The notes under the pieces are model-generated. The model was given only the letters and a program-made list of their open reading frames with translations. It ran no database searches and was not told the origin of the DNA. Source: a virus. From it: a DNA stretch of 64,000 nucleotides. The stretch is taken from positions 1 to 64,000 of the IMG/VR virus record IMGVR_UViG_3300031857_000105, one strand, 5' to 3'. Positions within the stretch are counted from its first letter, which is position 1. Every line of letters begins with the position of its first letter. Of the stretch, positions 1-64,000 are shown one piece after another. Position numbers and translations under genes: made by a program.

Positions 1-21
1 CCAGCACAGCCTGCTGCATAA
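1..21 (+). CDS. C-terminal end of an upstream gene (possible)
   Basis: Frame 1 reads six codons (P-A-Q-P-A-A) and then TAA. In T4-like phages the portal gene gp20 usually lies just upstream of gp67, so this could be the end of a gp20-region gene. Six codons cannot identify it. A frame-2 reading runs to a TAG at 55-57 and is an alternative. Confidence 0.25.
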   Translation, partial: PAQPAA

Positions 22-32
22 ATATCCTATTG

Positions 33-56
33 AAACTGTCAAAACTGACTGTTTTT
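33..56 (+). terminator. Weak terminator-like hairpin before gp67
   Basis: Arms 33-40 and 47-54 form seven pairs with one T-T mismatch around a 6-base loop, and the T run 52-56 follows. The stem is short and imperfect, so it may be a weak attenuator rather than a full stop. Confidence 0.3.
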
Positions 57-87
57 AGGGTATTTCCATACCGTTTTTAATTTAATA

Positions 88-95
88 TGTAAATA
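88..95 (+). promoter_or_regulatory. Putative late promoter before the prohead operon
   Basis: TGTAAATA ends 38 bases before the gp67 ATG. It keeps the TAAATA core of the T4 late -10 element. A second match, CATAAATA, lies at 17-24 and overlaps the upstream stop codon. The region is AT-rich, so chance matches are possible, but the position before a late gene block is right. Confidence 0.4.
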
Positions 96-133
96 TAATA
101 CAGCCTTGTCATCAACCCACAGGAGAATAAAAC

Positions 134-1024
134 ATGACTGACCGCAATCAATTTGAAGCCATGCTTGAGGCATTGATCAATGAAGATCAAGAAACAGCAA
201 AAGAAATTTTTCATAATATTGTAGTAGCAAAATCACGTGAAATTTACGAAGAATTGCTATCAGAAGACTTTGATTTAGAAGAAGCTTCTAAAGACGAAGA
301 TGAAGACGAAGACAAAAAAGCTAAGAAAGATGAAGACGATCTAGACGAAGCTTTTGGTGAAGAAGAAGGTGAAGAAGAAGAAAGTGAAGAAGAACCTTCA
401 GACGATTCAGACGTTGGCGGCGATGCAACTGATGATATGATTGGTGACGTTTCTGACGAAGAAGACGACAGCGAAGACCTATCCGACGAAGAGCAAACAG
501 ATCGTATTTTAGATCTAGAAGACGCTCTAGAAGAATTAAAAGCAGAATTTGAAGAACTAATGGCCGGCGAACAAGGCGAACCAGAAATGGGCGACGACAT
601 GGGCATGGATGCACCAGAAATGGGCGACGACATGGGCATGGATAGCAAAATGGGCGAAATGGGCATGGGCGACATGGAAGAACCACAAGACGAACTACAA
701 CGTTTTATGGAATATGTTGACAAAGTAGCACTTCCAAAGCACGGCGACAATGGTGCAAACACTAAATCAATCGTAGCTGGTAAGAACGATATGGGCGGTA
801 CAACTGCTAATATCGCTAAAGGCGGCGAAGCTAAAGGTGAAGGCACAAAAGGTGGCTTGTTGAATCCAGCTGCAAAAGTTGACGATGCAGGTAACATCAA
901 CAAACCAGGCGGCAACGCAGGCAAGACAGCTTTCAAGAAGAAAGAACCTGGCCACGGTGCTGAGAAGAAAGGTAACGGCGAATCAGCTGATATTAAAACA
1001 TCGCTAATTGGCTCACGTAAGTAA
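134..1024 (+). CDS. gp67: Prohead core protein (gp67-like)
   Basis: 296 residues. The N-terminus (about 6-50) is helical and matches T4 gp67 in layout (a short EAL-type helix followed by a helix rich in A, K and E). A very acidic Asp/Glu run follows (about 52-125), as in gp67. T4 gp67 is a roughly 80-residue scaffold-core protein; this one is far longer. It adds two copies of a Met-Gly-Asp repeat near residues 154-172 and a Gly/Lys-rich basic tail. Glu-Ala sites of the L-x-E type (LEE/A, LDE/A near 48-75) fit cleavage by the gp21 protease. It is first in the order gp67-gp21-gp22-gp23, as in T4. An AGGAG ribosome site precedes the ATG. The function is inferred from the N-terminus and context. 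Confidence 0.75.
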   Translation: MTDRNQFEAMLEALINEDQETAKEIFHNIVVAKSREIYEELLSEDFDLEEASKDEDEDEDKKAKKDEDDLDEAFGEEEGEEEESEEEPSDDSDVGGDATDDMIGDVSDEEDDSEDLSDEEQTDRILDLEDALEELKAEFEELMAGEQGEPEMGDDMGMDAPEMGDDMGMDSKMGEMGMGDMEEPQDELQRFMEYVDKVALPKHGDNGANTKSIVAGKNDMGGTTANIAKGGEAKGEGTKGGLLNPAAKVDDAGNINKPGGNAGKTAFKKKEPGHGAEKKGNGESADIKTSLIGSRK

Positions 1025-1044
1025 TTAAACGAGACTAATAAAAT

Positions 1045-1674
1045 ATGTCTTTATACCTCCGAGAGAATCTCAGTTTCAACGAAGCAAAAATGATCGTTGA
1101 GTCTGATGACAAAGATGGGAAAAACTTATACATGTCCGGGATTTGTATCCAAGGCGGTATACGCAACGCTAACCAGCGTGTTTACCCTGTGAATGAGATT
1201 GGCAAGGCTGTCAAGACCCTGAACGATCAGATTCAAAACGGTTATTCAGTTCTCGGAGAAGTGGATCATCCAGATGATCTAAAAATTAACCTGGACCGCG
1301 TCAGTCACATGATAGTTAATATGTGGATGGACGGTCCAAATGGTTATGGTAAACTGAAAATTTTACCAACCCCAATGGGACAACTAATTCGCACAATGCT
1401 GGAAAGCGGAGTGAAGTTAGGTGTTAGTTCACGCGGATCCGGAAACGTCAAAGATGACGGTTCCGGTGAAGTATCAGATTTTGAGATTATCACAGTAGAT
1501 ATGGTAGCTCAACCTAGTGCTCCTGGAGCATATCCTACACCAATTTATGAACACTTGATGAATAGTCGTGGTGGTCTTAGTGCCTTGCGTATAGCGCAAG
1601 AGGTGAAAGGGGATCCTAAAGCACAAAAATATCTCAAAGAGAGCTTATTAGGTATAATAAGCAGACTCCAATAA
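1045..1674 (+). CDS. gp21: Prohead core protease
   Basis: 209 residues, close to T4 gp21 (212). This serine protease of the T4/herpesvirus prohead protease type cleaves scaffold, core and capsid proteins during head maturation. Visible family marks are GEVDHP with His75 and GVSSRG with Ser128/Ser129, the likely catalytic His and Ser, followed by a beta-rich stretch ending in VAQPSAPGA. An IVE/S site near residues 17-20 could serve for removal of its own N-terminus. It lies 20 bases after gp67 and 13 before gp22. The ribosome site is weak, so translation may be partly coupled. Family membership is very likely; the exact catalytic Ser is not certain. Confidence 0.93.
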   Translation: MSLYLRENLSFNEAKMIVESDDKDGKNLYMSGICIQGGIRNANQRVYPVNEIGKAVKTLNDQIQNGYSVLGEVDHPDDLKINLDRVSHMIVNMWMDGPNGYGKLKILPTPMGQLIRTMLESGVKLGVSSRGSGNVKDDGSGEVSDFEIITVDMVAQPSAPGAYPTPIYEHLMNSRGGLSALRIAQEVKGDPKAQKYLKESLLGIISRLQ

Positions 1675-1687
1675 CAAGGAGAATCAC

Positions 1688-2782
1688 ATGTTGGATGCAC
1701 TAAAACAATTATTTGAAAACAACGTGATTTCTGAAGAGATCAAAGCATCAATTGAAGCCGCTTGGGAAGCTCGCATTGTCGAGAACCGTGAACAAGTAGC
1801 TGAACAACTACGCGAAGAATTTGCTCAAAAATATGAGCATGACAAGCAAACTATGGTAGAAGCTGTTGATCGCATGATTACAGATCAACTATCACAAGAG
1901 CTTGTTGAATTTGCCGATGACCGTAAGCAATTAGCAGAAATGAAAGTCAAGTATGCTCAAAAGATGAAAGCAGATGCTGCCGTAATGAAGGAATTCGTTA
2001 GCCGTCAGTTAGCTGCAGAAGTCAAAGAGTTACATGAAGATCAAGTGGTAATGGCTAACAAATTTGGTAAATTAGAACAATTCGTTGTAGAAGCTTTGGC
2101 CGAAGAAATCGCAGAGTTTTACAAAGATAAAAAGGACCTAGCAGAAACGAAAGTTCGCTTGGTTCGTGAAGGTCGCGCACAACTCACTAAGGTAAAACAA
2201 CAGTTTGTAGAACGTGCAGCTAAGATGGTCGAAGGTGTTGTAACAACAGGTCTTAAGACTGAAATTACATCACTAAAAGAAGACATCGAAGCAGCTCGTC
2301 GTGCAGACTTTGGTCGCAAGTTATTTGAAGCTTTTGCTCAAGAATATCAAGCGTCATACCTAAATGAGAAGTCAGAAACTGCAAAATTACTCAAGGTCAT
2401 AGACATGAAGACTGTCGCTGTTCAAGAAGCTGCTAAAGCTATTGAAGAAGCTCAGACTATCGTAGAAAGTAAAGAAGCAGAAATTGCCGCTTTGAAAGAA
2501 GCGCAAACACGCAAAGAAATCATGAATGAGTTACTTGCTCCGTTAAACTCAGAGCAACGTGAAATCATGGGTGAGTTAATGGAGAGTGTGAAAACTACAA
2601 AACTTAATGAAAGTTTTGAAAAGTATCTCCCAGCTGTCATAGCTGGAAAAGCTCCGCAGAAGAAACAGGCACTTGTAGAGGCTAAAGAAATTACAGGAAA
2701 CAAAGTTTCCAACAGCAACCGTAGCAGCGAGAACGACAATAACATTATTGACATTCGTCGCCTTGCTGGACTAAAAATTTAA
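1688..2782 (+). CDS. gp22: Prohead scaffolding protein
   Basis: 364 residues, longer than T4 gp22 (269). It is almost wholly charged alpha-helix and coiled coil, rich in E, K, Q and A with very few aromatic residues, as expected for the core scaffold around which the shell assembles and which gp21 later degrades. The C-terminus carries IDIRRLAGL just before the stop; a related ISRLAGI occurs in the 772-residue protein near 62.6 kb. AAGGAG lies directly before the ATG. Its place between the protease and the major capsid gene is the T4 order. No enzymatic motif is present. Confidence 0.9.
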   Translation: MLDALKQLFENNVISEEIKASIEAAWEARIVENREQVAEQLREEFAQKYEHDKQTMVEAVDRMITDQLSQELVEFADDRKQLAEMKVKYAQKMKADAAVMKEFVSRQLAAEVKELHEDQVVMANKFGKLEQFVVEALAEEIAEFYKDKKDLAETKVRLVREGRAQLTKVKQQFVERAAKMVEGVVTTGLKTEITSLKEDIEAARRADFGRKLFEAFAQEYQASYLNEKSETAKLLKVIDMKTVAVQEAAKAIEEAQTIVESKEAEIAALKEAQTRKEIMNELLAPLNSEQREIMGELMESVKTTKLNESFEKYLPAVIAGKAPQKKQALVEAKEITGNKVSNSNRSSENDNNIIDIRRLAGLKI

Positions 2783-2794
2783 GGAGAAATTTAA

Positions 2795-3955
2795 ATGTCA
2801 GAACTACTATCAAGCCGTTGGGCAGAGACTAAGGAAGCTCTTTTAGAAGGCCTACAAGGCACTAAAAAATCAGTAATGGGCGTGACTCTAGAAAATACTA
2901 AAAAGTATCTTCAAGAATCTGCTACAGCTGGTGCCACTTCTGCCGGCAACGTCGCAACACTAAATCGCGTGATCCTTCCAGTGATTCGTCGCGTTATGCC
3001 AACCGTTATTGCTAACGAGTTAGTTGGTGTACAACCAATGACTGGACCAGTTGGTCAAATCCACACATTGCGTGTTCGTTATTCGGACTCATCAGGCAAT
3101 GCTGGTGTAACTGCTGGTGAAGAGGCATTAAGCCCATTCAAGATTGCTGAAGGCTATTCAGCTGATTCTACAGGTCGTGCTGTTTCTACAGCTAGCCTAG
3201 AAGGTCAAGCTGGTAAGCGTATGAGCATTCAAATCTTGAAACAAACAGTTGAAGCTAAAACTCGTAAATTGTCTGCTCGTTGGACATTCGAGGCTGCTCA
3301 AGATGCACAAGCCCAACAAGGTATTGACATCGAAGCAGAAGTTATGGCTGCTTTAGCTCAAGAAATTACTGCTGAAATCGACCAAGAGATCCTAGCTTCA
3401 TTGCTAAGTCTTGCAGGTACAGCAGTTGAGTCTTTTGACCAAAACGCTGTTTCAGGTACAGCAACATTCGTTGGTGATGAACACGCTGCACTAGCTGTTC
3501 AAATCAATCGTGTTAGCAACTTGATTGCTCAGCGTACACGTCGTGGTGCTGGTAACTGGGCCGTTGTAAGCCCATACGCTTTGACAATTCTACAAAGCGC
3601 AACAACATCAGCATTTGCTCGTACAACAGAAGGTACTTTCGAAGCTCCAACAAACACCAAGTTAGTTGGTACATTGAACAGTGCAATGAAAGTGTATGTA
3701 AACACATACGCAACAGACACAACAGACATCCTTATTGGTTATAAGGGTTCAAGCGAGTCTGATGCAGCAGCTTTCTACTGCCCATACATCCCATTGATGT
3801 CAAGCGGTGTTGTGTTAGATCCATCAACATTTGAACCAGTCGTATCATTCATGACACGTTATGGTTATGTTGAGTTGACAAACACAGCTTCTTCTCTAGG
3901 TAACGCAGCTGACTACCTAGGTCGTATTGCTATCCAGAACGTTTCTTTCAAGTAA
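2795..3955 (+). CDS. gp23: Major capsid protein
   Basis: 386 residues, notably shorter than T4 gp23 (521). After an N-terminal helical delta region comes the gp23 signature: an IRRVMPTVIANELVGVQPM segment (residues 63-81) and then GPVGQIHTLRVRY, matching the mature N-terminus of T4 gp23. A gp21-type site, Y-L-Q-E/S, predicts cleavage after Glu41. The rest is the HK97-type shell fold. The C-terminal part has SFMTRYGYVELTN. AAGGAG precedes the ATG by the usual distance. A strong terminator follows. High expression is expected, and the codon use is regular. No gp24 vertex paralogue is seen in the window. Confidence 0.97.
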   Translation: MSELLSSRWAETKEALLEGLQGTKKSVMGVTLENTKKYLQESATAGATSAGNVATLNRVILPVIRRVMPTVIANELVGVQPMTGPVGQIHTLRVRYSDSSGNAGVTAGEEALSPFKIAEGYSADSTGRAVSTASLEGQAGKRMSIQILKQTVEAKTRKLSARWTFEAAQDAQAQQGIDIEAEVMAALAQEITAEIDQEILASLLSLAGTAVESFDQNAVSGTATFVGDEHAALAVQINRVSNLIAQRTRRGAGNWAVVSPYALTILQSATTSAFARTTEGTFEAPTNTKLVGTLNSAMKVYVNTYATDTTDILIGYKGSSESDAAAFYCPYIPLMSSGVVLDPSTFEPVVSFMTRYGYVELTNTASSLGNAADYLGRIAIQNVSFK

Positions 3956-3978
3956 TCCGTTACTTAAAGCAACAAATC

Positions 3979-4006
3979 AAAAAGGACTCTTCGGAGTCCT
4001 TTTTTT
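3979..4006 (+). terminator. Strong intrinsic terminator after gp23
   Basis: An 11-bp perfect stem, 3979-3989 with 3994-4004, closes on a TTCG tetraloop and runs into T residues. It ends the prohead and capsid operon. A near twin with the same TTCG loop lies before gp17. Confidence 0.93.
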
Positions 4007-4012
4007 ATCTCA

Positions 4013-4020
4013 GCTAAATA
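4013..4020 (+). promoter_or_regulatory. Late promoter of the first fibre block
   Basis: GCTAAATA lies just after the gp23 terminator. The same ten bases CAGCTAAATA recur at 9851-9860 before the second large fibre gene. The gene starts 88 bases downstream, so the transcript has a long leader. Confidence 0.75.
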
Positions 4021-4030
4021 CATAGTAATG

Positions 4031-4086
4031 ATTCACATGGTGTGAATTTTATGCGGTAACCCACCGCGTACGGCCTAGAACGCCGT
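4031..4086 (+). promoter_or_regulatory. Structured 5' leader of three stem-loops
   Basis: Three adjacent hairpins fill the leader. The first pairs 4031-4037 with 4041-4047 (7 bp, 3-base loop). The second pairs 4051-4057 with 4063-4069 (7 bp including one G-T pair). The third pairs 4070-4074 with 4082-4086. A clean AAGGAG ribosome site follows. The motif TGCGGTAAnCCA at 4052-4063 recurs in the leader at 9903-9914. The role is unknown; transcript stability or translational control are possible. Confidence 0.55.
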
Positions 4087-4108
4087 TATTTCTTAAGGAG
4101 AAAATAAA

Positions 4109-4834
4109 ATGGGACGTCCTTTAAACAAAAAATATTTCGCTAACACAAACTATCAAGATTTTGGTACAGCAGGTGTTGGCGGTGAATCAGTTGCCAGTGT
4201 TACAGCACCAGCAGGTACATTAGCAGATCTTGAAACAGGTACATTTACAATCCCAGCGGCTAGCATTACTGCCCCCCAGATCACGGGCGGTGCTAAACCA
4301 GTTTTACAAGTAGTAGTAACTGGCGCAACAACTTATACTGTTACAGTAGTATCAGCAGGTTCAGGATATACTTCTGCACCAACTATTACATTTAACGGTT
4401 CGATTACCGGCGGAACTGCTTCAGGCAGTGCAACACCAGTAGCAACATTAACAAGCGGTGCAAGTGCTCGTCAAAACGGCATTAAAGCAGAAACACAATA
4501 TGGTTCAGGCGATTCAGAAATCCTTACTGGTGACGTTATCAAACAAGTTAGTACAAAACGTTACAAAGTTCAAACTAGCCAAGCTACTAGTATTTTCAAA
4601 CTAGTTACAACTGAAACTAAAGGTGAAGGCGAAATGAGTATTATGGCTACTGACAGTGCAGGCGGTACATACCTTGTTGCTAAATTAACAGCTCGTCAAG
4701 CAGTATTAGTTCCAACAGCAAACGCTCACGGCGGATCAAGCTCAGCAGGAACGCAATTTGCTAGCGGCACTGGTGCAAAGTGGACATTTGGATCTGCCAT
4801 AGTAGACGATACTGTTACTATTGCTAATCAATAA
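4109..4834 (+). CDS. Virion structural protein, MGRPLNKKYF type
   Basis: 241 residues. It begins MGRPLNKKYF, a start I recognise from conserved structural proteins of marine T4-like phages. The middle (about 65-115) is a Gly/Ser/Thr-rich beta repeat of the type VVSAGSGYTSAPTITF, which also occurs in the giant fibres here (for example near 31.7 kb). The C-terminal half (KRYKVQTSQATS onward) is beta-rich with no catalytic motif. It is the first gene of the surface-protein block, behind its own late promoter and structured leader with a strong AAGGAG site. Capsid decoration or fibre attachment are both possible, and the sequence does not decide between them. Confidence 0.65.
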   Translation: MGRPLNKKYFANTNYQDFGTAGVGGESVASVTAPAGTLADLETGTFTIPAASITAPQITGGAKPVLQVVVTGATTYTVTVVSAGSGYTSAPTITFNGSITGGTASGSATPVATLTSGASARQNGIKAETQYGSGDSEILTGDVIKQVSTKRYKVQTSQATSIFKLVTTETKGEGEMSIMATDSAGGTYLVAKLTARQAVLVPTANAHGGSSSAGTQFASGTGAKWTFGSAIVDDTVTIANQ

Positions 4835-4862
4835 TTATCGTATCCTAGTTTAAGGATTATAC

Positions 4863-5804
4863 ATGTCAAAGATATTAAGAGTTAGCGAAAGCGACTATAG
4901 AGTTAAAGTTAAGGACACTGGAACAATTACCCTTGACACAGGTGTGGAACAAGGCACCGTTGTAATTACTGGTGATTTATTAGTTAAAGGTAATACAACT
5001 ACAGTTGATACAGCTAACCTTTCTATCGAAGACAATTTAATTTTATTAAACAAAGGCGAATCTGGAGCAGGAGTCACAGAAGGAACATCGGGCATTGAAA
5101 TAGACAGAGGATCACTTCCAAACGCTCAATTTTTGTGGGATGAGACAACTGATAAATTTAAAATTCAGTTAGATAACAATTCATTAGCATCAATTGTTGT
5201 AGGTAGTGTTGCAACAGACCCATCGTTAAATCTTAGATTTGACATGCAGGCAGGCGCAGGCACTTTAAGAATTATCAACTCAACAGGTTATGAAAGTCGT
5301 GTGTTAGATGCAAACGACATTCCAAATAAAAAATATGTAAATGATTATGTATTTGCAACTGGCGGTTCTGCTGTTGTTAGTTTATTTAAATATCCTGTAG
5401 GAGTTCCAGTTTCTGCTTCTGACACATTAGGCGAAGCACTAGCATCCAGTATTAAATTCTGGGTAAGAAGTGGCGGCAGTTTAAATCAAAGAGCACAGAT
5501 TACAGCACAAGGTTTAGATGTTGATAACGTTAACATTTTAGATAATACAATTTTAAATTCTTCAGTAAGTAACAATTTAGTTCTTACTGCAAACAATACA
5601 CACGTTGAAATTAATGGAATTTTAAATTTAGATGATAAAACAGCACCGTCTGCAACCGGTGGAACATCAAGAATATACTCTCGTTCGGGGACAGCAGTCA
5701 CTGATTTTGAATTATACAACAGCGGAGTTTTTATTACTAACAGTAGAACTCAAGATGAAATCGTAGTTAAAAATAGAGCATTACTACTAAGTATGCTTTT
5801 CTAA
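4863..5804 (+). CDS. Tail-fibre-like structural protein
   Basis: 313 residues. Short beta-strand repeats follow the pattern of the giant fibres: GDLLVKGNTTTVDTANLSIEDNLILLNKG near residues 38-65, then a hydrophobic/Thr/Asn-rich stretch with NGILNLDD. A trimeric fibre shaft or connector is likely. It has no signal peptide, membrane segment or enzyme motif. It lies 28 bases after the previous gene with an AAGGA site, and 9 bases before a small beta protein. The role in the virion is inferred from repeat type and context only. Confidence 0.6.
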   Translation: MSKILRVSESDYRVKVKDTGTITLDTGVEQGTVVITGDLLVKGNTTTVDTANLSIEDNLILLNKGESGAGVTEGTSGIEIDRGSLPNAQFLWDETTDKFKIQLDNNSLASIVVGSVATDPSLNLRFDMQAGAGTLRIINSTGYESRVLDANDIPNKKYVNDYVFATGGSAVVSLFKYPVGVPVSASDTLGEALASSIKFWVRSGGSLNQRAQITAQGLDVDNVNILDNTILNSSVSNNLVLTANNTHVEINGILNLDDKTAPSATGGTSRIYSRSGTAVTDFELYNSGVFITNSRTQDEIVVKNRALLLSMLF

Positions 5805-5813
5805 GGAATTTTT

Positions 5814-6134
5814 ATGGCAATTTATAACACAGCAATTACAGCAACATCAGAAGGAAGTTCAGATAAATTAGAATCTGGCACTGGTGTTCGTGCAATTACT
5901 ACTATCATTGTTTGTAATACTACAAACACTGACAAAACACTCACGTTATATGCTGTGCCTACCCCAGGAACAACTGCAAGTTCATCAAACATGATTGTAA
6001 ATGCACTAAATGTTCCTGCAGGTGATACTGTAAGTTTTGATCAAGAAAAGATGGTATTAGGAACTAGTGACCAAGTAAGAGCAATATGCTCAGCTAGTGG
6101 ATTAACAGCAACAGTAAGCACATTATTGGTATAA
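5814..6134 (+). CDS. Small beta-sandwich virion protein, paralogue 1
   Basis: 106 residues, nearly all beta strand. A Thr/Ser-rich N-terminus is followed by ITTIIVCNTTNTDKTLTLY, a loop, LNVPAGDTVSF and then a DQVRAICSASG strand pair. The same layout (strand with 'N-x-T', P-x-G/N turn, final two strands) is seen in the 110-residue protein at 14018 and the 117-residue protein at 34416. Each sits directly beside a fibre gene. They may be fibre-attachment or decoration subunits. It is translated from AAGGAAT close to the ATG, and its stop is one base from the next start. Confidence 0.6.
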   Translation: MAIYNTAITATSEGSSDKLESGTGVRAITTIIVCNTTNTDKTLTLYAVPTPGTTASSSNMIVNALNVPAGDTVSFDQEKMVLGTSDQVRAICSASGLTATVSTLLV

Positions 6135-6135
6135 T

Positions 6136-6687
6136 ATGAGATTTTTAAAAACACTTACTTTAAATCGTAGAGCAATTTACGATAGTCGTGTAGCACTAAC
6201 AACCAGCGATGATTTAACTCTTGCTGATAGCAGAACTATGATATTGCCAAAGAGCGATAGCACAGTAACTGGAGCAGTTGTCGGACAAATGCGTTATAAT
6301 ACTACTAACAATCAAGTTGAAGTATATCAGGGCGTTGGTGGTGGAGCAACATGGCGCAATTTACGTTTTAAGGAAGCTACACAAGTCACAACCGAAACAT
6401 ACACGGGTGATGGAACAAGCACAGTATTTGGTCCACTAAGTACTCAACCACCAACAGTAGTAGAAAGTGGCGCAACATGGACTGCCGCTAATTTAATTGT
6501 TATTGTTGGTAATGTATTTCAAATAGCAACAACAAACTATCTAGTACAAACAGGCACAGCTATAGGAACAGTTGGCGGCACTGATTATAGTACTGGACCA
6601 AATGCTTCAAAGTATTACATTAAATTTACATCAGCAAGCCCTGGACTTAGCACACCTATAGTTATTCTACACGGCTTTACGCAGTAA
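6136..6687 (+). CDS. Small tail-fibre-like protein
   Basis: 183 residues. Residues 1-80 contain MRYNTTNNQVEVYQG followed by TWRNL, the same end module found near the C-termini of the 1047- and 1347-residue adhesins (RYNT or RFNT, then EIFNG or EVYNG, then W). The C-terminal part is beta-rich with a YTGDGTSTVF-type repeat. It starts one base after the previous stop, so it is probably translated by coupling. A minor fibre or connector role is inferred; no enzyme motif is seen. Confidence 0.55.
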   Translation: MRFLKTLTLNRRAIYDSRVALTTSDDLTLADSRTMILPKSDSTVTGAVVGQMRYNTTNNQVEVYQGVGGGATWRNLRFKEATQVTTETYTGDGTSTVFGPLSTQPPTVVESGATWTAANLIVIVGNVFQIATTNYLVQTGTAIGTVGGTDYSTGPNASKYYIKFTSASPGLSTPIVILHGFTQ

Positions 6688-6696
6688 GGAGCACAC

Positions 6697-9600
6697 ATGG
6701 GCATTGAGCTAGGCAGAATTAGTGGCCCATTACTAGCAAGTAATCTTGTTCGTAAAAATTCCGGCGTTGGTGAAGAAAACTTAGCGTTTGAAACAAACCT
6801 ACTTTATCTTGATGTAATCAACGGCCGCATTGGTATCAAAACTAGCAGTCCAGCTGCCGGATATGCGTTATATGTTAACGGCAATATTCGAAGTGACGAT
6901 CTCGAAGTTCCAACTCAATTTGAAACTCCTAATTATGTAGTAAGCACAAATCGTATTCAAAATCTTGTAGATAAAATTTATCTACAACCAGACCAATCAA
7001 CAGATCCAAAAATTGCAGCTCCTAGAGTTGGAACATTAAATCTTAGAATTAGTGACCAACTTATTGAAAATATCACTAGCGGAAGTGATATTAATTTTAA
7101 TCCTAACGGCGATGGAAAAACATCCGTTACGTCTTCTGAAGTATATGTTGACGGCAACATACACGCAACTGGTGATATAACCTGGGACGGAAATATAACG
7201 TTTGGCAGCGATGACGCAGATAACGTTGAATTTTCAGCAGATGTTGACAGCCATATTATTCCAAATGTTAATAAACAATTTGATTTAGGATCAGCTAGTC
7301 AACGTTGGAATAACATATACACAAAAGACTTAACAGCAGAAAGTTTAACATACGATACTATTACAATTGACAACATAAATTTTTTGTTGACTCAAGGAAA
7401 TACTTATTATGTAAGTGCAAACGGAAATGACAGTTCTGTTGGCAATCATTTACACGGTACTTTCCGTACAATCAAACAAGCACTAACTGTTGCTCACGCA
7501 GGCGACACCGTTGTTATTTTTCCAGGTACGTACGAAGAAATATTTCCGTTAACTGTGCCAACAGGAGTAACAGTTAACGGTGCAGGTATTCGTGCAGTTA
7601 CAGTTAAACCTACTGCGGGTACAAATACTAATAATGCATTTTTATTAAACGGTGAAACAACTGTTAGCAACTTGACTGTTAGAGATTTTAATACAGGATA
7701 CGCATTTAGTTTTGCGCCTGGGTTTACCGTAACTAGCCGAAGTCCGTATGTACAAAATGTTACAGTAATAACAACAGGACCAAATGCAGGTAACGGCGCC
7801 TTAGTTGACGGTAGTTTAGCCAACAGCTCCAGTAAAGAAGCCAGTATGTTGTTTCACAGCGTAACAATGCTGATACCAAACGCAATTGGAGTAAAAGCAA
7901 CTAACGGTGCGAGAGTTGAATGGTTAAACTCATTTACCTACTTTGCTGAAAGAGGCTTGTACCTATTGCAAGGTACACTAGGGTTTGCCAGTCTTGGAGT
8001 TAAGTTTGGTGCCGAACTTCGTAGTATTGGCTCAGCAAACGTTTATGGTACATACGGCTCAGTAGCAGACGGTGCAAATACTTTAGCATATTTGATTGGT
8101 CATAATTTTGCTTACATTGGCACTGGTACTGATAGTGCTAATGATGCGTCATTAGTAATACAAGCTAACGAAGTCTTAGAGATCAACAACGGCCGCATTT
8201 ATTACGAAAGTGCTGATCACAAAGGCGATGTTAGAATTGGCGATATTTTTTATGTAAATCAAGAAACTGGAGACATTTCATTTAATGCGCAGGCATTATC
8301 GTTTAATCCATCTGGGTCTATTAGCGTAGAAGGAGGAACTAGTCCTTCTTACGTTGATAAGAATATGGTCATCAGCGGAAATATTAAAATATATGATAAT
8401 AATATTGACAGTTTATCTGGTCCAATTAATTTTTTAGCAAGCTCAGGATCGACCTACCTAAATACCAATGTGTTTGTTACAGGAAATACTACAGTTTCTT
8501 CAGACATTAACGTAGACGGTAATTTATATCTTGGAAATCAATCAACTGATAATATTACGGTATTTTCTAATCTAACACAAGATTTACTTCCTGATGATGT
8601 TGGCGGTCCGTTCACATTAGGAACAGATTCTAAGCGTTGGAATACGCTTTATGCAACATTACTAAATGTTGACGATGTTACACAGATATCATCTAATACT
8701 ATTACAACACTAACGACAGATACAAACTTAATACTGTCAGCAGCAGGAACAGGGCAAGTACAAGTTACAAATACAGATGTAGAAATTGATAATAGTTTAA
8801 CAGTTGGAAATACGTTAACTGTCAACGGCATTAGCAGTTTTCAAGATATTAATTTAACTGGGACAATAACTCAAACGGGAGATTGGGATCAGATTGGTAG
8901 CAGTAATGCTTATATTACTGGACTGTTTGCTAATAACAATATTGAAATTACAGGCAGTTCATATTTTGCAGTTCCGGACATCAAACTACAAAATAGTGAA
9001 ATTAGTGTTACTGCAACAGATAGCGATTTGACTTTAACTGGCGCAACAACAGGCGGCGTAGTTCTAGACCAGCGTTTAAAAATTAACAGTTCTACTATCA
9101 GTAACGTGTGGGCTAGTCCAACAACTGATACACAGCGAAGTGTTATACTTCAGCCTAATGGCACTGGAAATGTAACAATCACAGGAACAAATGCAGTAAA
9201 AATCCCAGTTGGTAATACGTCTACACGAACTATTGCAGCTGGAGAAATTCGATACAACGATGCAACAAATTTGTATGAAGGTGGTGCAGGCACTGGACTA
9301 ATCAGCTTCAACGGGTTATATGATTCTGATAGAAATACATACATAACAACTGGCGCAACTGACAATACAATATACTTTGGAACTAATAATGTTGTTAACA
9401 CCACATTAAACAGCACATCACTTAATTCTAACATTTTTGAAGCAGGCAATGTTCAACTAACAGGTAACACGTTATCAAATATTGTTTCTGGGAACGATTT
9501 AACATTCGCACCAGACGGTACTGGAAATACAATATTAAGTGGATTACCAATAAACCAAAATTACATTATAAATTCGTTAAACAGTTCGTTGAATTTAGAA

Positions 9601-9840
9601 ACTACAGGAGCCGGCTATATTAAATTCTCAGGAACCGCTGGTTTAGTAGTTCCGACCGGTAATGATAGCGGACGACGAGGAACTCCTGAACTTGGAGAAC
9701 TTCGATATAATACTCAAGCGGCCGGTGTATTAGAAATTTTTAACGGCTCGGGGTGGATAAGTGCAGTAGGAAATAATGCAACAGTTTCTGCTGCTGACGT
9801 ACTTGATATTCTTGAACTTTGGACCCTCATTCTAGGGTAA
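6697..9840 (+). CDS. Giant tail-fibre adhesin with beta-helix core (1047 aa)
   Basis: The N-terminus (ELGRISGPLLASNL, then LAFETNLLYLDVINGRIGIKT) is shared with the 1347-residue protein that follows and is probably the attachment domain. Repeated shaft units with GNIHATGDITWDG and W-N-N-I-Y-T patterns follow. Next is a pectate-lyase-like beta-helix: YYVSANGNDSSVG, FRTIKQAL, then FPGTYEEIFPLTVPTGVTV at about residues 232-290, as in DUF1565-type proteins. More shaft repeats follow, and the end has LRYNT and LEIFNGSGW. No catalytic residues for lyase activity can be assigned. Compared with the next gene it lacks a LamG-like insert near residue 430. A GGAG site precedes the ATG. Receptor binding is inferred. 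Confidence 0.75.
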   Translation: MGIELGRISGPLLASNLVRKNSGVGEENLAFETNLLYLDVINGRIGIKTSSPAAGYALYVNGNIRSDDLEVPTQFETPNYVVSTNRIQNLVDKIYLQPDQSTDPKIAAPRVGTLNLRISDQLIENITSGSDINFNPNGDGKTSVTSSEVYVDGNIHATGDITWDGNITFGSDDADNVEFSADVDSHIIPNVNKQFDLGSASQRWNNIYTKDLTAESLTYDTITIDNINFLLTQGNTYYVSANGNDSSVGNHLHGTFRTIKQALTVAHAGDTVVIFPGTYEEIFPLTVPTGVTVNGAGIRAVTVKPTAGTNTNNAFLLNGETTVSNLTVRDFNTGYAFSFAPGFTVTSRSPYVQNVTVITTGPNAGNGALVDGSLANSSSKEASMLFHSVTMLIPNAIGVKATNGARVEWLNSFTYFAERGLYLLQGTLGFASLGVKFGAELRSIGSANVYGTYGSVADGANTLAYLIGHNFAYIGTGTDSANDASLVIQANEVLEINNGRIYYESADHKGDVRIGDIFYVNQETGDISFNAQALSFNPSGSISVEGGTSPSYVDKNMVISGNIKIYDNNIDSLSGPINFLASSGSTYLNTNVFVTGNTTVSSDINVDGNLYLGNQSTDNITVFSNLTQDLLPDDVGGPFTLGTDSKRWNTLYATLLNVDDVTQISSNTITTLTTDTNLILSAAGTGQVQVTNTDVEIDNSLTVGNTLTVNGISSFQDINLTGTITQTGDWDQIGSSNAYITGLFANNNIEITGSSYFAVPDIKLQNSEISVTATDSDLTLTGATTGGVVLDQRLKINSSTISNVWASPTTDTQRSVILQPNGTGNVTITGTNAVKIPVGNTSTRTIAAGEIRYNDATNLYEGGAGTGLISFNGLYDSDRNTYITTGATDNTIYFGTNNVVNTTLNSTSLNSNIFEAGNVQLTGNTLSNIVSGNDLTFAPDGTGNTILSGLPINQNYIINSLNSSLNLETTGAGYIKFSGTAGLVVPTGNDSGRRGTPELGELRYNTQAAGVLEIFNGSGWISAVGNNATVSAADVLDILELWTLILG

Positions 9841-9852
9841 AAAACCAAAACA

Positions 9853-9860
9853 GCTAAATA
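9853..9860 (+). promoter_or_regulatory. Late promoter of the second fibre block
   Basis: GCTAAATA lies 110 bases before the ATG at 9971. The surrounding CAGCTAAATAC is identical to the copy at 4011-4021. It lies right after the stop of the preceding adhesin gene. Confidence 0.72.
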
Positions 9861-9878
9861 CTATTACTGCAAAGACTG

Positions 9879-9957
9879 ACCAAGTTTTTGCGATATTAAC
9901 CTGCGGTAAACCAGCATAGAGCGCAAGCTGAAAATTTGGTTAACGGTGAAACACCGG
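9879..9957 (+). promoter_or_regulatory. Structured 5' leader of the 1347-residue adhesin
   Basis: A long-range stem can form by pairing 9879-9883 with 9937-9941 and 9888-9892 with 9923-9927. A separate hairpin pairs 9945-9949 with 9953-9957 around AAA. The enclosed 9903-9914 carries TGCGGTAAnCCA, also present in the leader at 4052. The ribosome site GAGGAG lies at 9961-9966, just outside the structure. A regulatory role is inferred. Confidence 0.45.
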
Positions 9958-9970
9958 GTAGAGGAGAGCT

Positions 9971-12900
9971 ATGGCTGTTGGTCGTATTACCGGTCCGCTC
10001 TTGAAGGCGAATCTTCTTCGTGATGGAGTTGATCTGGCTTTTGAGACCGACTTACTTTATTTAGATGTTATAAACGGCAAAGTCGGCATAAAGACAATAC
10101 CGGATGTTGGCTACGACCTAGATGTCAACGGTAAAACTCGCTCTACAAATTTAGTTGTTACAAATCAAGCAGATTTAGCAACTTTTACAATCAACAACAA
10201 TACAATATCTAGTTCTAGTTCTACTATTAATTTAGAACCAACTGGCGCAAATGCCGTAGTATATCAGGGTAAAATTGTCACAGGTGATTTACAAGTCAGT
10301 ACTAACACTATTGAAATCACTGCAACAGACCAAGATTTAAATATTAACACACTTGGCACTGGCCAAGTTGTCGTCAACAGTAATTTATTAGTTAACGGCG
10401 ATATTCATGCTACTGGAAACATAACAGCTGATGGTAGTATTCAACTAGGCGATGCAAACACCGATAATATCGTATTCAACGCAGATGTTAACAGTAACAT
10501 TATCCCAGACGATGACATCACTTGGGATTTAGGAAGTGATCCTAATGCAAGCGGCAAGGCTTGGCGTAACGTTTATGCTAAGGATATCTTAGCAACTAGT
10601 GTAACAGCAAATAGCATATTAGTCAACGGCATTGATTTAGCACTAGTTCAAGGAAATATCTACTATGTTGCTACTACAGGTAGCAACTCTAATTTGGGTG
10701 AACACGAACATAACCCAGTACTAACATTAAAATATGCCCTTAGTCTAGCCAATGCCGGTGACTGCATTTATATCTATCCAGGTACATATCAAGAAATATT
10801 TCCTCTAACAGTTCCTGCTGGCGTTAGTATTAAGGGCACTGGTCTTCGTTCTGTTAAAATAGTACCAACAGTAGGAACTAACGATAAAGATGCGTTTTTA
10901 TTGAACGGCGAGACAACTATTGAAGATTTAACGGTAGCAGATTATTTCTATAATGTAACTAACAATACAGGGTATGCATTCCGTTTTGCTACAGGAATGA
11001 CAGTAACAACTCGCAGTCCTTACATTAGAAACATAACAGTTATTACAAAAGGATCAACTACAAATACAGGCGATCCTTACGGGTTTGACAGTAACGATGC
11101 AGGTAAAGGAGCACTAGCAGATGGTAGCGTAGTTAATGCAGCCAGCAAAGAAGCAAGTATGTTGTTCCATTCAGCAACATTTATTACACCTAATCAAGAA
11201 ACTATTACAGCAACAAACGGTGTACGTATAGAGTGGTTAAACTCGTTTAGCTATTTTGCTGATAAAGGGCTGTATCTAACAAGCGGTTCTACAGGCTTTG
11301 CTGGAGTAGGACAAACACGTTTACGTATTGAAAATCGTACAGGTACTTGGGCAGTTGGTAATACTGTAAACTACTACGATACTGACGGAACAACAGTATT
11401 AGGCACAGGCACTATTGCTAGTATTGACGGTAACTACGTCAACTTAACGGGCAAGTGCCTTGGATTTGAAACAATTACAGATCGTCCTGGCAAAACAGTA
11501 TACGCCCAGGGCGATGCTAAATTATCAGTAGCGCAAAAGAAATTTGGAACAGCAAGTTTAGTTTTAGATGGTGTTGGCGACTATATTACTATATCGTCGC
11601 AACCAGATTTTGAATACGGTACTGGAGATTTTACTTTTGAATTTTTCTGGAGACCAACTGCGCTTGGAACAGGACAAGTCTTATTAGATTGCAGAACAGC
11701 CGCAACTGACACAGCACTTTATTTAGAAATGAACGCTTCTGGAAATATTAGATTATTTGTAAGCGGAGCATATCGTATTACTTCTAGTGTTGCATGTACA
11801 GCGGGTACATTTAATCATATAGCACTATTTAGAGTTGGCGGTGTTACAAAATTAGCAGTTAACGGAACATTAACACCTACAACATGGTCTGATTCAACTA
11901 ACTACCCAGCACGACCAGTTAGAATGGGGGCTAGTTGGACTGGTGGAGCACCAAGTACAGGATATATTGATGAAGTTCGTGTAGTTAAAGGTGTAGCAAA
12001 ATACACAACTTCAGTGACAGTTCCAACAGCGCCACTTGCTGGCGATTTATCAACAGTATTACTACTGCATTTTAACGGTGCAAATAATTCAACTACATTT
12101 GTTGACGATGGTCTTACATTTCAAGACTTAAGAACAAGTGCATTAGGAACAGCAAGTCTTATTCAATTTGCAGACTACTCTGACTTTGGAGCAGAACTTC
12201 GCTCAATTGGCTCAGCAAGCGTCTATGGAAACTATGGAGCAGTTGGCGACGGTGACGGCGTTATTGCATATCTAATAAGCCAAAATTTTGCGTATGTGGG
12301 TTCTGGTAAAGTATCTACTAACGATCCTAATGATAGGATTGCTGCTAACGAAGTTGTTAAGTCGAATCGTGCTAAAATTTATTATACTAGCGTGGACAAC
12401 GAGGGTAATTTTAGTGTTGGCGATGCATTTTTTGTAAATCAAAAAACAGGTGATGTATTATTCAACGGTGAAGCACTGACAATAACAACTCCGGCGGGAG
12501 TTACTTTTACGGATGGTGTAAATTCTACAATAATTTCCGCAGACGGAATTGACACTGGTAATATACGCATCAGTGGAAATACCATTGAAAGTTTAACTGG
12601 TCCAGTTAACATAACATCGGCTAGCGGTGCAATTAATTTACAAAACAATACATTTGTTACAGGTAATTTAGATGTTACTGGGGACATTACACTTGGCGGT
12701 AACATTACAATTGGCGACTCTAATACAGATACAATTAATTTTGTTGGTGGTATTAGCAGTAATTTAGTACCAGCAACAACAGCAACATACAATTTAGGAC
12801 AAGGCGGCGCAACTCCGTTACGTTGGAATAACGTATTCTTAAGCCGTGCTGAAATTGACGGACTTGTAATTGATAGTAACACTATTCAAACTACAGTAGG

Positions 12901-14014
12901 CAATGATAACTTAACATTGCAAGCCAACGGTTCAGGCATTATTTCAATTCCAAGTAATGATGTGCAAATAAATCAAAGTTTGACCGTAACAACTGATTTA
13001 ACAGTTACTACAGGAACAACATATTTAAAGAATACTGGCATTACTGGTACTGTTACACAAACAGGCGACATTAATCAAACCGGTAATTTTACCACAAGCG
13101 GTAATACAGAAGTTACTGGAAATATAACTGGAACAGGTTATTTAAGATTACCTAATATTGAAATTAGTGGCAGTACTATTACAACTAGAACTAGTGGCAC
13201 TGATTTACAATTGACAGCTAACGGAACCGGTAACGTTGTAATTGAAGGGATTAAAGTTGAAGACAATGTAATTAAAAGTACCGCAACAAATTCAGATATT
13301 ACATTAACTCCGCAAGGAACTGGTATTGTTACCATTGACAGTAACCAAAGTTTAAAAATTCCAGTGGGTGATAACGCTGCCCGTCCTGGTACACCTGTAA
13401 ATGGTATGATTCGTTACAATAACCAAATTGGACGCTATGAAGGTTATAATAACGGTCTCTGGTTAACTATGAGTGGAGTTGCAGATTCAGACGGTAACAC
13501 ATATATTACTGCTGAATTGACTCCTGGCGCAAATGATAATACTTTAAGATTCTACGCCGATGGCAATTTAATGGCTACCATCGATAGTACTAAGCTATAT
13601 ACAGAGCGTTTAAAAACTAGCAATTTAAATATAGAAAGCAATACTATTAGTTCGATAAGTACTAATAGCGATATTAATTTATCACCAACTGGAACTGGTA
13701 GTGTACGTGTTGGAAATTTAAGTATTAAAAATAATACAATTACCAACGTAGTATCAGGCGCAATAACTGAATTTAGTCAAACAGGCACAGGATATGTAAA
13801 AGTTCCAGGAACTTACGGAATTGTAATTCCATCAGGTACAGACTCTACACGCCCAGGTGTGACTGAAAGCGGAATGATTCGTTTTAACACAGAGCAACAG
13901 CTTGTGGAAGTCTACAACGGATCAATATGGACAGGTGTATCTGGAGTTGGTGGTGGTATTAACTTTAACGATGCAACAAACATTGCAATTGAATACGTTT
14001 TAACATTTGGATAA
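9971..14014 (+). CDS. Giant tail-fibre adhesin with beta-helix and LamG-like insert (1347 aa)
   Basis: Paralogue of the preceding gene: same N-terminus (VGRITGPLLKANL, LAFETDLLYLDVINGKVGIKT), same shaft units and the same beta-helix (YYVATTGSNSNLG, YPGTYQEIFPLTVPAGVSI). At about residues 445-737 it carries an insert absent from its paralogue. The insert contains a concanavalin/LamG-like domain (FGTASLVLDGVGDYI, FTFEFFWRP, FNHIALFRVGG, GYIDEVRVVKG, LLLHFNG). After the insert the paralogues resume together at FGAELRSIGSA. The C-terminus has IRFNT and VEVYNGSIW. LamG-type folds often bind glycans, so host-surface binding is likely. It has a GAGGAG ribosome site and its own promoter and leader. 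Confidence 0.78.
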   Translation: MAVGRITGPLLKANLLRDGVDLAFETDLLYLDVINGKVGIKTIPDVGYDLDVNGKTRSTNLVVTNQADLATFTINNNTISSSSSTINLEPTGANAVVYQGKIVTGDLQVSTNTIEITATDQDLNINTLGTGQVVVNSNLLVNGDIHATGNITADGSIQLGDANTDNIVFNADVNSNIIPDDDITWDLGSDPNASGKAWRNVYAKDILATSVTANSILVNGIDLALVQGNIYYVATTGSNSNLGEHEHNPVLTLKYALSLANAGDCIYIYPGTYQEIFPLTVPAGVSIKGTGLRSVKIVPTVGTNDKDAFLLNGETTIEDLTVADYFYNVTNNTGYAFRFATGMTVTTRSPYIRNITVITKGSTTNTGDPYGFDSNDAGKGALADGSVVNAASKEASMLFHSATFITPNQETITATNGVRIEWLNSFSYFADKGLYLTSGSTGFAGVGQTRLRIENRTGTWAVGNTVNYYDTDGTTVLGTGTIASIDGNYVNLTGKCLGFETITDRPGKTVYAQGDAKLSVAQKKFGTASLVLDGVGDYITISSQPDFEYGTGDFTFEFFWRPTALGTGQVLLDCRTAATDTALYLEMNASGNIRLFVSGAYRITSSVACTAGTFNHIALFRVGGVTKLAVNGTLTPTTWSDSTNYPARPVRMGASWTGGAPSTGYIDEVRVVKGVAKYTTSVTVPTAPLAGDLSTVLLLHFNGANNSTTFVDDGLTFQDLRTSALGTASLIQFADYSDFGAELRSIGSASVYGNYGAVGDGDGVIAYLISQNFAYVGSGKVSTNDPNDRIAANEVVKSNRAKIYYTSVDNEGNFSVGDAFFVNQKTGDVLFNGEALTITTPAGVTFTDGVNSTIISADGIDTGNIRISGNTIESLTGPVNITSASGAINLQNNTFVTGNLDVTGDITLGGNITIGDSNTDTINFVGGISSNLVPATTATYNLGQGGATPLRWNNVFLSRAEIDGLVIDSNTIQTTVGNDNLTLQANGSGIISIPSNDVQINQSLTVTTDLTVTTGTTYLKNTGITGTVTQTGDINQTGNFTTSGNTEVTGNITGTGYLRLPNIEISGSTITTRTSGTDLQLTANGTGNVVIEGIKVEDNVIKSTATNSDITLTPQGTGIVTIDSNQSLKIPVGDNAARPGTPVNGMIRYNNQIGRYEGYNNGLWLTMSGVADSDGNTYITAELTPGANDNTLRFYADGNLMATIDSTKLYTERLKTSNLNIESNTISSISTNSDINLSPTGTGSVRVGNLSIKNNTITNVVSGAITEFSQTGTGYVKVPGTYGIVIPSGTDSTRPGVTESGMIRFNTEQQLVEVYNGSIWTGVSGVGGGINFNDATNIAIEYVLTFG
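11305..12180 (+). other. LamG-like domain cassette inserted in a fibre gene
   Basis: Alignment by eye of the two adjacent adhesins shows matching text up to LYL-x-x-G-(S/T)-x-GFA and again from FGAELRSIGSA. Only the second gene has about 290 residues between. The cassette's LamG core is related to the one at about 21650-22235 in the 3100-residue protein. This suggests a domain gained by recombination, or lost from the paralogue. Confidence 0.65.
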
Positions 14015-14017
14015 AAT

Positions 14018-14350
14018 ATGGCAACCACATTTGGAAACTCTTTAATACAAGAATTAGGAACAACACCAACAACTGCTCTAACATCGGCAGCTAATGCTCG
14101 TGTTACCGTTATCGGTTTAAGCCTAACTAATCTAACAGACAGTATTATTTTAGCAACTATTCTTATAGAAAATAACACTACTGGCGACAGTGCTCATTAT
14201 ATTAAAGGCATCCCAGTTCCACCAAATCAGAGTTTGCGTGTTATTAACGGCGGTGAAAAATTAATTATTGGTACTAATACCAGCATCATCTTTACAGCTA
14301 GCCAAGATGATAGTTTAGATTTAGTAATGAGTTATGTATCAATTACGTAA
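14018..14350 (+). CDS. Small beta-sandwich virion protein, paralogue 2
   Basis: 110 residues, all beta. The centre has VTVIGLSLTNLTDSIILATILIENN, then IPVPPNQSLRVINGGEKLIIGTNTSIIF. This is the same arrangement as the proteins at 5814 and 34416. It starts 3 bases after the preceding adhesin, with no clear ribosome site, so translation is probably coupled to that gene. One such protein accompanies each fibre block, which suggests a matching connector or decoration subunit. No enzymatic motif is present. Confidence 0.6.
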   Translation: MATTFGNSLIQELGTTPTTALTSAANARVTVIGLSLTNLTDSIILATILIENNTTGDSAHYIKGIPVPPNQSLRVINGGEKLIIGTNTSIIFTASQDDSLDLVMSYVSIT

Positions 14351-14360
14351 GGAATAAATT

Positions 14361-14744
14361 ATGACATATTATGTTGGACAACTTAGTTCAGTTGAACTAC
14401 TAGGAGAAGGAAACCCAAGATTTTTCTACGGACTTCGTAGACAAGACACAGGAGACAATGACGGTACTTTATTTTTTACAAAAGTTGATCAACTTACAAG
14501 TACTGATGTTATAACTATAAACAACGCCGGTGCTGGTTCTGACAATTTTGAAACATTTGAATATGGTATTGATTTTTTTGACGGGCGTCTTGCACAAGAT
14601 CATAGTCGCCCCTACACAAATTTACAATTTGATCAATATCGCTGGGATAGCAAAAATTGTTATTATTACATAAATGCTAATGGCGAGTTAATAGTGAGAA
14701 TTAATCAAGCATATACATACGCACCAGAACAAATTGTTAGTTAA
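14361..14744 (+). CDS. Small virion structural protein
   Basis: 127 residues, rich in Tyr, Phe, Asp and Asn, with the text FFYGLRRQDTGDNDGTLFF and FEYGIDFFDGR, then a Tyr-rich end. I recognise the type from fibre regions of marine T4-like phages but know no function. It lies between a small beta protein and the 3100-residue adhesin, with an AAGGAAT site. It could be a fibre chaperone or connector; the sequence does not say. Confidence 0.55.
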   Translation: MTYYVGQLSSVELLGEGNPRFFYGLRRQDTGDNDGTLFFTKVDQLTSTDVITINNAGAGSDNFETFEYGIDFFDGRLAQDHSRPYTNLQFDQYRWDSKNCYYYINANGELIVRINQAYTYAPEQIVS

Positions 14745-14764
14745 TAAAGACAAGGAATATAAAA

Positions 14765-17700
14765 ATGGCAGCAGAATTTAAAATTGGTAGACTACGTTAT
14801 AACTGGGTAGGTACATGGACTCCTGGAACGGTATACAGTCGAGACGACGTAGTACTTAATGACGGAAAAGCATATTCTTGTCTAGTTCCAAATACAGCAA
14901 GTGCAAACTTTTATACAGATTTAAACAACATTTTTCCACGCTGGCAAATTGTACTCGACGGTAAATCATGGAAGGGTCCTTGGGTATCTAATTATTCATA
15001 CGGTGTTGGAAATATTGTAATATTTGGCGGTAAAGCCTATATTAGCATAACTGCTCATGTTAGCTCATTATTTGAAAGTGACGTTGCCAACTGGAATGTA
15101 TATGCTGAGTTTGACGGATGGAAGCCCAGCTGGACTCCTAGCACAGCCTACGGTGTTAATGATGTTGTAAAATACGGTGGTATTGTTTATAAGTGCATAG
15201 CCAACCACTCTAGTGCAGGCTCAACTAGTGCAGGCCTTGAAGCTAACCAAGCCAGCTGGCAAGTTTATTATTCTGGCGTTGAATACAAAGGCATCTGGGC
15301 ATCAGGTTTTAGATACAAACTTAATGATTTAGTAAAAATACGTGCAAATATCTATATTTGTACACAATATCACACATCTACTAATACGTTTGATGACAGT
15401 AGCTTTAGTATGTGGATACCAGGACAATTATCAAATGTTGTCTGGAACCCATCTACTGTTTACCAAGTTGGTGATGCAGTTATCCACGGCGGTGATGCTT
15501 ATATTTCTAAGACTGCTAACAATCAAAACAATTATCCAGACACTGATGCTATAAGATGGGGATTCTTTAACGTTGGTTATACTGTTCGAAATACATGGTC
15601 TGCAGGCCCGGCTTCATACGCCCCAGGTGATTTAGTAACTCGTAACGGACAACTTTATGAAGCTGTTGCAAGAAGTACTGGGCAAGATCCGAACACTAGT
15701 ACAGTCACAGCAAGTTATGTAGCATTAGGAAGTTCTTCAACTGAATTAAATCTTTCATCAATAACTGGAATAACGGCAGGTATGACAGTATCGGGTGTTG
15801 GATTTGTTAGCGGCCAACGTGTTGCTACGGTTGTAAATGAAACAGCCAGCGCAGAAGATTCTACTCTTACAAATAATACAATAACTATAAGTTCTTTTAC
15901 ATCAAAGACTGGCACTGGGCCATACTTGGTGACTTTTGCTATTCCTACACAAGACATTGTGCCATCAGCAAACTCTCAATTTATAGTTGCAGGTAACAGT
16001 AATGTGCTTTATAACGGAACATTTGCTGTTAACAGCACTACAACTACAAGTATTACTTTAACTTATATAAATGATCCGGGTGTATACGGTACAGGAGTTA
16101 CAACAATTACTGATACGGCACGTAAAGTGTTAACATTAGGCGGAACAGTTACCGGAACTTTTAGAATAGGTATGAGACTTCCGCAAGCTAATAATGCCTA
16201 TATAGTAGCAGGATCAGGAACTTCGTGGATTGTAACTACTACTCAAATATTAACATTGCAAACAATCACTGCAACATTCCAAGGAATAACACTATCACGC
16301 GAGTCGGATCAAGCGTTAACTGATTTGCAGGCAATTAATTTTGTTGGAATTAATTCACAATATTGGTCTTTATTAATTCCTGGAAAACAATGGGCAAATC
16401 GTTGGGTTAGTACAAGTCAGTACAGTGTAGGAGATGTAGTTTCATATTCAACTGGAACTTATGTCTGCATAAAACCGCACACACAATCTAACAGACCTGA
16501 CATTGATACTACATCTACGTATTGGGTATTGCTGATAAAACACGATCCTAACAATACTTTGAATAATCAAGGTGATTTAAGAACGTTTGCAAATGATCGT
16601 CCCCAAGCTGTTGCCATAGGAACTGATACGTATGTGTTAGGAGTAGATTCAAATTTGCCAAATTGGCGAAAACTCAATGTTGTTCCTGCGGTCTATTATG
16701 TTGATTCTTACACAGGTGTAGATACACCTGGCTACGGCGTTACTTGGGATCAACCATGGAAGACTATCAAGTATGCTTGCGATACAATTACTACAGGATT
16801 TTATTTTCCTAATGCCGTTGAACTTGTAAAGGCAAATAAAGCCTTTATAATTGCAGAAATGTATCAATGGATGCTTTATCAAATGTCAAATAATATTGCG
16901 CCATTTAGTGCTGATAGTCTATGGAATCCTTATAAAGCGCAAAGAGATGCTGAACTAATTGTAGATGCAATACTGTACGATTTAAAACGTGGCGGCAATA
17001 GCCAATCTGTTGGTGCTGCGCAATCTTTCTTTTACACTGGAAGCCAAACACGATTATACAATAGCTTAACAAAAGCCACATTGCCTTATTACACACCTTC
17101 ATTAAATTATTTGTTAAGTTTGATGCAAAGTGTTGTTGCTAATACTGCCGTGACTGTAAGTTATCAAACATTAAACAACGTAACACCAGTTAGTGTAGTA
17201 AATCAAATTATTATTAATAATTTAACAGCAGAAGCAAATGTTGCAAACAACATATCAAGTTTGATGGGCATTATCACAACAGCACTAACAAACGAAAATA
17301 CTTATCTTGTACCGTCTGCAAATACAGGTATATCTGCAAGTATCTATGTAAAAACAGGTACATACAATGAAATATTACCTATTGCTATTCCTGAAAATGT
17401 ATCAATTATAGGCGACGAATTGCGTAGCGCAGTGGTTCAGCCAGCGTCAAGTAAAACATTTTATTGCACACAAACAATAGCCCCTAACAGCAGTCCATCA
17501 ACTTCAAATACGATGATTGTTAACAGTACGGCTGGATTGTCAAATAATATGCCTCTTCAGTTTATTAGTCCGTTTGTTAATAATGCAAGTACAACGTTTG
17601 GCGGAGTAACATCTGGTAGAACATATTATGTTGATGGTAACTCTATAACTAGCACTAGTTTACGAATAAAAGATTCTCCAACGTTTACATTTATTGCTAC

Positions 17701-20700
17701 TACAGTAGTTAGTAGTAATATTTTAACTAACGTTTCAAACATTACTAATCTTTCAGTAGGCATGCAACTATCAGGACCTGGCATACCATTTGATGCTTAT
17801 GTTTATTCTTTTAATCAGGCAATAAACACTATTTCTACTATTACTATGTGTACAGGATATCCGTTAGCTGAAGGGTACGTATTTGTTGAAGCGTATGCTA
17901 CAGAAAGTGGAATTTTAAGAACTTTAACATCTACTGGAAACTATGTACAACTAACAAACGGCAACGGCAACATGACTATATATGCCGGCGATTGTTTAAA
18001 AGACATGTTCTTAATGAGGAACGGAACTACTATTCGTAACATGTCTCTGTTTGGCCTTAAAGGAACATTAACGGCTAATAATCAATATCTAACAGCTCGG
18101 CCCACCGGCGGCTCTTATACTAGTCTCGATCCAGGAACAGGTCCTAATGATACTAGTGCATGGATTATACGTCGAAGCCCTTACGCACAAAATCTTACAG
18201 TATTTGGTGAAGGAGCCATTGGAATAAAAATTGACGGTACTTTACACAACGGCGGCAGCAAATCGATAGTGTCTAACGACTACACTATGGTTATAAGTGA
18301 CGGAATCGGTATCTGGTGTACAGGCCCGGGTTCAATAACTGAAGCTATTAGTGTGTTCTCATATTATGCGTATGCTGGTTATTTTGCTGAAGACGGCGGA
18401 AGAATTCGTGCAGCCAACGGTAATAGTTCTTATGGAACATTTGGTGTAATTAGTGAAGGATTTGACACTACAGAAACTCCATTAACTGGGACTATTAATA
18501 ATCAGTCACAGCAAGTACAGGCGGAAGTTACTAGTGCGTTCGGTACTGTAGATCAGTTATTAAAATTAAACTACAACAATGCCGGTTCTAATTATTTTTC
18601 TCCTGCAACTAACATGTTAAAAAGAAGTAATGAATTTTTAACTACTTGGACTAATGATTCTTATTTGTCATTTACTAAGAATAATATTGCCCCTACAGGT
18701 TACACTGAAGCATGGTTACTATCTGGATCAACTACTACACCGGGAACTGGCTATGTTCAACAGAGTATTACAATAAATCCAGCAGGCTATACATATACTA
18801 ATATTGGCGGAACAACCCAAGATGGCGCACCGGGCTCTGGGGCTACTTTTGATATTAGAGTTACTAGCACAGTATACGTGGTAACTGTAAATTATTCAGG
18901 CGGCAGTAGTGCTCAATATCAAACAGGAAATAATATTAAAATTCTTGGATCAGTACTCGGTGGGTTAAATGGTGTTAACGATTTAATTATTGTTGTCGGT
19001 GACTTAACAGGTACTGGTATTTCTACTATTTCAGCAATATCTGGAACAGTGCCTGCAGGCAGTAATCAAAATTATACACTTAGCATGTTTGTGTATGACG
19101 GCGGAACATCTGCTACTTTAGATATGCAAGCTATATTTTCTGGTACTACAACAGTTACCAGCGGTATTAGTTATAATATTTCAAGTAAAACTATTACTCC
19201 ATACTCGGGCACTAGTATTACAAGCAGTGCAAATGGCGGTACTTTACCCGTAAACTTTAAAGCACAAAAAACTTTAGTTAACGGTTGGTATAGAGTTTGG
19301 TTCTCTATTAACGACAGTACAGGTGTTAATAATACATTGACTTTTAAGTTCTTCCCGCAAGGAGCGACAGCACCAGTAGCTAACACTTATTCAATAATAT
19401 ACGGAGCTCAGCTAGAAATATCTGATGAAGACTATACGCCTAGAGTTTATTTAGAAACAACAACTAATCAGTTTACTGCTTATGCAAATTATCAAGTTGT
19501 TGGTGCAGGAGCAGGCGCACTATTATCCGGAGATGAAATAAGAAGTCAATCAGTATTCAACGTTCGAGTTACTACTGATTCTAACGGGTTTACTGGTGGA
19601 GCTGGTTACGGCAGTAGTTTAAATACGGCGGCCGACGGTAACCTAAATTCAATACGACTTGCCGCAACTGACCAAGGGATTTTTAATTACTTAGGCATGC
19701 GTGTTTTTATTGGTGGCGGCACTGGCGCTGGACAATACGGATTTGTTACATACTATAACAACAGCTCTAGTGTTGACGCTAACGGGATTACTACAAAAAC
19801 TGCTCTTATAGCTAAGGAAACAATTGATCCAATAGGAGTAATTTCTACAACTTCTAATGCTACCCCTGCTAATAATCTAATTACCCTAGAAGATCAAATT
19901 GATATTAGTCAATGGTACATTAATCAAGCAGTTCAATTTATACCTACATATTATACAACAACAGTAACGGCTACATCTATTGACACTGTGATTGCTACCG
20001 GATCTCTTGGCGGAACAGTAAACACTATAAGTATACCTACTGAGAGTCTTGCAATTAACATGCCAATTACATTTGGAGCAGGAGATCTCAATGTAAGTCC
20101 TGGTTTTATATACTATATTACACAAATTGACTATATTGGCAATACAATTCAAATTGCAACTAGTATAGCAGGAACTGCAATACAGCTTACCCCAGTTGCA
20201 TCAACATCTCAAGTAGTAACATTTCCTCGGTATTCTGGATATATTAAAGCACCAACTACTAATATGGTTCCAAATATTAACATACAATTTACCGGCGTTG
20301 CTCTTGGAGGAGTAGCTCTTGGTACGACTTATTATATAAGTGATATTATAGATGCAGATAATTTTACAGTATCGGCAAACAAAACAATTTTAACTTCTAC
20401 AGAGTCAATAGGTGGTTCTACTAATACTATTGAAGCAAACACAATATCGTTGGTTCCTTGCAATACTGTTGTATTTTCAGGAACGATTTTTGATGCCGCT
20501 ATTTCTCCAGGAGTAATATATTATATTAGTAATATTGTTGACGCCGGCAGTTTTAACATTACCACAAGTATTATACGTACTAGTGTTACATCAACAACAT
20601 TTGGTACAAATTTAATTGAAATTACTGATACAACAGGATTTGTTGTTGGACAACCTATAATTTTTAGTGGTATTTTGCCAGGAACAACGTTTGGTAATAT

Positions 20701-23700
20701 ACAAGCCGAAACTGTTTATTATATTCTAACTATTAATGCAGTTAATAATACAATTACAATTAGTACAGATAAAACAAACACATTTACATTAACTACTCGC
20801 GCAGGATTAATACAAGCTAGAACATGTCCTGAACCTATATCATTAGGCGGTGGTACTGGATCAATGACAGTTACATCAACTGGCACAAGAGTAGTAGTTA
20901 CTCATAGTGTTGGAAATATTAGTACAATGAACGGAACATTCTCCACAAGTCTATACGGAGGACTAAATTCATACACAGTATATTATATTACATCAATCTC
21001 AACAGCGGGCCTTAACCCAACCATAACAGTAAGCACTACACAAACGGGCACTCCTCTTATACTTACAACTGGTGTAGGTAATATGCAACTAGTGGCTAGC
21101 GGCTGGGATCATATAAATCCAGGAACACCTACAGTTCCAACAGACTCTACAAGTTCTTATTTTATTGAACCAAAAGTAACCTTTACTGATCCAACTTGGA
21201 GCCAAACCGTAGGATCAGTTAATACTCCGTTGACCGGCGGCGCAACATTTATAAGTTTAGCGGCTGGAAATAATAGATGGTTAGGATTACCAACCTCTGG
21301 AGCAGTTGGAGCAACATCAACTAATGGAACAAGTTGGACAGCAATAACATTACCAACTGGAATATCTTCATGGAGTGATATTACATACGGCAACAATTAC
21401 TGGGTGGCCTTAGGTAAACAAGCCGGCGGCGGAGGTCCACTAACTTCAGTTGCCGCATATTCTAATTCTAATGGTTTAGGTTGGAGAACTGTTGCTTTTC
21501 CTACTAACGGCAATTATCATAAAATTTGCTACGGCAACGGAACATTTATTGCTATAAGTTCTGACAGTCATCGTGCAGTCTATTCAACAAATCACGGACT
21601 TAATTGGACCCAAAGCTATTTGCCAAGCAGCACACCTATTACGCAAACAGGAGCTCCAGTAATAAGTACTGCACAATTTAAATTTGGTGTTTCTAGTTTA
21701 TACCTAGACGGTTCAAGTCACATTGATGTTGCAAGTGATCCAAAATTTACTTATAGCTCAGAAGATTTTACTGTTGAGTGTTTTGTGCGCCCAACAAGTT
21801 TAACCGGAACTCAAGTAGTAATTGATCAAAGAACATCTGCTAACGAAGCATCAATTTATGTTGATGTTTCTGCAACAGGCGCTGTACGATTATATGTGCT
21901 TGGCTCGTATCAAATAACTTCGACTACACTAATAACAGCTGGAGCATGGAGTCACATTGCAGTGTCAAGAACTAGCGGCGTAACAAGATTATTTGTTAAC
22001 GGAACAGTACAAGGCACAACATATACTGATGCTAACGTGTATGCAGAGAAACCAGTTGCTATTGGAGCATCATTTAGTGCTTCAAATCGTTTTACAGGTT
22101 ATATTGATGAGGTAAGAATTAGTAGAGGCGTAGGTAGATATACTGCTACATTTACTCCAACAGTCCAAGAGTTTGACTCTGACGACAATACTATGTTGTT
22201 AATGCATTTTAATGACTTGAACAATTCTACAAACATTGCTAGTACCATAGGAACTTGGGTGTCAATAGCCTACGGTAACGGAGTATTTGTTGCAATTAAC
22301 AGTAACGGACAAACAGGATGGAGTGTTGACGGCGCTACTTGGAACTCATCAACCCTACCAACAAGTAACACACTGTTAAGTGGAGTTACTATCCTAGGCG
22401 GCGGCGGTACATTCCAGTGTACAACAACGACAACACTTCTTGTTATTGGGCAAAGCGTAAGAATTTCTGGAATTAAATCTGGAGATGGCACTATTAAAAA
22501 CGGCACTTACTACATAAGCGCAACTAATGGCAAGTCATCTTTTACATTATCTGCTAATCTTCAAAATGCACTATCGGGAACAAATCCAATTACAACAGGA
22601 GCTGGTACAACTACTGGACTTACTTTTGAAGTTGGAGTAGCATCTTACACAGGTATAGCATACGGAAACAATAAGTTTGTAGCAGTACAGACTGGATACG
22701 GACTAGAAACAGCAGTTAGTTTTGACGGCGTAAATTGGATACAGTCATTAAATTATATGTCCGCAACTATGGTTAAATATGGTCAAGGGGTATTTTTAGC
22801 ACTTAACTCTACAGGCAGTACATCTTACGCTAGCGAACATGGATTACTTTGGAAGAAACGAACATTAACGTATGGAAGTATAAATGCAAGCATGTTTGGT
22901 CACAATTCCTCAAATGTGGGATATTTTGTAACTTTAACAGGCACAGGTGAGTCTGAGGGCAATGCAACTGTAATTAGCGAAGGCGCACGGGCACAAGGAA
23001 GACCAAGTTTAAATTCTGGAGTAATCAACGGAATTACTTTATGGGAAACTGGATCTAATTATTCAGTTCCTCCAACAGTAACGTTGACAGACTATAATGT
23101 GTCAGTAACTGCTACAGTTAATCCTCGTATAAGCAACGGTACTTTATCTAATCCAACATTTGTAAATAGAGGAACAGGTTATAATACTACTTCAACAGTA
23201 GTTTCAGTAACAGGTGATGGATTTGCAGACACATTCCAGATTGGATTACAATTAATCGTTAACAATTTATCAACTATTCCAGTTATTGGTAGCAATATAC
23301 AAATTTTAAATAATAGTCAAGTTTACAAAGTTACAAATGCTGAGGCAGTGTTTGGAACTAGTGCTCCGTTTATCCAAGCTAATATTCAGGTATCGCCAGA
23401 AATTACAAATGCACTGAGCCCAGTTCATAACACACCAGTAACCTTCCGACAATTATACAGCCAATGTCGATTAACAAATCACGATTTCTTGCTTGTCGGT
23501 ACCGGCAATAAGGCGCTGACGAATTATCCGTTCACTGATCCAACAACAGCAAAAATTGAAAATCAAGCAGTTGAAACTAATCAGGGACACGTATTCTATA
23601 CCAGTACAGACGAAAACGGTAACTTCCAAGTTGGTAGTTTATTTGGTGTGCAACAAGCAACTGGTACAGTTACCTTAAGTGCAACACAGTTTGGTCTAAC

Positions 23701-24067
23701 AGGACTTGAAACTTTAAGTCTTGGCGGAATTGCTGTTGGAAGCCAGAGCACTGTTGTTACACAGTTCTCTACAGATCCAACATTTTCAGGAAATTCAGAT
23801 GCAATTATTCCAACTCAACGAGCAATTAGATCTTACCTAACTGGGCGTTTAAGTCAAGGCGGTGCTAATACATTTACTGGAAATTTAATTGCTGGTACTG
23901 TTTCAGTTGGCGGCCCAAATTTCATTAAATCAACAATTGCAAACGGCTCAACGGGCTCAAGTATTAACATGATCAACAAAGTATACTTTCCAGGTAATTC
24001 AGTAGACGGTAATATCCCTGCTCTCAATATGTTTATTCGCAGCGGAACCAAGCGCGGTAACGTATAA
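14765..24067 (+). CDS. Giant modular adhesin with carbohydrate-binding-like repeats, beta-helix, BNR-like blades and LamG-like domain (3100 aa)
   Basis: The N-terminus (EFKIGRLRY) is shared with the next gene. About seven repeats like carbohydrate-binding module 5/12 follow (W-x(5-8)-Y-x(2)-G/N-D-x-V-x(3)-G-x-x-Y-x-C/S), at about 10-310 and 540-590. A beta-helix region begins at VYYVDSYTGVD (about 645), with IYVKTGTYNEILPIAIP near 860. Late in the protein are blades of the type W-x-x-I/D-x-YGN-x-x-(F/W)-V-A (about 2160-2290 and 2490-2710), resembling BNR/sialidase repeats. They are interrupted by a LamG-like domain (about 2300-2490). The C-terminus (FYTSTDENGNFQVG, IIPTQRAIRSYL) also matches the next gene. 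Several glycan-binding functions are likely. No catalytic site can be named. Confidence 0.75.
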   Translation: MAAEFKIGRLRYNWVGTWTPGTVYSRDDVVLNDGKAYSCLVPNTASANFYTDLNNIFPRWQIVLDGKSWKGPWVSNYSYGVGNIVIFGGKAYISITAHVSSLFESDVANWNVYAEFDGWKPSWTPSTAYGVNDVVKYGGIVYKCIANHSSAGSTSAGLEANQASWQVYYSGVEYKGIWASGFRYKLNDLVKIRANIYICTQYHTSTNTFDDSSFSMWIPGQLSNVVWNPSTVYQVGDAVIHGGDAYISKTANNQNNYPDTDAIRWGFFNVGYTVRNTWSAGPASYAPGDLVTRNGQLYEAVARSTGQDPNTSTVTASYVALGSSSTELNLSSITGITAGMTVSGVGFVSGQRVATVVNETASAEDSTLTNNTITISSFTSKTGTGPYLVTFAIPTQDIVPSANSQFIVAGNSNVLYNGTFAVNSTTTTSITLTYINDPGVYGTGVTTITDTARKVLTLGGTVTGTFRIGMRLPQANNAYIVAGSGTSWIVTTTQILTLQTITATFQGITLSRESDQALTDLQAINFVGINSQYWSLLIPGKQWANRWVSTSQYSVGDVVSYSTGTYVCIKPHTQSNRPDIDTTSTYWVLLIKHDPNNTLNNQGDLRTFANDRPQAVAIGTDTYVLGVDSNLPNWRKLNVVPAVYYVDSYTGVDTPGYGVTWDQPWKTIKYACDTITTGFYFPNAVELVKANKAFIIAEMYQWMLYQMSNNIAPFSADSLWNPYKAQRDAELIVDAILYDLKRGGNSQSVGAAQSFFYTGSQTRLYNSLTKATLPYYTPSLNYLLSLMQSVVANTAVTVSYQTLNNVTPVSVVNQIIINNLTAEANVANNISSLMGIITTALTNENTYLVPSANTGISASIYVKTGTYNEILPIAIPENVSIIGDELRSAVVQPASSKTFYCTQTIAPNSSPSTSNTMIVNSTAGLSNNMPLQFISPFVNNASTTFGGVTSGRTYYVDGNSITSTSLRIKDSPTFTFIATTVVSSNILTNVSNITNLSVGMQLSGPGIPFDAYVYSFNQAINTISTITMCTGYPLAEGYVFVEAYATESGILRTLTSTGNYVQLTNGNGNMTIYAGDCLKDMFLMRNGTTIRNMSLFGLKGTLTANNQYLTARPTGGSYTSLDPGTGPNDTSAWIIRRSPYAQNLTVFGEGAIGIKIDGTLHNGGSKSIVSNDYTMVISDGIGIWCTGPGSITEAISVFSYYAYAGYFAEDGGRIRAANGNSSYGTFGVISEGFDTTETPLTGTINNQSQQVQAEVTSAFGTVDQLLKLNYNNAGSNYFSPATNMLKRSNEFLTTWTNDSYLSFTKNNIAPTGYTEAWLLSGSTTTPGTGYVQQSITINPAGYTYTNIGGTTQDGAPGSGATFDIRVTSTVYVVTVNYSGGSSAQYQTGNNIKILGSVLGGLNGVNDLIIVVGDLTGTGISTISAISGTVPAGSNQNYTLSMFVYDGGTSATLDMQAIFSGTTTVTSGISYNISSKTITPYSGTSITSSANGGTLPVNFKAQKTLVNGWYRVWFSINDSTGVNNTLTFKFFPQGATAPVANTYSIIYGAQLEISDEDYTPRVYLETTTNQFTAYANYQVVGAGAGALLSGDEIRSQSVFNVRVTTDSNGFTGGAGYGSSLNTAADGNLNSIRLAATDQGIFNYLGMRVFIGGGTGAGQYGFVTYYNNSSSVDANGITTKTALIAKETIDPIGVISTTSNATPANNLITLEDQIDISQWYINQAVQFIPTYYTTTVTATSIDTVIATGSLGGTVNTISIPTESLAINMPITFGAGDLNVSPGFIYYITQIDYIGNTIQIATSIAGTAIQLTPVASTSQVVTFPRYSGYIKAPTTNMVPNINIQFTGVALGGVALGTTYYISDIIDADNFTVSANKTILTSTESIGGSTNTIEANTISLVPCNTVVFSGTIFDAAISPGVIYYISNIVDAGSFNITTSIIRTSVTSTTFGTNLIEITDTTGFVVGQPIIFSGILPGTTFGNIQAETVYYILTINAVNNTITISTDKTNTFTLTTRAGLIQARTCPEPISLGGGTGSMTVTSTGTRVVVTHSVGNISTMNGTFSTSLYGGLNSYTVYYITSISTAGLNPTITVSTTQTGTPLILTTGVGNMQLVASGWDHINPGTPTVPTDSTSSYFIEPKVTFTDPTWSQTVGSVNTPLTGGATFISLAAGNNRWLGLPTSGAVGATSTNGTSWTAITLPTGISSWSDITYGNNYWVALGKQAGGGGPLTSVAAYSNSNGLGWRTVAFPTNGNYHKICYGNGTFIAISSDSHRAVYSTNHGLNWTQSYLPSSTPITQTGAPVISTAQFKFGVSSLYLDGSSHIDVASDPKFTYSSEDFTVECFVRPTSLTGTQVVIDQRTSANEASIYVDVSATGAVRLYVLGSYQITSTTLITAGAWSHIAVSRTSGVTRLFVNGTVQGTTYTDANVYAEKPVAIGASFSASNRFTGYIDEVRISRGVGRYTATFTPTVQEFDSDDNTMLLMHFNDLNNSTNIASTIGTWVSIAYGNGVFVAINSNGQTGWSVDGATWNSSTLPTSNTLLSGVTILGGGGTFQCTTTTTLLVIGQSVRISGIKSGDGTIKNGTYYISATNGKSSFTLSANLQNALSGTNPITTGAGTTTGLTFEVGVASYTGIAYGNNKFVAVQTGYGLETAVSFDGVNWIQSLNYMSATMVKYGQGVFLALNSTGSTSYASEHGLLWKKRTLTYGSINASMFGHNSSNVGYFVTLTGTGESEGNATVISEGARAQGRPSLNSGVINGITLWETGSNYSVPPTVTLTDYNVSVTATVNPRISNGTLSNPTFVNRGTGYNTTSTVVSVTGDGFADTFQIGLQLIVNNLSTIPVIGSNIQILNNSQVYKVTNAEAVFGTSAPFIQANIQVSPEITNALSPVHNTPVTFRQLYSQCRLTNHDFLLVGTGNKALTNYPFTDPTTAKIENQAVETNQGHVFYTSTDENGNFQVGSLFGVQQATGTVTLSATQFGLTGLETLSLGGIAVGSQSTVVTQFSTDPTFSGNSDAIIPTQRAIRSYLTGRLSQGGANTFTGNLIAGTVSVGGPNFIKSTIANGSTGSSINMINKVYFPGNSVDGNIPALNMFIRSGTKRGNV
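14790..15700 (+). repeat. Array of six CBM5/12-like repeats
   Basis: Six units of about 50 residues, each with a leading W, a Y-x-x-(G/N)-D-x-V core, GG-x-x-Y-(K/I)-C and a trailing W. They are diverged from each other at protein level, so the DNA is not a simple repeat. A seventh unit lies near 16385-16540. Confidence 0.7.
21650..22235 (+). other. LamG-like domain inside a BNR-like repeat region
   Basis: The domain runs from FKFGVSSLYLDGSSHI through FTVECFVRPTS, WSHIAVSRTSG and GYIDEVRISRGVGRY to MLLMHFND. It is clearly related to the cassette in the 1347-residue adhesin. Text before it (YGNGTFIAISSD) and after it (YGNGVFVAINSNG) belongs to the same blade repeat, so the domain splits a propeller-like array. 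Confidence 0.65.
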
Positions 24068-24086
24068 AACCGTAGAAATATAAAAA

Positions 24087-24094
24087 GATAAATA
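24087..24094 (+). promoter_or_regulatory. Late promoter before the 3424-residue adhesin
   Basis: GATAAATA ends 20 bases before the ATG at 24115, in the 47-base gap between the two largest genes. The leader is short, with an AGAGGA ribosome site. Confidence 0.7.
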
Positions 24095-24114
24095 CTATCA
24101 GAGGATGACAAAAA

Positions 24115-27100
24115 ATGGCAGAATTTAAATTAGGTAGAATTAAATTTGTGTACCGAGGTACATGGACAGCGAATCGTAGCTATAACGTTGACGATGTTGT
24201 TACAAACGGCGGAAAAACCTACATTTGTGTAATAGGTCATACTTCAACAAACACAACGGCCGGATTTGCTACCGACCTAGCAGGTGGTGTTGGAATTACT
24301 AAATGGAATCTAATTGCTGACGGCACAACATGGCGCAATAATTGGGCATCAACTACCTATTATAATTTAGGGGATATTGTCCTATGGGGTGGAACTGTAT
24401 ACGTTTGTAAAACCGCTCATACTAGCCAAGTATATTTAGAAGACGATCAAAGTAAATGGGATTTGTTTTCTGCAGGATTTAAATGGTTAGGCGCTTGGGC
24501 TACTAGTACACGATATAAAGTTCGTGATTTTGTCTATTATGGTGGTAGTACTTACGTTTGTAATACACAGCATACTTCTGCGTCAACAAATGCATCCGGT
24601 CTAGAAAATGACATTAGCAAATGGGATATATTTAACCAAGGCGTTACGTATCTTGGCAACTGGAGTGGAAGCAGTGTAAGATATAAATTAAATGATGTTG
24701 TTAAATTTGGCGCCGACTTATGGATTTGTACCGCATATCATACATCAACTGGCACAAGCATTGATACTGGTAATTTTGCAACATTTGTAAACGGCTTTGA
24801 ATTTGAAGGGTCTTGGAGTGCCTCTAATGAATACCAAGAAGGCGATGTTGTAACCTATGGTGGTTACACTTATACTGCTATACAAAATAGTGGAGCTAGT
24901 GACCCAAAGACTCCAAGTACACAAACAGCATATTGGAAAGTATTTACATCTGGTTTAGTATATGCTGGCGAATGGAATTCTAGTACATCATATCTAATTG
25001 GTAATGTTGTAACATTGGGTAGTTATACTTATGTAGCCACCGCTGACAACGCTGCATCAAAGCCGCCTACTTTAACAGCTACATTCACAGGTAGCATTAC
25101 TGGAACAGCATTGACAACTTCAGCACCAACCGGCACAATTACCGTTGGTATGACAATAACCGGTGGTACAGTTTCTGCAGGAACTACTATTGTTTCAGGC
25201 AGTGGAAGTAGTTGGGTAGTTAACAACAGTCAAGCAGTGTCTAGTGCTTCTTTAACAGGCATCATTACAAATCCAAACTGGGGACAATTAAGTTCTGGTA
25301 TTCGTTGGGCAGCGGCACCGAACACAACATATACAAACGTTGCTAGTAGTAATCTTATTGCAACAGGTAGTGGTAGCCCAACATTCACAGTAACACGATC
25401 TAGTACAAATTACTCCGTAGTAATTGGCAGTACAGCTGGCACAGGTTATACAGTTAATGACACATTAAAAATTCTAGGTAACGTTTTAGGAGGCGCAACT
25501 CCAGGTAACGACTTAGTAGTTAAGGTTGCAACTATTACAGGCGGCGGCGCAACCGGGCCAATAGGCACCGTTACAGTAGTTACTGGATATGCATCAACAT
25601 GGAAAACTGGTATAACCTATGTTATAGGCGATGCAGTCTACTATGGAAATAGTAGTTATATTTGCATTAGTGCTCATATTGGCTCTACTAGCGTTAATGA
25701 TCCTATTAGCGATACAACTGCCACTTACTGGAATATTTTAGCTAGTGGCGCTGATAGCGGAGCACTAACTACTCAAGGCGACATGGTATATTATGGCGTC
25801 AATGGCCCAACACGCTTACCTATTGGTTCAGATGGCCAAGTACTACGTGTCGATGGCAATCAGCCAAGTTGGAAATATTATGGTGAGTTACAAAATATTG
25901 TATATGTTGCATCTAGCGGAACAGACGCTATTGGTAACGGACAAGGGTTAACTTTAGACAAGCCATGGAAGACTGTGGGATATGCTTGTAAACAAGTTGA
26001 AGACGGATATCAAAATAGAAATGCCGGATTAATTCTTCAAATTAACAAACAGTTCATGATGAAAGAAGTTAATAATTATATATTAACTCAATATTCTTTT
26101 AATGTAACTGGAACAGCATCATCAGGCAATACTTTTGTAACTGGCGGAACAAGCACAACAAGTCAGGTAACTACTGCCAGCATGTACTACGGTATGCCTA
26201 TTACATTTAGCGCAGCAACAGGTGGTATAACAGTAGGCACAACTTATTATGTTAACACTATACCTAACAGTACTACTTTTACAATTAGTGATGCATATCA
26301 AAGCGGTATAACTAAAACAGTTGGATCAAGTAGTGCAGTTGCTTCTACAGCAAGTTTTGCCTATGTTCAAAGCAAAGCAGAAAGAGACACTGGCACTGTA
26401 ATTGATGGAATTGTATTTGATTTAACGCATGGCGGAAATTTATATACAATTACTGCTACTCAAGCGTATTTTAGCACTCTTACTTCGTATATTACAACTG
26501 GTACAAGACAACAGGCTCCTGTTTTTGCAGGCGCTTTAAGCTACCTTAAGGACATATTATTTCCTGCGGTAATGTCAAATTCTGCACCGGCTAATAACTA
26601 TCAAACTATAAGAAGTATTAGTGTTGGTGACAGAGCAATTCAAAATATATCTGGAGTTACAACATCAGATGTAGAGTCCGGAAGTGTTGCTAGAATACAA
26701 TCATTGTTGGGTGTTATAACAACTTCATTGTCTACAGGAACATATGGCAATGCCCCATTACTCAACAGACCAAACACTACTATCTATTTAAAAACTGGCA
26801 CATATAACGAATATGGTCCTATTGTAGTTCCTCAAGATACTGCAATTGTAGGAGATGAACTGCGTAGTACTATTGTACAAGTTGCGGGCCCCGCAACTTA
26901 TTTAGGTACTGATAAGCCAAAAACTGCTGCAGCATTAAATCGTTTAAAGACATTATTACCTGATTTAATTTCGAATACACCAATAACACCAACTACAACA
27001 GGTACACTATTTCCTAATACAAAAACACAGGTAACTAATTTGCCTGTAGGTGATACTGGAAATACTACAGCAGTTAATCTTGTAGTTAATAATACTAAGA

Positions 27101-30100
27101 TCGTTCAGGACATGTTTAGTGCCGGTGGAGTCATCACAGGCCCAACTAATCCCAACTATCCTAACGGCTTACCATACGAACCGGCAATTAGCACCCCAGC
27201 AGTCACCGGATATAACACATCGTATCTAGCAAATTACGGCGACGGTGTAACATTAATTCGAGCTAACTATCAATATATTAAAGATGAAATAGTAGCTTTC
27301 TTAAACACTGATCCTACCTTAACTGGAGCAGAGCAGTGGGTAAATTACAGTTCCACTTATCAAGCAGAAACAAAACGTGATTTAGGATTCATTCTTGACG
27401 CAATCTGCTACGATATGACATACGGTAGTAACAGTCAATCGTTAATTGTTGGAAGTTCATACTATAGCCTAAATACTCCTCAACTTTTTGCACCGTACTT
27501 AGCTGGCGTGTTAAGTTCGTTAAACCGTTTATCAACAGTTATTGGACAAATTGTTACCAAGGCAAACGTTACAGAAAGTGTTGGAAATACAACTACGCAA
27601 AATATAACTGGCACAGCTGGATCAGCAGCCGCGGCAGCGTTTGCTCAAGCTCGTGTAGCAGATATTTTATATTGGATTAACAACGGCACGCCTGATACCT
27701 CAGCGGCAACATTTACAGGATCAACAAGCGGCACAACACTAACGGTTAGTGGTGTAAGCGGAACTATTAAGATTGGACAAATTGTTACCGGTGGAACTAT
27801 TGCCGCTGGTACGTATATTACAGCAGGTTCTGGAACAAGTTGGACTATCAGCGTAAGCCAGTCGGCTACTGCTACCGGGTCCACACTAGATATTACTCCA
27901 ATAACATCTGGAGCATACGCATTAGCGTCAACTGCAAATAAAGCATCCTTTGATGCAGTGCAGGCACGTGCCGCAGAAATTGCTGCAGATGCTACTTCAT
28001 GGGTTGCTAAATTCTTCCAGAATGAAAGTCCAATTGTATCTTTAACTACAAGGGATGCTGGATACGTTGTACAAGCTCTGGCATACGATTTACTATTTGG
28101 CAGTAATTTTTACAGTATTCAAACTGGCAGATCTTATAACAGACTAGTTTCTTCTGTTGCAACATTGCATAGTAGTCTTGCAGATTCAACATATGGAGCA
28201 ATTGGCTTTGTTGGCGAGCGTGTTAAAATACTTGCATCTAATGGTGCAGTTGTACAAACTAATACAGTTATTGACGAAATGGTTGCACAAATTTACGGAC
28301 AACCTACAAATACAGCTACATTTAATGGTACCATTAATGGTACACAGTTAGTAGTTAACAGCGCAGTTACTGGTACTATTGCGGTAGGTATGCAATTAAC
28401 AGGCACAGGAATTGCACCAGGAACATCGATTATTTCTGGAAGTGGAACAACTTGGTTATTAAATTATAATCAGTCAGTGAGCTCAACTACAACTACAATT
28501 GTTAATGTTAGCACAACTGTTACTTTAAACGGTCAAACATTCTCAAACATCCTTACTGCGGGTACAACTGAAGGGTTTGTACCAGGATTAGCAATTACAA
28601 TTACTGGCGCACTAATCAGCAACTTAGTTGCTTGTACTTACTATATTAAACAAGTATTAAGTTCAACTCAGTTTACAGTTAGTGAATCTTATTTAGGTTC
28701 AACATTTGTTATTAACAGCAATGCTACTGGCGCTATGACAGCAGTTGTATATGGTATCTATAGCGGTCTTGGTTTAACAACAGATATTACAGCAAGCGGC
28801 ACCGCTATTCCTGTAACAACTGCAACTACAAGTACAAACCTAATTACTATTACTAGCAATGCAGGTATGATTGTTGACATGCCGATTGTATTCACAGGAT
28901 TGCCTGCAAATATTACTACGACTGCAACAGATATTACAAGTAGTAGCATCACATTAGGTGCAACAGTAAGTTCACTTGGTGTAGTAGTTGGACAAAAAGT
29001 TTGGTTTACTGGATTTACTCCACAAGCAACTGGTACAAGTTCTTCGATAGTTTCTAATCAAGTTTATTATGTTAAAACTGCAAGTGCTAGTGAAATTACT
29101 ATTGCTGCAACACTTGGCGGAACTGCATTAACACTAGCTAATGCTACTGGGTTATCTTTAACTGCAACTTTCAATACCGCCGGCGGGTTAGTAAATGGTC
29201 TCCAGTATTGGATTAATAGTGTAACAGTTGGAACATATCCGGCGGCCGGCACAACCATCACTGTTACTGAATCATACAAGAGTGGAACTGCTTTTGTAAT
29301 AACTGACACTGTCTCTGGCATGTCAGCAACGGCGCAAGTTGGAATGGCTACTGATCAAGGTATTAATCAAAAAATTACCAACGGTACTGTTGCACCGTGG
29401 AATAACCCAACTGGTACTTATAAATCAACTAATGGTTATAACAACACTCTAAGTACTATAAACGGTGCTGAAATTATTCGTGCTAATAAGAATTTCTTAG
29501 CCAATGAATTAGTAGCTTATATATTATCTCAATATGTTGCTACTGTAACTACTACAGCGCAAGACGGAACTATTACCTGTAGCGGAGCACACAATTTAAT
29601 CGTAGGAGATCCAGTAGTATTCTCAGGAACAATATTTGACGGTCAAATTTTTGCAGAAATAGTATACTGGGTGTTATCAACACCAACAACAAATACATTT
29701 ACTATCACAATTACTCAACCTGGAAAAGGACCACAACTTGTAAAAACTTTAGCAGGTGCATCTGGTTCAATGACTGTAAGCTATTACATGACTCCAACTA
29801 AGTGCATACGCGATGCTGAATCATATATTGAGGGACTAGTATACGACTTAACAGTTACAGGAAACTATAAAGCAACACGATTTGTACAGTTATACCTATC
29901 AGCACAAGCTGGATCAATAACAAATAACTTGTTCCATTTAAGAAACGGTACTGGTCTACGCAACATGACATTAAATGGCATGACTGGTGCATTAACATTG
30001 CCTAATGCGCTAGGAACTCGCAGACCTACAGCAGGATCATATTCTAGTTTAGATGTAGGATTTGGCCCAACAGACTCAAGCGTGTGGATCAGCGTAAGAT

Positions 30101-33100
30101 CCCCATACACACAAAACTTAACATTGTTTGGTAGTGGATGTAGCGGCATGAAGATTGACGCAGCCTTACACAGCGGCGGCAACAAATCTATTGTTGCCAA
30201 CGATTACACAACTATCATCAGTGACGGGTTTGGAGTATGGTGTACTGGATCTAATGCATTAACAGAACTTGTTTCAGTATTTGCATATTATTCATACGCA
30301 GGTTATATGGCAGAATATGGTGGACGTATCCGTGCTACTAACGGTAACAGTTCATACGGTACATACGGTGTTATTGCCGAAGGTATTGACTCGTACGAAA
30401 TTCCATTATACGGTAGACTAAACAACCGTGCTAATCCTGCATACGTTACTAATGTTGTAACAGATGGTACTGATGAAATTCTTCGAATAGAATTTGAAAA
30501 CGCAGGTAGTCATTATTCAAATGCAATTCCTACAGTTAACGGTGCTGGATATAATATTGTAACAATACAGGATGAGTTCCGTGACTCGTCAGTATTTGAA
30601 ACACGCCTAGTTGATTTAAACAACGGTCAAGGCATTGGCGGAAGCAATTATTTAACAGCGAGCAACGTAGCGCAAACCGGCACGGTTGGAACAATTACTA
30701 TTGCTAACTCTGATATTCAATTAAGTTCAGCTTATGTAGGTATGAGAATACAACTTATAGCTGGTACAGGTGTTGGACAGTTTGCAAACATTATTGGATA
30801 CGCACAAAGTAGCAAACTTGCTAACATAATTCGTCCAAATTTTGCAACGTTAACTATTACAACAAATAATACTACCGTATTCACGGTGGCTAGCACGGCA
30901 ACTATGTATGTAGGACAACCAATTTATCTTGGTGCAGCAATTGGTGGATTAAACACAGAAACAGTATATTACGTAAGTACAACAAGTTTCTCTAGTACAC
31001 AGTTTAGAGTAAGTACAACAGCAGTAGGTGCTGCTGCAGGCACAGGCAACGTATCGTTGACAGCTACTAGTGCAACACCAGCAGTAACAACAGCATCAAT
31101 TATTGTTGGAACTACATTAACTGTAGGAACATTATCTTCCGGTGTAATCTATCCAGGTATGTTATTGAGTGGTGGTTCAGTATTACCTAATACATATATT
31201 GTTGCTAACATTAGTGGCTCAGGAGCTGGCTCGACATGGACTGTTAGTGTAAGTCAGAATTTATCAAGTACAGCATTAACTGGTACCGTAAGTGTTCCTG
31301 TATACGAAGCAGGATGGGATCATGTTGTTCCAGGAACAACAATACAGCCGCTATTAGATGCTACATCTGGTTATATTATTGAACCTGCATTGTCATTCAC
31401 TGCTCCTGGATTTACTAGCACAGCAATCACCATGACTGCTGCCGCAGCTACTACATGGGCTGGATTAGCTTTTGGGCAAGGCACTTTTGTTGCTACATCA
31501 AATGCTACAGGAGTTACATCAACAGCAAAAACTACAGATGGTATAACATGGGCCGCCGGCGGCGCACTACCAACAGATGCAAGTGCAACATGGAGTGCTG
31601 TTGAATACGGCGGCGGACAAAATGCAACAGCGACGGCAATAGTAGGTGGTATTGGTGGATCTGGAGCAATACTAACAGCAGTTCTTGGTTCTGGAAACAC
31701 CGCAGGACAAATTATTGGTATTACTGTAGTGAACGGTGGATATAATTATACAACACCGCCAACTATAGTTATTACAGATGCAACAGGTGCTGGCGCAACG
31801 GCTACAGCTAGAGTACTAAACGGTTCTATTCGAGCAGTAGATATGATTATCACAGGTAGTTTGTACGCAAATCCAATTATTACTGTGGTAACTAGTAGCA
31901 TATCAAGTATTACTGCTGCAACTTGGGGCAGTGGATATTACGCCGCTCCAATTGTAACAATTGAACCACCTTTTACAGCTACAGGATGGAGTTCAGGCGG
32001 AGCAGTAACAGCCGGAAATTATTATTCAGCAGTTGATAATACAGTTAGTCCAAACGTAACTAACTATTATCTTGCTAGTGGCTCTGGAACAACTTTTAGT
32101 ACAACTAAACCTACATTTACAAATGCAGTTTACGGTAAATCAGGGTTTGGTGCACCAGGTGTATTCAGCACAGGGTTTGGAACCAATGTAACATTAACTT
32201 ATGTCGGTACCCTACCAGTTGCTACTGCTAATACAAACACTAACGCGGCTGGATATGGTGTAATAAGTTATACTGTTAGCCAGACTGGTTATGGTTATGC
32301 AACCACACCAACAATAACAGTAACCGATCCAAATGCGGCATTTTTGGCTATTTCTACAGCAACATCATCTGCAGCATACAGTACTGACCAGGGCGCAAAC
32401 TGGTCAGCTACTGGCGGTACCACTGGCAAAACTAATCTTAATGCATTAGCATATGGTAATAATCTATATCTAGCAGTTGGTGGAACCAGTTCAGCTTCAG
32501 CAGTATCGTTAAGTGGTAGTTTAACAGGTACATGGTCCGACAGATCAGCTGACATCACAACAAATTCATCAGGATATAGTGCAATAGCATATGGTGCCGG
32601 TGTATTCTGTGCAATTGGCGGAACTGTAAGTTCGTTCACCGCGGCAGATCCAACAAAGTGGTATGTAGGTGATTCTTTAACAAGTAAAACTTGGGTAGAT
32701 ATTGCATACGGCAATGGACGATTTGTTGCATTGGCCAGTGATGGCACTTTACAATATACTGTTAACTGGCAAACAAAGAACTGGACAACAGGCCCATTTG
32801 CAGCCAACAACACATGGCAAACAGTTTCAAACAATCCATTAAGTGCTAACGGTGTAACAACATGGAAAAACATTAGTTACGGTCAGGGCTTATTTGTTGC
32901 AGTAGCAACATCAAGCCAAGCAGTAGCAATAAGCCCAGATGGATTAAACTGGACTTACTACGCAACCGGCATGCCGAGTTCGAGCAACTGGACTGGTTTA
33001 ACATTTGGTAATCCTATAGATGCTACACTAGGAAGTGTTCCAACATGGGTAGCTGTGTCTAATACTAGCGGAAAAATTTCTACTAGAATTCAAACTGGTG

Positions 33101-34389
33101 CAACCGCACAAGGCCGTACAAGAGTTGTTAATAATCAACTTTCTGAAATTAGAATGATTGAGCCTGGCAGCGGTTATCCACGTGGTAATGTAACCGCAAC
33201 AAGTACAACAAGTACTGGTACAATTACCGTTGATAGTACAATTAATTTAATAGCAAATCAACCAATTGTGTTTAATACTACAGTACATGGTAGTGTGGGC
33301 GGAATAACTCCAGGAGTATACTACTATGTCAAAGGTACACCGACAAGTACTACATTCCAAATATCCACAACACCTGGCGGATCAATATTTGCATTGACTT
33401 CGGCAACTGTTAGCGGAGTGACATACTTTGCCGGCCCAATTATTACTCAAACAGATCCTAACAAAGTTAATACTGCACCATTGGTTGCACGTATTGGTAA
33501 TGGTGCGTTAGGCAATCCAAGTTTTGCACACCGAGGCATTGCTAATACTACAGCAACCGCTAGTTATCAAGGTGACGGATATGCCGATTTGTATCAAGTT
33601 GGTACGTATATCAACGTAAGTGGATTATTTGACATTCCAAAACCTGGATGTAACGTTGTATTCTATAGCATTACTGGAACAAGTCGTTGGTATAAGCTAG
33701 TTAGCGTAACTAACGTGTTAGGTATCCCAGGAAACTACACAGCTACATTCCAGATTAATCCAGGACTTTCAACATTGTTAGCACCTGCACACAATGATTT
33801 AATTACAACAAATCTACAGTATAGTAACGTTCGTTTAACAGGACATGACTTCTTGTATATTGGAACTGGCGGATTCACTGCAACAAATTACCCGTATGTT
33901 GATGCAACTAAAGCAGTTCAAGCAAATCAACAGTTTGCTACCGGTGGCGGTCGAGTGTTCTTTACAAGTACTGACCAAGACGGTAACTTTAACGTAGGTA
34001 ACTTGTTTGGAGTTCAGCAGTCAACTGGTACTGCCACATTGAACGCTAGTGCGTTTAACTTGTCAGGACTACAGAGTTTGACACTTGGCTCGGTAAGTTT
34101 AGGAGTTGGCTCAGCTACAATTTTCCAGTTTAGTTCAGATCCGTATTTTACAGCTAATAGTGATGGTGTTGTACCTACACAGAAGGCTATTAAAGCGTAT
34201 ATTACAGCACAAATTGGTGGCGGTCAAAGCTCGCTGAACGTAAATACTATTACATCAGGACAGATATACATTGCTGGAAATCAGATAAGTAATACGAATA
34301 ATGTTCAAATTTACGTAGCAAGTAAAATGTTATTTACAGGTGGAATTGACGGAGCACCTGTTGCTCTTGCATTCTTTGGACAGAGATAA
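24115..34389 (+). CDS. Giant modular adhesin (3424 aa), paralogue of the preceding gene
   Basis: The largest gene in the window. The N-terminus (EFKLGRIKFVYRGTW) and the CBM5/12-like repeats (about 10-310, with another near 495-535) match the 3100-residue protein. So do the beta-helix (IVYVASSGTDAIG, IYLKTGTYNEYGPIVVP), the IWC/VWCTG-SN-A segment with YYSYAGYMAEYGGRIRA, and the C-terminus (FFTSTDQDGNFNVG, VVPTQKAIKAYI). It has at least four copies of a roughly 60-residue domain with G-M-x-(I/L)-x-G-G-x-x-x-x-x-T-x-I, then GSG-(S/T)-(S/T)-W. BNR-like blades (YGNGRFVALASDG, YGQGLFVAVATSS) are present, with no LamG-like domain. It is probably a long tail fibre or baseplate-anchored adhesin. The role is inferred from modules and context. 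Confidence 0.75.
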   Translation: MAEFKLGRIKFVYRGTWTANRSYNVDDVVTNGGKTYICVIGHTSTNTTAGFATDLAGGVGITKWNLIADGTTWRNNWASTTYYNLGDIVLWGGTVYVCKTAHTSQVYLEDDQSKWDLFSAGFKWLGAWATSTRYKVRDFVYYGGSTYVCNTQHTSASTNASGLENDISKWDIFNQGVTYLGNWSGSSVRYKLNDVVKFGADLWICTAYHTSTGTSIDTGNFATFVNGFEFEGSWSASNEYQEGDVVTYGGYTYTAIQNSGASDPKTPSTQTAYWKVFTSGLVYAGEWNSSTSYLIGNVVTLGSYTYVATADNAASKPPTLTATFTGSITGTALTTSAPTGTITVGMTITGGTVSAGTTIVSGSGSSWVVNNSQAVSSASLTGIITNPNWGQLSSGIRWAAAPNTTYTNVASSNLIATGSGSPTFTVTRSSTNYSVVIGSTAGTGYTVNDTLKILGNVLGGATPGNDLVVKVATITGGGATGPIGTVTVVTGYASTWKTGITYVIGDAVYYGNSSYICISAHIGSTSVNDPISDTTATYWNILASGADSGALTTQGDMVYYGVNGPTRLPIGSDGQVLRVDGNQPSWKYYGELQNIVYVASSGTDAIGNGQGLTLDKPWKTVGYACKQVEDGYQNRNAGLILQINKQFMMKEVNNYILTQYSFNVTGTASSGNTFVTGGTSTTSQVTTASMYYGMPITFSAATGGITVGTTYYVNTIPNSTTFTISDAYQSGITKTVGSSSAVASTASFAYVQSKAERDTGTVIDGIVFDLTHGGNLYTITATQAYFSTLTSYITTGTRQQAPVFAGALSYLKDILFPAVMSNSAPANNYQTIRSISVGDRAIQNISGVTTSDVESGSVARIQSLLGVITTSLSTGTYGNAPLLNRPNTTIYLKTGTYNEYGPIVVPQDTAIVGDELRSTIVQVAGPATYLGTDKPKTAAALNRLKTLLPDLISNTPITPTTTGTLFPNTKTQVTNLPVGDTGNTTAVNLVVNNTKIVQDMFSAGGVITGPTNPNYPNGLPYEPAISTPAVTGYNTSYLANYGDGVTLIRANYQYIKDEIVAFLNTDPTLTGAEQWVNYSSTYQAETKRDLGFILDAICYDMTYGSNSQSLIVGSSYYSLNTPQLFAPYLAGVLSSLNRLSTVIGQIVTKANVTESVGNTTTQNITGTAGSAAAAAFAQARVADILYWINNGTPDTSAATFTGSTSGTTLTVSGVSGTIKIGQIVTGGTIAAGTYITAGSGTSWTISVSQSATATGSTLDITPITSGAYALASTANKASFDAVQARAAEIAADATSWVAKFFQNESPIVSLTTRDAGYVVQALAYDLLFGSNFYSIQTGRSYNRLVSSVATLHSSLADSTYGAIGFVGERVKILASNGAVVQTNTVIDEMVAQIYGQPTNTATFNGTINGTQLVVNSAVTGTIAVGMQLTGTGIAPGTSIISGSGTTWLLNYNQSVSSTTTTIVNVSTTVTLNGQTFSNILTAGTTEGFVPGLAITITGALISNLVACTYYIKQVLSSTQFTVSESYLGSTFVINSNATGAMTAVVYGIYSGLGLTTDITASGTAIPVTTATTSTNLITITSNAGMIVDMPIVFTGLPANITTTATDITSSSITLGATVSSLGVVVGQKVWFTGFTPQATGTSSSIVSNQVYYVKTASASEITIAATLGGTALTLANATGLSLTATFNTAGGLVNGLQYWINSVTVGTYPAAGTTITVTESYKSGTAFVITDTVSGMSATAQVGMATDQGINQKITNGTVAPWNNPTGTYKSTNGYNNTLSTINGAEIIRANKNFLANELVAYILSQYVATVTTTAQDGTITCSGAHNLIVGDPVVFSGTIFDGQIFAEIVYWVLSTPTTNTFTITITQPGKGPQLVKTLAGASGSMTVSYYMTPTKCIRDAESYIEGLVYDLTVTGNYKATRFVQLYLSAQAGSITNNLFHLRNGTGLRNMTLNGMTGALTLPNALGTRRPTAGSYSSLDVGFGPTDSSVWISVRSPYTQNLTLFGSGCSGMKIDAALHSGGNKSIVANDYTTIISDGFGVWCTGSNALTELVSVFAYYSYAGYMAEYGGRIRATNGNSSYGTYGVIAEGIDSYEIPLYGRLNNRANPAYVTNVVTDGTDEILRIEFENAGSHYSNAIPTVNGAGYNIVTIQDEFRDSSVFETRLVDLNNGQGIGGSNYLTASNVAQTGTVGTITIANSDIQLSSAYVGMRIQLIAGTGVGQFANIIGYAQSSKLANIIRPNFATLTITTNNTTVFTVASTATMYVGQPIYLGAAIGGLNTETVYYVSTTSFSSTQFRVSTTAVGAAAGTGNVSLTATSATPAVTTASIIVGTTLTVGTLSSGVIYPGMLLSGGSVLPNTYIVANISGSGAGSTWTVSVSQNLSSTALTGTVSVPVYEAGWDHVVPGTTIQPLLDATSGYIIEPALSFTAPGFTSTAITMTAAAATTWAGLAFGQGTFVATSNATGVTSTAKTTDGITWAAGGALPTDASATWSAVEYGGGQNATATAIVGGIGGSGAILTAVLGSGNTAGQIIGITVVNGGYNYTTPPTIVITDATGAGATATARVLNGSIRAVDMIITGSLYANPIITVVTSSISSITAATWGSGYYAAPIVTIEPPFTATGWSSGGAVTAGNYYSAVDNTVSPNVTNYYLASGSGTTFSTTKPTFTNAVYGKSGFGAPGVFSTGFGTNVTLTYVGTLPVATANTNTNAAGYGVISYTVSQTGYGYATTPTITVTDPNAAFLAISTATSSAAYSTDQGANWSATGGTTGKTNLNALAYGNNLYLAVGGTSSASAVSLSGSLTGTWSDRSADITTNSSGYSAIAYGAGVFCAIGGTVSSFTAADPTKWYVGDSLTSKTWVDIAYGNGRFVALASDGTLQYTVNWQTKNWTTGPFAANNTWQTVSNNPLSANGVTTWKNISYGQGLFVAVATSSQAVAISPDGLNWTYYATGMPSSSNWTGLTFGNPIDATLGSVPTWVAVSNTSGKISTRIQTGATAQGRTRVVNNQLSEIRMIEPGSGYPRGNVTATSTTSTGTITVDSTINLIANQPIVFNTTVHGSVGGITPGVYYYVKGTPTSTTFQISTTPGGSIFALTSATVSGVTYFAGPIITQTDPNKVNTAPLVARIGNGALGNPSFAHRGIANTTATASYQGDGYADLYQVGTYINVSGLFDIPKPGCNVVFYSITGTSRWYKLVSVTNVLGIPGNYTATFQINPGLSTLLAPAHNDLITTNLQYSNVRLTGHDFLYIGTGGFTATNYPYVDATKAVQANQQFATGGGRVFFTSTDQDGNFNVGNLFGVQQSTGTATLNASAFNLSGLQSLTLGSVSLGVGSATIFQFSSDPYFTANSDGVVPTQKAIKAYITAQIGGGQSSLNVNTITSGQIYIAGNQISNTNNVQIYVASKMLFTGGIDGAPVALAFFGQR
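25078..31290 (+). repeat. Four dispersed copies of a 60-residue domain
   Basis: Copies lie at about 25078-25270, 27706-27897, 28312-28510 and 31090-31290. Each has a hydrophobic Thr-rich strand, G-x-I-x-x-G-M-x-(I/L), GG-T/S-V-(S/A)-(A/P)-(G/N)-T, SGSG-(S/T)-(S/T)-W-x-(V/I/L), and then a Q-(A/S)-V-S-S-like strand. A weaker relative lies near 16130-16290 in the preceding gene. The type is widespread in phage fibre proteins. Confidence 0.6.
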
Positions 34390-34415
34390 TTTAAAACAAA
34401 TTGGAGAAAACATAA

Positions 34416-34769
34416 ATGGCAACAGGAATTTTATATACAGGTACACTAACCTCAACAACGGCAACGACTGCCTACGTAGTACCAAGCACAACTTATAGCG
34501 TAGTTAATGTAAGTTTTACAAACACAGGAACTTCAGCCGCTACTATTCGATTGTATATTGGTGCAAGTTTAGGAACAGCTGGTTCAGTAACAGGTAGTCT
34601 TGTACCAAGTGAAGCAATTGAATATGATACTACTATTGCTCCTAAGGGTGTTTTTGAAAGAACGGGCCTAGTCTTAAGTAGTGTTTCAGGTGCAAAGTAT
34701 ATTACAGTTTATGCATCAACTGGTAACGTAAACGTAAACATTTACGGCATTGAAACATCAACAGTTTAA
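34416..34769 (+). CDS. Small beta-sandwich virion protein, paralogue 3
   Basis: 117 residues, all beta, Thr/Ser/Val-rich. YSVVNVSFTNTGTSAATIRLYIG, LVPSEAIEYDTTI and then a GAKYITVYAS strand and final NVNVNIYG follow the layout of the proteins at 5814 and 14018. It has its own GGAG site, 26 bases after the giant adhesin. Position and fold suggest a small fibre- or tail-associated subunit. No known enzyme motif is present. Confidence 0.6.
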   Translation: MATGILYTGTLTSTTATTAYVVPSTTYSVVNVSFTNTGTSAATIRLYIGASLGTAGSVTGSLVPSEAIEYDTTIAPKGVFERTGLVLSSVSGAKYITVYASTGNVNVNIYGIETSTV

Positions 34770-34787
34770 CATACAAGAGAGATAATA

Positions 34788-35906
34788 ATGGCACGTTATA
34801 ATACAATTATTCCAACAGCGACAGCGGCATCGGCTACGTCTATTACTTCGCCAAATTCAGGAGCTTTGGTTTCATTTACAGGAACCACATATTCTGTAAG
34901 TATTGGTGATCCTGTTTTGTTTTCCGGCCTATCGCAAATTTTTTATAATGCTGCCAGCGGAACAATAACTTTAACTTTTACCAGTGTGGGAGCTGGAGTA
35001 TTTGTTGGCCCAGGGGCTAGCGGTACTACAAGCCAATTACTAACAACTGGTTCCACGGTTACACTTTACTCTGACGGAACTAACTGGGTAGTACTCGGCG
35101 CCAGTGGCGGCCCAATATCAGGAAGCACTGGTTCATTTAGCGGTAACGTTACACTTAGCGGTACAACACCAACATTAAACTTAAACAATACTGCACCAAC
35201 TATTGCAACTAACAACTCTGGAAGTACTGCAAGTTTATTTGATAGCAATGCTACAACGGTAAATGCCTTTGGTGCGGCAACAACAATAACTGTTGGTGCA
35301 ACTACAGGTACCTTAAACTTACGTAATACCACAATCACTGCCGCCAATGCTACTACTCTTAATTTAAACGGTACTAGTCCTAGTATAGTTACTAGCAGTA
35401 CTGGTACAGGAAGTGTGTTTAATACTAACATTGGAACAGGAAACTTATTCGGATCTGCTACAACGGTTAACCTTGGCACTGGTGGTACAACTATTACCAT
35501 AGGTGCTAGCAGTAGTGGTACAGCTACTATAAGATTAACAACGGCTAGTTCAACAACTAGTAACGGAGCATTAGTTGTTGCCGGCGGTGTTGGAGTTGCA
35601 GGACAAGTTACCTGTGCAACACTAGTTGAAACTTCAAGTATTGCATTTAAAGAAAATGTACAACCATTAACAAATGCGTTAGACGTAGTTATGCAATTAA
35701 TGGGTGTTACATATGATCGTAAAGACAATAAGCGTCACGAAGCTGGTTTAATTGCAGAAGAAGTATTTAAATTTGCTCCTGAATTAGTTAGTTTAGATGC
35801 CGATGGCAAACCATACGGTATTCAATACACTAAGTTAGGCGCATACTTAGTTGAATCAATTAAAGTTTTAAAACAAGAAATTGATTTTTTAAAGAATAAG
35901 GAATAA
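34788..35906 (+). CDS. Tail fibre with C-terminal S74 intramolecular chaperone
   Basis: 372 residues. Residues 1-110 are a beta cap; 110-260 are shaft repeats of short hydrophobic/Thr strands (LNLNNTAPTIATNNSG, FGAATTITVGATTGTLNL). The end (about 283-372) is a peptidase S74-type chaperone: SSIAFKENVQPL, then YDRKDNKRHEAGLIAEEV, P-E-L-V and a final helix. In endosialidase-type chaperones a Ser and a Lys five residues later make the cleavage dyad; Ser283 and Lys288 have that spacing here. Self-cleavage just before Ser283 is predicted after trimer folding. It lies between small structural genes with a GAGAG site. The chaperone call is strong; the receptor is unknown. Confidence 0.85.
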   Translation: MARYNTIIPTATAASATSITSPNSGALVSFTGTTYSVSIGDPVLFSGLSQIFYNAASGTITLTFTSVGAGVFVGPGASGTTSQLLTTGSTVTLYSDGTNWVVLGASGGPISGSTGSFSGNVTLSGTTPTLNLNNTAPTIATNNSGSTASLFDSNATTVNAFGAATTITVGATTGTLNLRNTTITAANATTLNLNGTSPSIVTSSTGTGSVFNTNIGTGNLFGSATTVNLGTGGTTITIGASSSGTATIRLTTASSTTSNGALVVAGGVGVAGQVTCATLVETSSIAFKENVQPLTNALDVVMQLMGVTYDRKDNKRHEAGLIAEEVFKFAPELVSLDADGKPYGIQYTKLGAYLVESIKVLKQEIDFLKNKE

Positions 35907-35910
35907 AAAC

Positions 35911-36342
35911 ATGGCAAATTTACAAGCAACAGATGTCGGCGGTACACTAACCTCGCTAAGGTTAGAAAATACAACTACTGTTAGTAAAACTTTACAATTA
36001 GCCGATCGAGATAGAGTAGTATCGTGTAACAACACATCATCAATTACAATTACTGTACCAGCAGACGGCACTGTTGCCTTTCCGGTAGGGTCAGTTGTAT
36101 ATATTAATAAAGTAAACAATGGGGCTGTACAACTAGCAGCCGAAGGTGGTGTGTCATTATCACGAACTGGTACACTTGCTCTAAATGAAGAAATGTTTGT
36201 AAGAAAAAGAGCTGCCAATACTTGGATAGTAGTAGATTCTGCAACTGCACTTACTTACACCGGCGGTACAGTTTCACAAGCTGGATCATTTACTGTAAGA
36301 TCATTCACCTCTGCAGGTGCTAGTACATTTACTATATCATAA
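35911..36342 (+). CDS. Small tail-fibre-tip-like protein
   Basis: 143 residues. It starts 4 bases after the S74 fibre gene with an AAGGAA site. Beta strands such as SSITITVPADGTVAFPVGSVVYI and a following W-I-V-V resemble the end modules found in the glycine-rich tip protein and in phage tail-tip proteins (the T-V-T-V-P-x(5)-F-P-x-G-x-x-(I/V) pattern). A distal fibre or receptor-binding role fits this module and its neighbours. No catalytic residues are evident. Confidence 0.55.
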   Translation: MANLQATDVGGTLTSLRLENTTTVSKTLQLADRDRVVSCNNTSSITITVPADGTVAFPVGSVVYINKVNNGAVQLAAEGGVSLSRTGTLALNEEMFVRKRAANTWIVVDSATALTYTGGTVSQAGSFTVRSFTSAGASTFTIS

Positions 36343-36361
36343 TTAATTTCACGAGGTCAAC

Positions 36362-37360
36362 ATGCCAATAATTAAAAGTTTAAGAAAAAAACACAATCCA
36401 AAAGAAAATGAAAACGTTTCTTACTCGCCGCCTTTAAAGATAACAGGCGGCGACAAGGTTTATACTGCGGGCGGATATACAGTACACATGTTCTTAACGC
36501 CAGGGCCGCACCAATTAAAAATTGAACCAGTCAAAGATCTTCCAAAAGAAATGATGGGTTTAATTGTAGATAGAACTTTAGAAGTGTTAATGGTGGGCGC
36601 AGGTGGTGCAGGTGGCGGTTATTCCGGTGGTGGTGGTGGTGGCGAAGTATTATACATTAGTCGAAATGTAGGAACTGGAACATTCCCGTTAAACGTTGCT
36701 CCGGCTACTAGTGGAGATAACGGTGCGTGGTCTGCTGCCAAGTGCGGAACAGGTACAACTGGTTTTGGAGAAACTGCTAAAGGCGGTGGCTCAGGAAGAG
36801 CATCAGACGATAGTATTCCTGCGAACCCTTACACTCCCGTTGCTAACGGTGGCGCAGGATCTTCAAGAACTGCTGGATATTTTGGACAACAAGGAACTTC
36901 AGTAGGTACTGGTGTTACTAGACATGGCGGCTTTAGAGGCGGCCAAGAAAACAGCCCAGCTAACGATGCTCCTAACTATCCAGGTCACGGTGGTGGTGGT
37001 GCTGGACAAAGTATTACTGGCAATACAGGTGGTGGTGGTAACGGTGGTGCTGGCGGCAGCGGAGTTTCATATAGTCTAACAGGAACTGCATTATTCTGGG
37101 GCGGTGGCGGCGGCGGCCAAACATACTACGGAGGCCAAGGCGGTGCAGGTGGTGCAGGTGGTGGTGCTGCCGGATCAGGTGGTAACGGCGGTAACAGCGG
37201 CGGCTCTGGATTAAATCCAGGTGGCAGTACTAATGCTGCCAGCTCAGGTGCGAGCGGCGGTGCAAATACTGGTGGTGGTGGTGGCAGTGGAAACGGACAA
37301 AACGGCAGTACTGGCGGCGGTGGCGGCTCCGGTGTTGTTATAGTTAGATATCCAACATAA
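36362..37360 (+). CDS. Glycine-rich tip adhesin-like protein
   Basis: 332 residues. A basic N-terminus (about 1-35) is followed by a beta segment (YTVHMFLTPGPHQLKI, LEVLMVGAGGAGG) and then more than 200 residues of Gly runs broken by short variable loops (such as NPYTPVANGG and GYFGQQG). It ends SGVVIVRYPT. This is the glycine-rich domain layout of phage tip proteins and resembles the polyglycine sandwich of T-even gp38 adhesins, whose loops bind receptors. Homology to gp38 cannot be claimed from composition alone. It ends the surface-protein block and is followed 6 bases later by a small unknown gene. A GAGG ribosome site is present. Confidence 0.65.
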   Translation: MPIIKSLRKKHNPKENENVSYSPPLKITGGDKVYTAGGYTVHMFLTPGPHQLKIEPVKDLPKEMMGLIVDRTLEVLMVGAGGAGGGYSGGGGGGEVLYISRNVGTGTFPLNVAPATSGDNGAWSAAKCGTGTTGFGETAKGGGSGRASDDSIPANPYTPVANGGAGSSRTAGYFGQQGTSVGTGVTRHGGFRGGQENSPANDAPNYPGHGGGGAGQSITGNTGGGGNGGAGGSGVSYSLTGTALFWGGGGGGQTYYGGQGGAGGAGGGAAGSGGNGGNSGGSGLNPGGSTNAASSGASGGANTGGGGGSGNGQNGSTGGGGGSGVVIVRYPT

Positions 37361-37366
37361 CCTGCT

Positions 37367-37774
37367 ATGCCCCTTTACAAGACTAACAAAGATATTTTCA
37401 AAGACTTTGGAGAAGAAGTCTTTGATTATCGATTCAATAAAGAAACTCGATATATTTTAAAAACCAAAGACTGGGATTATAAACGAGAATTAAAAGTCGA
37501 AGATGTTGAAATATGGGAAGTATTGTTTGAAGATAGTTGGGGATTAGGTGTATATGCGGCTTATGAACCTTACGCTGAATTTTACATGATAAAATATGCA
37601 GATAGCACAGGTAATCATGTGTACGACACACATTATGGCGCAGGCGCACAAAATAAAATTATGCAATTTATGGTTTCAAACAACATACCTTTTAATCTAC
37701 ACGATGTATATGTTGATGAAGATAAAACCTGGTTGTACTTTTCAGAATCTGAAAAGAAAATTATTATTACTTAA
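37367..37774 (+). CDS. Unknown protein, paralogue of the minus-strand gene at 38240
   Basis: 135 residues, rich in Tyr, Trp, Asp and Glu. The core W-D-Y-K-R-E-L-K-V-E-D-V-E-I-W-E-V-L, then G-V-Y-A-A-Y-E-P-Y-A-E-F-Y, matches the minus-strand protein at 38240-38584 (WDYSQSITIDDVKIWEEL, IYSSWNPYVEFYLL). Function is unknown. It may be a small fibre-assembly factor or an accessory protein linked to the oxygenase cluster. It starts 6 bases after the glycine-rich gene with little room for a ribosome site. Confidence 0.6.
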   Translation: MPLYKTNKDIFKDFGEEVFDYRFNKETRYILKTKDWDYKRELKVEDVEIWEVLFEDSWGLGVYAAYEPYAEFYMIKYADSTGNHVYDTHYGAGAQNKIMQFMVSNNIPFNLHDVYVDEDKTWLYFSESEKKIIIT

Positions 37775-37798
37775 CATAGAATTTACGGAGTTTACAAA

Positions 37799-37984
37799 AT
37801 GAACGAATCATTATTAGATTTAAATGACACAGATTTAGTCAGCGGTTATAGAGAAAATGTAACAAAGTTTTTAGCAGAACAGTCTAAAGATATATCAGAA
37901 CAAAATATAGAAGAACGAGATAGATTAAATCTTCTTCTTAGTACGTATATGGCTGAAATAGTTAAAAGAAATATTGTACTATAA
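37799..37984 (+). CDS. Small helical unknown protein
   Basis: 61 residues, acidic and fully helical by composition, ending in TYMAEIVKRNIVL. An ACGGAG site lies ten bases before the ATG, which supports translation. Its stop is directly followed by the next ATG. No family is recognised. Confidence 0.5.
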   Translation: MNESLLDLNDTDLVSGYRENVTKFLAEQSKDISEQNIEERDRLNLLLSTYMAEIVKRNIVL

Positions 37985-38245
37985 ATGATGGAAGATAATA
38001 ATTTTTGTATTCCGTTGTTTGACAATGAAAAATTATTATCTCCAGCGTTTATTAAATCAAAAAGGTGGATTGTAAATACTTGCAAAGAAGAAATTTTAGC
38101 AAGCTCTAGCAAACACGTATGTTTTGAAAATCTTTTTCAAAAAAAGTTTAAAGCAGTTTTAACACCAAGTTGCTCCACCGGATGGCAGCAGATTGAATTT
38201 ACAAATCAAAAAGACAAGTCTATTTTTCTACTGACCTGGTTATAA
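37985..38245 (+). CDS. Small unknown protein with four cysteines
   Basis: 86 residues beginning MMEDNNFCIPLF. Cys residues are at positions 8, 33, 46 and 59. The end, GWQQIEFTNQKDKSIFLLTWL, is beta-like. It starts directly after the preceding stop (TAA-ATG), so translation is likely coupled; the second Met (37988) is an equal candidate. Its stop shares the palindrome TTATAA at 38240-38245 with the stop of the convergent minus-strand gene. No family is recognised. Confidence 0.45.
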   Translation: MMEDNNFCIPLFDNEKLLSPAFIKSKRWIVNTCKEEILASSSKHVCFENLFQKKFKAVLTPSCSTGWQQIEFTNQKDKSIFLLTWL

Positions 38246-38584
38246 ATTTATAGAGTTTATTGGTAAAACAATTTCGCACTGATCTAAATATCTTTTTAAT
38301 TCATCGTGCGAATTTAACCCATAAAAAGTTTTAAATCTTCTAGAGTCTACAAAATCATAGTAGACCAACAGATAGAATTCAACATACGGATTCCAAGAAG
38401 AATAAATTCCAATATTATATGGATCTGTATACAATTCCTCCCATATTTTTACATCGTCTATTGTAATTGATTGAGAATAGTCCCAATCAACAGTAATAAT
38501 TGGCGGCGAGTTGTTTTGTATACACAGATCACTAGTTGTTCCGTTATTTAGAAACAAGTGATCTTTTAATACTAGTCTATTCAT
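38240..38584 (-). CDS. Unknown protein, minus-strand paralogue of the gene at 37367
   Basis: 114 residues from the ATG at 38584. An upstream TTG at 38602 is possible, but GAGGG at the right place supports the ATG. Its core (WDYSQSITIDDVKIWEELY, IYSSWNPYVEFYLLVYYD, then FYGLNSHDELKRYL) matches the 135-residue protein on the plus strand one kilobase away (WDYKRELKVEDVEIWEVLF, VYAAYEPYAEFYMIKYAD, THYGAGAQNKIMQFM). The two genes are related but point in opposite directions. Function is unknown. Confidence 0.6.
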   Translation of the reverse strand: MNRLVLKDHLFLNNGTTSDLCIQNNSPPIITVDWDYSQSITIDDVKIWEELYTDPYNIGIYSSWNPYVEFYLLVYYDFVDSRRFKTFYGLNSHDELKRYLDQCEIVLPINSINL

Positions 38585-38592
38585 GATTAAAG

Positions 38593-39249
38593 ATGCCCTC
38601 AAATGTATTTAATAAATATTTTCGTATGCAAACTCCAAACAGAATACACTCATGGTTTTCAACTACTATATATTATGAAGAAATTCCAAATGAGCCACTA
38701 GTATTAAAATTAACTAGTAAGGCTCTGGAATTAAAAAAAATATACACTAGTAGTGCTACTGCTTGGCGATGCAGTACATTTAACACTTTAGATTTATACA
38801 ATTGGGAAACAGACCAAGATCCTAGTGTATTAGAATTGATAGAAAAGTGTGCTAGAAATGTAGGAGATTTTGCTCAATCTTTTTCTTCTGTCCCGCTAGA
38901 TAATTATGAATTAGCTTGTACAGGATTTTGGTTTAATGTTGCAGAACCCGGTGCATACCAAGAGTATCATCAACATGCTAGTAGTCATTTTAGCCTTTGC
39001 TACTACTTGAACGTGCCAAAAAAATCTGGAAATATTGTTTTTAAAAGTTTTGAGTCAATGTTTGACATGTGCCCGTTACCTATACCGGATCAGTACGTAA
39101 ATACAAATTCTTATAAAACAGTATCTTATACACCATCAGCGGGATCACTTTTAATTTTTAGATCAAATGTATTACATATGGTTGAACAAAATCTTAGCGA
39201 TGAGAATCGAATCAGCATTTCTATGAACTTTAATCTAATTAAAAAATGA
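38593..39249 (+). CDS. 2OG-Fe(II) oxygenase, TIGR02466-like (array gene 1)
   Basis: 218 residues. The C-terminal half has the double-stranded beta-helix pattern GFWFNVAEPGAYQEYHQHASSH, then SGNIVFKSF, then SLLIFRSNVLHMVEQNLSDENRISISMNF. Candidate metal ligands are His126/His128 (HQH) and His195. The 67-residue gap from His128 to His195 is the same in array genes 3 and 7. The substrate is unknown. An alternative ATG at 38626 lies 7 bases after AATAAATA (38611-38618), would clear the divergent minus-strand gene, and places the protein start nearer the family start. The longer form is given conservatively. It overlaps the next gene by ATGA. Confidence 0.75.
   Translation: MPSNVFNKYFRMQTPNRIHSWFSTTIYYEEIPNEPLVLKLTSKALELKKIYTSSATAWRCSTFNTLDLYNWETDQDPSVLELIEKCARNVGDFAQSFSSVPLDNYELACTGFWFNVAEPGAYQEYHQHASSHFSLCYYLNVPKKSGNIVFKSFESMFDMCPLPIPDQYVNTNSYKTVSYTPSAGSLLIFRSNVLHMVEQNLSDENRISISMNFNLIKK
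38611..38618 (+). promoter_or_regulatory. Possible late promoter at the head of the oxygenase array
   Basis: AATAAATA lies inside the longer form of array gene 1 and 7 bases before an in-frame ATG at 38626. If active it would start the array transcript close to that ATG. The sequence around it is very AT-rich, so a chance match is quite possible. Confidence 0.35.
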
Positions 39250-39914
39250 TACATTTTCCTGCAATTTGCGTAGATAATTTTTACAGTGACCCGGATCGTA
39301 TTAGAGAATGGGCACTATCTCTTGACTATAGCCCAGCACCAAACGGAAACTGGCCTGGAAAGCGATCAGAAAAATTACACTTAGTTGATCCTAAATTTTT
39401 TCAAGATTTTTGTAGTAAGATATTTTCTTTGTATTTTGATATGGATAGCACTGATATAAAATGGGTAGTGCATACACAATTTCAGCTTATCGAACCGTAC
39501 GACCAAGATCCTAATTCAAAAAAAAATACTGGTTGGATACACTACGACGATGATACTATATTTGGTGGTCTTATATATTTAAATCCAGACATAGATACAA
39601 ATTGCGGAACGTCTGTATTTAGACAAGATAGAGAATCTATATCAAATGCTGATTTTAAAGAAGCAAAGCAAACTTTTTATATGTCAAAACGATATGCAAA
39701 TTACGAAAATGTATTAACTGAGCATAACAATAATTTTACAGAAACTATAGTTTTTAAAAATTTATACAATAGATTTATAAGTTTTGACGGCGAAACAGCG
39801 CACAAGGCAAATAGTTTTTTTACAGAAATTCCTAGACTGACTCAAGTGTTCTTCGTAGCTAAGTGTGACACTAATTCAACTTGGCCAATTGCTAGGCATC
39901 AGAGGTATCTTTAA
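39246..39914 (+). CDS. 2OG-Fe(II) oxygenase-like protein, DUF6445-like (array gene 2)
   Basis: 222 residues. The N-terminus ICVDNFYSDPDRIREWAL is typical of this oxygenase-like group. Candidate ligands are His99 and Asp101 in HYDDD and His186 in ETAHKANS; PRLTQVFFV follows. GGLIYLNPD is the strand after the first ligands. It starts within the ATGA shared with the previous stop, so translation is coupled. Substrate is unknown; related proteins are common in marine phages and bacteria. The DUF assignment is from memory of the pattern and is less sure than the fold. Confidence 0.7.
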   Translation: MIHFPAICVDNFYSDPDRIREWALSLDYSPAPNGNWPGKRSEKLHLVDPKFFQDFCSKIFSLYFDMDSTDIKWVVHTQFQLIEPYDQDPNSKKNTGWIHYDDDTIFGGLIYLNPDIDTNCGTSVFRQDRESISNADFKEAKQTFYMSKRYANYENVLTEHNNNFTETIVFKNLYNRFISFDGETAHKANSFFTEIPRLTQVFFVAKCDTNSTWPIARHQRYL

Positions 39915-39915
39915 A

Positions 39916-40539
39916 ATGGATGTTATAATGGAATTCACTACTCCTGTTGGAATGTTTTATTCTAGCAAGGATCTGGGCCAGCGCACATATGATGAAGTTT
40001 TAAAAATCATAGACAATCAAAATGAAGATGTGTTTGTTTACCAAAATATTTCAAAAACTACACCAGACAATTTACATTTAAGACCAGAGTTTTCAGAATT
40101 TTTAAAATTTCTCGAAGATAAAACAAAAGCATTTTCTGAAGAAGTTTTAGGTGTTCGAATGACTGACTTATCCATAAGCGGCATGTGGAGTAACGTACAT
40201 ACTCCCGGTTCAAAACATCACAATCACCAGCATCCAAATTCTTTTATTTCAGGTGTGTATTATCCGGTTTGCCCTGACTGCGAAGATATTGGAAATATTA
40301 TTTTTGTAGATCCAAGGCAAGCAAAAAATATGGTCCAGGCAGATTTTTTTAAATCGTCTTGCATATCAAATAGAAATATTTGGGTAACTCCTGAGTCTGG
40401 ATTATTATTAATTTTTCCTAGCTGGCTTGAGCACGGAACTGATCCGTTTATAGCTAACCCGGAAGATAAACGAGTATCTATAAGTTTTAACTATCAACTA
40501 AAAAAATGTGATCAAAAAACAATGAGAATTTATGAATAG
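39916..40539 (+). CDS. 2OG-Fe(II) oxygenase, TIGR02466-like (array gene 3)
   Basis: 207 residues from the ATG at 39916, chosen because AGAGG lies ten bases before it and because it aligns with array gene 7. Ligand candidates His104/His106 (HQH) and His173 then fall at exactly the same residue numbers as in that gene. Other marks are TTPVGMFYSSKD at the start, SGVYYP after the HxH, and LLLIFPSWLEHGTDPF with R-V-S-I-S-F-N-Y at the end. This is the 2OG-FeII_Oxy_5 layout. The substrate is unknown. It overlaps the next gene by 8 bases. Confidence 0.85.
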   Translation: MDVIMEFTTPVGMFYSSKDLGQRTYDEVLKIIDNQNEDVFVYQNISKTTPDNLHLRPEFSEFLKFLEDKTKAFSEEVLGVRMTDLSISGMWSNVHTPGSKHHNHQHPNSFISGVYYPVCPDCEDIGNIIFVDPRQAKNMVQADFFKSSCISNRNIWVTPESGLLLIFPSWLEHGTDPFIANPEDKRVSISFNYQLKKCDQKTMRIYE

Positions 40540-41158
40540 ACAACTAGTAATCCCAGCAGAAAATTCATTTATAGGATCTTGGTTCTTAGAAGATATGTCT
40601 TTGTGCGACGATATGATACATTACTTTGAAACTTCTCCAGATAAATTAGACGGAGTAGTATATAGAGACGGCCAGCTAATTGTTGACAAATCAGAAAAAG
40701 ACTCAAAAGATATAATGTTAGATTTTAAGGAAGAAATTACAAAACGATATGTTCGAGAACTGCAAAAAGTTTTAGAAATGTACAAAATAAAATATGTAAG
40801 ATCGGATAGTGTTGGAAAGTTTGGTATAGAATCTATAAATCTACAAAAATATGGGCCTAATGGCGGATACAAATTTTGGCATGCTGAACGAGCAGACGGC
40901 CATCCACCTAGTGTTTATAGACATTTAGTCTTTATGACATACTTGAATACAGTTAGTGACGAAGGCGAGACAGAATTTTTCTATCAAAAAGTTAAAGTAA
41001 AACCGCAGAAAGGGCTTACGCTAATTTGGCCATCTGACTGGACCCATACGCATAGGGGTATTCCTTCTATGACTCAAACCAAATATATTGCCACGGGCTG
41101 GTTTACTTTCTTAAATAGAACACCGGGTGAAGAAGTACAAGCAGATAAAAATATTTAA
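40532..41158 (+). CDS. Prolyl-4-hydroxylase-like 2OG-Fe(II) oxygenase (array gene 4)
   Basis: 208 residues. Core: INLQKYGPNGGYKFWHAE, with His117 and Glu119 (HxE instead of the usual HxD), then LNTVSDEGETEFFYQKVKVKPQKGLTLIWPSDWTHTHRG with His172/His174, and a Lys-Y-I-A-T-G-W strand whose Lys may bind 2-oxoglutarate. The E-G-G/G-E-T-E-F and P-x-KG-x-x-(L/I)-(I/L)-x-(P)-S/W pattern is that of P4H-type enzymes. It resembles array gene 9 closely. Its start lies inside the end of array gene 3, which suggests translational coupling. Protein hydroxylation is the known activity of P4H enzymes; the target here is unknown. Confidence 0.85.
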   Translation: MNRQLVIPAENSFIGSWFLEDMSLCDDMIHYFETSPDKLDGVVYRDGQLIVDKSEKDSKDIMLDFKEEITKRYVRELQKVLEMYKIKYVRSDSVGKFGIESINLQKYGPNGGYKFWHAERADGHPPSVYRHLVFMTYLNTVSDEGETEFFYQKVKVKPQKGLTLIWPSDWTHTHRGIPSMTQTKYIATGWFTFLNRTPGEEVQADKNI

Positions 41159-41169
41159 AGGGAAAAAAT

Positions 41170-41799
41170 ATGGCGAATATGGTTAATGGATTGTTTACTG
41201 GGGAGATTCAACCCTCATCGACAATTTGCGGTTGTATAGCCATATACAAAAATTTATGGCCTAACCCCGATGCAACTGTTGATTTAGTTAATTATCAGTG
41301 TAACGGTTTTGAAGGAGAAGTATTTTATGAGAGAGCAGGTACTGTAGGGTTAGGCGAAAATCAAAGACACAGGACTAACAAAGTGTTGTCTCTTACTAAC
41401 CGAGCAAACTTTAGTGATAATAAAGCACTACAAAGTGTACATAACCAATTTTATATGATGTTATTAGCCACAACAATTCCCTACGCTAGAAAATTTAATA
41501 TTCATGAAGGCTTGTGGCACGAGTCATACAGCATGTTGAGATATGATGTAGGCGAAGAATATAAAGTTCATTATGATTCTTCAAGTAGTATGGGCAGAGT
41601 AATATCAGCAATATGTTATCTTAACGATGATTTTGAAGGTGGCGAATTAGAATTTCCTTACTTTGGTGTTAAAATTAAACCAGAGAAAGGAATGTTAGTA
41701 TTATTTCCATCTAATTTTGCTTATGCACATATATCAAATCCTATTATAACAGGTTCTAAATACGCTCTAGTTACATGGATTAAAGATCGAGAATTGTAA
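41170..41799 (+). CDS. Prolyl-4-hydroxylase-like 2OG-Fe(II) oxygenase (array gene 5)
   Basis: 209 residues. It has the textbook P4H pattern: SMLRYDVGEEYKVHYDSS with His134 and Asp136, LNDDFEGGELEFPYFGVKIKPEKGMLVLFPSNFAYAHIS with His187, then a Lys in GSKYALVTWI as the likely 2-oxoglutarate ligand. All expected residues are present, so it is the best candidate for an active enzyme in the array. It has its own AAAGGGA site after an 11-base gap. The N-terminal part (about 1-95) includes CNGFEGEVFYERAG and may help in substrate binding. Target unknown. Confidence 0.9.
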   Translation: MANMVNGLFTGEIQPSSTICGCIAIYKNLWPNPDATVDLVNYQCNGFEGEVFYERAGTVGLGENQRHRTNKVLSLTNRANFSDNKALQSVHNQFYMMLLATTIPYARKFNIHEGLWHESYSMLRYDVGEEYKVHYDSSSSMGRVISAICYLNDDFEGGELEFPYFGVKIKPEKGMLVLFPSNFAYAHISNPIITGSKYALVTWIKDREL

Positions 41800-41816
41800 A
41801 CTAACAGGAATTAAAT

Positions 41817-42371
41817 ATGGAACATGATTGGATAGTTTGTGACACACTGTATGATCTAGCAGATTGTATAGAAATAAAAAAAACGTGTGTAAAAAACATT
41901 GATGAGAACATTATCGACGGGCCAGCGCACAATACCGTTAAGACATCTGAAGTTAAATTACTAAATTATAGACATGTTAAAGATGCCTTAGAACCTGCTC
42001 ACGAATTTGTGTTGCATATTAATAAAAATTATTTTGGATTAGATATCCATAATGTATGTGACGGAGATGTAGTATTACTTAACACATACGATTCAAAAAA
42101 TAAAGCATCGTACGAATGGCATAAAGATGTAGCGTCCACTACCCAATTGTTTGATTTTAAATTAACAATGTTAATAAATTTATCAGATGGAAATTACGAA
42201 GGTGGAAATTTGCAAATTTTTACCACTGGTGGCGAACAAACAATAGACAGTTTTAAGCAACCCGGAGCCGTGTGCATTATTCCTTCATGGGTTCCTCACC
42301 GAGTAACTAATGTTACTAGCGGAGTAAGAACTACACTTTCTTATTTTTATACTGGACCCAAAATTAGATGA
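41817..42371 (+). CDS. 2OG-Fe(II) oxygenase (array gene 6)
   Basis: 184 residues. YEWHKDVAS gives His102 and Asp104. LTMLINLSDGNYEGGNLQIF is the strand pair typical of 2OG-FeII_Oxy_3-type enzymes. PGAVCIIPSWVPHRVTNVTSGVRTTLSYF gives His161 and a later Arg as the probable 2-oxoglutarate ligand. The motif set is complete. It is preceded by a CAGGAAT site, and its stop overlaps the next start as ATGA. Similar phage enzymes are often annotated as PKHD-type hydroxylases. Substrate unknown. Confidence 0.87.
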   Translation: MEHDWIVCDTLYDLADCIEIKKTCVKNIDENIIDGPAHNTVKTSEVKLLNYRHVKDALEPAHEFVLHINKNYFGLDIHNVCDGDVVLLNTYDSKNKASYEWHKDVASTTQLFDFKLTMLINLSDGNYEGGNLQIFTTGGEQTIDSFKQPGAVCIIPSWVPHRVTNVTSGVRTTLSYFYTGPKIR

Positions 42372-42952
42372 TACAAGATAATAATCATGTAAAACTCTTT
42401 TATAGTTTTCTTGACGAAACTACGTTAGATATTAATGTAAACGATTTAGCTGACTATTGCTATTTTGTTAAAAATAATGATGGTGGCAAAGTGTTGAGCA
42501 ATGTTGGAGGGTGGCAAAGTAGTAATTTAGACGTCACAATACCAGAACTTAGACCTCTAATTACCTGTGTTTTAGAAAGAGCCGAAAGCCTAATCTTAGA
42601 ATACGACTTACCTAGAACTTTTAAAATTGATCCAATTTGGATTAACATTAACGAGAAGTATCACTACAATATGATCCATGAGCATCCGAGGAGTCTGCTA
42701 GCAGGTGTGTTTTACGTAAAGGCACCAAAGGATAGTGGAGATTTAGTTTTTGTAAATCCTATTACAACTATGCAACACTATATTGATCAAACACGGATAG
42801 AAAAATATAATCCATTCAACTCTTATAGTTGGGCAATAGAACCAGCTGACAATACACTAGTAATGTTTCCTTCCTGGGTGCCACACTTTACTCTTCCAAA
42901 TTCTTCAAACGAAGACAGAATCTCAATTGCATTTAACATAAGTGAACGCTAG
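42368..42952 (+). CDS. 2OG-Fe(II) oxygenase, TIGR02466-like (array gene 7)
   Basis: 194 residues. IWININEKYHYNMIHEHPRSLLAGVFYV gives His104 and His106. GDLVFVNP follows. LVMFPSWVPHFTLPNSSNEDRISIAFN gives His173 and the usual Asp-Arg-(I/V)-S-(I/F) end. Layout and numbering match array gene 3 at the key His residues, although the rest of the sequences differ, so the two are old paralogues or were acquired separately. ATGA overlap with the previous gene. Substrate unknown. Confidence 0.85.
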   Translation: MIQDNNHVKLFYSFLDETTLDINVNDLADYCYFVKNNDGGKVLSNVGGWQSSNLDVTIPELRPLITCVLERAESLILEYDLPRTFKIDPIWININEKYHYNMIHEHPRSLLAGVFYVKAPKDSGDLVFVNPITTMQHYIDQTRIEKYNPFNSYSWAIEPADNTLVMFPSWVPHFTLPNSSNEDRISIAFNISER

Positions 42953-42953
42953 T

Positions 42954-43718
42954 ATGTTTGATATTTTTATTAAAAAAAGCGAAGTTATTTTAGATTGTTT
43001 CACAAATGTGGGAACAGTATATGATACCGCTAAAATTAATAATGCTGTACATTTTATACCAGACTGGTGGAAAAATACACCTAAAGTACAAGAAGGGTGG
43101 GCTACTATTAAAAATTGCAAAGCCTTTAAAGATTACTATAAACATGGTATTGTGATCCCTTCTTGGTTTGAAATGGAAATTAGCTTCTTTGGTGAAGATG
43201 GTCCGGACGGAAAAGAAATAGGAATAAAATATTCAAACGACAATGTGGATATAACTAAATCACATAATCATTATCAGTTTGATAAGTTTACTCAACACGA
43301 TGGAAAAAATCTAAAGATAATGTCCCCGTGGGCCTTTAGAACTAAAGAAGATATAAAATTTGTATGGAGTCATCCTGCTTGGAATACTAGAGAGTCTATG
43401 TCCTATCTATCAGCCCTTCCAGGAGTAATAGATTTTAAATATCAGCACCATGTTGCTATTAATTTTTTAATGATTCAGCCAATTGAACCTTTATCAATAA
43501 CTGTTGAACCATTAGAACCTTTAGTAATGTTACACCCTATGACTGAAAAACGTGTTGTAATAAAAAATCATTTGATTTCTGATAATGAATACAAACGATT
43601 ATTTGCTATTCAAGATCTAGTTTTAAAAAGAGATGTCGATGACGAAATTAAAGAATATGATAAGAAAAAATCGCTTACAAAAAAAATAGAGAAAATGTCC
43701 TGTCCTTTTAAATACTAA
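42954..43718 (+). CDS. Conserved phage-type unknown protein within the oxygenase array (array gene 8)
   Basis: 254 residues from the ATG at 42954, one base after the preceding stop. A GTG at 42942 would add only four residues. It is the one array gene with no oxygenase motif. The N-terminal half has VHFIPDWWKNTPKV, TIKNCKAFKDYYKHGIVIPSWFEMEI and a His-rich SHNHYQFDKF. The middle has MSPWAFRTKEDI, and the end is Lys-rich with CPFKY. This resembles uncharacterised phage proteins of the W-W-K-x-x-P type (possibly DUF6065-like; I am not sure). It could deliver or recognise the substrate of the neighbouring enzymes; this is inference from position only. Confidence 0.65.
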   Translation: MFDIFIKKSEVILDCFTNVGTVYDTAKINNAVHFIPDWWKNTPKVQEGWATIKNCKAFKDYYKHGIVIPSWFEMEISFFGEDGPDGKEIGIKYSNDNVDITKSHNHYQFDKFTQHDGKNLKIMSPWAFRTKEDIKFVWSHPAWNTRESMSYLSALPGVIDFKYQHHVAINFLMIQPIEPLSITVEPLEPLVMLHPMTEKRVVIKNHLISDNEYKRLFAIQDLVLKRDVDDEIKEYDKKKSLTKKIEKMSCPFKY

Positions 43719-43719
43719 T

Positions 43720-44352
43720 ATGAGTACTATACCTAACTATCAATTTGAAAACTTTATTGGCATTTTTGACAATGTCATTGATGATAACGATTGTCAACGC
43801 ATAATTGAACACTTTGAATTAGTGCAGTCCTCAAAGTTAAGTATGTCTAGACAACAGATAAATCCTCAAATTAAAAAAAGCCAAAAAGATACAGACAACT
43901 ATTTTTTATCTGGTACTTCTGGATTTGCTAACCCGCAAGTTGAAGATATAATTTCTTCAGCAGACAGTTGGATATTTGAAAATTTAAAAACAGCAGTTTG
44001 GTCTTGTTATAATTTGTATGCAGATAAATTTGGGGTGTTTAACGACTTGGGAAAACATGCAATTTCAGGTTCGATTAAAATACAAAAAACTGAAAAAAGC
44101 CAAGGGTATCACGTGTGGCATTGTGAAAACGATTGTATAAAAACAGGTAACAGAATTGCCTTGGTTATTTTATATCTTAATGATTTAGATGAAGGCGGAG
44201 AAACAGAATTTTTATATCAGTCTTTAAGGATTGCTCCGCGTAAGGGCAGAATGATAATATGCCCTTCAGATTGGACTCATACCCACAGGGGAAATCCTCC
44301 TCTTAAAGATGAAAAATATATAATTACTACATGGATTGAATTTATAGAATGA
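43720..44352 (+). CDS. Prolyl-4-hydroxylase-like 2OG-Fe(II) oxygenase (array gene 9)
   Basis: 210 residues. IKIQKTEKSQGYHVWHCEND gives His134 and Glu136 (HxE). LNDLDEGGETEFLYQSLRIAPRKGRMIICPSDWTHTHRG gives His187/His189, followed by a Lys in DEKYIITTWIEF. It is a clear paralogue of array gene 4, sharing HxE and THTHRG-N/I-P. The N-terminus (FIGIFDNVIDDNDCQRIIEHFE) is the usual start of P4H-like phage enzymes. It begins one base after the previous stop and overlaps the next gene as ATGA. Glu in place of Asp may still bind iron, or may point to changed chemistry. Confidence 0.85.
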   Translation: MSTIPNYQFENFIGIFDNVIDDNDCQRIIEHFELVQSSKLSMSRQQINPQIKKSQKDTDNYFLSGTSGFANPQVEDIISSADSWIFENLKTAVWSCYNLYADKFGVFNDLGKHAISGSIKIQKTEKSQGYHVWHCENDCIKTGNRIALVILYLNDLDEGGETEFLYQSLRIAPRKGRMIICPSDWTHTHRGNPPLKDEKYIITTWIEFIE

Positions 44353-44924
44353 AAGATTTTTTAGAAATCAAAGAAGCTACACCAAGAGATAAATTTAATA
44401 AAATACAAGATTTTATTTTATCAGATTCTTTTCCGTGGTTTTATACTGGCACAACAATAAACAATTCATCAGCTGAAACTAACTTTAGTTTTTTTCATAG
44501 TGCATTTCATTACGAAGATGGCTATTCGTTTATAGGAAAAGACCTTGCTGAATTAGTTACAGAATGTATGGCTACAACTGACGTTAAAATTAATTCTCTT
44601 TTAAGATTACGATTAGGACTTATAACTAGTACACCAAGTCAAGTAGTACACACTCCACACATAGATTTTTCATTCCCTCATTATACAGGTTTACTATATC
44701 TTAACAACACAGATGGTGAAACTTTTTTGTATGATGAAAAATACGATACTAATCTAGATAAAAAAAATTATGATAATTTTGTAAGATCTAAAAAAAATAC
44801 AATCTTAACAAAAACAAACCCGGAAGAAAACAAAATATTTGTATTTGACGGATTATATTATCACGCCAGTTCTAGCCCTAGTAGTCATGATCGAAGAGTA
44901 GTTCTTACATTTAACTATGTCTAA
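44349..44924 (+). CDS. 2OG-Fe(II) oxygenase-like protein (array gene 10)
   Basis: 191 residues. The pattern VVHTPHIDFSFPHYTGLLYLNNTDGETFLY gives His104 and Asp106. IFVFDGLYYHASSSPSSHDRRVVLTFNYV gives His172 and a following Arg pair. The layout fits a compact 2OG-Fe(II) enzyme. The N-terminal SFPWFYTGTT and the core are related to the next gene, so these two are paralogues. It starts within ATGA of the previous gene. Substrate unknown. Confidence 0.72.
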   Translation: MKDFLEIKEATPRDKFNKIQDFILSDSFPWFYTGTTINNSSAETNFSFFHSAFHYEDGYSFIGKDLAELVTECMATTDVKINSLLRLRLGLITSTPSQVVHTPHIDFSFPHYTGLLYLNNTDGETFLYDEKYDTNLDKKNYDNFVRSKKNTILTKTNPEENKIFVFDGLYYHASSSPSSHDRRVVLTFNYV

Positions 44925-45450
44925 TACTATTATAGAAAACAGTTTGGTTTTAACTACGGATCAAAAAAACTATATTGATAAAAATATTTTATCTAATAAT
45001 ATTCCTTGGTTTTTTAGTGAAGATTCTGTATATGCAGATCAAAAAAATTACTTTTCACATGTGCTAATTCATAGGATAGAAGATAAAAAAAATTTAGAAA
45101 TTAATTCTCCTCACACACTTTTTTTTGTAGAAATCTTAAAAAAAATCTGCATAGACAACGATGTTACATGTTCTGAAATTCTTAGGGCATCTCTAAACAC
45201 AACATTTGCAAATAATGATACAACTGGAACAGTACACGTAGATCATGAATTTGATCACATGAATTGCATAGTATATTTGTCGTCCGTCGACAATGCAGGA
45301 ACACTTATTTTTGAAAATGATCAAAAAACTATAGCATACAAATCTAATTGTATCAAGTACAGTTATTTGTTGTTTCCAGGATTATATCACGCTCAATTAT
45401 TCCCGCCGCCGGGTACAAGAAGAACAGTTTTTGTAGCAACTTTTAAATAA
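44917..45450 (+). CDS. 2OG-Fe(II) oxygenase-like protein (array gene 11)
   Basis: 177 residues. GTVHVDHEFDHMNCIVYLSS gives His107 and Asp109, and YLLFPGLYHAQLFPPPGTRRTVFVATF gives His158 and an Arg pair. NNIPWFFSEDS near the N-terminus matches SFPWFYTGTT in the preceding paralogue. It is shorter than that gene because a loop between the two ligand strands is missing. It overlaps the previous stop by 8 bases and ends 7 bases from the convergent Nudix gene. It is the least complete enzyme of the array, and activity is uncertain. Confidence 0.65.
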   Translation: MSNTIIENSLVLTTDQKNYIDKNILSNNIPWFFSEDSVYADQKNYFSHVLIHRIEDKKNLEINSPHTLFFVEILKKICIDNDVTCSEILRASLNTTFANNDTTGTVHVDHEFDHMNCIVYLSSVDNAGTLIFENDQKTIAYKSNCIKYSYLLFPGLYHAQLFPPPGTRRTVFVATFK

Positions 45451-45456
45451 TTGGTA

Positions 45457-45906
45457 TTATATTAAATCGACTATATCAAATACAGTTTGTAATTTAGTAC
45501 GAATTGTTTTGTTTGAAAAACTATTACGAAGCCCCTGGTGTAAGGGCTTTGGTGCGTAATCAATAGTTGACCATGCCCAAGCACAATGCTCATCACTTAG
45601 TACAGGAATAAATTCATCTTGTATTACACACAAATATGTGTGAAAATTAAAAACTTTGTCGTTACTAACAAATGTTTCTAACGGAATTGTTTTGATTATT
45701 ACTGGCGAAAATCCTATTTCTTCTTGAACTTCACGCTGTAAACCTTGCCACGGATTTTCGTGTTGTAAGTTTGTCCCCCCAACAAGTCCCCAAGTGCCTG
45801 TATGTTTGCCTTGAGATTTTTGTAACATTAAAAATCTCCGTGTTGATTTAGCGTAGAATAATGCTCCGCTACAAACAATTTTATCTGTTAAAGATCTAGT
45901 CTCCAT
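45457..45906 (-). CDS. Nudix hydrolase
   Basis: 149 residues. A complete Nudix box spans Gly44 to Phe66 (G-x5-E-x7-REV-x-EE-x-GF), with Glu59, Glu62 and Glu63 as metal ligands. Nudix enzymes hydrolyse nucleoside diphosphates linked to another group; the substrate cannot be read from the sequence. It overlaps the end of gp15 by 19 bases on the same strand, so it belongs to the gp14-gp15 transcript. A nucleotide hydrolase in a neck-gene operon is unusual. T-even NudE-type enzymes exist, but a direct link to them is not shown. Confidence 0.92.
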   Translation of the reverse strand: METRSLTDKIVCSGALFYAKSTRRFLMLQKSQGKHTGTWGLVGGTNLQHENPWQGLQREVQEEIGFSPVIIKTIPLETFVSNDKVFNFHTYLCVIQDEFIPVLSDEHCAWAWSTIDYAPKPLHQGLRNSFSNKTIRTKLQTVFDIVDLI

Positions 45907-47363
45907 GCACCTGCCTTATATTCACCTTCAAACGATTTGGCCCAAAATACGCCATTCCATACATACTGTACTCCTGTATATATATTCGTTTGCCAGATCA
46001 TAGTGTCAGGTTCTTGAGCAGAATCAAATATTACATTCCAAGCCGTTCCAGACCACTCGATAATATCATTAGCTCGAGCAATAAAATCAGCACCCAGTGT
46101 GGATTTCCAAGCATCTGGTCCGTCATCATTAATTTCAGATCCGATGTCTTCGATGATTAAAAATCTATCACCTGCATTAACGTCTTGCATACCGTGTCCT
46201 GGATATACTTTTTGTGGATCAATAATAGCATCAAATTTTCCTCGAGCAGTTGCTTGATTAAATCCCATATCGCCTAACATATATCCGTTAGAGTCGATGA
46301 GCATGTCTTGTGGACGGGTGTCGGTGTCCCACGAAACTGTTAATATTGTTGGATCTAACGGACTAATAGCAACAGTACCAACTACTTCTGTGCCGTTAGG
46401 TTGAACAAGATACAAACTACTAGACCCTGCTGTATATTTTCCAGGATACTGGTCAAATACTGCTTGCCATTCAATTGGAGTTCCTTGACGTACTGGAATA
46501 TCTAATGTGGGTTCACGTGGAATACTACTTTCAGATTTTTGTAATAGTATTGCTTGATTGTTATATACTTGAATATTGTAGTCTGTAATAGTTACAACAT
46601 CGCGAGTAAGCAGTTGACCCATAGTAACTTCAGCACCAGCAAGCGGTTGTCCTAGACCTTCTATGTAAGTATTCTTATCTATAGTTGCGCCGTCATAAAG
46701 ACTAGTAATAATTTTAGTAATAACACCAAGATGTTTAACTTTAACTGGTGGACTGATCCAAATTGGAGTATCGAAATTCAATGACGCGATATCGATAGGA
46801 CTGTCGTTTCCAATAGGAACTGTACGGCTTGACCAATTAACTTGTCCTAAATTTAAAATAGTAAGACTAGTCCAGTCAATATAATTGTCTGTTGTTTGTA
46901 ATTCTAAACTTGGATTAAACAGTACTAGAATTTGCTCCATTAATTGTAATTTTTGCTCAGTGTTTGCAGTCCATATATCACATTTTAAAGACAACTTAAA
47001 TGGAGTTGGCATTAAACGTTCTACAGTATAGTTACGCCCTTGCCCAGTAGTGTATACAGGATTGTCAGGATCTGCATTATTAATTTCGCGCTCACGCACA
47101 TGAACTTTTCCAACATAGCTAGGGTCTCCTAGTCTATTTCTATCTAATTCTAATCCGCTAATGTAAACACTCATACGTGGAACACTATTGATTTTGTTTT
47201 CACTGTTTTGACGAATAATACTAGCAGCTTGTCTGTCAGCATCTCCGTACATAACTGGTACACGTACTAATGTACCGTCACCGTATCGTACTGTAAAGTT
47301 ACTTAATACACGAATAGTCTGTGTAATATAACGTCTAATTTGTCCGTCATAAAAATGTTGCAT
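45888..47363 (-). CDS. gp15: Proximal tail sheath stabiliser (gp15-like), extended
   Basis: 491 residues against 272 in T4 gp15. The N-terminal part matches T4 gp15 in order: FYDGQIRRY, LSNFTVRYGDGTLVRVPVMYG, VPRMSVYISGLELD, then TPFKLSLKCDIWTANTEQKLQLMEQILVLFNPSLEL (T4 has MFQIVEQILPYFQPHF). gp15 caps the tail end and joins it to the neck. The extra C-terminal 200 residues include the modules IIEWSGTAWNVIFD and VQYVWNGVFW, small W-rich units also seen in gp18 and in the fibres here. Its ATG overlaps the gp14 stop by one base. It lies on the strand opposite to the other tail genes. Confidence 0.85.
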   Translation of the reverse strand: MQHFYDGQIRRYITQTIRVLSNFTVRYGDGTLVRVPVMYGDADRQAASIIRQNSENKINSVPRMSVYISGLELDRNRLGDPSYVGKVHVREREINNADPDNPVYTTGQGRNYTVERLMPTPFKLSLKCDIWTANTEQKLQLMEQILVLFNPSLELQTTDNYIDWTSLTILNLGQVNWSSRTVPIGNDSPIDIASLNFDTPIWISPPVKVKHLGVITKIITSLYDGATIDKNTYIEGLGQPLAGAEVTMGQLLTRDVVTITDYNIQVYNNQAILLQKSESSIPREPTLDIPVRQGTPIEWQAVFDQYPGKYTAGSSSLYLVQPNGTEVVGTVAISPLDPTILTVSWDTDTRPQDMLIDSNGYMLGDMGFNQATARGKFDAIIDPQKVYPGHGMQDVNAGDRFLIIEDIGSEINDDGPDAWKSTLGADFIARANDIIEWSGTAWNVIFDSAQEPDTMIWQTNIYTGVQYVWNGVFWAKSFEGEYKAGAWRLDL

Positions 47364-48940
47364 TATAAATCTGCCTTTGGTCTAAGAGCTTTTGATAAAC
47401 TTTGTCGTTGTGCTTCTCTGTTGTTGCATAGACTTAGTTTCCATAATCCGTCATATGGTAAAAATTCTGAAGCTGTTCCTGTATTATTAATATTACCAGA
47501 ATTTGTAGCAACAAAAGTAGTTCCTACAGTATTAGAAGTTGCACCAAGCAATGTGAAATCTGTATTTCCTAAACTTGTAATTTTATAAGATTTTCCAACT
47601 GTAAAATAACCATCAGAAAATTCTGGAAGTGTAATTCTTACTTTACCAGCATTGTTGGAAATGATACCACTATTTTCTTCAACTACGTATACTATTTCTA
47701 CTGTTTCTAATTTAAAGACAACATATAATGATTCTTGATAATCAATAGGTGTATCGAACACATAGTTGTAATTTACTGGAATAGATGTTGCTGGCGGAAT
47801 AATTGGAGGAGGAAGCTTCAGCCAATCGATTCCAACTGCTTCGTTATAGATATAAGTTGTGTTATTGATAAATCCTGTAGTATGTGTTTGACGAGTATCG
47901 TTGTTAGTCATATTCATACGTACTGCATCTTCTACTTTAATCCAACGTGCTCCGTCAAAGCGGAATAGTCTATTGGGCATAAAATCTGTACGCAAAAAGA
48001 AATCATCTGGGCCTGCTGTTTCTGGAAACTGAATACCGTGTCCAAAGTCGTATCCGTTTTGCGGAAATCCATCGCCAACTAAAAATCCTGTATAACCAGT
48101 TCTAACAGGTCGTTTATTAGACTCTAATGCAGTGATTGAAGTTATACTTGCGTCGAGTGTGTCAGTATCAGAAGTATTAAGAGTAGTTTTACCTTGCTCA
48201 TCCACGGCTAACGTATAAAACTGACGAGTTTCGTAACCGCTTTTTGGAGAGTCTGCTTCTGCTTGTAGTATTACAGCATCGTTGATTTGTAGTTCAGCAC
48301 CACGAGTACTTAAAATATCACGTAGTGTTTTATCAATAGGATTGCCGTTGGCATCAATTGCTGGTTTATCAAGGATGTCAGCAAATTGTTGAGCATCTGT
48401 AATCTTTTTAAGACGCAATCTATACAAGTGTGGATACCAAGTCGCACTAAAACCTTCGCTAGCACGACCCACATCTTCAATAACATAATATCGTGGCAGG
48501 CCAATTTCGTATTCGTTTAACGCAAAATTATCACGTAAATGTGGTAATTCTAACACGTCACCACTTAGGGGTTTTCTGCCAATGTAATTAACAAAATCGT
48601 TAATATGAACAGTCATGTAAATTGTGTCATTGTCAATAAACAGACCAAACTGGCTTAGGTTAAAGTCAATGTTTTGTACATTGTAAATACCGCGAATTCT
48701 GTAAATTTCTTCGCTGTATTTCCTATCGCGATTTTCTAAAAATAACAAATCTTGAATATTTGTTTCTTTCACAGCATCGTATATAGGCTGATCTGCGGTA
48801 CCTTCTGTGGCTATTTTAGGGCCTAGGTACTTGTGCAAGTACACATCCGTGCCGCCAACCTGAAACATCTCAGAAATTTGACGATCCATGAACTTGTAAT
48901 CTTGCCCTCTTTCGGGTTTGTATAATGATAAACGTGGCAT
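47363..48940 (-). CDS. gp14: Neck protein (gp14-like), extended
   Basis: 525 residues against 256 in T4. The N-terminal third fits T4 gp14: DRQISEMFQVGGTDVYLHKYL (T4 has a SIQMRGVECYYVPREY stretch), then LSQFGLFIDNDTIYMTVHINDF and GDVLELPH. gp14 forms the neck with gp13. The middle contains DFFLRTDFMPNRLFRFDGARWIKVED, a module found across marine T4-like tail proteins. The predicted minus-strand late promoter ends five bases before this ATG, so the mRNA may be leaderless; no ribosome site is visible. gp15 and Nudix follow on the same strand. Confidence 0.85.
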   Translation of the reverse strand: MPRLSLYKPERGQDYKFMDRQISEMFQVGGTDVYLHKYLGPKIATEGTADQPIYDAVKETNIQDLLFLENRDRKYSEEIYRIRGIYNVQNIDFNLSQFGLFIDNDTIYMTVHINDFVNYIGRKPLSGDVLELPHLRDNFALNEYEIGLPRYYVIEDVGRASEGFSATWYPHLYRLRLKKITDAQQFADILDKPAIDANGNPIDKTLRDILSTRGAELQINDAVILQAEADSPKSGYETRQFYTLAVDEQGKTTLNTSDTDTLDASITSITALESNKRPVRTGYTGFLVGDGFPQNGYDFGHGIQFPETAGPDDFFLRTDFMPNRLFRFDGARWIKVEDAVRMNMTNNDTRQTHTTGFINNTTYIYNEAVGIDWLKLPPPIIPPATSIPVNYNYVFDTPIDYQESLYVVFKLETVEIVYVVEENSGIISNNAGKVRITLPEFSDGYFTVGKSYKITSLGNTDFTLLGATSNTVGTTFVATNSGNINNTGTASEFLPYDGLWKLSLCNNREAQRQSLSKALRPKADL

Positions 48941-48945
48941 AATGA

Positions 48946-48953
48946 TATTTATC
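48946..48953 (-). promoter_or_regulatory. Minus-strand late promoter of gp14-gp15-Nudix
   Basis: GATAAATA read on the minus strand, five bases from the gp14 ATG. It is one arm of a perfect 9-bp inverted repeat (48945-48953 and 48958-48966, 4-base spacer) whose other arm serves gp13. With T4 late spacing, transcription would start at or next to the A of the ATG. Confidence 0.7.
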
Positions 48954-48957
48954 GTAA

Positions 48958-48965
48958 GATAAATA
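48958..48965 (+). promoter_or_regulatory. Late promoter of gp13
   Basis: GATAAATA ends 17 bases before the gp13 ATG, with an AGGAGA ribosome site between them. It is the right arm of the bidirectional inverted repeat with the gp14 promoter. Confidence 0.75.
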
Positions 48966-48982
48966 TACTAGGAGAACTTATA

Positions 48983-49777
48983 ATGGCAGATATTTACCCA
49001 ACAAATCCAGGCGAATCCGACAGTACATTAGAGCGTAATAAAGCATTTGATTACGTTAAAACAATGCTGGCTGATGGTATGGTTGAAGTGGAACTTGATC
49101 CTAAACACTACGAAATAGCGTTAGACCGAGCACTTAATAAATTCCGCCAGCGTAGTAGCAATGCTGTAGAAGAAAGTTACATGTTTCTAGAACTACAACA
49201 AGACGTAAATGAGTATAGATTGCCAAACGAAATTATAGAAGTTCAAAGTATTTTTAGACGGGCAGTAGGTTCACGCAGTGGCAATGGAGCAGGCGGCACG
49301 TTGTTTGAGCCGTTCAACTTGGCCTATACAAACAGTTATTTGCTATCAGGTTCTATGATGGGCGGATTAGCAACATACGAACTATTTGCTGGATACCAAA
49401 AATTAGTAGGACGTATGTTTGGCGCATACATTGAATTCAAATGGCGTCAAAGTAATCATATGCTAACAGTATTGCAACGTCCGTTTGCACAAGGTGAACA
49501 AGTTCTATTAAGAACACACAACTATCGTCCTGATTTTGTATTACTACAAGACATATATGCAAAACAGTGGCTATACGACTATACTCTTGCAGTATGTAAA
49601 TTAATGCTAGGTGAAGCTCGTAGCAAATTTGGAAATATTGCAGGCCCAGGAGGATCGGGTATTCAACTTAACGGCGCAGCATTAAAAGCAGAAGGAGACA
49701 AGGAAGTTGAAAAACTCGAAAAAGAAATATACGATTATGTTCCTGGCGGTACACCGTTAACATTTGTAATTGGTTAA
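48983..49777 (+). CDS. gp13: Neck protein (gp13-like)
   Basis: 264 residues (T4 gp13: 309). The N-terminal helical part, KAFDYVKTMLADGMVEVELDPKHYEIALDRALNKFRQ, has the T4 gp13 layout (a helix, a V-E/K-I/V-x-(L/V) strand, then an A-L-D-x-A-L helix). YRLPNEIIEVQSIFRRAVG fits the following strand. The end has YDYTLAVCKLMLGEARSKFG, a gp13 hallmark helix. gp13 and gp14 form the collar that closes the filled head and binds the tail. gp14 is divergent from it across the bidirectional promoter. A clear AGGAGA site precedes the ATG. Confidence 0.88.
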   Translation: MADIYPTNPGESDSTLERNKAFDYVKTMLADGMVEVELDPKHYEIALDRALNKFRQRSSNAVEESYMFLELQQDVNEYRLPNEIIEVQSIFRRAVGSRSGNGAGGTLFEPFNLAYTNSYLLSGSMMGGLATYELFAGYQKLVGRMFGAYIEFKWRQSNHMLTVLQRPFAQGEQVLLRTHNYRPDFVLLQDIYAKQWLYDYTLAVCKLMLGEARSKFGNIAGPGGSGIQLNGAALKAEGDKEVEKLEKEIYDYVPGGTPLTFVIG

Positions 49778-49784
49778 AAATCTC

Positions 49785-49813
49785 TTGACCTTGTAATAAA
49801 ACTGTTATATACT
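49785..49813 (+). promoter_or_regulatory. Sigma70-like early promoter of gp1
   Basis: TTGACC at 49785-49790 and TATACT at 49808-49813 are separated by exactly 17 bases. This is the only close host-type promoter seen upstream of a complete gene, and it fits an early nucleotide-metabolism gene amid late genes. An inverted repeat, CTAGTG-GCT-CACTAG at 49812-49826, covers the expected start site. Confidence 0.75.
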
Positions 49814-49835
49814 AGTGGCTCACTAGGAGACTTCT

Positions 49836-50534
49836 ATGATTATTGGCGTATGCGGTTTTATTGGTTCTGGCAAAGATACTATTGCCGATTACTTAACTAA
49901 CTTCCATGAATTCCGACGAGAATCATTCGCCAATACCCTTAAAGATGCCGTAGCTAACGTGTTTGGTTGGGACAGAACAATGTTAGAAGGTCGTACAAAA
50001 CAAGCTCGTGAATGGCGCGAACAAGTAGATCCGTGGTGGGCAGAACGTTTGAACATGCCTAATTTGACTCCTCGTTGGGTGCTACAATATTGGGGCACTG
50101 AAGTTTGCCGAAGAGGATTCCATGATGATATTTGGATTGCAAGTCTAGAAAATAAACTCCGCAACAGTCGAGATGATGTAGTAATATCAGATTGTCGTTT
50201 TCCTAACGAAATTAAGTCAATTAAAGACGCAGGCGGAATTGTAGTACGTGTTGTCCGTGGCGAAGAACCTGAATGGTACGAAGATGCTATCAATGCTAAC
50301 CGAGGAGAAAACGGTAATTTTTCATGGTCTACAAGCCGTAGCAGACTTGAAAAACTAGGCATCCATGCTAGTGAAACAGCATGGGTAGGAACTAAGTTTG
50401 ACGCTGTGCTAGATAACAATGGCAGTATTGACGACCTGTTTGCCCAAGTTAGAGGTCTGGTACAAGATCACCTTGCTTCCACTTCACACCCTCACGGTGA
50501 AGCAGTCTTTGACAATTTGAACATACCGTCTTGA
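49836..50534 (+). CDS. gp1: Deoxynucleoside monophosphate kinase
   Basis: 232 residues (T4 gp1: 241). The P-loop GFIGSGKD spans residues 7-14, followed by TIADYL and a gp1-type middle with REWREQVDPWWAERL and PRWVLQYWGTEVCRRGFH. VVISDCRFPNEI is the strand leading to the sugar/base site. T4 gp1 phosphorylates dGMP, dTMP and hm-dCMP to feed phage DNA synthesis; which bases are used here cannot be read. It has an AGGAGA site and an early-type promoter. The 3' 86 bases overlap the antisense HNH-like gene. Confidence 0.95.
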   Translation: MIIGVCGFIGSGKDTIADYLTNFHEFRRESFANTLKDAVANVFGWDRTMLEGRTKQAREWREQVDPWWAERLNMPNLTPRWVLQYWGTEVCRRGFHDDIWIASLENKLRNSRDDVVISDCRFPNEIKSIKDAGGIVVRVVRGEEPEWYEDAINANRGENGNFSWSTSRSRLEKLGIHASETAWVGTKFDAVLDNNGSIDDLFAQVRGLVQDHLASTSHPHGEAVFDNLNIPS

Positions 50535-50784
50535 GATTAGTGTGTCGGCAGTTGTTTAGATCGCCGTCCACATGAAACACATTAAACACCTCTGAGTAAA
50601 GGCTTTTAAACCCACACTTATCGCAGGTGTTTTTCATTTTATAGCCAGCACGATGCCATCGTGCAATTCCAGCATATTTGCCACCTTTAAGGCAAGCCTC
50701 ACATAATTTTCTATAGTAGGTTCTACCGTTTTTAACATAGTTAACGGCAGCTGGTCTATATCCACACGAACATAATGGTCTCAT
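50449..50784 (-). CDS. HNH endonuclease-like zinc protein
   Basis: 111 residues on the minus strand. Two zinc sites are suggested by Cys5/Cys7/Cys28/Cys31 and by Cys54/Cys57/Cys88/Cys91. Between the second pairs lies FHVDGDLNNCRHTNLKTVC, the HNH pattern with His71, Asp73 and Asn83. The usual last His directly after the C-x-x-C is Gln92 here, though His96 is near. HNH nucleases of this size occur as free-standing homing-type enzymes in phages. It overlaps the gp1 end by 86 bases and lies in the gp1-gp18 gap. An upstream CTTAAATA on its strand ends four bases from the ATG. Activity is uncertain. Confidence 0.75.
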   Translation of the reverse strand: MRPLCSCGYRPAAVNYVKNGRTYYRKLCEACLKGGKYAGIARWHRAGYKMKNTCDKCGFKSLYSEVFNVFHVDGDLNNCRHTNLKTVCSNCQRLLHREGVKWKQGDLVPDL

Positions 50785-50848
50785 ATTTTATTTAAGCCTT
50801 TTCCGTCCCTTTTTCAGAGTGTATTACAAGTATAAAAAGCCAAAAAGC

Positions 50849-50856
50849 ACTAAATA
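50849..50856 (+). promoter_or_regulatory. Late promoter of gp18-gp19
   Basis: ACTAAATA ends 32 bases before the gp18 ATG; a CGGAG ribosome site lies between. It starts the sheath and tube transcript, which ends at the terminator at 54896-54918. Confidence 0.68.
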
Positions 50857-50888
50857 CAATTAGGAATAGTATTCACGGAGATTACAAC

Positions 50889-53800
50889 ATGGCCCAATTA
50901 AGTTCACCAGGCGTAAGCGTATCAGTTATAGACGAAAGTTTCTATACTAGTGCAGCTCCTGGAACAACCCCTTTAATTATCGTCGCATCTGAACAAGACA
51001 AAGCAAATGGTTCAGGCACTGGCACAGCACAAGGTACTACACAAGCAAATGCTGGAAAAGTATATTTGCTAACAAGTCAAAAAGACTTGGCAGATACATT
51101 TGGTACCCCTGTCTTTAAAACTGATGCAAACAACAACCCAATACACGCTGGAGAGCAAAACGAATATGGCCTCCAAACAGCTTACAGTTATTTAGGTGTA
51201 AGTAATCGTGCGTATGTAGTACGTGCAGATCTTGACTTAGCACAGTTAGAAGCAACATCAGTTGCACCAACTGGTGATCCTGAAAACGGAACGTATTGGT
51301 TTGATTCATCGAGCACTAAGTTTGGTATTTTTCAATGGAACGGCGGATTAGCAACTACTACAAGTGGACAAACATTTGGAAATAAAATACCAACTGTAAT
51401 TACAGATTCAGCACAAGTAGAATCAGGTGCGCCTAAAGCAAATATTGGACAATCTGGCGATTATGCAGTAGTAGCAACTAGCCAAGTTTATTCATTATGG
51501 TTTAAAAAATCAAAAACAGATACAGATAGCGGAACATGGGTAAAAGTAGGAAGCGAAGCATGGTCAGCAAGTTGGCCTACTGTGCAAGGTACTGCAGCAA
51601 ATCCAACACTAGCATCCGGTGATTCTATCATAATCAACGGAACAACTGTTACAGGTCATATCAATATAGATACACTAGTAGCAGACATTAATGCAGGGGT
51701 TGACGGTGATCCTGATGCTGATAATAATTCAGCTATCATTCCAGGTGTTACAGCCGCAGTTATTAATGGTAGATTAGAATTATACTCAACTGGCGATGAT
51801 GTTATTGTATCAGGTACATTGTGTGCAGCACTAGGTGTTGTAGCTGGAACTTACAAAGCACCAGCATTACAAATTAGCGCACATACTAGCGTACCACAGT
51901 GGAAGCGTACTTTAACTACATATAACAATAACAGTGCAACTGGTTCTGTATGGATCAAAACAACTGAACCTAATTTAGGTTCTCGTTGGAGAGTTAAAGT
52001 TTATAATTCAACAACTAAAGCCTGGGAGGAAAAAACAGCACCGTTGTATCCAAATTCAGCGGCTGCATTGAAAGGATTAGACACAGCAGGCGGCGGCATT
52101 AACCTAGCTCAAGGCGCATTGTACGTAAAATATAACTTAGAAGAAAGCGAAACAAGACCAATCGCTGATTTTAGAATTCAAACTAGAAAAGTATCCGGCG
52201 CAACAAGAATCACATCTAGCTCAACATTTACTGCGGTTAGTGTAGGAAACAATGGAAAAATTGTTACAATTGGTGAGTCAGTTAAAGGACAATCATTTTC
52301 AACATTAGATTTTGACGGAGACCCAATTAGTTTCACTGTTGCACAAAACGATACTGTTAATGAAATTATTACAAAGTTGTTAAATGCAGTACAACAAAAT
52401 TCTACAATCCCTTCAGGTCTTACAAGAGTTGCATACACAACAAGAATTACAGCAGAAAACGTTGAAGGCCGCTTAGTTCTTAAGCATTTAGATGGCGGCG
52501 AAATATACTTACAAGATTCTAACGGAACTGTAGTTGCTGACTTATTTGGCCCAGTGTGGAACGGTTTAACTGGTACTTTAAACTTCTATGACTGGCCAAA
52601 CCAAGGCTCGGCCGGTGATAAATTTGTAGCCAGCAATTGGACTCCATTTAATGCTATAACAGCAAGTGCCGATGCTCCAACAACAGAGCCAGTTGCAGAG
52701 CAGTTATGGTACAGTTCAATGGTCGACGAAGTAGACATTATGGTTCACAATGGCACTACATGGGTTGGCTATCGTTCATTATACCCAAGTACAGATCCTA
52801 TGGGTCCTATTGTAAGAGCTACTCGCCCAGTTAATGGCGACCGTTCAGACGGTGCTAATCTTGCTGACCGAGATTTATGGATTGACACTAGTGACTTAGA
52901 AAACTATCCAACAATTTACAAGTGGATTGACAGCACTAAAAAATGGGTACTAATTGACACAGCAGATCAAACAACTGAAGACGGAATTATTTTTGCAGAT
53001 GCACGTTGGGCAGCTTCTGGTGATGCAGTTGATCCTGCAAGCATCGAAACATTGCTAACAAGTGATTTCTTAGACCCAGATGCTCCAGATCCTGATTTGT
53101 ATCCACAAGGTATGTTGTTGTGGAATTTACGTCGTTCAGGGTTTAACGTAAAACGTTTTGTACGTGACTACATTGATTTAAATGCAGACAACACTAGATA
53201 CAACGATGAAGCAATGGGCGGTGACGGCATTGTAGATCCGTATTATCCACATCGTTGGGTTACTGAGTCTGGAAATCAAGTTAATGGCGCTGGAACATTT
53301 GGCCGCAAAGCTCAACGTAAAGTTGTTATTCAAGCACTACAAGCATTAGTAAATAGTAATCAAGAAATGCGTGATGAAGAATCGCGTGTGTTTAACTTAA
53401 TTGCTTGTCCAGGATATCCAGAGCTAATTGGAGAAATGATTAATTTAAACTACGATCGCGGATTAACATCTTTTGTAGTTGGTGATACTCCAGCTCGTTT
53501 AACACCAGATGCTACTACATTGAATAACTGGGGTAAAAACGTTGCAGGCGCAGTAGAAGATAACGATGACGGCTTAGTAAGCAGTGACGAATACTTTGGT
53601 GTATTTTATCCATGGGGTTACACAAGTGACAACATTGGAAACAACATCGTTGTTCCACCAAGCCATATGATTTTACGCACTATTGCATTAAATGACCAAG
53701 TTAGTTATCCATGGTTCGCTCCAGCTGGAACACGCCGTGGTGGTATTACTAATGCATCAGCAGTTGGATATATTACTAGCGAAGGCGAATTCCAGTCAGT

Positions 53801-54245
53801 ATCATTGAATACTGGACAGCGCGATACACTTGCTGATAGTAAGATTAATCCAATTACATTCATTACAGGAACAGGACTTGTTAACTACGGACAATATACT
53901 CGTGCTAGAAACGCTAGTGCATTGGATCGTATTAATGTAGCTCGTTTAGTAATTTATCTACGTCGTCAATTTTCACTATTGGCAAAACCATATGTGTTTG
54001 AACCAAATGACAAGATTACACGAGACGAGTTAAAAGGTGCAGCAGAAAGTCTATTGCTCGAGTTAGTAGGACAACGTGCTCTATACGACTACATTGTAGT
54101 TTGTGATACAAGCAACAATACTCCAGCACGTATTGACAGAAACGAACTATATCTAGACGTTGCGATTGAACCAGTTAAAGCAGTTGAATTTATTTACATT
54201 CCACTACGCTTGAAGAACACTGGCGAAATCAAAGGCCTAGCATAA
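50889..54245 (+). CDS. gp18: Tail sheath protein
   Basis: 1118 residues against 659 in T4. The start (LSSPGVSVSVIDES) and the C-terminal domain fit gp18 well: SALDRINVARLVIYLRRQFS, KITRDELKGAAESLLLELVGQRALYDYIVVCDTSNNTPARIDRNELYLDVAIEPVKAVEFI, close to the T4 text around YEYRVVCDTTNNTP. gp18 is the contractile sheath around the tube. The extra length lies between about residues 120 and 700, where there are at least three small W-rich units (near 126, 594 and 647) such as TYWFDSSSTKFGIFQWNGG and IYKWIDSTKKWVLID. These probably form outward domains on the sheath. A CGGAG site precedes the ATG. Confidence 0.95.
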   Translation: MAQLSSPGVSVSVIDESFYTSAAPGTTPLIIVASEQDKANGSGTGTAQGTTQANAGKVYLLTSQKDLADTFGTPVFKTDANNNPIHAGEQNEYGLQTAYSYLGVSNRAYVVRADLDLAQLEATSVAPTGDPENGTYWFDSSSTKFGIFQWNGGLATTTSGQTFGNKIPTVITDSAQVESGAPKANIGQSGDYAVVATSQVYSLWFKKSKTDTDSGTWVKVGSEAWSASWPTVQGTAANPTLASGDSIIINGTTVTGHINIDTLVADINAGVDGDPDADNNSAIIPGVTAAVINGRLELYSTGDDVIVSGTLCAALGVVAGTYKAPALQISAHTSVPQWKRTLTTYNNNSATGSVWIKTTEPNLGSRWRVKVYNSTTKAWEEKTAPLYPNSAAALKGLDTAGGGINLAQGALYVKYNLEESETRPIADFRIQTRKVSGATRITSSSTFTAVSVGNNGKIVTIGESVKGQSFSTLDFDGDPISFTVAQNDTVNEIITKLLNAVQQNSTIPSGLTRVAYTTRITAENVEGRLVLKHLDGGEIYLQDSNGTVVADLFGPVWNGLTGTLNFYDWPNQGSAGDKFVASNWTPFNAITASADAPTTEPVAEQLWYSSMVDEVDIMVHNGTTWVGYRSLYPSTDPMGPIVRATRPVNGDRSDGANLADRDLWIDTSDLENYPTIYKWIDSTKKWVLIDTADQTTEDGIIFADARWAASGDAVDPASIETLLTSDFLDPDAPDPDLYPQGMLLWNLRRSGFNVKRFVRDYIDLNADNTRYNDEAMGGDGIVDPYYPHRWVTESGNQVNGAGTFGRKAQRKVVIQALQALVNSNQEMRDEESRVFNLIACPGYPELIGEMINLNYDRGLTSFVVGDTPARLTPDATTLNNWGKNVAGAVEDNDDGLVSSDEYFGVFYPWGYTSDNIGNNIVVPPSHMILRTIALNDQVSYPWFAPAGTRRGGITNASAVGYITSEGEFQSVSLNTGQRDTLADSKINPITFITGTGLVNYGQYTRARNASALDRINVARLVIYLRRQFSLLAKPYVFEPNDKITRDELKGAAESLLLELVGQRALYDYIVVCDTSNNTPARIDRNELYLDVAIEPVKAVEFIYIPLRLKNTGEIKGLA

Positions 54246-54264
54246 TAATAACGGAGCATACAAA

Positions 54265-54888
54265 ATGGCAATCGCAAGTTTATCAAAATTCACAGTACCT
54301 TTAGCAACTGATCAATCAGCTAGTGCTCAAGGTATGTTGATGCCCAAGTTAAAATATCGCTTTAGAGTGATGTTTGAAAACTTTGGCACATCAACACCAA
54401 CAACAGAATTAACCAAGCAAGTTCAAGATGCAGCTCGCCCGCAAGTTACTTTTGAAAACCAGAAAATTATGGTTTACAACTCAACAATTAACTATGCAGG
54501 CCGTCCAGCATGGAGTGAAATGGTTGTTAAGTTACGTGATGACGTAACAGGACAAGTTTCAAAACTAGTTGGTGAACAAATGCAAAAACAATTCGACTTC
54601 TTTGAACAAAGTAGTGCAGCGTCAGGCGGCGACTACAAGTTTTTAATGCGTATTGAAATGCTAGACGGTGGTAACGGTGCAAGTACTCCTAATATTCTTG
54701 AAACATGGGAATGTTATGGTTGCTATGTGCGTCAAACACAATACAACCAACTTTCTTACGGTAACCAAGAAATGTTGACTATTGACTTGACAATTCAACC
54801 AGATAATTGCATACAAATCACAGGCGGAGCAGAAGCTCCAACTTCGAGACGTACTGGAACAGCAGCAACAGCTTCTGGTTCAAGATAA
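54265..54888 (+). CDS. gp19: Tail tube protein
   Basis: 207 residues (T4 gp19: 163). Marks of the tube fold are LKYRFRVMFENFG at the N-terminal strand, ARPQVTFENQKIMVYNSTINYAGRPAWSEMVVKLRDD, and YGCYVRQTQYNQLSYGNQEMLTIDLTIQPDNC near the end. gp19 hexamers stack into the inner tail tube through which DNA passes. It follows gp18 after 19 bases with a CGGAG site, the T4 order. A Ser/Thr/Ala tail (about 190-207) is extra. A terminator closes the gp18-gp19 unit directly behind it. Confidence 0.95.
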   Translation: MAIASLSKFTVPLATDQSASAQGMLMPKLKYRFRVMFENFGTSTPTTELTKQVQDAARPQVTFENQKIMVYNSTINYAGRPAWSEMVVKLRDDVTGQVSKLVGEQMQKQFDFFEQSSAASGGDYKFLMRIEMLDGGNGASTPNILETWECYGCYVRQTQYNQLSYGNQEMLTIDLTIQPDNCIQITGGAEAPTSRRTGTAATASGSR

Positions 54889-54895
54889 TAAAATT

Positions 54896-54918
54896 GGCCT
54901 ACTTAGTGGGCCTTTTTT
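54896..54918 (+). terminator. Intrinsic terminator after gp19
   Basis: Stem 54896-54902 with 54906-54912 (7 bp with one G-T pair, loop TTA), then six T residues. It separates gp18-gp19 from the next gene, whose promoter-like octamer follows 36 bases later. Confidence 0.85.
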
Positions 54919-54953
54919 ATGGGCAATCATTAACTACTCAGTTAATAGTTACG

Positions 54954-54961
54954 GATAAATA
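54954..54961 (+). promoter_or_regulatory. Late promoter, leaderless type
   Basis: GATAAATA lies after the gp19 terminator and ends five bases before the ATG at 54967. With T4 late spacing the first transcribed base is the A of the ATG. No ribosome site fits between them. Confidence 0.7.
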
Positions 54962-54966
54962 TTTGT

Positions 54967-55956
54967 ATGGCCTTTACACCTAATTCATTTTTATACAGTC
55001 CAAGCAACGTAACGTTGAAAGATTACGCACACGCTGCTCGTGTGTTTACGGACGATCAATTTAGACTTGCTCCTAAAAGTAAGTTTTTATTCCATGTAGC
55101 ATTTAATATAAATCAATCAGCTTTAAAAAATATTGATATTGCACAACGATATAGAAATGAAATTAATGTACTTGTTAAAACTTGCGATTTACCTCAATAC
55201 AAAGTAACAGTTGATACACTCAATCAATACAACAGAAAAAAGAATATACAAACAACTCATAAGTATGAAGCGTTAAATATCACATTCCATGACGATAATA
55301 TGGGTTTGATTAATCAGTTATGGCAAAATTATTATAGTTACTATTATGCAGATTCTACCAGCGCATTGAATCCAAGCGCATACAAAAGAAATGCAACAAG
55401 AAATAGTAATTATATTACGAACCCTTATGGTTTAGATAACGGTAGTACTACTCCATTTTTTAATTATATTACAATCTATCAAATGGCTCGTCATGAGTAT
55501 GTTAGTTATACGTTATTAAACCCTGTTATTAATTCGTTTAATCATAACAAGTTAGATTATGGGAATGGAAATACTCCACACGATTTTAGTATGGGTATTG
55601 CATACGAAGCAGTAGCATACGGCAACGGAGAAGTAACAGTGGGAGATCCAGAAGGCTTTGGATTTGAACATTACGACCAAACTCCAAGTTCGTTACAACC
55701 TGGTGATGGCTCAAGACAAGAAAGTCCAACATTTACCAACGGCTCTTCATTAAATGTGCAAGAAGTAGTTAACACAGTAGCAGCTCAACTTAATACATAT
55801 CAAAATACAAAAGAAAATCAAAATACTGGATCGAGCAAATCATTGTCTACCACGCAGACACAACAAAATGGAGGATTGCAAGGATTTCAGTTCCCGGTGG
55901 CTAAATCTTCATCAAGTAACACAGTAGTAGCAACTCAATCGTCAGTAGGAAAATAA
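54967..55956 (+). CDS. Tail-tube-like protein, possibly gp54-like tube initiator
   Basis: 329 residues (T4 gp54: 320). Residues 20-135 read as a tube-type fold: SKFLFHVAFNINQ, then LVKTCDLPQYKVTVDTLNQYNRKKNIQTTHKYEALNITFHDDN and LWQNYYSYYYADS. This parallels gp19 in order. In T4 gp54 is a gp19 relative that starts tube growth at the baseplate, so that is the likely role; a second tube or baseplate subunit is an alternative. The C-terminal 90 residues are Gln/Ser/Asn-rich and probably flexible. It lies alone between a terminator and a run of packaging genes, with a promoter almost touching its ATG. Confidence 0.65.
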   Translation: MAFTPNSFLYSPSNVTLKDYAHAARVFTDDQFRLAPKSKFLFHVAFNINQSALKNIDIAQRYRNEINVLVKTCDLPQYKVTVDTLNQYNRKKNIQTTHKYEALNITFHDDNMGLINQLWQNYYSYYYADSTSALNPSAYKRNATRNSNYITNPYGLDNGSTTPFFNYITIYQMARHEYVSYTLLNPVINSFNHNKLDYGNGNTPHDFSMGIAYEAVAYGNGEVTVGDPEGFGFEHYDQTPSSLQPGDGSRQESPTFTNGSSLNVQEVVNTVAAQLNTYQNTKENQNTGSSKSLSTTQTQQNGGLQGFQFPVAKSSSSNTVVATQSSVGK

Positions 55957-55957
55957 C

Positions 55958-56326
55958 ATGGCAACAAATTTACCCCCACAAACACCAAATAATTCAAGCC
56001 AGGAAGTTAAACAATTTTTTGACAAGTATTATATTAATCAGATAAGTTTTCCATCAAGCCAAATTGATGCAGTTGTAGGATTCTTTTTACAGAACGGATT
56101 TGATGTAGAAAGTGCTCGAAGTACTGGTATAGTATTGTTGAATCAAGCTCGTGAAGATAATGTTAATGTATTTGAATTAATAGACACATTAAAAACATTA
56201 TCAGATGTTCAACTTAGCCAAGTGGTTGCACAAATCTTAAACGCTTACAGAGAAAAGGTAAGTGTACTTGGTTATCGTGTAACTGGAATTGTTGACGAAT
56301 ACGAAAGTAGAAACATTCTAGTATAA
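55958..56326 (+). CDS. Small conserved tail-region protein, function unknown
   Basis: 122 residues, mostly helical. VKQFFDKYYINQISFPSSQIDAVVGFFLQNGFDVESARSTGIVLLNQAREDNVNVFELID is followed by a helical LNAYREKVSVLGYR and an acidic end. It starts one base after the previous stop, so translation is likely coupled. Its place before gp4 suggests a virion or assembly role. I recognise no family, although the pattern looks like those conserved in marine T4-like genomes. Confidence 0.6.
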   Translation: MATNLPPQTPNNSSQEVKQFFDKYYINQISFPSSQIDAVVGFFLQNGFDVESARSTGIVLLNQAREDNVNVFELIDTLKTLSDVQLSQVVAQILNAYREKVSVLGYRVTGIVDEYESRNILV

Positions 56327-56327
56327 T

Positions 56328-56765
56328 ATGGCTACCAAATTTGCTCGTGGAAAATTCAACTTAACTCAACCAGAAAAGTACGTAGGAACAAAAATGCCTA
56401 CATACAGATCTAGTTGGGAGTTTCAATTCATGAGATTTTGTGACACTAACATTAGCATACAAAAATGGGCAAGTGAAGCTATACAAATCCCCTACAAAGA
56501 TCCGCTAACTGGTAGACAAACAGTTTATGTACCAGATTTTTTTATACAATACGTTGATAAAAATAATACAATGCATGTAGAACTAATAGAAGTCAAGCCC
56601 GCAAGTCAGACAATTTTAGAACGTGTGGGCAAGAACAAATATAATCAAGCGCAATATGTTAAAAATCAAGCTAAATGGGCTGCTGCAAATATTTGGTGCA
56701 AACAGCAAGGAATTAAGTTTAGAATACTTAATGAAAATGATATGTTCCACCAGGGCAATGCATAA
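56328..56765 (+). CDS. gp4: Head completion nuclease-like protein (gp4)
   Basis: 145 residues (T4 gp4: 150). It starts with KFARGKFNLTQPEKYVG, then TYRSSWEFQFMRFCD. A PD-(D/E)xK nuclease core is visible: Glu31, Asp70 in YVPDFF and Glu88-Val-Lys90 in ELIEVKP. It is closely similar in layout to TnsA-type nucleases. gp4 acts at the end of packaging so that heads can join tails. It begins one base after the previous gene and ends 7 bases before gp16. The call is firm because size, motif and context agree. Confidence 0.9.
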   Translation: MATKFARGKFNLTQPEKYVGTKMPTYRSSWEFQFMRFCDTNISIQKWASEAIQIPYKDPLTGRQTVYVPDFFIQYVDKNNTMHVELIEVKPASQTILERVGKNKYNQAQYVKNQAKWAAANIWCKQQGIKFRILNENDMFHQGNA

Positions 56766-56772
56766 GTAAAGT

Positions 56773-57261
56773 ATGACTAAAAAACTTGAAGAACTATTAA
56801 ACCTTCCTGAGAGTAAAAAAATCATCAAGGACGAGGAAAAGAAACAAGCTAAAGCTGAGATGGCTAAATCACAGCCCCTTCTTCGCGATATCAGCGAATT
56901 TGACAAAATTTCTGCTGCCTTGCCCCAAGTTAAAGGATTAGGCGATGCTAGCGATACTGAATTTGATGCGCTAGCCCAACGTGCTACGGATGCATACGAT
57001 GATTTAATGGATTTAGGAATGAACGTAGAAGCTCGCTACAGCGGTCGTATTTTCGAAGTAGCAGGAACAATGCTTAAAAATGCTATTGATGCAAAAGCCG
57101 CCAAAATAGACAAAAAACTCAAGATGATTGAGCTACAGATTAAGAAGCAAAAGCTAGACAACGATGCAAATGGTGAAGATAACAGCATAAATCTTACAGG
57201 AGACGGAGTGATTATTACAGATCGCAATAGTCTACTGGAAAAATTAAAGAATATGAAATAA
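56773..57261 (+). CDS. gp16: Small terminase subunit
   Basis: 162 residues (T4 gp16: 164). The N-terminal helical part (LEELLNLPE) and a middle with DTEFDALAQRATDAYDDLMDLGMNVEARYSGRIFEVAGTMLKNAIDAKAAKIDKKLKMIELQIKKQKL fit the gp16 central coiled-coil domain. The C-terminus has GDGVIITDRNSLLEKLK. gp16 forms rings and steers gp17 to DNA. In T4 gp16 overlaps gp17; here three unrelated genes lie between them, a different arrangement. The ribosome site is weak (AAAG), with 7 bases from gp4. Confidence 0.9.
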   Translation: MTKKLEELLNLPESKKIIKDEEKKQAKAEMAKSQPLLRDISEFDKISAALPQVKGLGDASDTEFDALAQRATDAYDDLMDLGMNVEARYSGRIFEVAGTMLKNAIDAKAAKIDKKLKMIELQIKKQKLDNDANGEDNSINLTGDGVIITDRNSLLEKLKNMK

Positions 57262-57264
57262 ATA
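57257..57264 (+). promoter_or_regulatory. Putative late promoter before the capsid-targeted gene set
   Basis: AATAAATA overlaps the gp16 stop and ends 18 bases before the ATG at 57283. The core matches, but the first bases are less good than in the GATAAATA copies. Confidence 0.5.
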
Positions 57265-57282
57265 TAGTATCGGGATTAAACT

Positions 57283-57903
57283 ATGAAATCATTTAAAGAA
57301 TACTTAACAGAAAGCAAGAAAGTTTACGAATTTAAAATTAAACTAGCCGGCGATCATAAAAAAGCAGGAGAGCTGATCAAGTCAGCTTTATCACAATATA
57401 AGGTTGAAAGTTGCTCAGCAGGTAAGCGTTTACCTATTGCAGAAACACACGCAGATTTCCTGCATATTACAAATACAGATGTTACAATTTTTGATGTCTG
57501 CACTAGTTACCCAGTAACTAGTCAACAAGTTAGAGCGTTGATTGCAGAAAAGTGCCGTTGCCCGTTAGACAGTGTTAAGGTGCGTAATTTAGCTGAAGAT
57601 GCTGAAGATACTCTTAATCATGCAAATGATGAAAAATCTGGCGAGGCATTATTAAGCAAAGATTACGAAGCAGATTCAGAGGGACAAAAGCTAGTTGGTG
57701 AAAAACAAAAGTTTAATCTACTAAAAGAGTTAATGAAAGACAAAAAAACTCTTGAACAGTACAAAGGTGTTAATGATGCAATACTAGCATCAAAAATGCC
57801 AACTGAATCGGCACCAGCAGATTCATCAAACATTAATACAAAAAGCCCTGTTGGAAGTGTTAAGGCTAAGAAACCAACAGCAAAAACTGTCGGAGCAAGA
57901 TAA
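57283..57903 (+). CDS. Putative internal head protein with capsid-targeting-like start
   Basis: 206 residues. It begins MKSFKEYLTES, strikingly like the capsid-targeting peptide of T4 internal proteins (MKTYQEFIAEA). The Y-L-T-E/S site would be cut by gp21 after residue 10. The mature part has a KVYEFKIKLAGDHKKAGELI start of alpha/beta type and a helical charged end. The C-terminal Ala/Ser/Lys tail is probably flexible. No enzyme motif. It is the first of three small genes between gp16 and gp17, all with similar starts. The internal-protein role is inference from the N-terminus. Confidence 0.6.
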   Translation: MKSFKEYLTESKKVYEFKIKLAGDHKKAGELIKSALSQYKVESCSAGKRLPIAETHADFLHITNTDVTIFDVCTSYPVTSQQVRALIAEKCRCPLDSVKVRNLAEDAEDTLNHANDEKSGEALLSKDYEADSEGQKLVGEKQKFNLLKELMKDKKTLEQYKGVNDAILASKMPTESAPADSSNINTKSPVGSVKAKKPTAKTVGAR

Positions 57904-58380
57904 ATGAACTTCCAAGAATTATACAATAAAATTAGACAACTAGACGAAACATCTCCAGAGATGATTCCTCCTGCCGCAGTTACATCGCCCGACGATGAGA
58001 TGCTAGCAACAGAATGTGGTGGCATGATGTCTCCACAAATGTCTGCACCTAAACAAAGTGATTCTGTAACAATGAATGTTAGTATGAATGGCAGTGGCGC
58101 AGGTGGCATTAAAGATTTATTAGATATACTACGAAATATTGAAAATGCAAGCGGACAAGATACCGATGATGTATTAGTTGGTGTTGAAGCGGAAGAAGCA
58201 TTTAGCGATGCAACAACTAGACCAGATCCAACAATGGTTCCAACACCGGACAGCGGTGATGACTTACATCGCGAAAAAGAAGAATATCCAAAAGCCAACG
58301 GCGGCGGTAACCCAATGCGTATGCGCGAAACATTAGTTTCTAAGTTGTCAGCAAGATATAACGAAATTAAAGGAGCGTAA
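57904..58380 (+). CDS. Putative internal head protein 2
   Basis: 158 residues. The start MNFQELYNKIRQLDET has an amphipathic helix and an L-D-E/T site of the gp21 type. The middle is Met/Ser/Gly-rich (SVTMNVSMNGSGAGGIKDLLDILRNIENA). The end has MRETLVSKLSARYNEIKGA. It begins directly after the previous stop (TAA-ATG) and its stop is one base before the next gene. Low complexity suggests a flexible particle component. No family recognised. Confidence 0.5.
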   Translation: MNFQELYNKIRQLDETSPEMIPPAAVTSPDDEMLATECGGMMSPQMSAPKQSDSVTMNVSMNGSGAGGIKDLLDILRNIENASGQDTDDVLVGVEAEEAFSDATTRPDPTMVPTPDSGDDLHREKEEYPKANGGGNPMRMRETLVSKLSARYNEIKGA

Positions 58381-58381
58381 T

Positions 58382-58819
58382 ATGAACGCAGAACAATACC
58401 GTGCCCTAGTTGCAAAATTAGAAGCAATCAATGAAGCACCCGTAGCCGCATTTAATCAAAATGCAGGCGCCACACCAGATGCATCTGCGCCTGTAGGTTC
58501 GGTTGCAGCCGATCCAGCTGTAGCACCAACAGAAACACCAGCACCAACACCAACACCTGCCACAGATCCAAATCAAATCCCAACAATTGAAGCCGCAACC
58601 TTTAGTCAAGCATACGCTCAGGCTAGAAAGCAAGGTTTAAAGAAATTTAAATGGTGTGGTGTTTATGCTGTTAAAGATAAAGTTAACCCACAGCCAGTTC
58701 CACCGAAGCCAGTTAAACCAGCACAAGGAAAAGTTGACTACGTTGGACAAGCTGATCCACTAGGTGGCGATGCACAAAACCCAATGAGTTTCGCATCTAA
58801 TAGTAATTTTGGCGCATAA
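58382..58819 (+). CDS. Putative internal head or virion protein 3
   Basis: 145 residues. The start MNAEQYRALVAKLEAINEA has an I-N-E/A site like the two previous genes. A Pro/Ala/Thr-rich linker follows (about 40-70). Then FSQAYAQARKQGLKKFKWCGVYAVKDK matches a motif common in phage virion proteins (F-x-x-A-(F/Y)-x-x-A-R-x-x-G-x-x-x-F-x-W-x-G). The end is Pro/Asn/Gly-rich. A strong terminator follows. A structural or ejected protein is likely, but the exact role is unknown. Confidence 0.55.
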   Translation: MNAEQYRALVAKLEAINEAPVAAFNQNAGATPDASAPVGSVAADPAVAPTETPAPTPTPATDPNQIPTIEAATFSQAYAQARKQGLKKFKWCGVYAVKDKVNPQPVPPKPVKPAQGKVDYVGQADPLGGDAQNPMSFASNSNFGA

Positions 58820-58837
58820 GATTTCGTCAGCAGTATC

Positions 58838-58864
58838 AAAAGGGCTCTTCGGAGCCCTTTTTTT
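58838..58864 (+). terminator. Strong intrinsic terminator before gp17
   Basis: Stem 58838-58847 with 58852-58861 (10 bp, TTCG loop) and a T run. It is nearly the same in design as the gp23 terminator. The gp17 promoter octamer begins two bases after the T run. Confidence 0.93.
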
Positions 58865-58865
58865 G

Positions 58866-58873
58866 TGTAAATA
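58866..58873 (+). promoter_or_regulatory. Late promoter of gp17, leaderless type
   Basis: TGTAAATA follows the terminator and ends five bases before the gp17 ATG. The spacing equals that at 54954 and at the gp14 promoter. There is no room for a ribosome site between a T4-spaced start and the ATG. Confidence 0.6.
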
Positions 58874-58878
58874 AAGTT

Positions 58879-60474
58879 ATGGCAAAATCACTAGACGGCG
58901 TCTTAACTAAAAAGGCGCACACTAAAGAAAGGTTTACAGAAGAACAAGTTCAACACTTGTTGCAATGTGCTGACCCTGTAGAAGGGTACATGCATTTTGT
59001 TAAAAACTTTTTTCATATACAACACCCTACAAAGGGAAAAGTTAAATTTGAACCGTTTGACTACCAAGTAAGACTGCTACACAGTTATCACGATTATCGT
59101 TTTAACATTAACATGATGCCACGACAAAGTGGTAAGACAACTTGTGCGGCTGGTTATTTGCTATGGTATGCAATGTTTCATCCGGATCAAACTATTCTAG
59201 TTGCTGCACACAAATATACGGGCGCACAAGAAATTATGCAACGTATTCGTTATGGATATGAACTTTGCGCTGATTATATTAGAGCAGGTGTTGTAAACTA
59301 TAATAAAGGTTCAATGGAGTTTGAAAATGGATCAAGAATTGTATCAGCTACTACTACCGGCAACACTGGCCGCGGTATGTCAATTTCCCTACTATACTGT
59401 GACGAGTTTGCATTCGTTCAACCTAATATTGCAAGCGAGTTTTGGACTTCAATCAGCCCAACACTAGCAACAGGTGGTAAGGCAATTATCACTTCAACGC
59501 CTAACAGTGACGAAGACACGTTTGCTAACATATGGAAAGAAAGTAAAGATTCGTTTGATGAGTTTGGCAACGAACGACTAGACGGATTAGGCCGTAACGG
59601 ATTTCATGGATTTAGAGCAGAGTGGCATGAACATCCTGATCGCGATGATGAATGGCGTAAAAATGAAATGGGCCGTATTGGCGAAGAGCGTTTCCGCCGT
59701 GAGTATGGATGCGAGTTCTTGGTCTTTGATGAAACCCTGGTAAACAGTCTTAAACTTGCAGAAATGTCAGGACGAGAACCATTATTTAAAATGGGTCAAG
59801 TTCGTTGGTATAAAAAGCCAACTCCAGGCAACACATATCTAGTAGGATTAGACCCTAGTTTAGGCACCGGCGGCGATTTTGCAGGTATCCAAGTATTTGA
59901 ATTACCTAGTATGACGCAATGTGCAGAGTGGCAACATAACTTAACTATCGTACAAGATCAAGTCAAAATCTTCCGGGATGTAATCAGATACATTCAAGGC
60001 GAAATAGGTGAAGATTATCGTAACAGTATATATTGGAGTGTAGAAAATAACACACTAGGCGAAGCCGCATTAGTTGTTATTGCTAACTTAGGAGAAGAGA
60101 CATTTCCAGGATTATTCCTAAGCGAGCCTGTTAGAAAAGGGCATGTACGTAAATTCCGCAAGGGATTTAATACTACACACGGCAGTAAGATTTCCGCCTG
60201 TAGCCGACTAAAGTACTTTGTTGAAGAAGATAAAATGAAAATTCACAGCAAAACGCTTCTCAGCGAACTTAAAACATTTATTGCAGCAGGTGTTACATTT
60301 AAAGCAAAAGAAGGCCAGCACGATGACTTGGTTTCTGCATTATTGTTAATTATACGCATGACTGTAGTACTAGCAGAATGGGATCCGCTAGTTTTTGAAA
60401 AATTAACCTTAGAATCTTCAATGGACGATGATTGGGAAGCACCGCTACCTATATTCGTTTCCTCAAACCTTTGA
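58879..60474 (+). CDS. gp17: Large terminase subunit (packaging ATPase and nuclease)
   Basis: 531 residues (T4 gp17: 610). ATPase part: Walker A RQSGKTT at 82-88, Walker B LLYCDE at 171-176, coupling motif ITSTPN near 204-209. Nuclease part of RNase H type: Asp325 in GLDPSLG, Glu389 in VEN and Asp482/Asp483 in GQHDD, the three acidic positions expected. gp17 pumps DNA into proheads at the portal and cuts it when full. It stands directly after a terminator and promoter. The N-terminal Ser/Lys region is shorter than in T4. The stop TGA is part of the next promoter octamer. Confidence 0.98.
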   Translation: MAKSLDGVLTKKAHTKERFTEEQVQHLLQCADPVEGYMHFVKNFFHIQHPTKGKVKFEPFDYQVRLLHSYHDYRFNINMMPRQSGKTTCAAGYLLWYAMFHPDQTILVAAHKYTGAQEIMQRIRYGYELCADYIRAGVVNYNKGSMEFENGSRIVSATTTGNTGRGMSISLLYCDEFAFVQPNIASEFWTSISPTLATGGKAIITSTPNSDEDTFANIWKESKDSFDEFGNERLDGLGRNGFHGFRAEWHEHPDRDDEWRKNEMGRIGEERFRREYGCEFLVFDETLVNSLKLAEMSGREPLFKMGQVRWYKKPTPGNTYLVGLDPSLGTGGDFAGIQVFELPSMTQCAEWQHNLTIVQDQVKIFRDVIRYIQGEIGEDYRNSIYWSVENNTLGEAALVVIANLGEETFPGLFLSEPVRKGHVRKFRKGFNTTHGSKISACSRLKYFVEEDKMKIHSKTLLSELKTFIAAGVTFKAKEGQHDDLVSALLLIIRMTVVLAEWDPLVFEKLTLESSMDDDWEAPLPIFVSSNL

Positions 60475-60480
60475 TAAATA
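60473..60480 (+). promoter_or_regulatory. Late promoter at the gp17 stop, leaderless type
   Basis: GATAAATA starts inside the gp17 TGA and ends four bases before the ATG at 60485. No ribosome site lies between. Confidence 0.65.
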
Positions 60481-60484
60481 TAAC

Positions 60485-62803
60485 ATGGACGCAAATTTAG
60501 ATAAAATCGCAAAAGATCTGTATGGTAAAATACAGACCCGTTTTCGCAACATTAAAATCGGTGATGAAAACGCAGAAGTATTGAGCAAAAAGGAAGACAT
60601 TCCCAGAGCTCGATTTTTTGAGTTCGAATACGAAGAAGGTGGTGCCCCACTAGGAACTATTGCCATTACACTAGACCCACAAGACGGTGTTGTAATGCAA
60701 GTTAGCGGAGATTTAACCGACGACGATAATGCTACTCATCACGGTGCTTATAAATTCATACGTGGTTTTAGACAGTTTGCAAAAGATAGATTACTCAACT
60801 TTGACGTACAAAATATTGGAAAAAGTAACTTGGATAAACGAGATTACGAGTACCAGGCCAAACGTAAGGAAATGCCAATTATGCCCGCAATTATGGAAAA
60901 TAAACTTTATGGTAGCAATAGAATTAGCTATCAGGATCTAGGCGAAGCTCGCTTAGTTATTAAACATAGCCAACCAATTAACTTAGATTTACCAGCTGGG
61001 CGTACAATGCACATTGAAAGCATTTACATTGAAAACACCGCTGGTGAAAGATTCAAGTATCCATATAAACATCTTAACGGTGCTCGTGCATTAGCAGAAC
61101 ATATCAAACACGGCGGCAATCCTTATGACAATATTGGACAACACATTTGCAGTTTAAGTGAGGAATTAGCCCATTTACGTAAATTCAAAGGATATGTTAG
61201 CCGTCAAGAACAATTAAGCGAAGCAATGGCTAATGTTACTGGTCGCGTAATGGAACGCATTGAAACTATCAAAGAAACTATTAACAAATTACAACGTACT
61301 GCCTACTATGAGTCATTTGTTGAAAATTTTGAAGACCAGGAAGAACAAATGATTCCTGAAGAAGTGCAAAATGATTTGATTGATCGTTTGACTATTCGCA
61401 CATTTAATGAAGAATTAAAATCAGTATTTCCTTACATTTATAAATTTATTGACGAGTCAGAGATTGATGTTGTTGAGTTAAATGCAGACGATTTAATTGG
61501 CGAAGAACAACTATCTGAACGTGCTACACCCGAATGGCTAGCCACTGTATCTAAAGCTAAAGAGCTATTGTCACAAGGTATGACCGTTGATCAAGTAGGA
61601 AAACAATTAGGAGCTCAGGGTCCTAACAATGGAATGGCCGGAACAATGGGCGGCACGTGGGGTGCAATTAATCGCGCTCAACAAGAATTAAAGCCATCAA
61701 AACCATCATTTGAATCAGTAGAAGATCAATTTGAAAGTTTCTTGGATGACATCGTTCGTGAAGATAAAAACGAAGTTATTAGTTCTAACAACGATGCACA
61801 AGCTGCAGCTATTGAAAAATTAAATACAATTTTAGCACAAAATATGCAAGTTGGTCCTAACGGCGACAATGCTATTATGACTCTCAAAGGGTTAATTGAC
61901 GAGCCTAGTTTTGTTGATGCAGTTAAAGCTGTGCCAGCAGAAACAGACTTAAATGATTTAATTAAAGGCTGGGTTGAAACAGAACACGAAGATCTGTTAG
62001 GTCGTTTGGAGTTTCCAAGCGATGAAGCAGCTCAAGAACCAGCACCAGCCGAACCTGCTCCAGCCGAAGCTCCTCCTGCTGAACCAGCACCTGCTCAAGC
62101 AGCTGCCGAACCAGCACCAGCTCCAACTGAGCCAGCACCAGCACCAGTAGCTGAAGCAAAAGACACTGTTGAGAAAGATGAAGATGGCAATGTCAAGAGT
62201 TGGAAACACGAAGGAGATTGGAAAAAATCAACTGAAAAGAAAGATCCACGCGGTAAGGTTACAAACGCTAGTGGCCAAGCTCTAAAGAAAACTATTGCTA
62301 TGGCTAAGAAAGCAGGCGCAACGTTAGAAACACAGATGGATTTTGGCGATAAGGTAATGACCATTGCCGAAGTATTAGAATCATGTGGTATGACTCCGCA
62401 AGATGTAGGATACGAAGAACCTGAACAAGAAGATGGTTTACAGGGAATGTTGAAATATATTAGCGGCTTTTATAACAAAGATGAAGGCAACTTTCCACTA
62501 GGCGGTATGCGTGTTAAGATCAAAGTTAAGAAAGCATTTGAAGACGGCGAGTTTGGCGGCGCAGGTGAAGAAGATTTATTAAAAGTAATCAAGTTTATTG
62601 ACGCTAAAGATCCAAGTGGTAATGAACATAATCAAATTTCTCGACTAGCAGGAATACAAAAACCAGAAGTTCCGCATCAAGCAAAACAAGGTTTTGACAT
62701 TAGTGCCTTAGAAACACAACTCCAAAGCATTAGTGAAAGTCCTACAGTCAGTTACAGCGAAGATCAAAGTTTAGCAAGAATTGTTAGTCTATCTCGAGGA
62801 TAA
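60485..62803 (+). CDS. Large virion-associated protein, function unknown (772 aa)
   Basis: Start chosen at 60485 (MDANLDKIAKDLYGK) because the upstream TTG lies within gp17 and because the promoter octamer is just before this ATG. The N-terminal 170 residues are an alpha/beta domain (RARFFEFEYEEGGAPLGTIAITLD, HHGAYKFIRGFRQFAKDR). The middle is helical and charged. A Pro/Ala/Glu-repeat linker lies near 520-555. A Lys-rich segment follows, then an acidic C-terminal domain with ISRLAGI, like the IRRLAGL end of gp22. Similar large proteins lie beside the terminase in marine T4-like phages and are probably virion proteins. No enzyme motif is recognised. Confidence 0.6.
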   Translation: MDANLDKIAKDLYGKIQTRFRNIKIGDENAEVLSKKEDIPRARFFEFEYEEGGAPLGTIAITLDPQDGVVMQVSGDLTDDDNATHHGAYKFIRGFRQFAKDRLLNFDVQNIGKSNLDKRDYEYQAKRKEMPIMPAIMENKLYGSNRISYQDLGEARLVIKHSQPINLDLPAGRTMHIESIYIENTAGERFKYPYKHLNGARALAEHIKHGGNPYDNIGQHICSLSEELAHLRKFKGYVSRQEQLSEAMANVTGRVMERIETIKETINKLQRTAYYESFVENFEDQEEQMIPEEVQNDLIDRLTIRTFNEELKSVFPYIYKFIDESEIDVVELNADDLIGEEQLSERATPEWLATVSKAKELLSQGMTVDQVGKQLGAQGPNNGMAGTMGGTWGAINRAQQELKPSKPSFESVEDQFESFLDDIVREDKNEVISSNNDAQAAAIEKLNTILAQNMQVGPNGDNAIMTLKGLIDEPSFVDAVKAVPAETDLNDLIKGWVETEHEDLLGRLEFPSDEAAQEPAPAEPAPAEAPPAEPAPAQAAAEPAPAPTEPAPAPVAEAKDTVEKDEDGNVKSWKHEGDWKKSTEKKDPRGKVTNASGQALKKTIAMAKKAGATLETQMDFGDKVMTIAEVLESCGMTPQDVGYEEPEQEDGLQGMLKYISGFYNKDEGNFPLGGMRVKIKVKKAFEDGEFGGAGEEDLLKVIKFIDAKDPSGNEHNQISRLAGIQKPEVPHQAKQGFDISALETQLQSISESPTVSYSEDQSLARIVSLSRG

Positions 62804-63615
62804 TGGATTTACTAACAGTAACTTGTCATCAAGACAAGATACAAATGCTGTTACAAGCAGAAAGTGTACAAAAATTTCTAAAACCATGCAAACACTGGGT
62901 TATTATAAACGACCCTAGTGTTTGCTTAGAACAATGGCACGAGTTGCTAAGTCCTTACTATGAAAACCACCAACTAATTTTAGTAGATTCTTCTACTATC
63001 AAATCAGATTTTAAATCTGAAAAAGGCGGCTGGAGTCGTCAGCAATATTTTAAATTTGCAGCTTACAATCTAATTAATGATGACTATTTAATTTTAGATT
63101 CAAAAAACTTTTTTATCAAACCCACTGATATAAATGAATGGAATACTGTTATTGGAAATGGCACCATAGCTAATTTTAAATCAAATGCCAGCTGGGAAGA
63201 AACAATAGTAGCGTATTCGAAACATCTAAACATTCCTGTTAATTTTAATCAGCTATCGATAGTAACCCCATTTGTATTTCAAAAGAAAATTCTAGATTTA
63301 ATCGAAAACTACCAAGAATTTCTTAATTGGTTTGTATCTCAAAATGTTATAGAAAGTGAATTTTTTTATTATTCAATGCTGTTACACAAACAAGATATAT
63401 TTCCACAAAGTTCACAACAGCCCAAATTTCACTTGTTAACGCAAACTTACGGATTTGAAATATTTGATCTATGCAAGTTATTCTTTGATAAAGACAACAT
63501 CAAAGTAGCAGGAATCCATCGTTCAATGTTGAACAAATTTAATAACGAAGAACAACAATCGTTCGATAAATGGTTGGCGTCAAAAGGATTACAATTAAGA
63601 CATTTGGCAAAATAA
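62803..63615 (+). CDS. Glycosyltransferase-like protein (DUF6492-like)
   Basis: 270 residues. The segments LLTVTCHQDKIQMLLQAESVQKFL, HWVIINDPS, GGWSRQQYFKFAAYNLINDDYLILDSKNFFIKP and, later, a C-terminal helical part fit the DUF6492 pattern, which resembles GT-A glycosyltransferases: the LDS-K/D region corresponds to their D-x-D. Here the second acidic residue is Lys (LDSKNF), so activity is uncertain. It starts in the TAATG shared with the previous stop. It could modify phage or host surface glycans, but no target can be named. A terminator hairpin follows. Confidence 0.65.
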   Translation: MDLLTVTCHQDKIQMLLQAESVQKFLKPCKHWVIINDPSVCLEQWHELLSPYYENHQLILVDSSTIKSDFKSEKGGWSRQQYFKFAAYNLINDDYLILDSKNFFIKPTDINEWNTVIGNGTIANFKSNASWEETIVAYSKHLNIPVNFNQLSIVTPFVFQKKILDLIENYQEFLNWFVSQNVIESEFFYYSMLLHKQDIFPQSSQQPKFHLLTQTYGFEIFDLCKLFFDKDNIKVAGIHRSMLNKFNNEEQQSFDKWLASKGLQLRHLAK

Positions 63616-63640
63616 TACCACATTTCAGGCAAGATTTCTC

Positions 63641-63669
63641 TTGCTTTACTAAATAAAAGCGTATACAAT
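63641..63669 (+). promoter_or_regulatory. Candidate gp32 promoter region
   Basis: TTGCTT at 63641-63646 and TACAAT at 63664-63669 are 17 bases apart, a fair sigma70-like pair. ACTAAATA, a late-type octamer, lies at 63648-63655 inside it. Both overlap the left arm of the terminator. T4 gp32 uses several promoters, so a mixed region is plausible, but either match could be chance. Confidence 0.3.
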
Positions 63670-63687
63670 AACATGTATGCGCTTTTT
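63655..63687 (+). terminator. Terminator between the DUF6492-like gene and gp32
   Basis: Stem 63655-63667 with 63674-63686 gives 13 pairs with one G-T pair and a 6-base loop; T-rich sequence follows. It separates the late packaging block from the replication gene gp32. Confidence 0.85.
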
Positions 63688-63759
63688 GTTTTAAGGTAGA
63701 TCCGTAAAGCAAAACAAGGCAAATGAAGTAAACAAAGGCTTATATAAAGGAGAAATATT

Positions 63760-64000
63760 ATGGCAACTTTGGCTGAAATTAGAGCAAAACTTAAGGCATC
63801 TGAATCAAAAGGTTCAGACAATCAACGTTCAGGTGGTGATAAATCAATTTACCCATTCTGGAATCTTAAAGAAGGCGGCGAATCCGTATTGCGATTCCTC
63901 CCTGATGGTAATCAAGACAACACTTTTTTCTGGGTAGAGCGAGCAATGATTAAATTGCCATTCGCCGGAATCAAAGGTGAATCAGAAAGCAAACCAGTAC
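63760..64000 (+). CDS. gp32: Single-stranded DNA-binding protein, N-terminal part
   Basis: The first 80 codons are in the window and the gene runs off the end. The start MATLAEIRAKLKASES is the helical, basic N-terminus that T4 gp32 uses for cooperative binding. IYPFWNLKEGGESVLRFLPDGN and FFWVERAMIKLPFAGIKG fit the start of the gp32 core OB fold (T4 has FWKLKL-like and R-F-L-P). gp32 coats single-stranded DNA in replication, repair and recombination. An AAGGAGA ribosome site lies before the ATG. The C-terminal acidic tail and zinc site lie outside the window. Confidence 0.95.
   Translation, partial: MATLAEIRAKLKASESKGSDNQRSGGDKSIYPFWNLKEGGESVLRFLPDGNQDNTFFWVERAMIKLPFAGIKGESESKPV

Follow-up and report, generated by a model that had tools for sequence, protein, structure and literature searches.

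The 64,000-nucleotide stretch of IMG/VR virus record IMGVR_UViG_3300031857_000105 that was analysed (the window) carries eleven co-directional genes, tightly packed beside the fibre-tip genes, and ten of them match 2OG-Fe(II) oxygenase families in HMM searches. This array has a composition of its own and is a form of a recurring phage module that was previously unrecognised in several cultured marine phages. The best explanation, which we put forward tentatively, is that it may act as a post-translational tailoring module of a jumbo-myovirus tail-fibre locus, hydroxylating the phage's own fibre or tip proteins.

Composition of the oxygenase array

Table 1. Genes of the array (g1-g11) and features of the linked fibre cassette, in window coordinates
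Feature	Position	Strand	Motif and evidence
Linked fibre cassette	14765..38245	+	Identity to G002 and phrog tail-fibre matches; small genes included
S74 fibre protein	34788-35906	+	Within fibre cassette
Glycine-rich phrog_2295 protein	36362-37360	+	Within fibre cassette
g1, 2OG-Fe(II) oxygenase, PF13759/phrog_81	38593..39249	+	HQH126...H195...R; Pfam 6.8e-21, phrog_81 2e-38
g2, DUF6445/phrog_1644 2OG oxygenase	39246..39914	+	HYD99...H186...R; DUF6445 9.7e-11, phrog_1644 1.2e-39
g3, PF13759/phrog_81 oxygenase	39916..40539	+	HxH...H173...R; Pfam 3.7e-23, phrog_81 5e-37
g4, prolyl-4-hydroxylase (P4H)-like, PF13640/phrog_61	40532..41158	+	HAE117...H174...K; Pfam 1.2e-10, phrog_61 2.6e-43
g5, P4H-like, PF13640/phrog_61	41170..41799	+	HYD134...H187...K; Pfam 1.9e-15, phrog_61 1.6e-32
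g6, PF13640/phrog_61 oxygenase	41817..42371	+	HKD102...H161...R; Pfam 1.9e-9
g7, PF13759/phrog_81 oxygenase	42368..42952	+	HEH104...H173...R; Pfam 4.7e-23, phrog_81 3e-40
g8, phrog_7084, dUTPase/dCTP-deaminase-like fold, not an oxygenase	42954..43718	+	phrog_7084 5.5e-14; AF2 and Foldseek
g9, P4H-like, PF13640/phrog_61	43720..44352	+	HCE134...H189...K; Pfam 3.7e-12, phrog_61 1.2e-43
g10, phrog_274 2OG oxygenase	44349..44924	+	HID104...H172...R; phrog_274 9.7e-35; PF13640 match weak
g11, phrog_274 2OG oxygenase	44917..45450	+	HVD107...H158...R; phrog_274 2.6e-24; AF2 and Foldseek

The initial annotation had described ten 2OG-Fe(II) oxygenases of several subfamilies among eleven genes forming one tightly packed unit, and this description was upheld by the HMM searches, the fold of g11 and the layout of the array (38593-45450), in which all eleven ORFs are present. 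The seven tight junctions it had counted became eight of ten on recount: three 4-base ATGA overlaps, two 8-base overlaps and three 1-base gaps, the two remaining junctions being gaps of 11 and 17 bases. One of the 1-base gaps results from the most likely start of g3, ATG 39916, which was preferred to GTG 39865.

The subfamilies recognised by HMM are PF13759, DUF6445, PF13640/phrog_61 and phrog_274. The Pfam scores were 75, 82 and 82 bits for g1, g3 and g7 (PF13759, cut-off 27), 43, 58, 39 and 48 bits for g4, g5, g6 and g9 (PF13640, cut-off 27) and 42.5 bits for g2 (DUF6445, cut-off 24), while phrog_274 matched g10 and g11 at 1e-34 and 3e-24. In hhalign comparisons g10 reached 95.5% against the P4H-like set and g2 was linked to phrog_274 (P 4e-5); the g2 family keeps W-x-H-x-D...H...R invariant across 10 relatives. 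Protein prolyl hydroxylases were on top among the PDB relatives of g4, g5, g6 and g9, and with the A2 profile 3itq and 5hv0 were matched at 3e-14; the putative prolyl 4-hydroxylase character of g4, g5 and g9 is a similarity of sequence.

Structure prediction was run on g11, the weakest of the ten oxygenases. Its AF2 model (pLDDT 92, pTM 0.89) has a prolyl-hydroxylase-like double-stranded beta-helix and was matched by Foldseek to the 2OG-Fe(II) oxygenase 6n1f and the HIF prolyl hydroxylase PHD2 (E ~5e-6, probability 1.00). The name "DNA endonuclease V" carried by phrog_274 was thus rejected for g10 and g11, since the g11 model is not that of an endonuclease V. The same double-stranded beta-helix is assigned by Pfam to g1-g7 and g9, and by phrog_274 together with hhalign to g10.

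All ten predicted oxygenases appear, from their motifs, to retain the metal- and 2OG-binding residues. An HxD or HxE pair with a distal His occurs in g2, g4, g5, g6, g9, g10 and g11, and g1, g3 and g7 carry HxH instead, like the solved relative 3bvc. The 2OG-binding residue after the distal His is R in g1, g2, g3, g6, g7, g10 and g11 and K in g4, g5 and g9. A loose HxD/E/H...H...R/K pattern is common by itself, being found in 19 of the 45 frames of 150-300 aa within the window, so the oxygenase assignment is carried by the HMM and fold results. The three HxH genes sit in three separate deep clades of phrog_81; tandem duplication was therefore rejected for them, and they are neither recent nor idle duplicates.

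The remaining gene, g8, was ruled out as an eleventh oxygenase by the dUTPase-like fold of its AF2 model (pLDDT 83.7, pTM 0.83), which Foldseek matched to 2zdc and 2yzj at 3e-4 with probability 1.00, but with a low TM of ~0.3. By sequence profile the dUTPase likeness reached E 0.07, and a motif-III-like GVIDFKYQ was spotted by eye, the other dUTPase motifs (I-V) being not recognisable. No match to g8 was found by tblastn against the phage records; its family link comes from PHROG and from S-RIM44 gp163. The protein may serve the oxygenases as a partner with a dUTPase fold that is non-catalytic or has been repurposed.

Linkage to fibre genes and conservation

The window belongs to a jumbo-phage lineage and not to the cyanophages of the marine T4-like type invoked at first, its capsid protein being closest to those of jumbo myoviruses of 350-470 kb. 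The psbA gene, which would have hinted at a cyanobacterial host, was absent from all 16 records searched, all of them fragments. The T4-type late promoter TATAAATA was found 0 times against 9.4 expected, so expression timing is not readable from late promoters.

The right half of the array recurs in a second assembly: contig L004 agrees with window 42452-53715 at 11263 of 11264 bases. The related contig L005 carries g1-g10 in unchanged order, g11 being absent from it. Chance or an assembly artefact is excluded by these two contigs. The dN/dS values against L005 are 0.03-0.19 for g1-g10 (0.13 for g1, 0.03 for g6); nine of the ten oxygenases and g8 are thus under purifying selection.

The adjoining cassette encodes, among others, two giant fibre proteins of 3100 and 3424 aa; its left edge rests on two small genes with 58% and 70% protein identity. 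The fibre genes and the array share ~80-83% nucleotide identity with the related phage G002, unbroken over 14188-44924 (~30 kb). Past the array the identity falls to 70% in a NUDIX gene and 66% in the sheath stabiliser, and synonymous sites are saturated only there. Between the two phages the 30-kb block is thus better conserved than the tail genes next to it. At 4 kb downstream the window encodes a deoxynucleoside monophosphate kinase.

Related arrays in other phages

Related arrays recur near fibre genes in cyanophages and in other jumbo-phage contigs, often with the family of g8. They adjoin tail or fibre genes in contigs L107, L206, L129, L128, L158 and L139 and in syn9, S-RIM44, P-TIM40, Sf-FP1, Sf-FR1 and Mosig; the L181 array sits between carbamoyltransferase genes. 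The size of the window array, initially considered unusual, is indeed large but not unique: ten oxygenases follow each other in syn9 (gp45-gp54) and contig L107, nine in S-CREM1, and the metagenomic contig L129 holds twelve in two blocks. These runs were counted with HMMs built locally and iteratively, whose family labels can blur (e.g. phrog_61 and its subset), and the oxygenase totals are sturdier than the subfamily labels. Many members are masked by the database names "DNA endonuclease V" (phrog_274), "minor coat protein" (phrog_1644) and "ferrochelatase". The phrog_2954 family gave no hhalign signal against P4H-like proteins; its 2OG assignment comes from an invariant HxDR...HWR, weak PDB matches and fusion to P4H-like domains.

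The Kyanoviridae syn9 and Syn10 (CPUG_00119-00128) have the same genes as each other, ten of the 2OG/JmjC type in an unbroken row; as in the window, phrog_7084 stands beside the oxygenases, and tail-fibre assembly genes are adjacent. What sets these phages apart are two flavin halogenases, VirX1 being one, plus a JmjC gene and one of phrog_2954; most member lineages are not orthologous to those of the window. The syn9-type array is common to Kyanoviridae and jumbo-phage contigs and is thus not tied to one fibre type, a point against fibre tailoring. In S-CREM1 nine contiguous oxygenases (SCREM1_72-80) follow phrog_7084, but a halogenase and a collagen-like protein lie upstream; the part of its genome description available to us counts ten 2OG genes, with the array unmentioned (PMC9964418). 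The 24 2OG oxygenase genes of S-SCSM1 (PMC9602691) form a similarly large and diverse repertoire, although a scattered one, the longest annotated run seen being four. The ten-gene cluster of the jumbo cyanophage S-SSM6a also holds several 2OG enzymes (PMC7824862), together with carbamoyltransferases, a methylase, a halogenase and phosphatases, none of which was found in the window array. In the pelagiphage Mosig and HTVC023P-type groups 2OG genes are likewise close together (PMC9599517), Mosig having six in a row, fewer than the window, in a stretch without phrog_7084.

In the cultured phages examined phrog_7084 stands at the head of the array and has a flavin halogenase as its neighbour, VirX1 in the case of Syn10. 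Arrays with an adjoining flavin halogenase occur in syn9, Syn10, S-CREM1, S-RIM44, P-TIM40, Sf-FP1, L107, L129 and others, whereas neither the window nor contig 63000-76777 gave an HMM match to one. The window array thus shares with the cyanophage island of the syn9/S-SSM6a type the 2OG run with phrog_7084 beside fibre genes, and differs in having no halogenase.

Possible functions of the array

The predicted oxygenases might act on certain side chains of the phage's fibre or tip proteins, by hydroxylation or another oxidation, each enzyme having its own site, and the modification may alter folding, stability or receptor contact. If arrays were swapped together with fibres, enzyme and substrate would stay matched. 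A multi-step modification role, proposed initially for fibres, host glycans or nucleobases, is plausible, and the shared 30-kb cassette strengthens its fibre part, although adjacency and shared ancestry of the block do not equal function. A collagen-type substrate was rejected, as there are no collagen-type GXY repeats within the window.

The halogenases of many cyanophage arrays and the carbamoyltransferases flanking the L181 array count against fibre tailoring, since they also fit a small-molecule or glycan pathway, in which the oxygenases would act serially on a small molecule, a peptide or a host surface sugar. VirX1 halogenates many small aromatics (PMC8407142), and the S-SSM6a cluster was interpreted as a pathway for a secondary metabolite or for capsule (PMC7824862). 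For the window such a pathway is rather unlikely: besides the missing halogenase, no carbamoyltransferase, glycosyltransferase or carrier protein was found among the array genes, and no scaffold-making enzyme is present.

Modification of host proteins, such as ribosomal proteins or EF-Tu, or of host defence components during infection would be compatible with the diversity of the enzymes, and relatives from bacteria and eukaryotes are well established to have ribosomal proteins, EF-Tu and signalling proteins among their hydroxylation targets (reviews PMC4295552 and PMC4543633). The position of the array within the structural and fibre region and its co-segregation with fibre genes point elsewhere, making this reading improbable. 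A still smaller chance is given to nucleotide or DNA hypermodification, in which the oxygenases and g8 would act on pyrimidines. It would accord with the fold and motif-III-like segment of g8, the downstream kinase gene and the membership of TET/JBP enzymes among 2OG oxygenases; however, the best matches are P4H/PHD-like or PF13759, a weak Tet_JBP match occurs in g5 only (E 0.005), the very diverged phrog_7084 family has lost the motif-III Asp in several members, and the array does not adjoin replication genes. Uncoupled turnover of 2OG oxygenases is slow, which counts against a drawdown of host 2-oxoglutarate. That the array mainly shifts host 2-oxoglutarate and nitrogen signalling, as put forward for cyanophage oxygenases (PMC3037559), is very improbable, ten diverged active sites being unnecessary for such a drawdown and g1-g7, g9 and g10 each being under purifying selection.

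So far, 2OG oxygenases of phages have been listed among the auxiliary metabolic genes, as scattered members. In two phage groups they recur at the tail-fibre locus as arrays of up to ten or twelve genes, which misleading database names had hidden, and the module is testable in the cultured phages Syn10, syn9 and S-CREM1. VirX1, a structurally solved viral halogenase, gains a pathway context from the array. If the fibre is the target, fibre tailoring would be a new way for phages to change receptor binding. A bolder and more doubtful proposal is a dedicated module for fibre hypermodification, common to unrelated phage families and rebuilt among them. Its ten or more oxygenases, none of them redundant and often accompanied by halogenases and a dUTPase-fold partner, would chemically diversify the receptor-binding fibre tip and travel with it. 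If true, phages would have an analogue of heavily modified ribosomal peptides, with a virion protein as the target.

Composition of the array and the fold of gene 8

The initial annotation had proposed ten 2OG-Fe(II) oxygenases in one array of eleven genes (g1-g11), and both the eleven open reading frames and the placement of ten of them in oxygenase families (Pfam, PHROG) were borne out. In all ten, an HxD, HxE or HxH pair is followed by a distal His and then by an Arg or Lys, the HxH of g1, g3 and g7 being present also in a solved relative (3bvc); since a loose form of the motif was found in 19 of 45 similar-length frames of the window, the motif alone is little proof. Because g10 and g11 are short of Pfam support and belong to a family named for an endonuclease, g11 was chosen for modelling. 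Its AF2 model (pLDDT 92, pTM 0.89) had the 2OG-Fe(II) oxygenase 6n1f and human PHD2 as top PDB matches (~5e-6), so that the name is wrong by fold, and a profile comparison of the phrog_274 and P4H-like sets gave a 95.5% match.

Principal features of the array, its surroundings and related loci
Feature	Location	Assignment or description	Basis
g1-g11	38593-45450 (+)	array
g1, g3, g7		PF13759/phrog_81	Pfam, PHROG
g2		DUF6445/phrog_1644	Pfam, PHROG
g4, g5, g6, g9		PF13640/phrog_61	Pfam, PHROG
g8		phrog_7084	PHROG
g10, g11		phrog_274, 'DNA endonuclease V'	PHROG; little or no Pfam support
Giant fibre protein	14765-24067	3100 aa
Giant fibre protein	24115-34389	3424 aa
Small protein	37367-37774 (+)	flanks array start
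Small protein	38240-38602 (-)	flanks array start
Solitary gene outside the window	71132-71788 of the same contig, G000 (L112 from 8157)	further phrog_81 oxygenase
Four tandem genes	L129 7836-10693	phrog_7084, middle of twelve-oxygenase cluster
CPUG_00131 of Syn10	L223 8997-10589	VirX1 (6qgm)
Examples of 'ferrochelatase' proteins	L116 10208-10978; L121 6702-7322	phrog_2954

The family of g8 was modelled from 25 relatives (pLDDT 83.7, pTM 0.83), and the best PDB matches, though at low TM, were dUTPase and dCTP deaminase (3e-4, probability 1.00). The GVIDFKYQ of g8 resembles, by eye, the established motif III of dUTPases; the family is very diverged, with the motif-III Asp missing in some members, and five of the 25 relatives matched DUF6065. 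The model indicates that g8 is a dUTPase-fold protein. The family occurs in the cultured phages S-RIM44, Sf-FP1, Sf-CH3, Sf-FR1, Syn10, syn9, S-CREM1 and P-TIM40, and in all seven regions examined of these eight it lies directly before the oxygenase run or at most 1-2 genes from it.

Selection and linkage to fibre genes

A locus from a different metagenome (L004) is identical to window positions 42452-53715 at 11263 of 11264 bases. A more distant relative, L005, retains g1 to g10 in unchanged order and has no g11; across these ten genes dN/dS against the window is 0.03-0.19. In a tree of 55 proteins g1, g3 and g7 stand on different deep branches and each pairs first with its L005 counterpart, which rules out their recent duplication and, together with the dN/dS values, points to separate enzymes under selection.

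The region 14188-44924 takes in both giant fibre proteins and the fibre tip genes as well as the array, and it aligns unbroken with the viral record G002 at ~80-83% nucleotide identity. Directly beyond the array identity falls to 70% (NUDIX gene) and 66% (sheath stabiliser), the proteins being 79% and 49% identical, with synonymous sites saturated. Tail or fibre genes also adjoin arrays in six other contigs, the exception being L181, where carbamoyltransferases flank the array. We read the fibre genes and oxygenases as a probable exchangeable block, and infer that the fibre may be the oxygenases' substrate.

The giant fibre proteins share several mutually homologous stretches. The two small proteins at the array start are paralogue-like (DWDY...IWE.L...GIY/GVY...EFY) and both retained in L005; the second, encoded on the opposite strand, shares 10 bases with the start of g1. 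The array stretch, positions 38000-46000, is AT-richer (32% GC vs 38% in the remaining window), which fits acquisition or a different constraint. The T4-type late promoter octamer TATAAATA is absent from positions 1-64000, against 9.4 expected; in related loci it is rare, yet present in some.

Recurrence of long arrays and their database names

Several 2OG genes per phage are well known: cyanophages carry 0-5 (PMC3037559), S-CREM1 ten (PMC9964418) and S-SCSM1 24 (PMC9602691), and pelagiphages have co-located groups (PMC9599517). The open-access texts consulted neither describe long contiguous phage 2OG arrays nor mention that phrog_7084 accompanies them or that they lie beside the fibre genes. 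For syn9 and Syn10 the order of the genes has long been public in GenBank. Ten-oxygenase runs occur in syn9 (gp45-gp54, most members Pfam-supported), in Syn10, with the same gene set annotated throughout as hypothetical and, together with phrog_7084, directly adjoining VirX1, and in metagenomic L107. S-CREM1 has a run of nine, L206 eight reaching the locus edge, and L129-L131 nine and three with four phrog_7084 copies between. Of the 80 viral loci nearest to g9, 43 had a run of 1, 19 a run of 2, 7 a run of 3-4 and 11 a run of at least 5; these lengths are lower bounds, as many loci are short. Of 26 records that carry a related capsid gene, six matched any of the three main families. Arrays this large are therefore recurrent yet a minority, and the unusual size first claimed is only partly upheld.

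The window capsid protein is 68-71% identical to its top cultured matches, jumbo phages of 349-469 kb, and 85-88% to those of jumbo-group records G006, G014, G015, G016 and G037. The array genes of G015 (L107) and G037 (L206) match those of syn9 at ~30-57% identity, so that this array type has crossed between phage groups. The window array belongs to a separate type, its nearest kin being L128 and L092 (g1 47%, g2 44%, g5 60%, g8 42%). S-SSM6a carries a ten-gene halogenase cluster (PMC7824862); no halogenase was found in the window array.

Other database names also bear on such arrays. The family phrog_1644, named 'minor coat protein', very probably consists of 2OG oxygenases. The 'ferrochelatase' phrog_2954 is probably an oxygenase too, judging by its invariant HxDR...HWR and its fusion to a P4H-like domain in S-SCSM1_248 and L096. 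In pelagiphages ferrochelatase is described as paired with 2OG genes (PMC9599517); if phrog_2954 is an oxygenase, this pairing may be one of two adjacent oxygenases.
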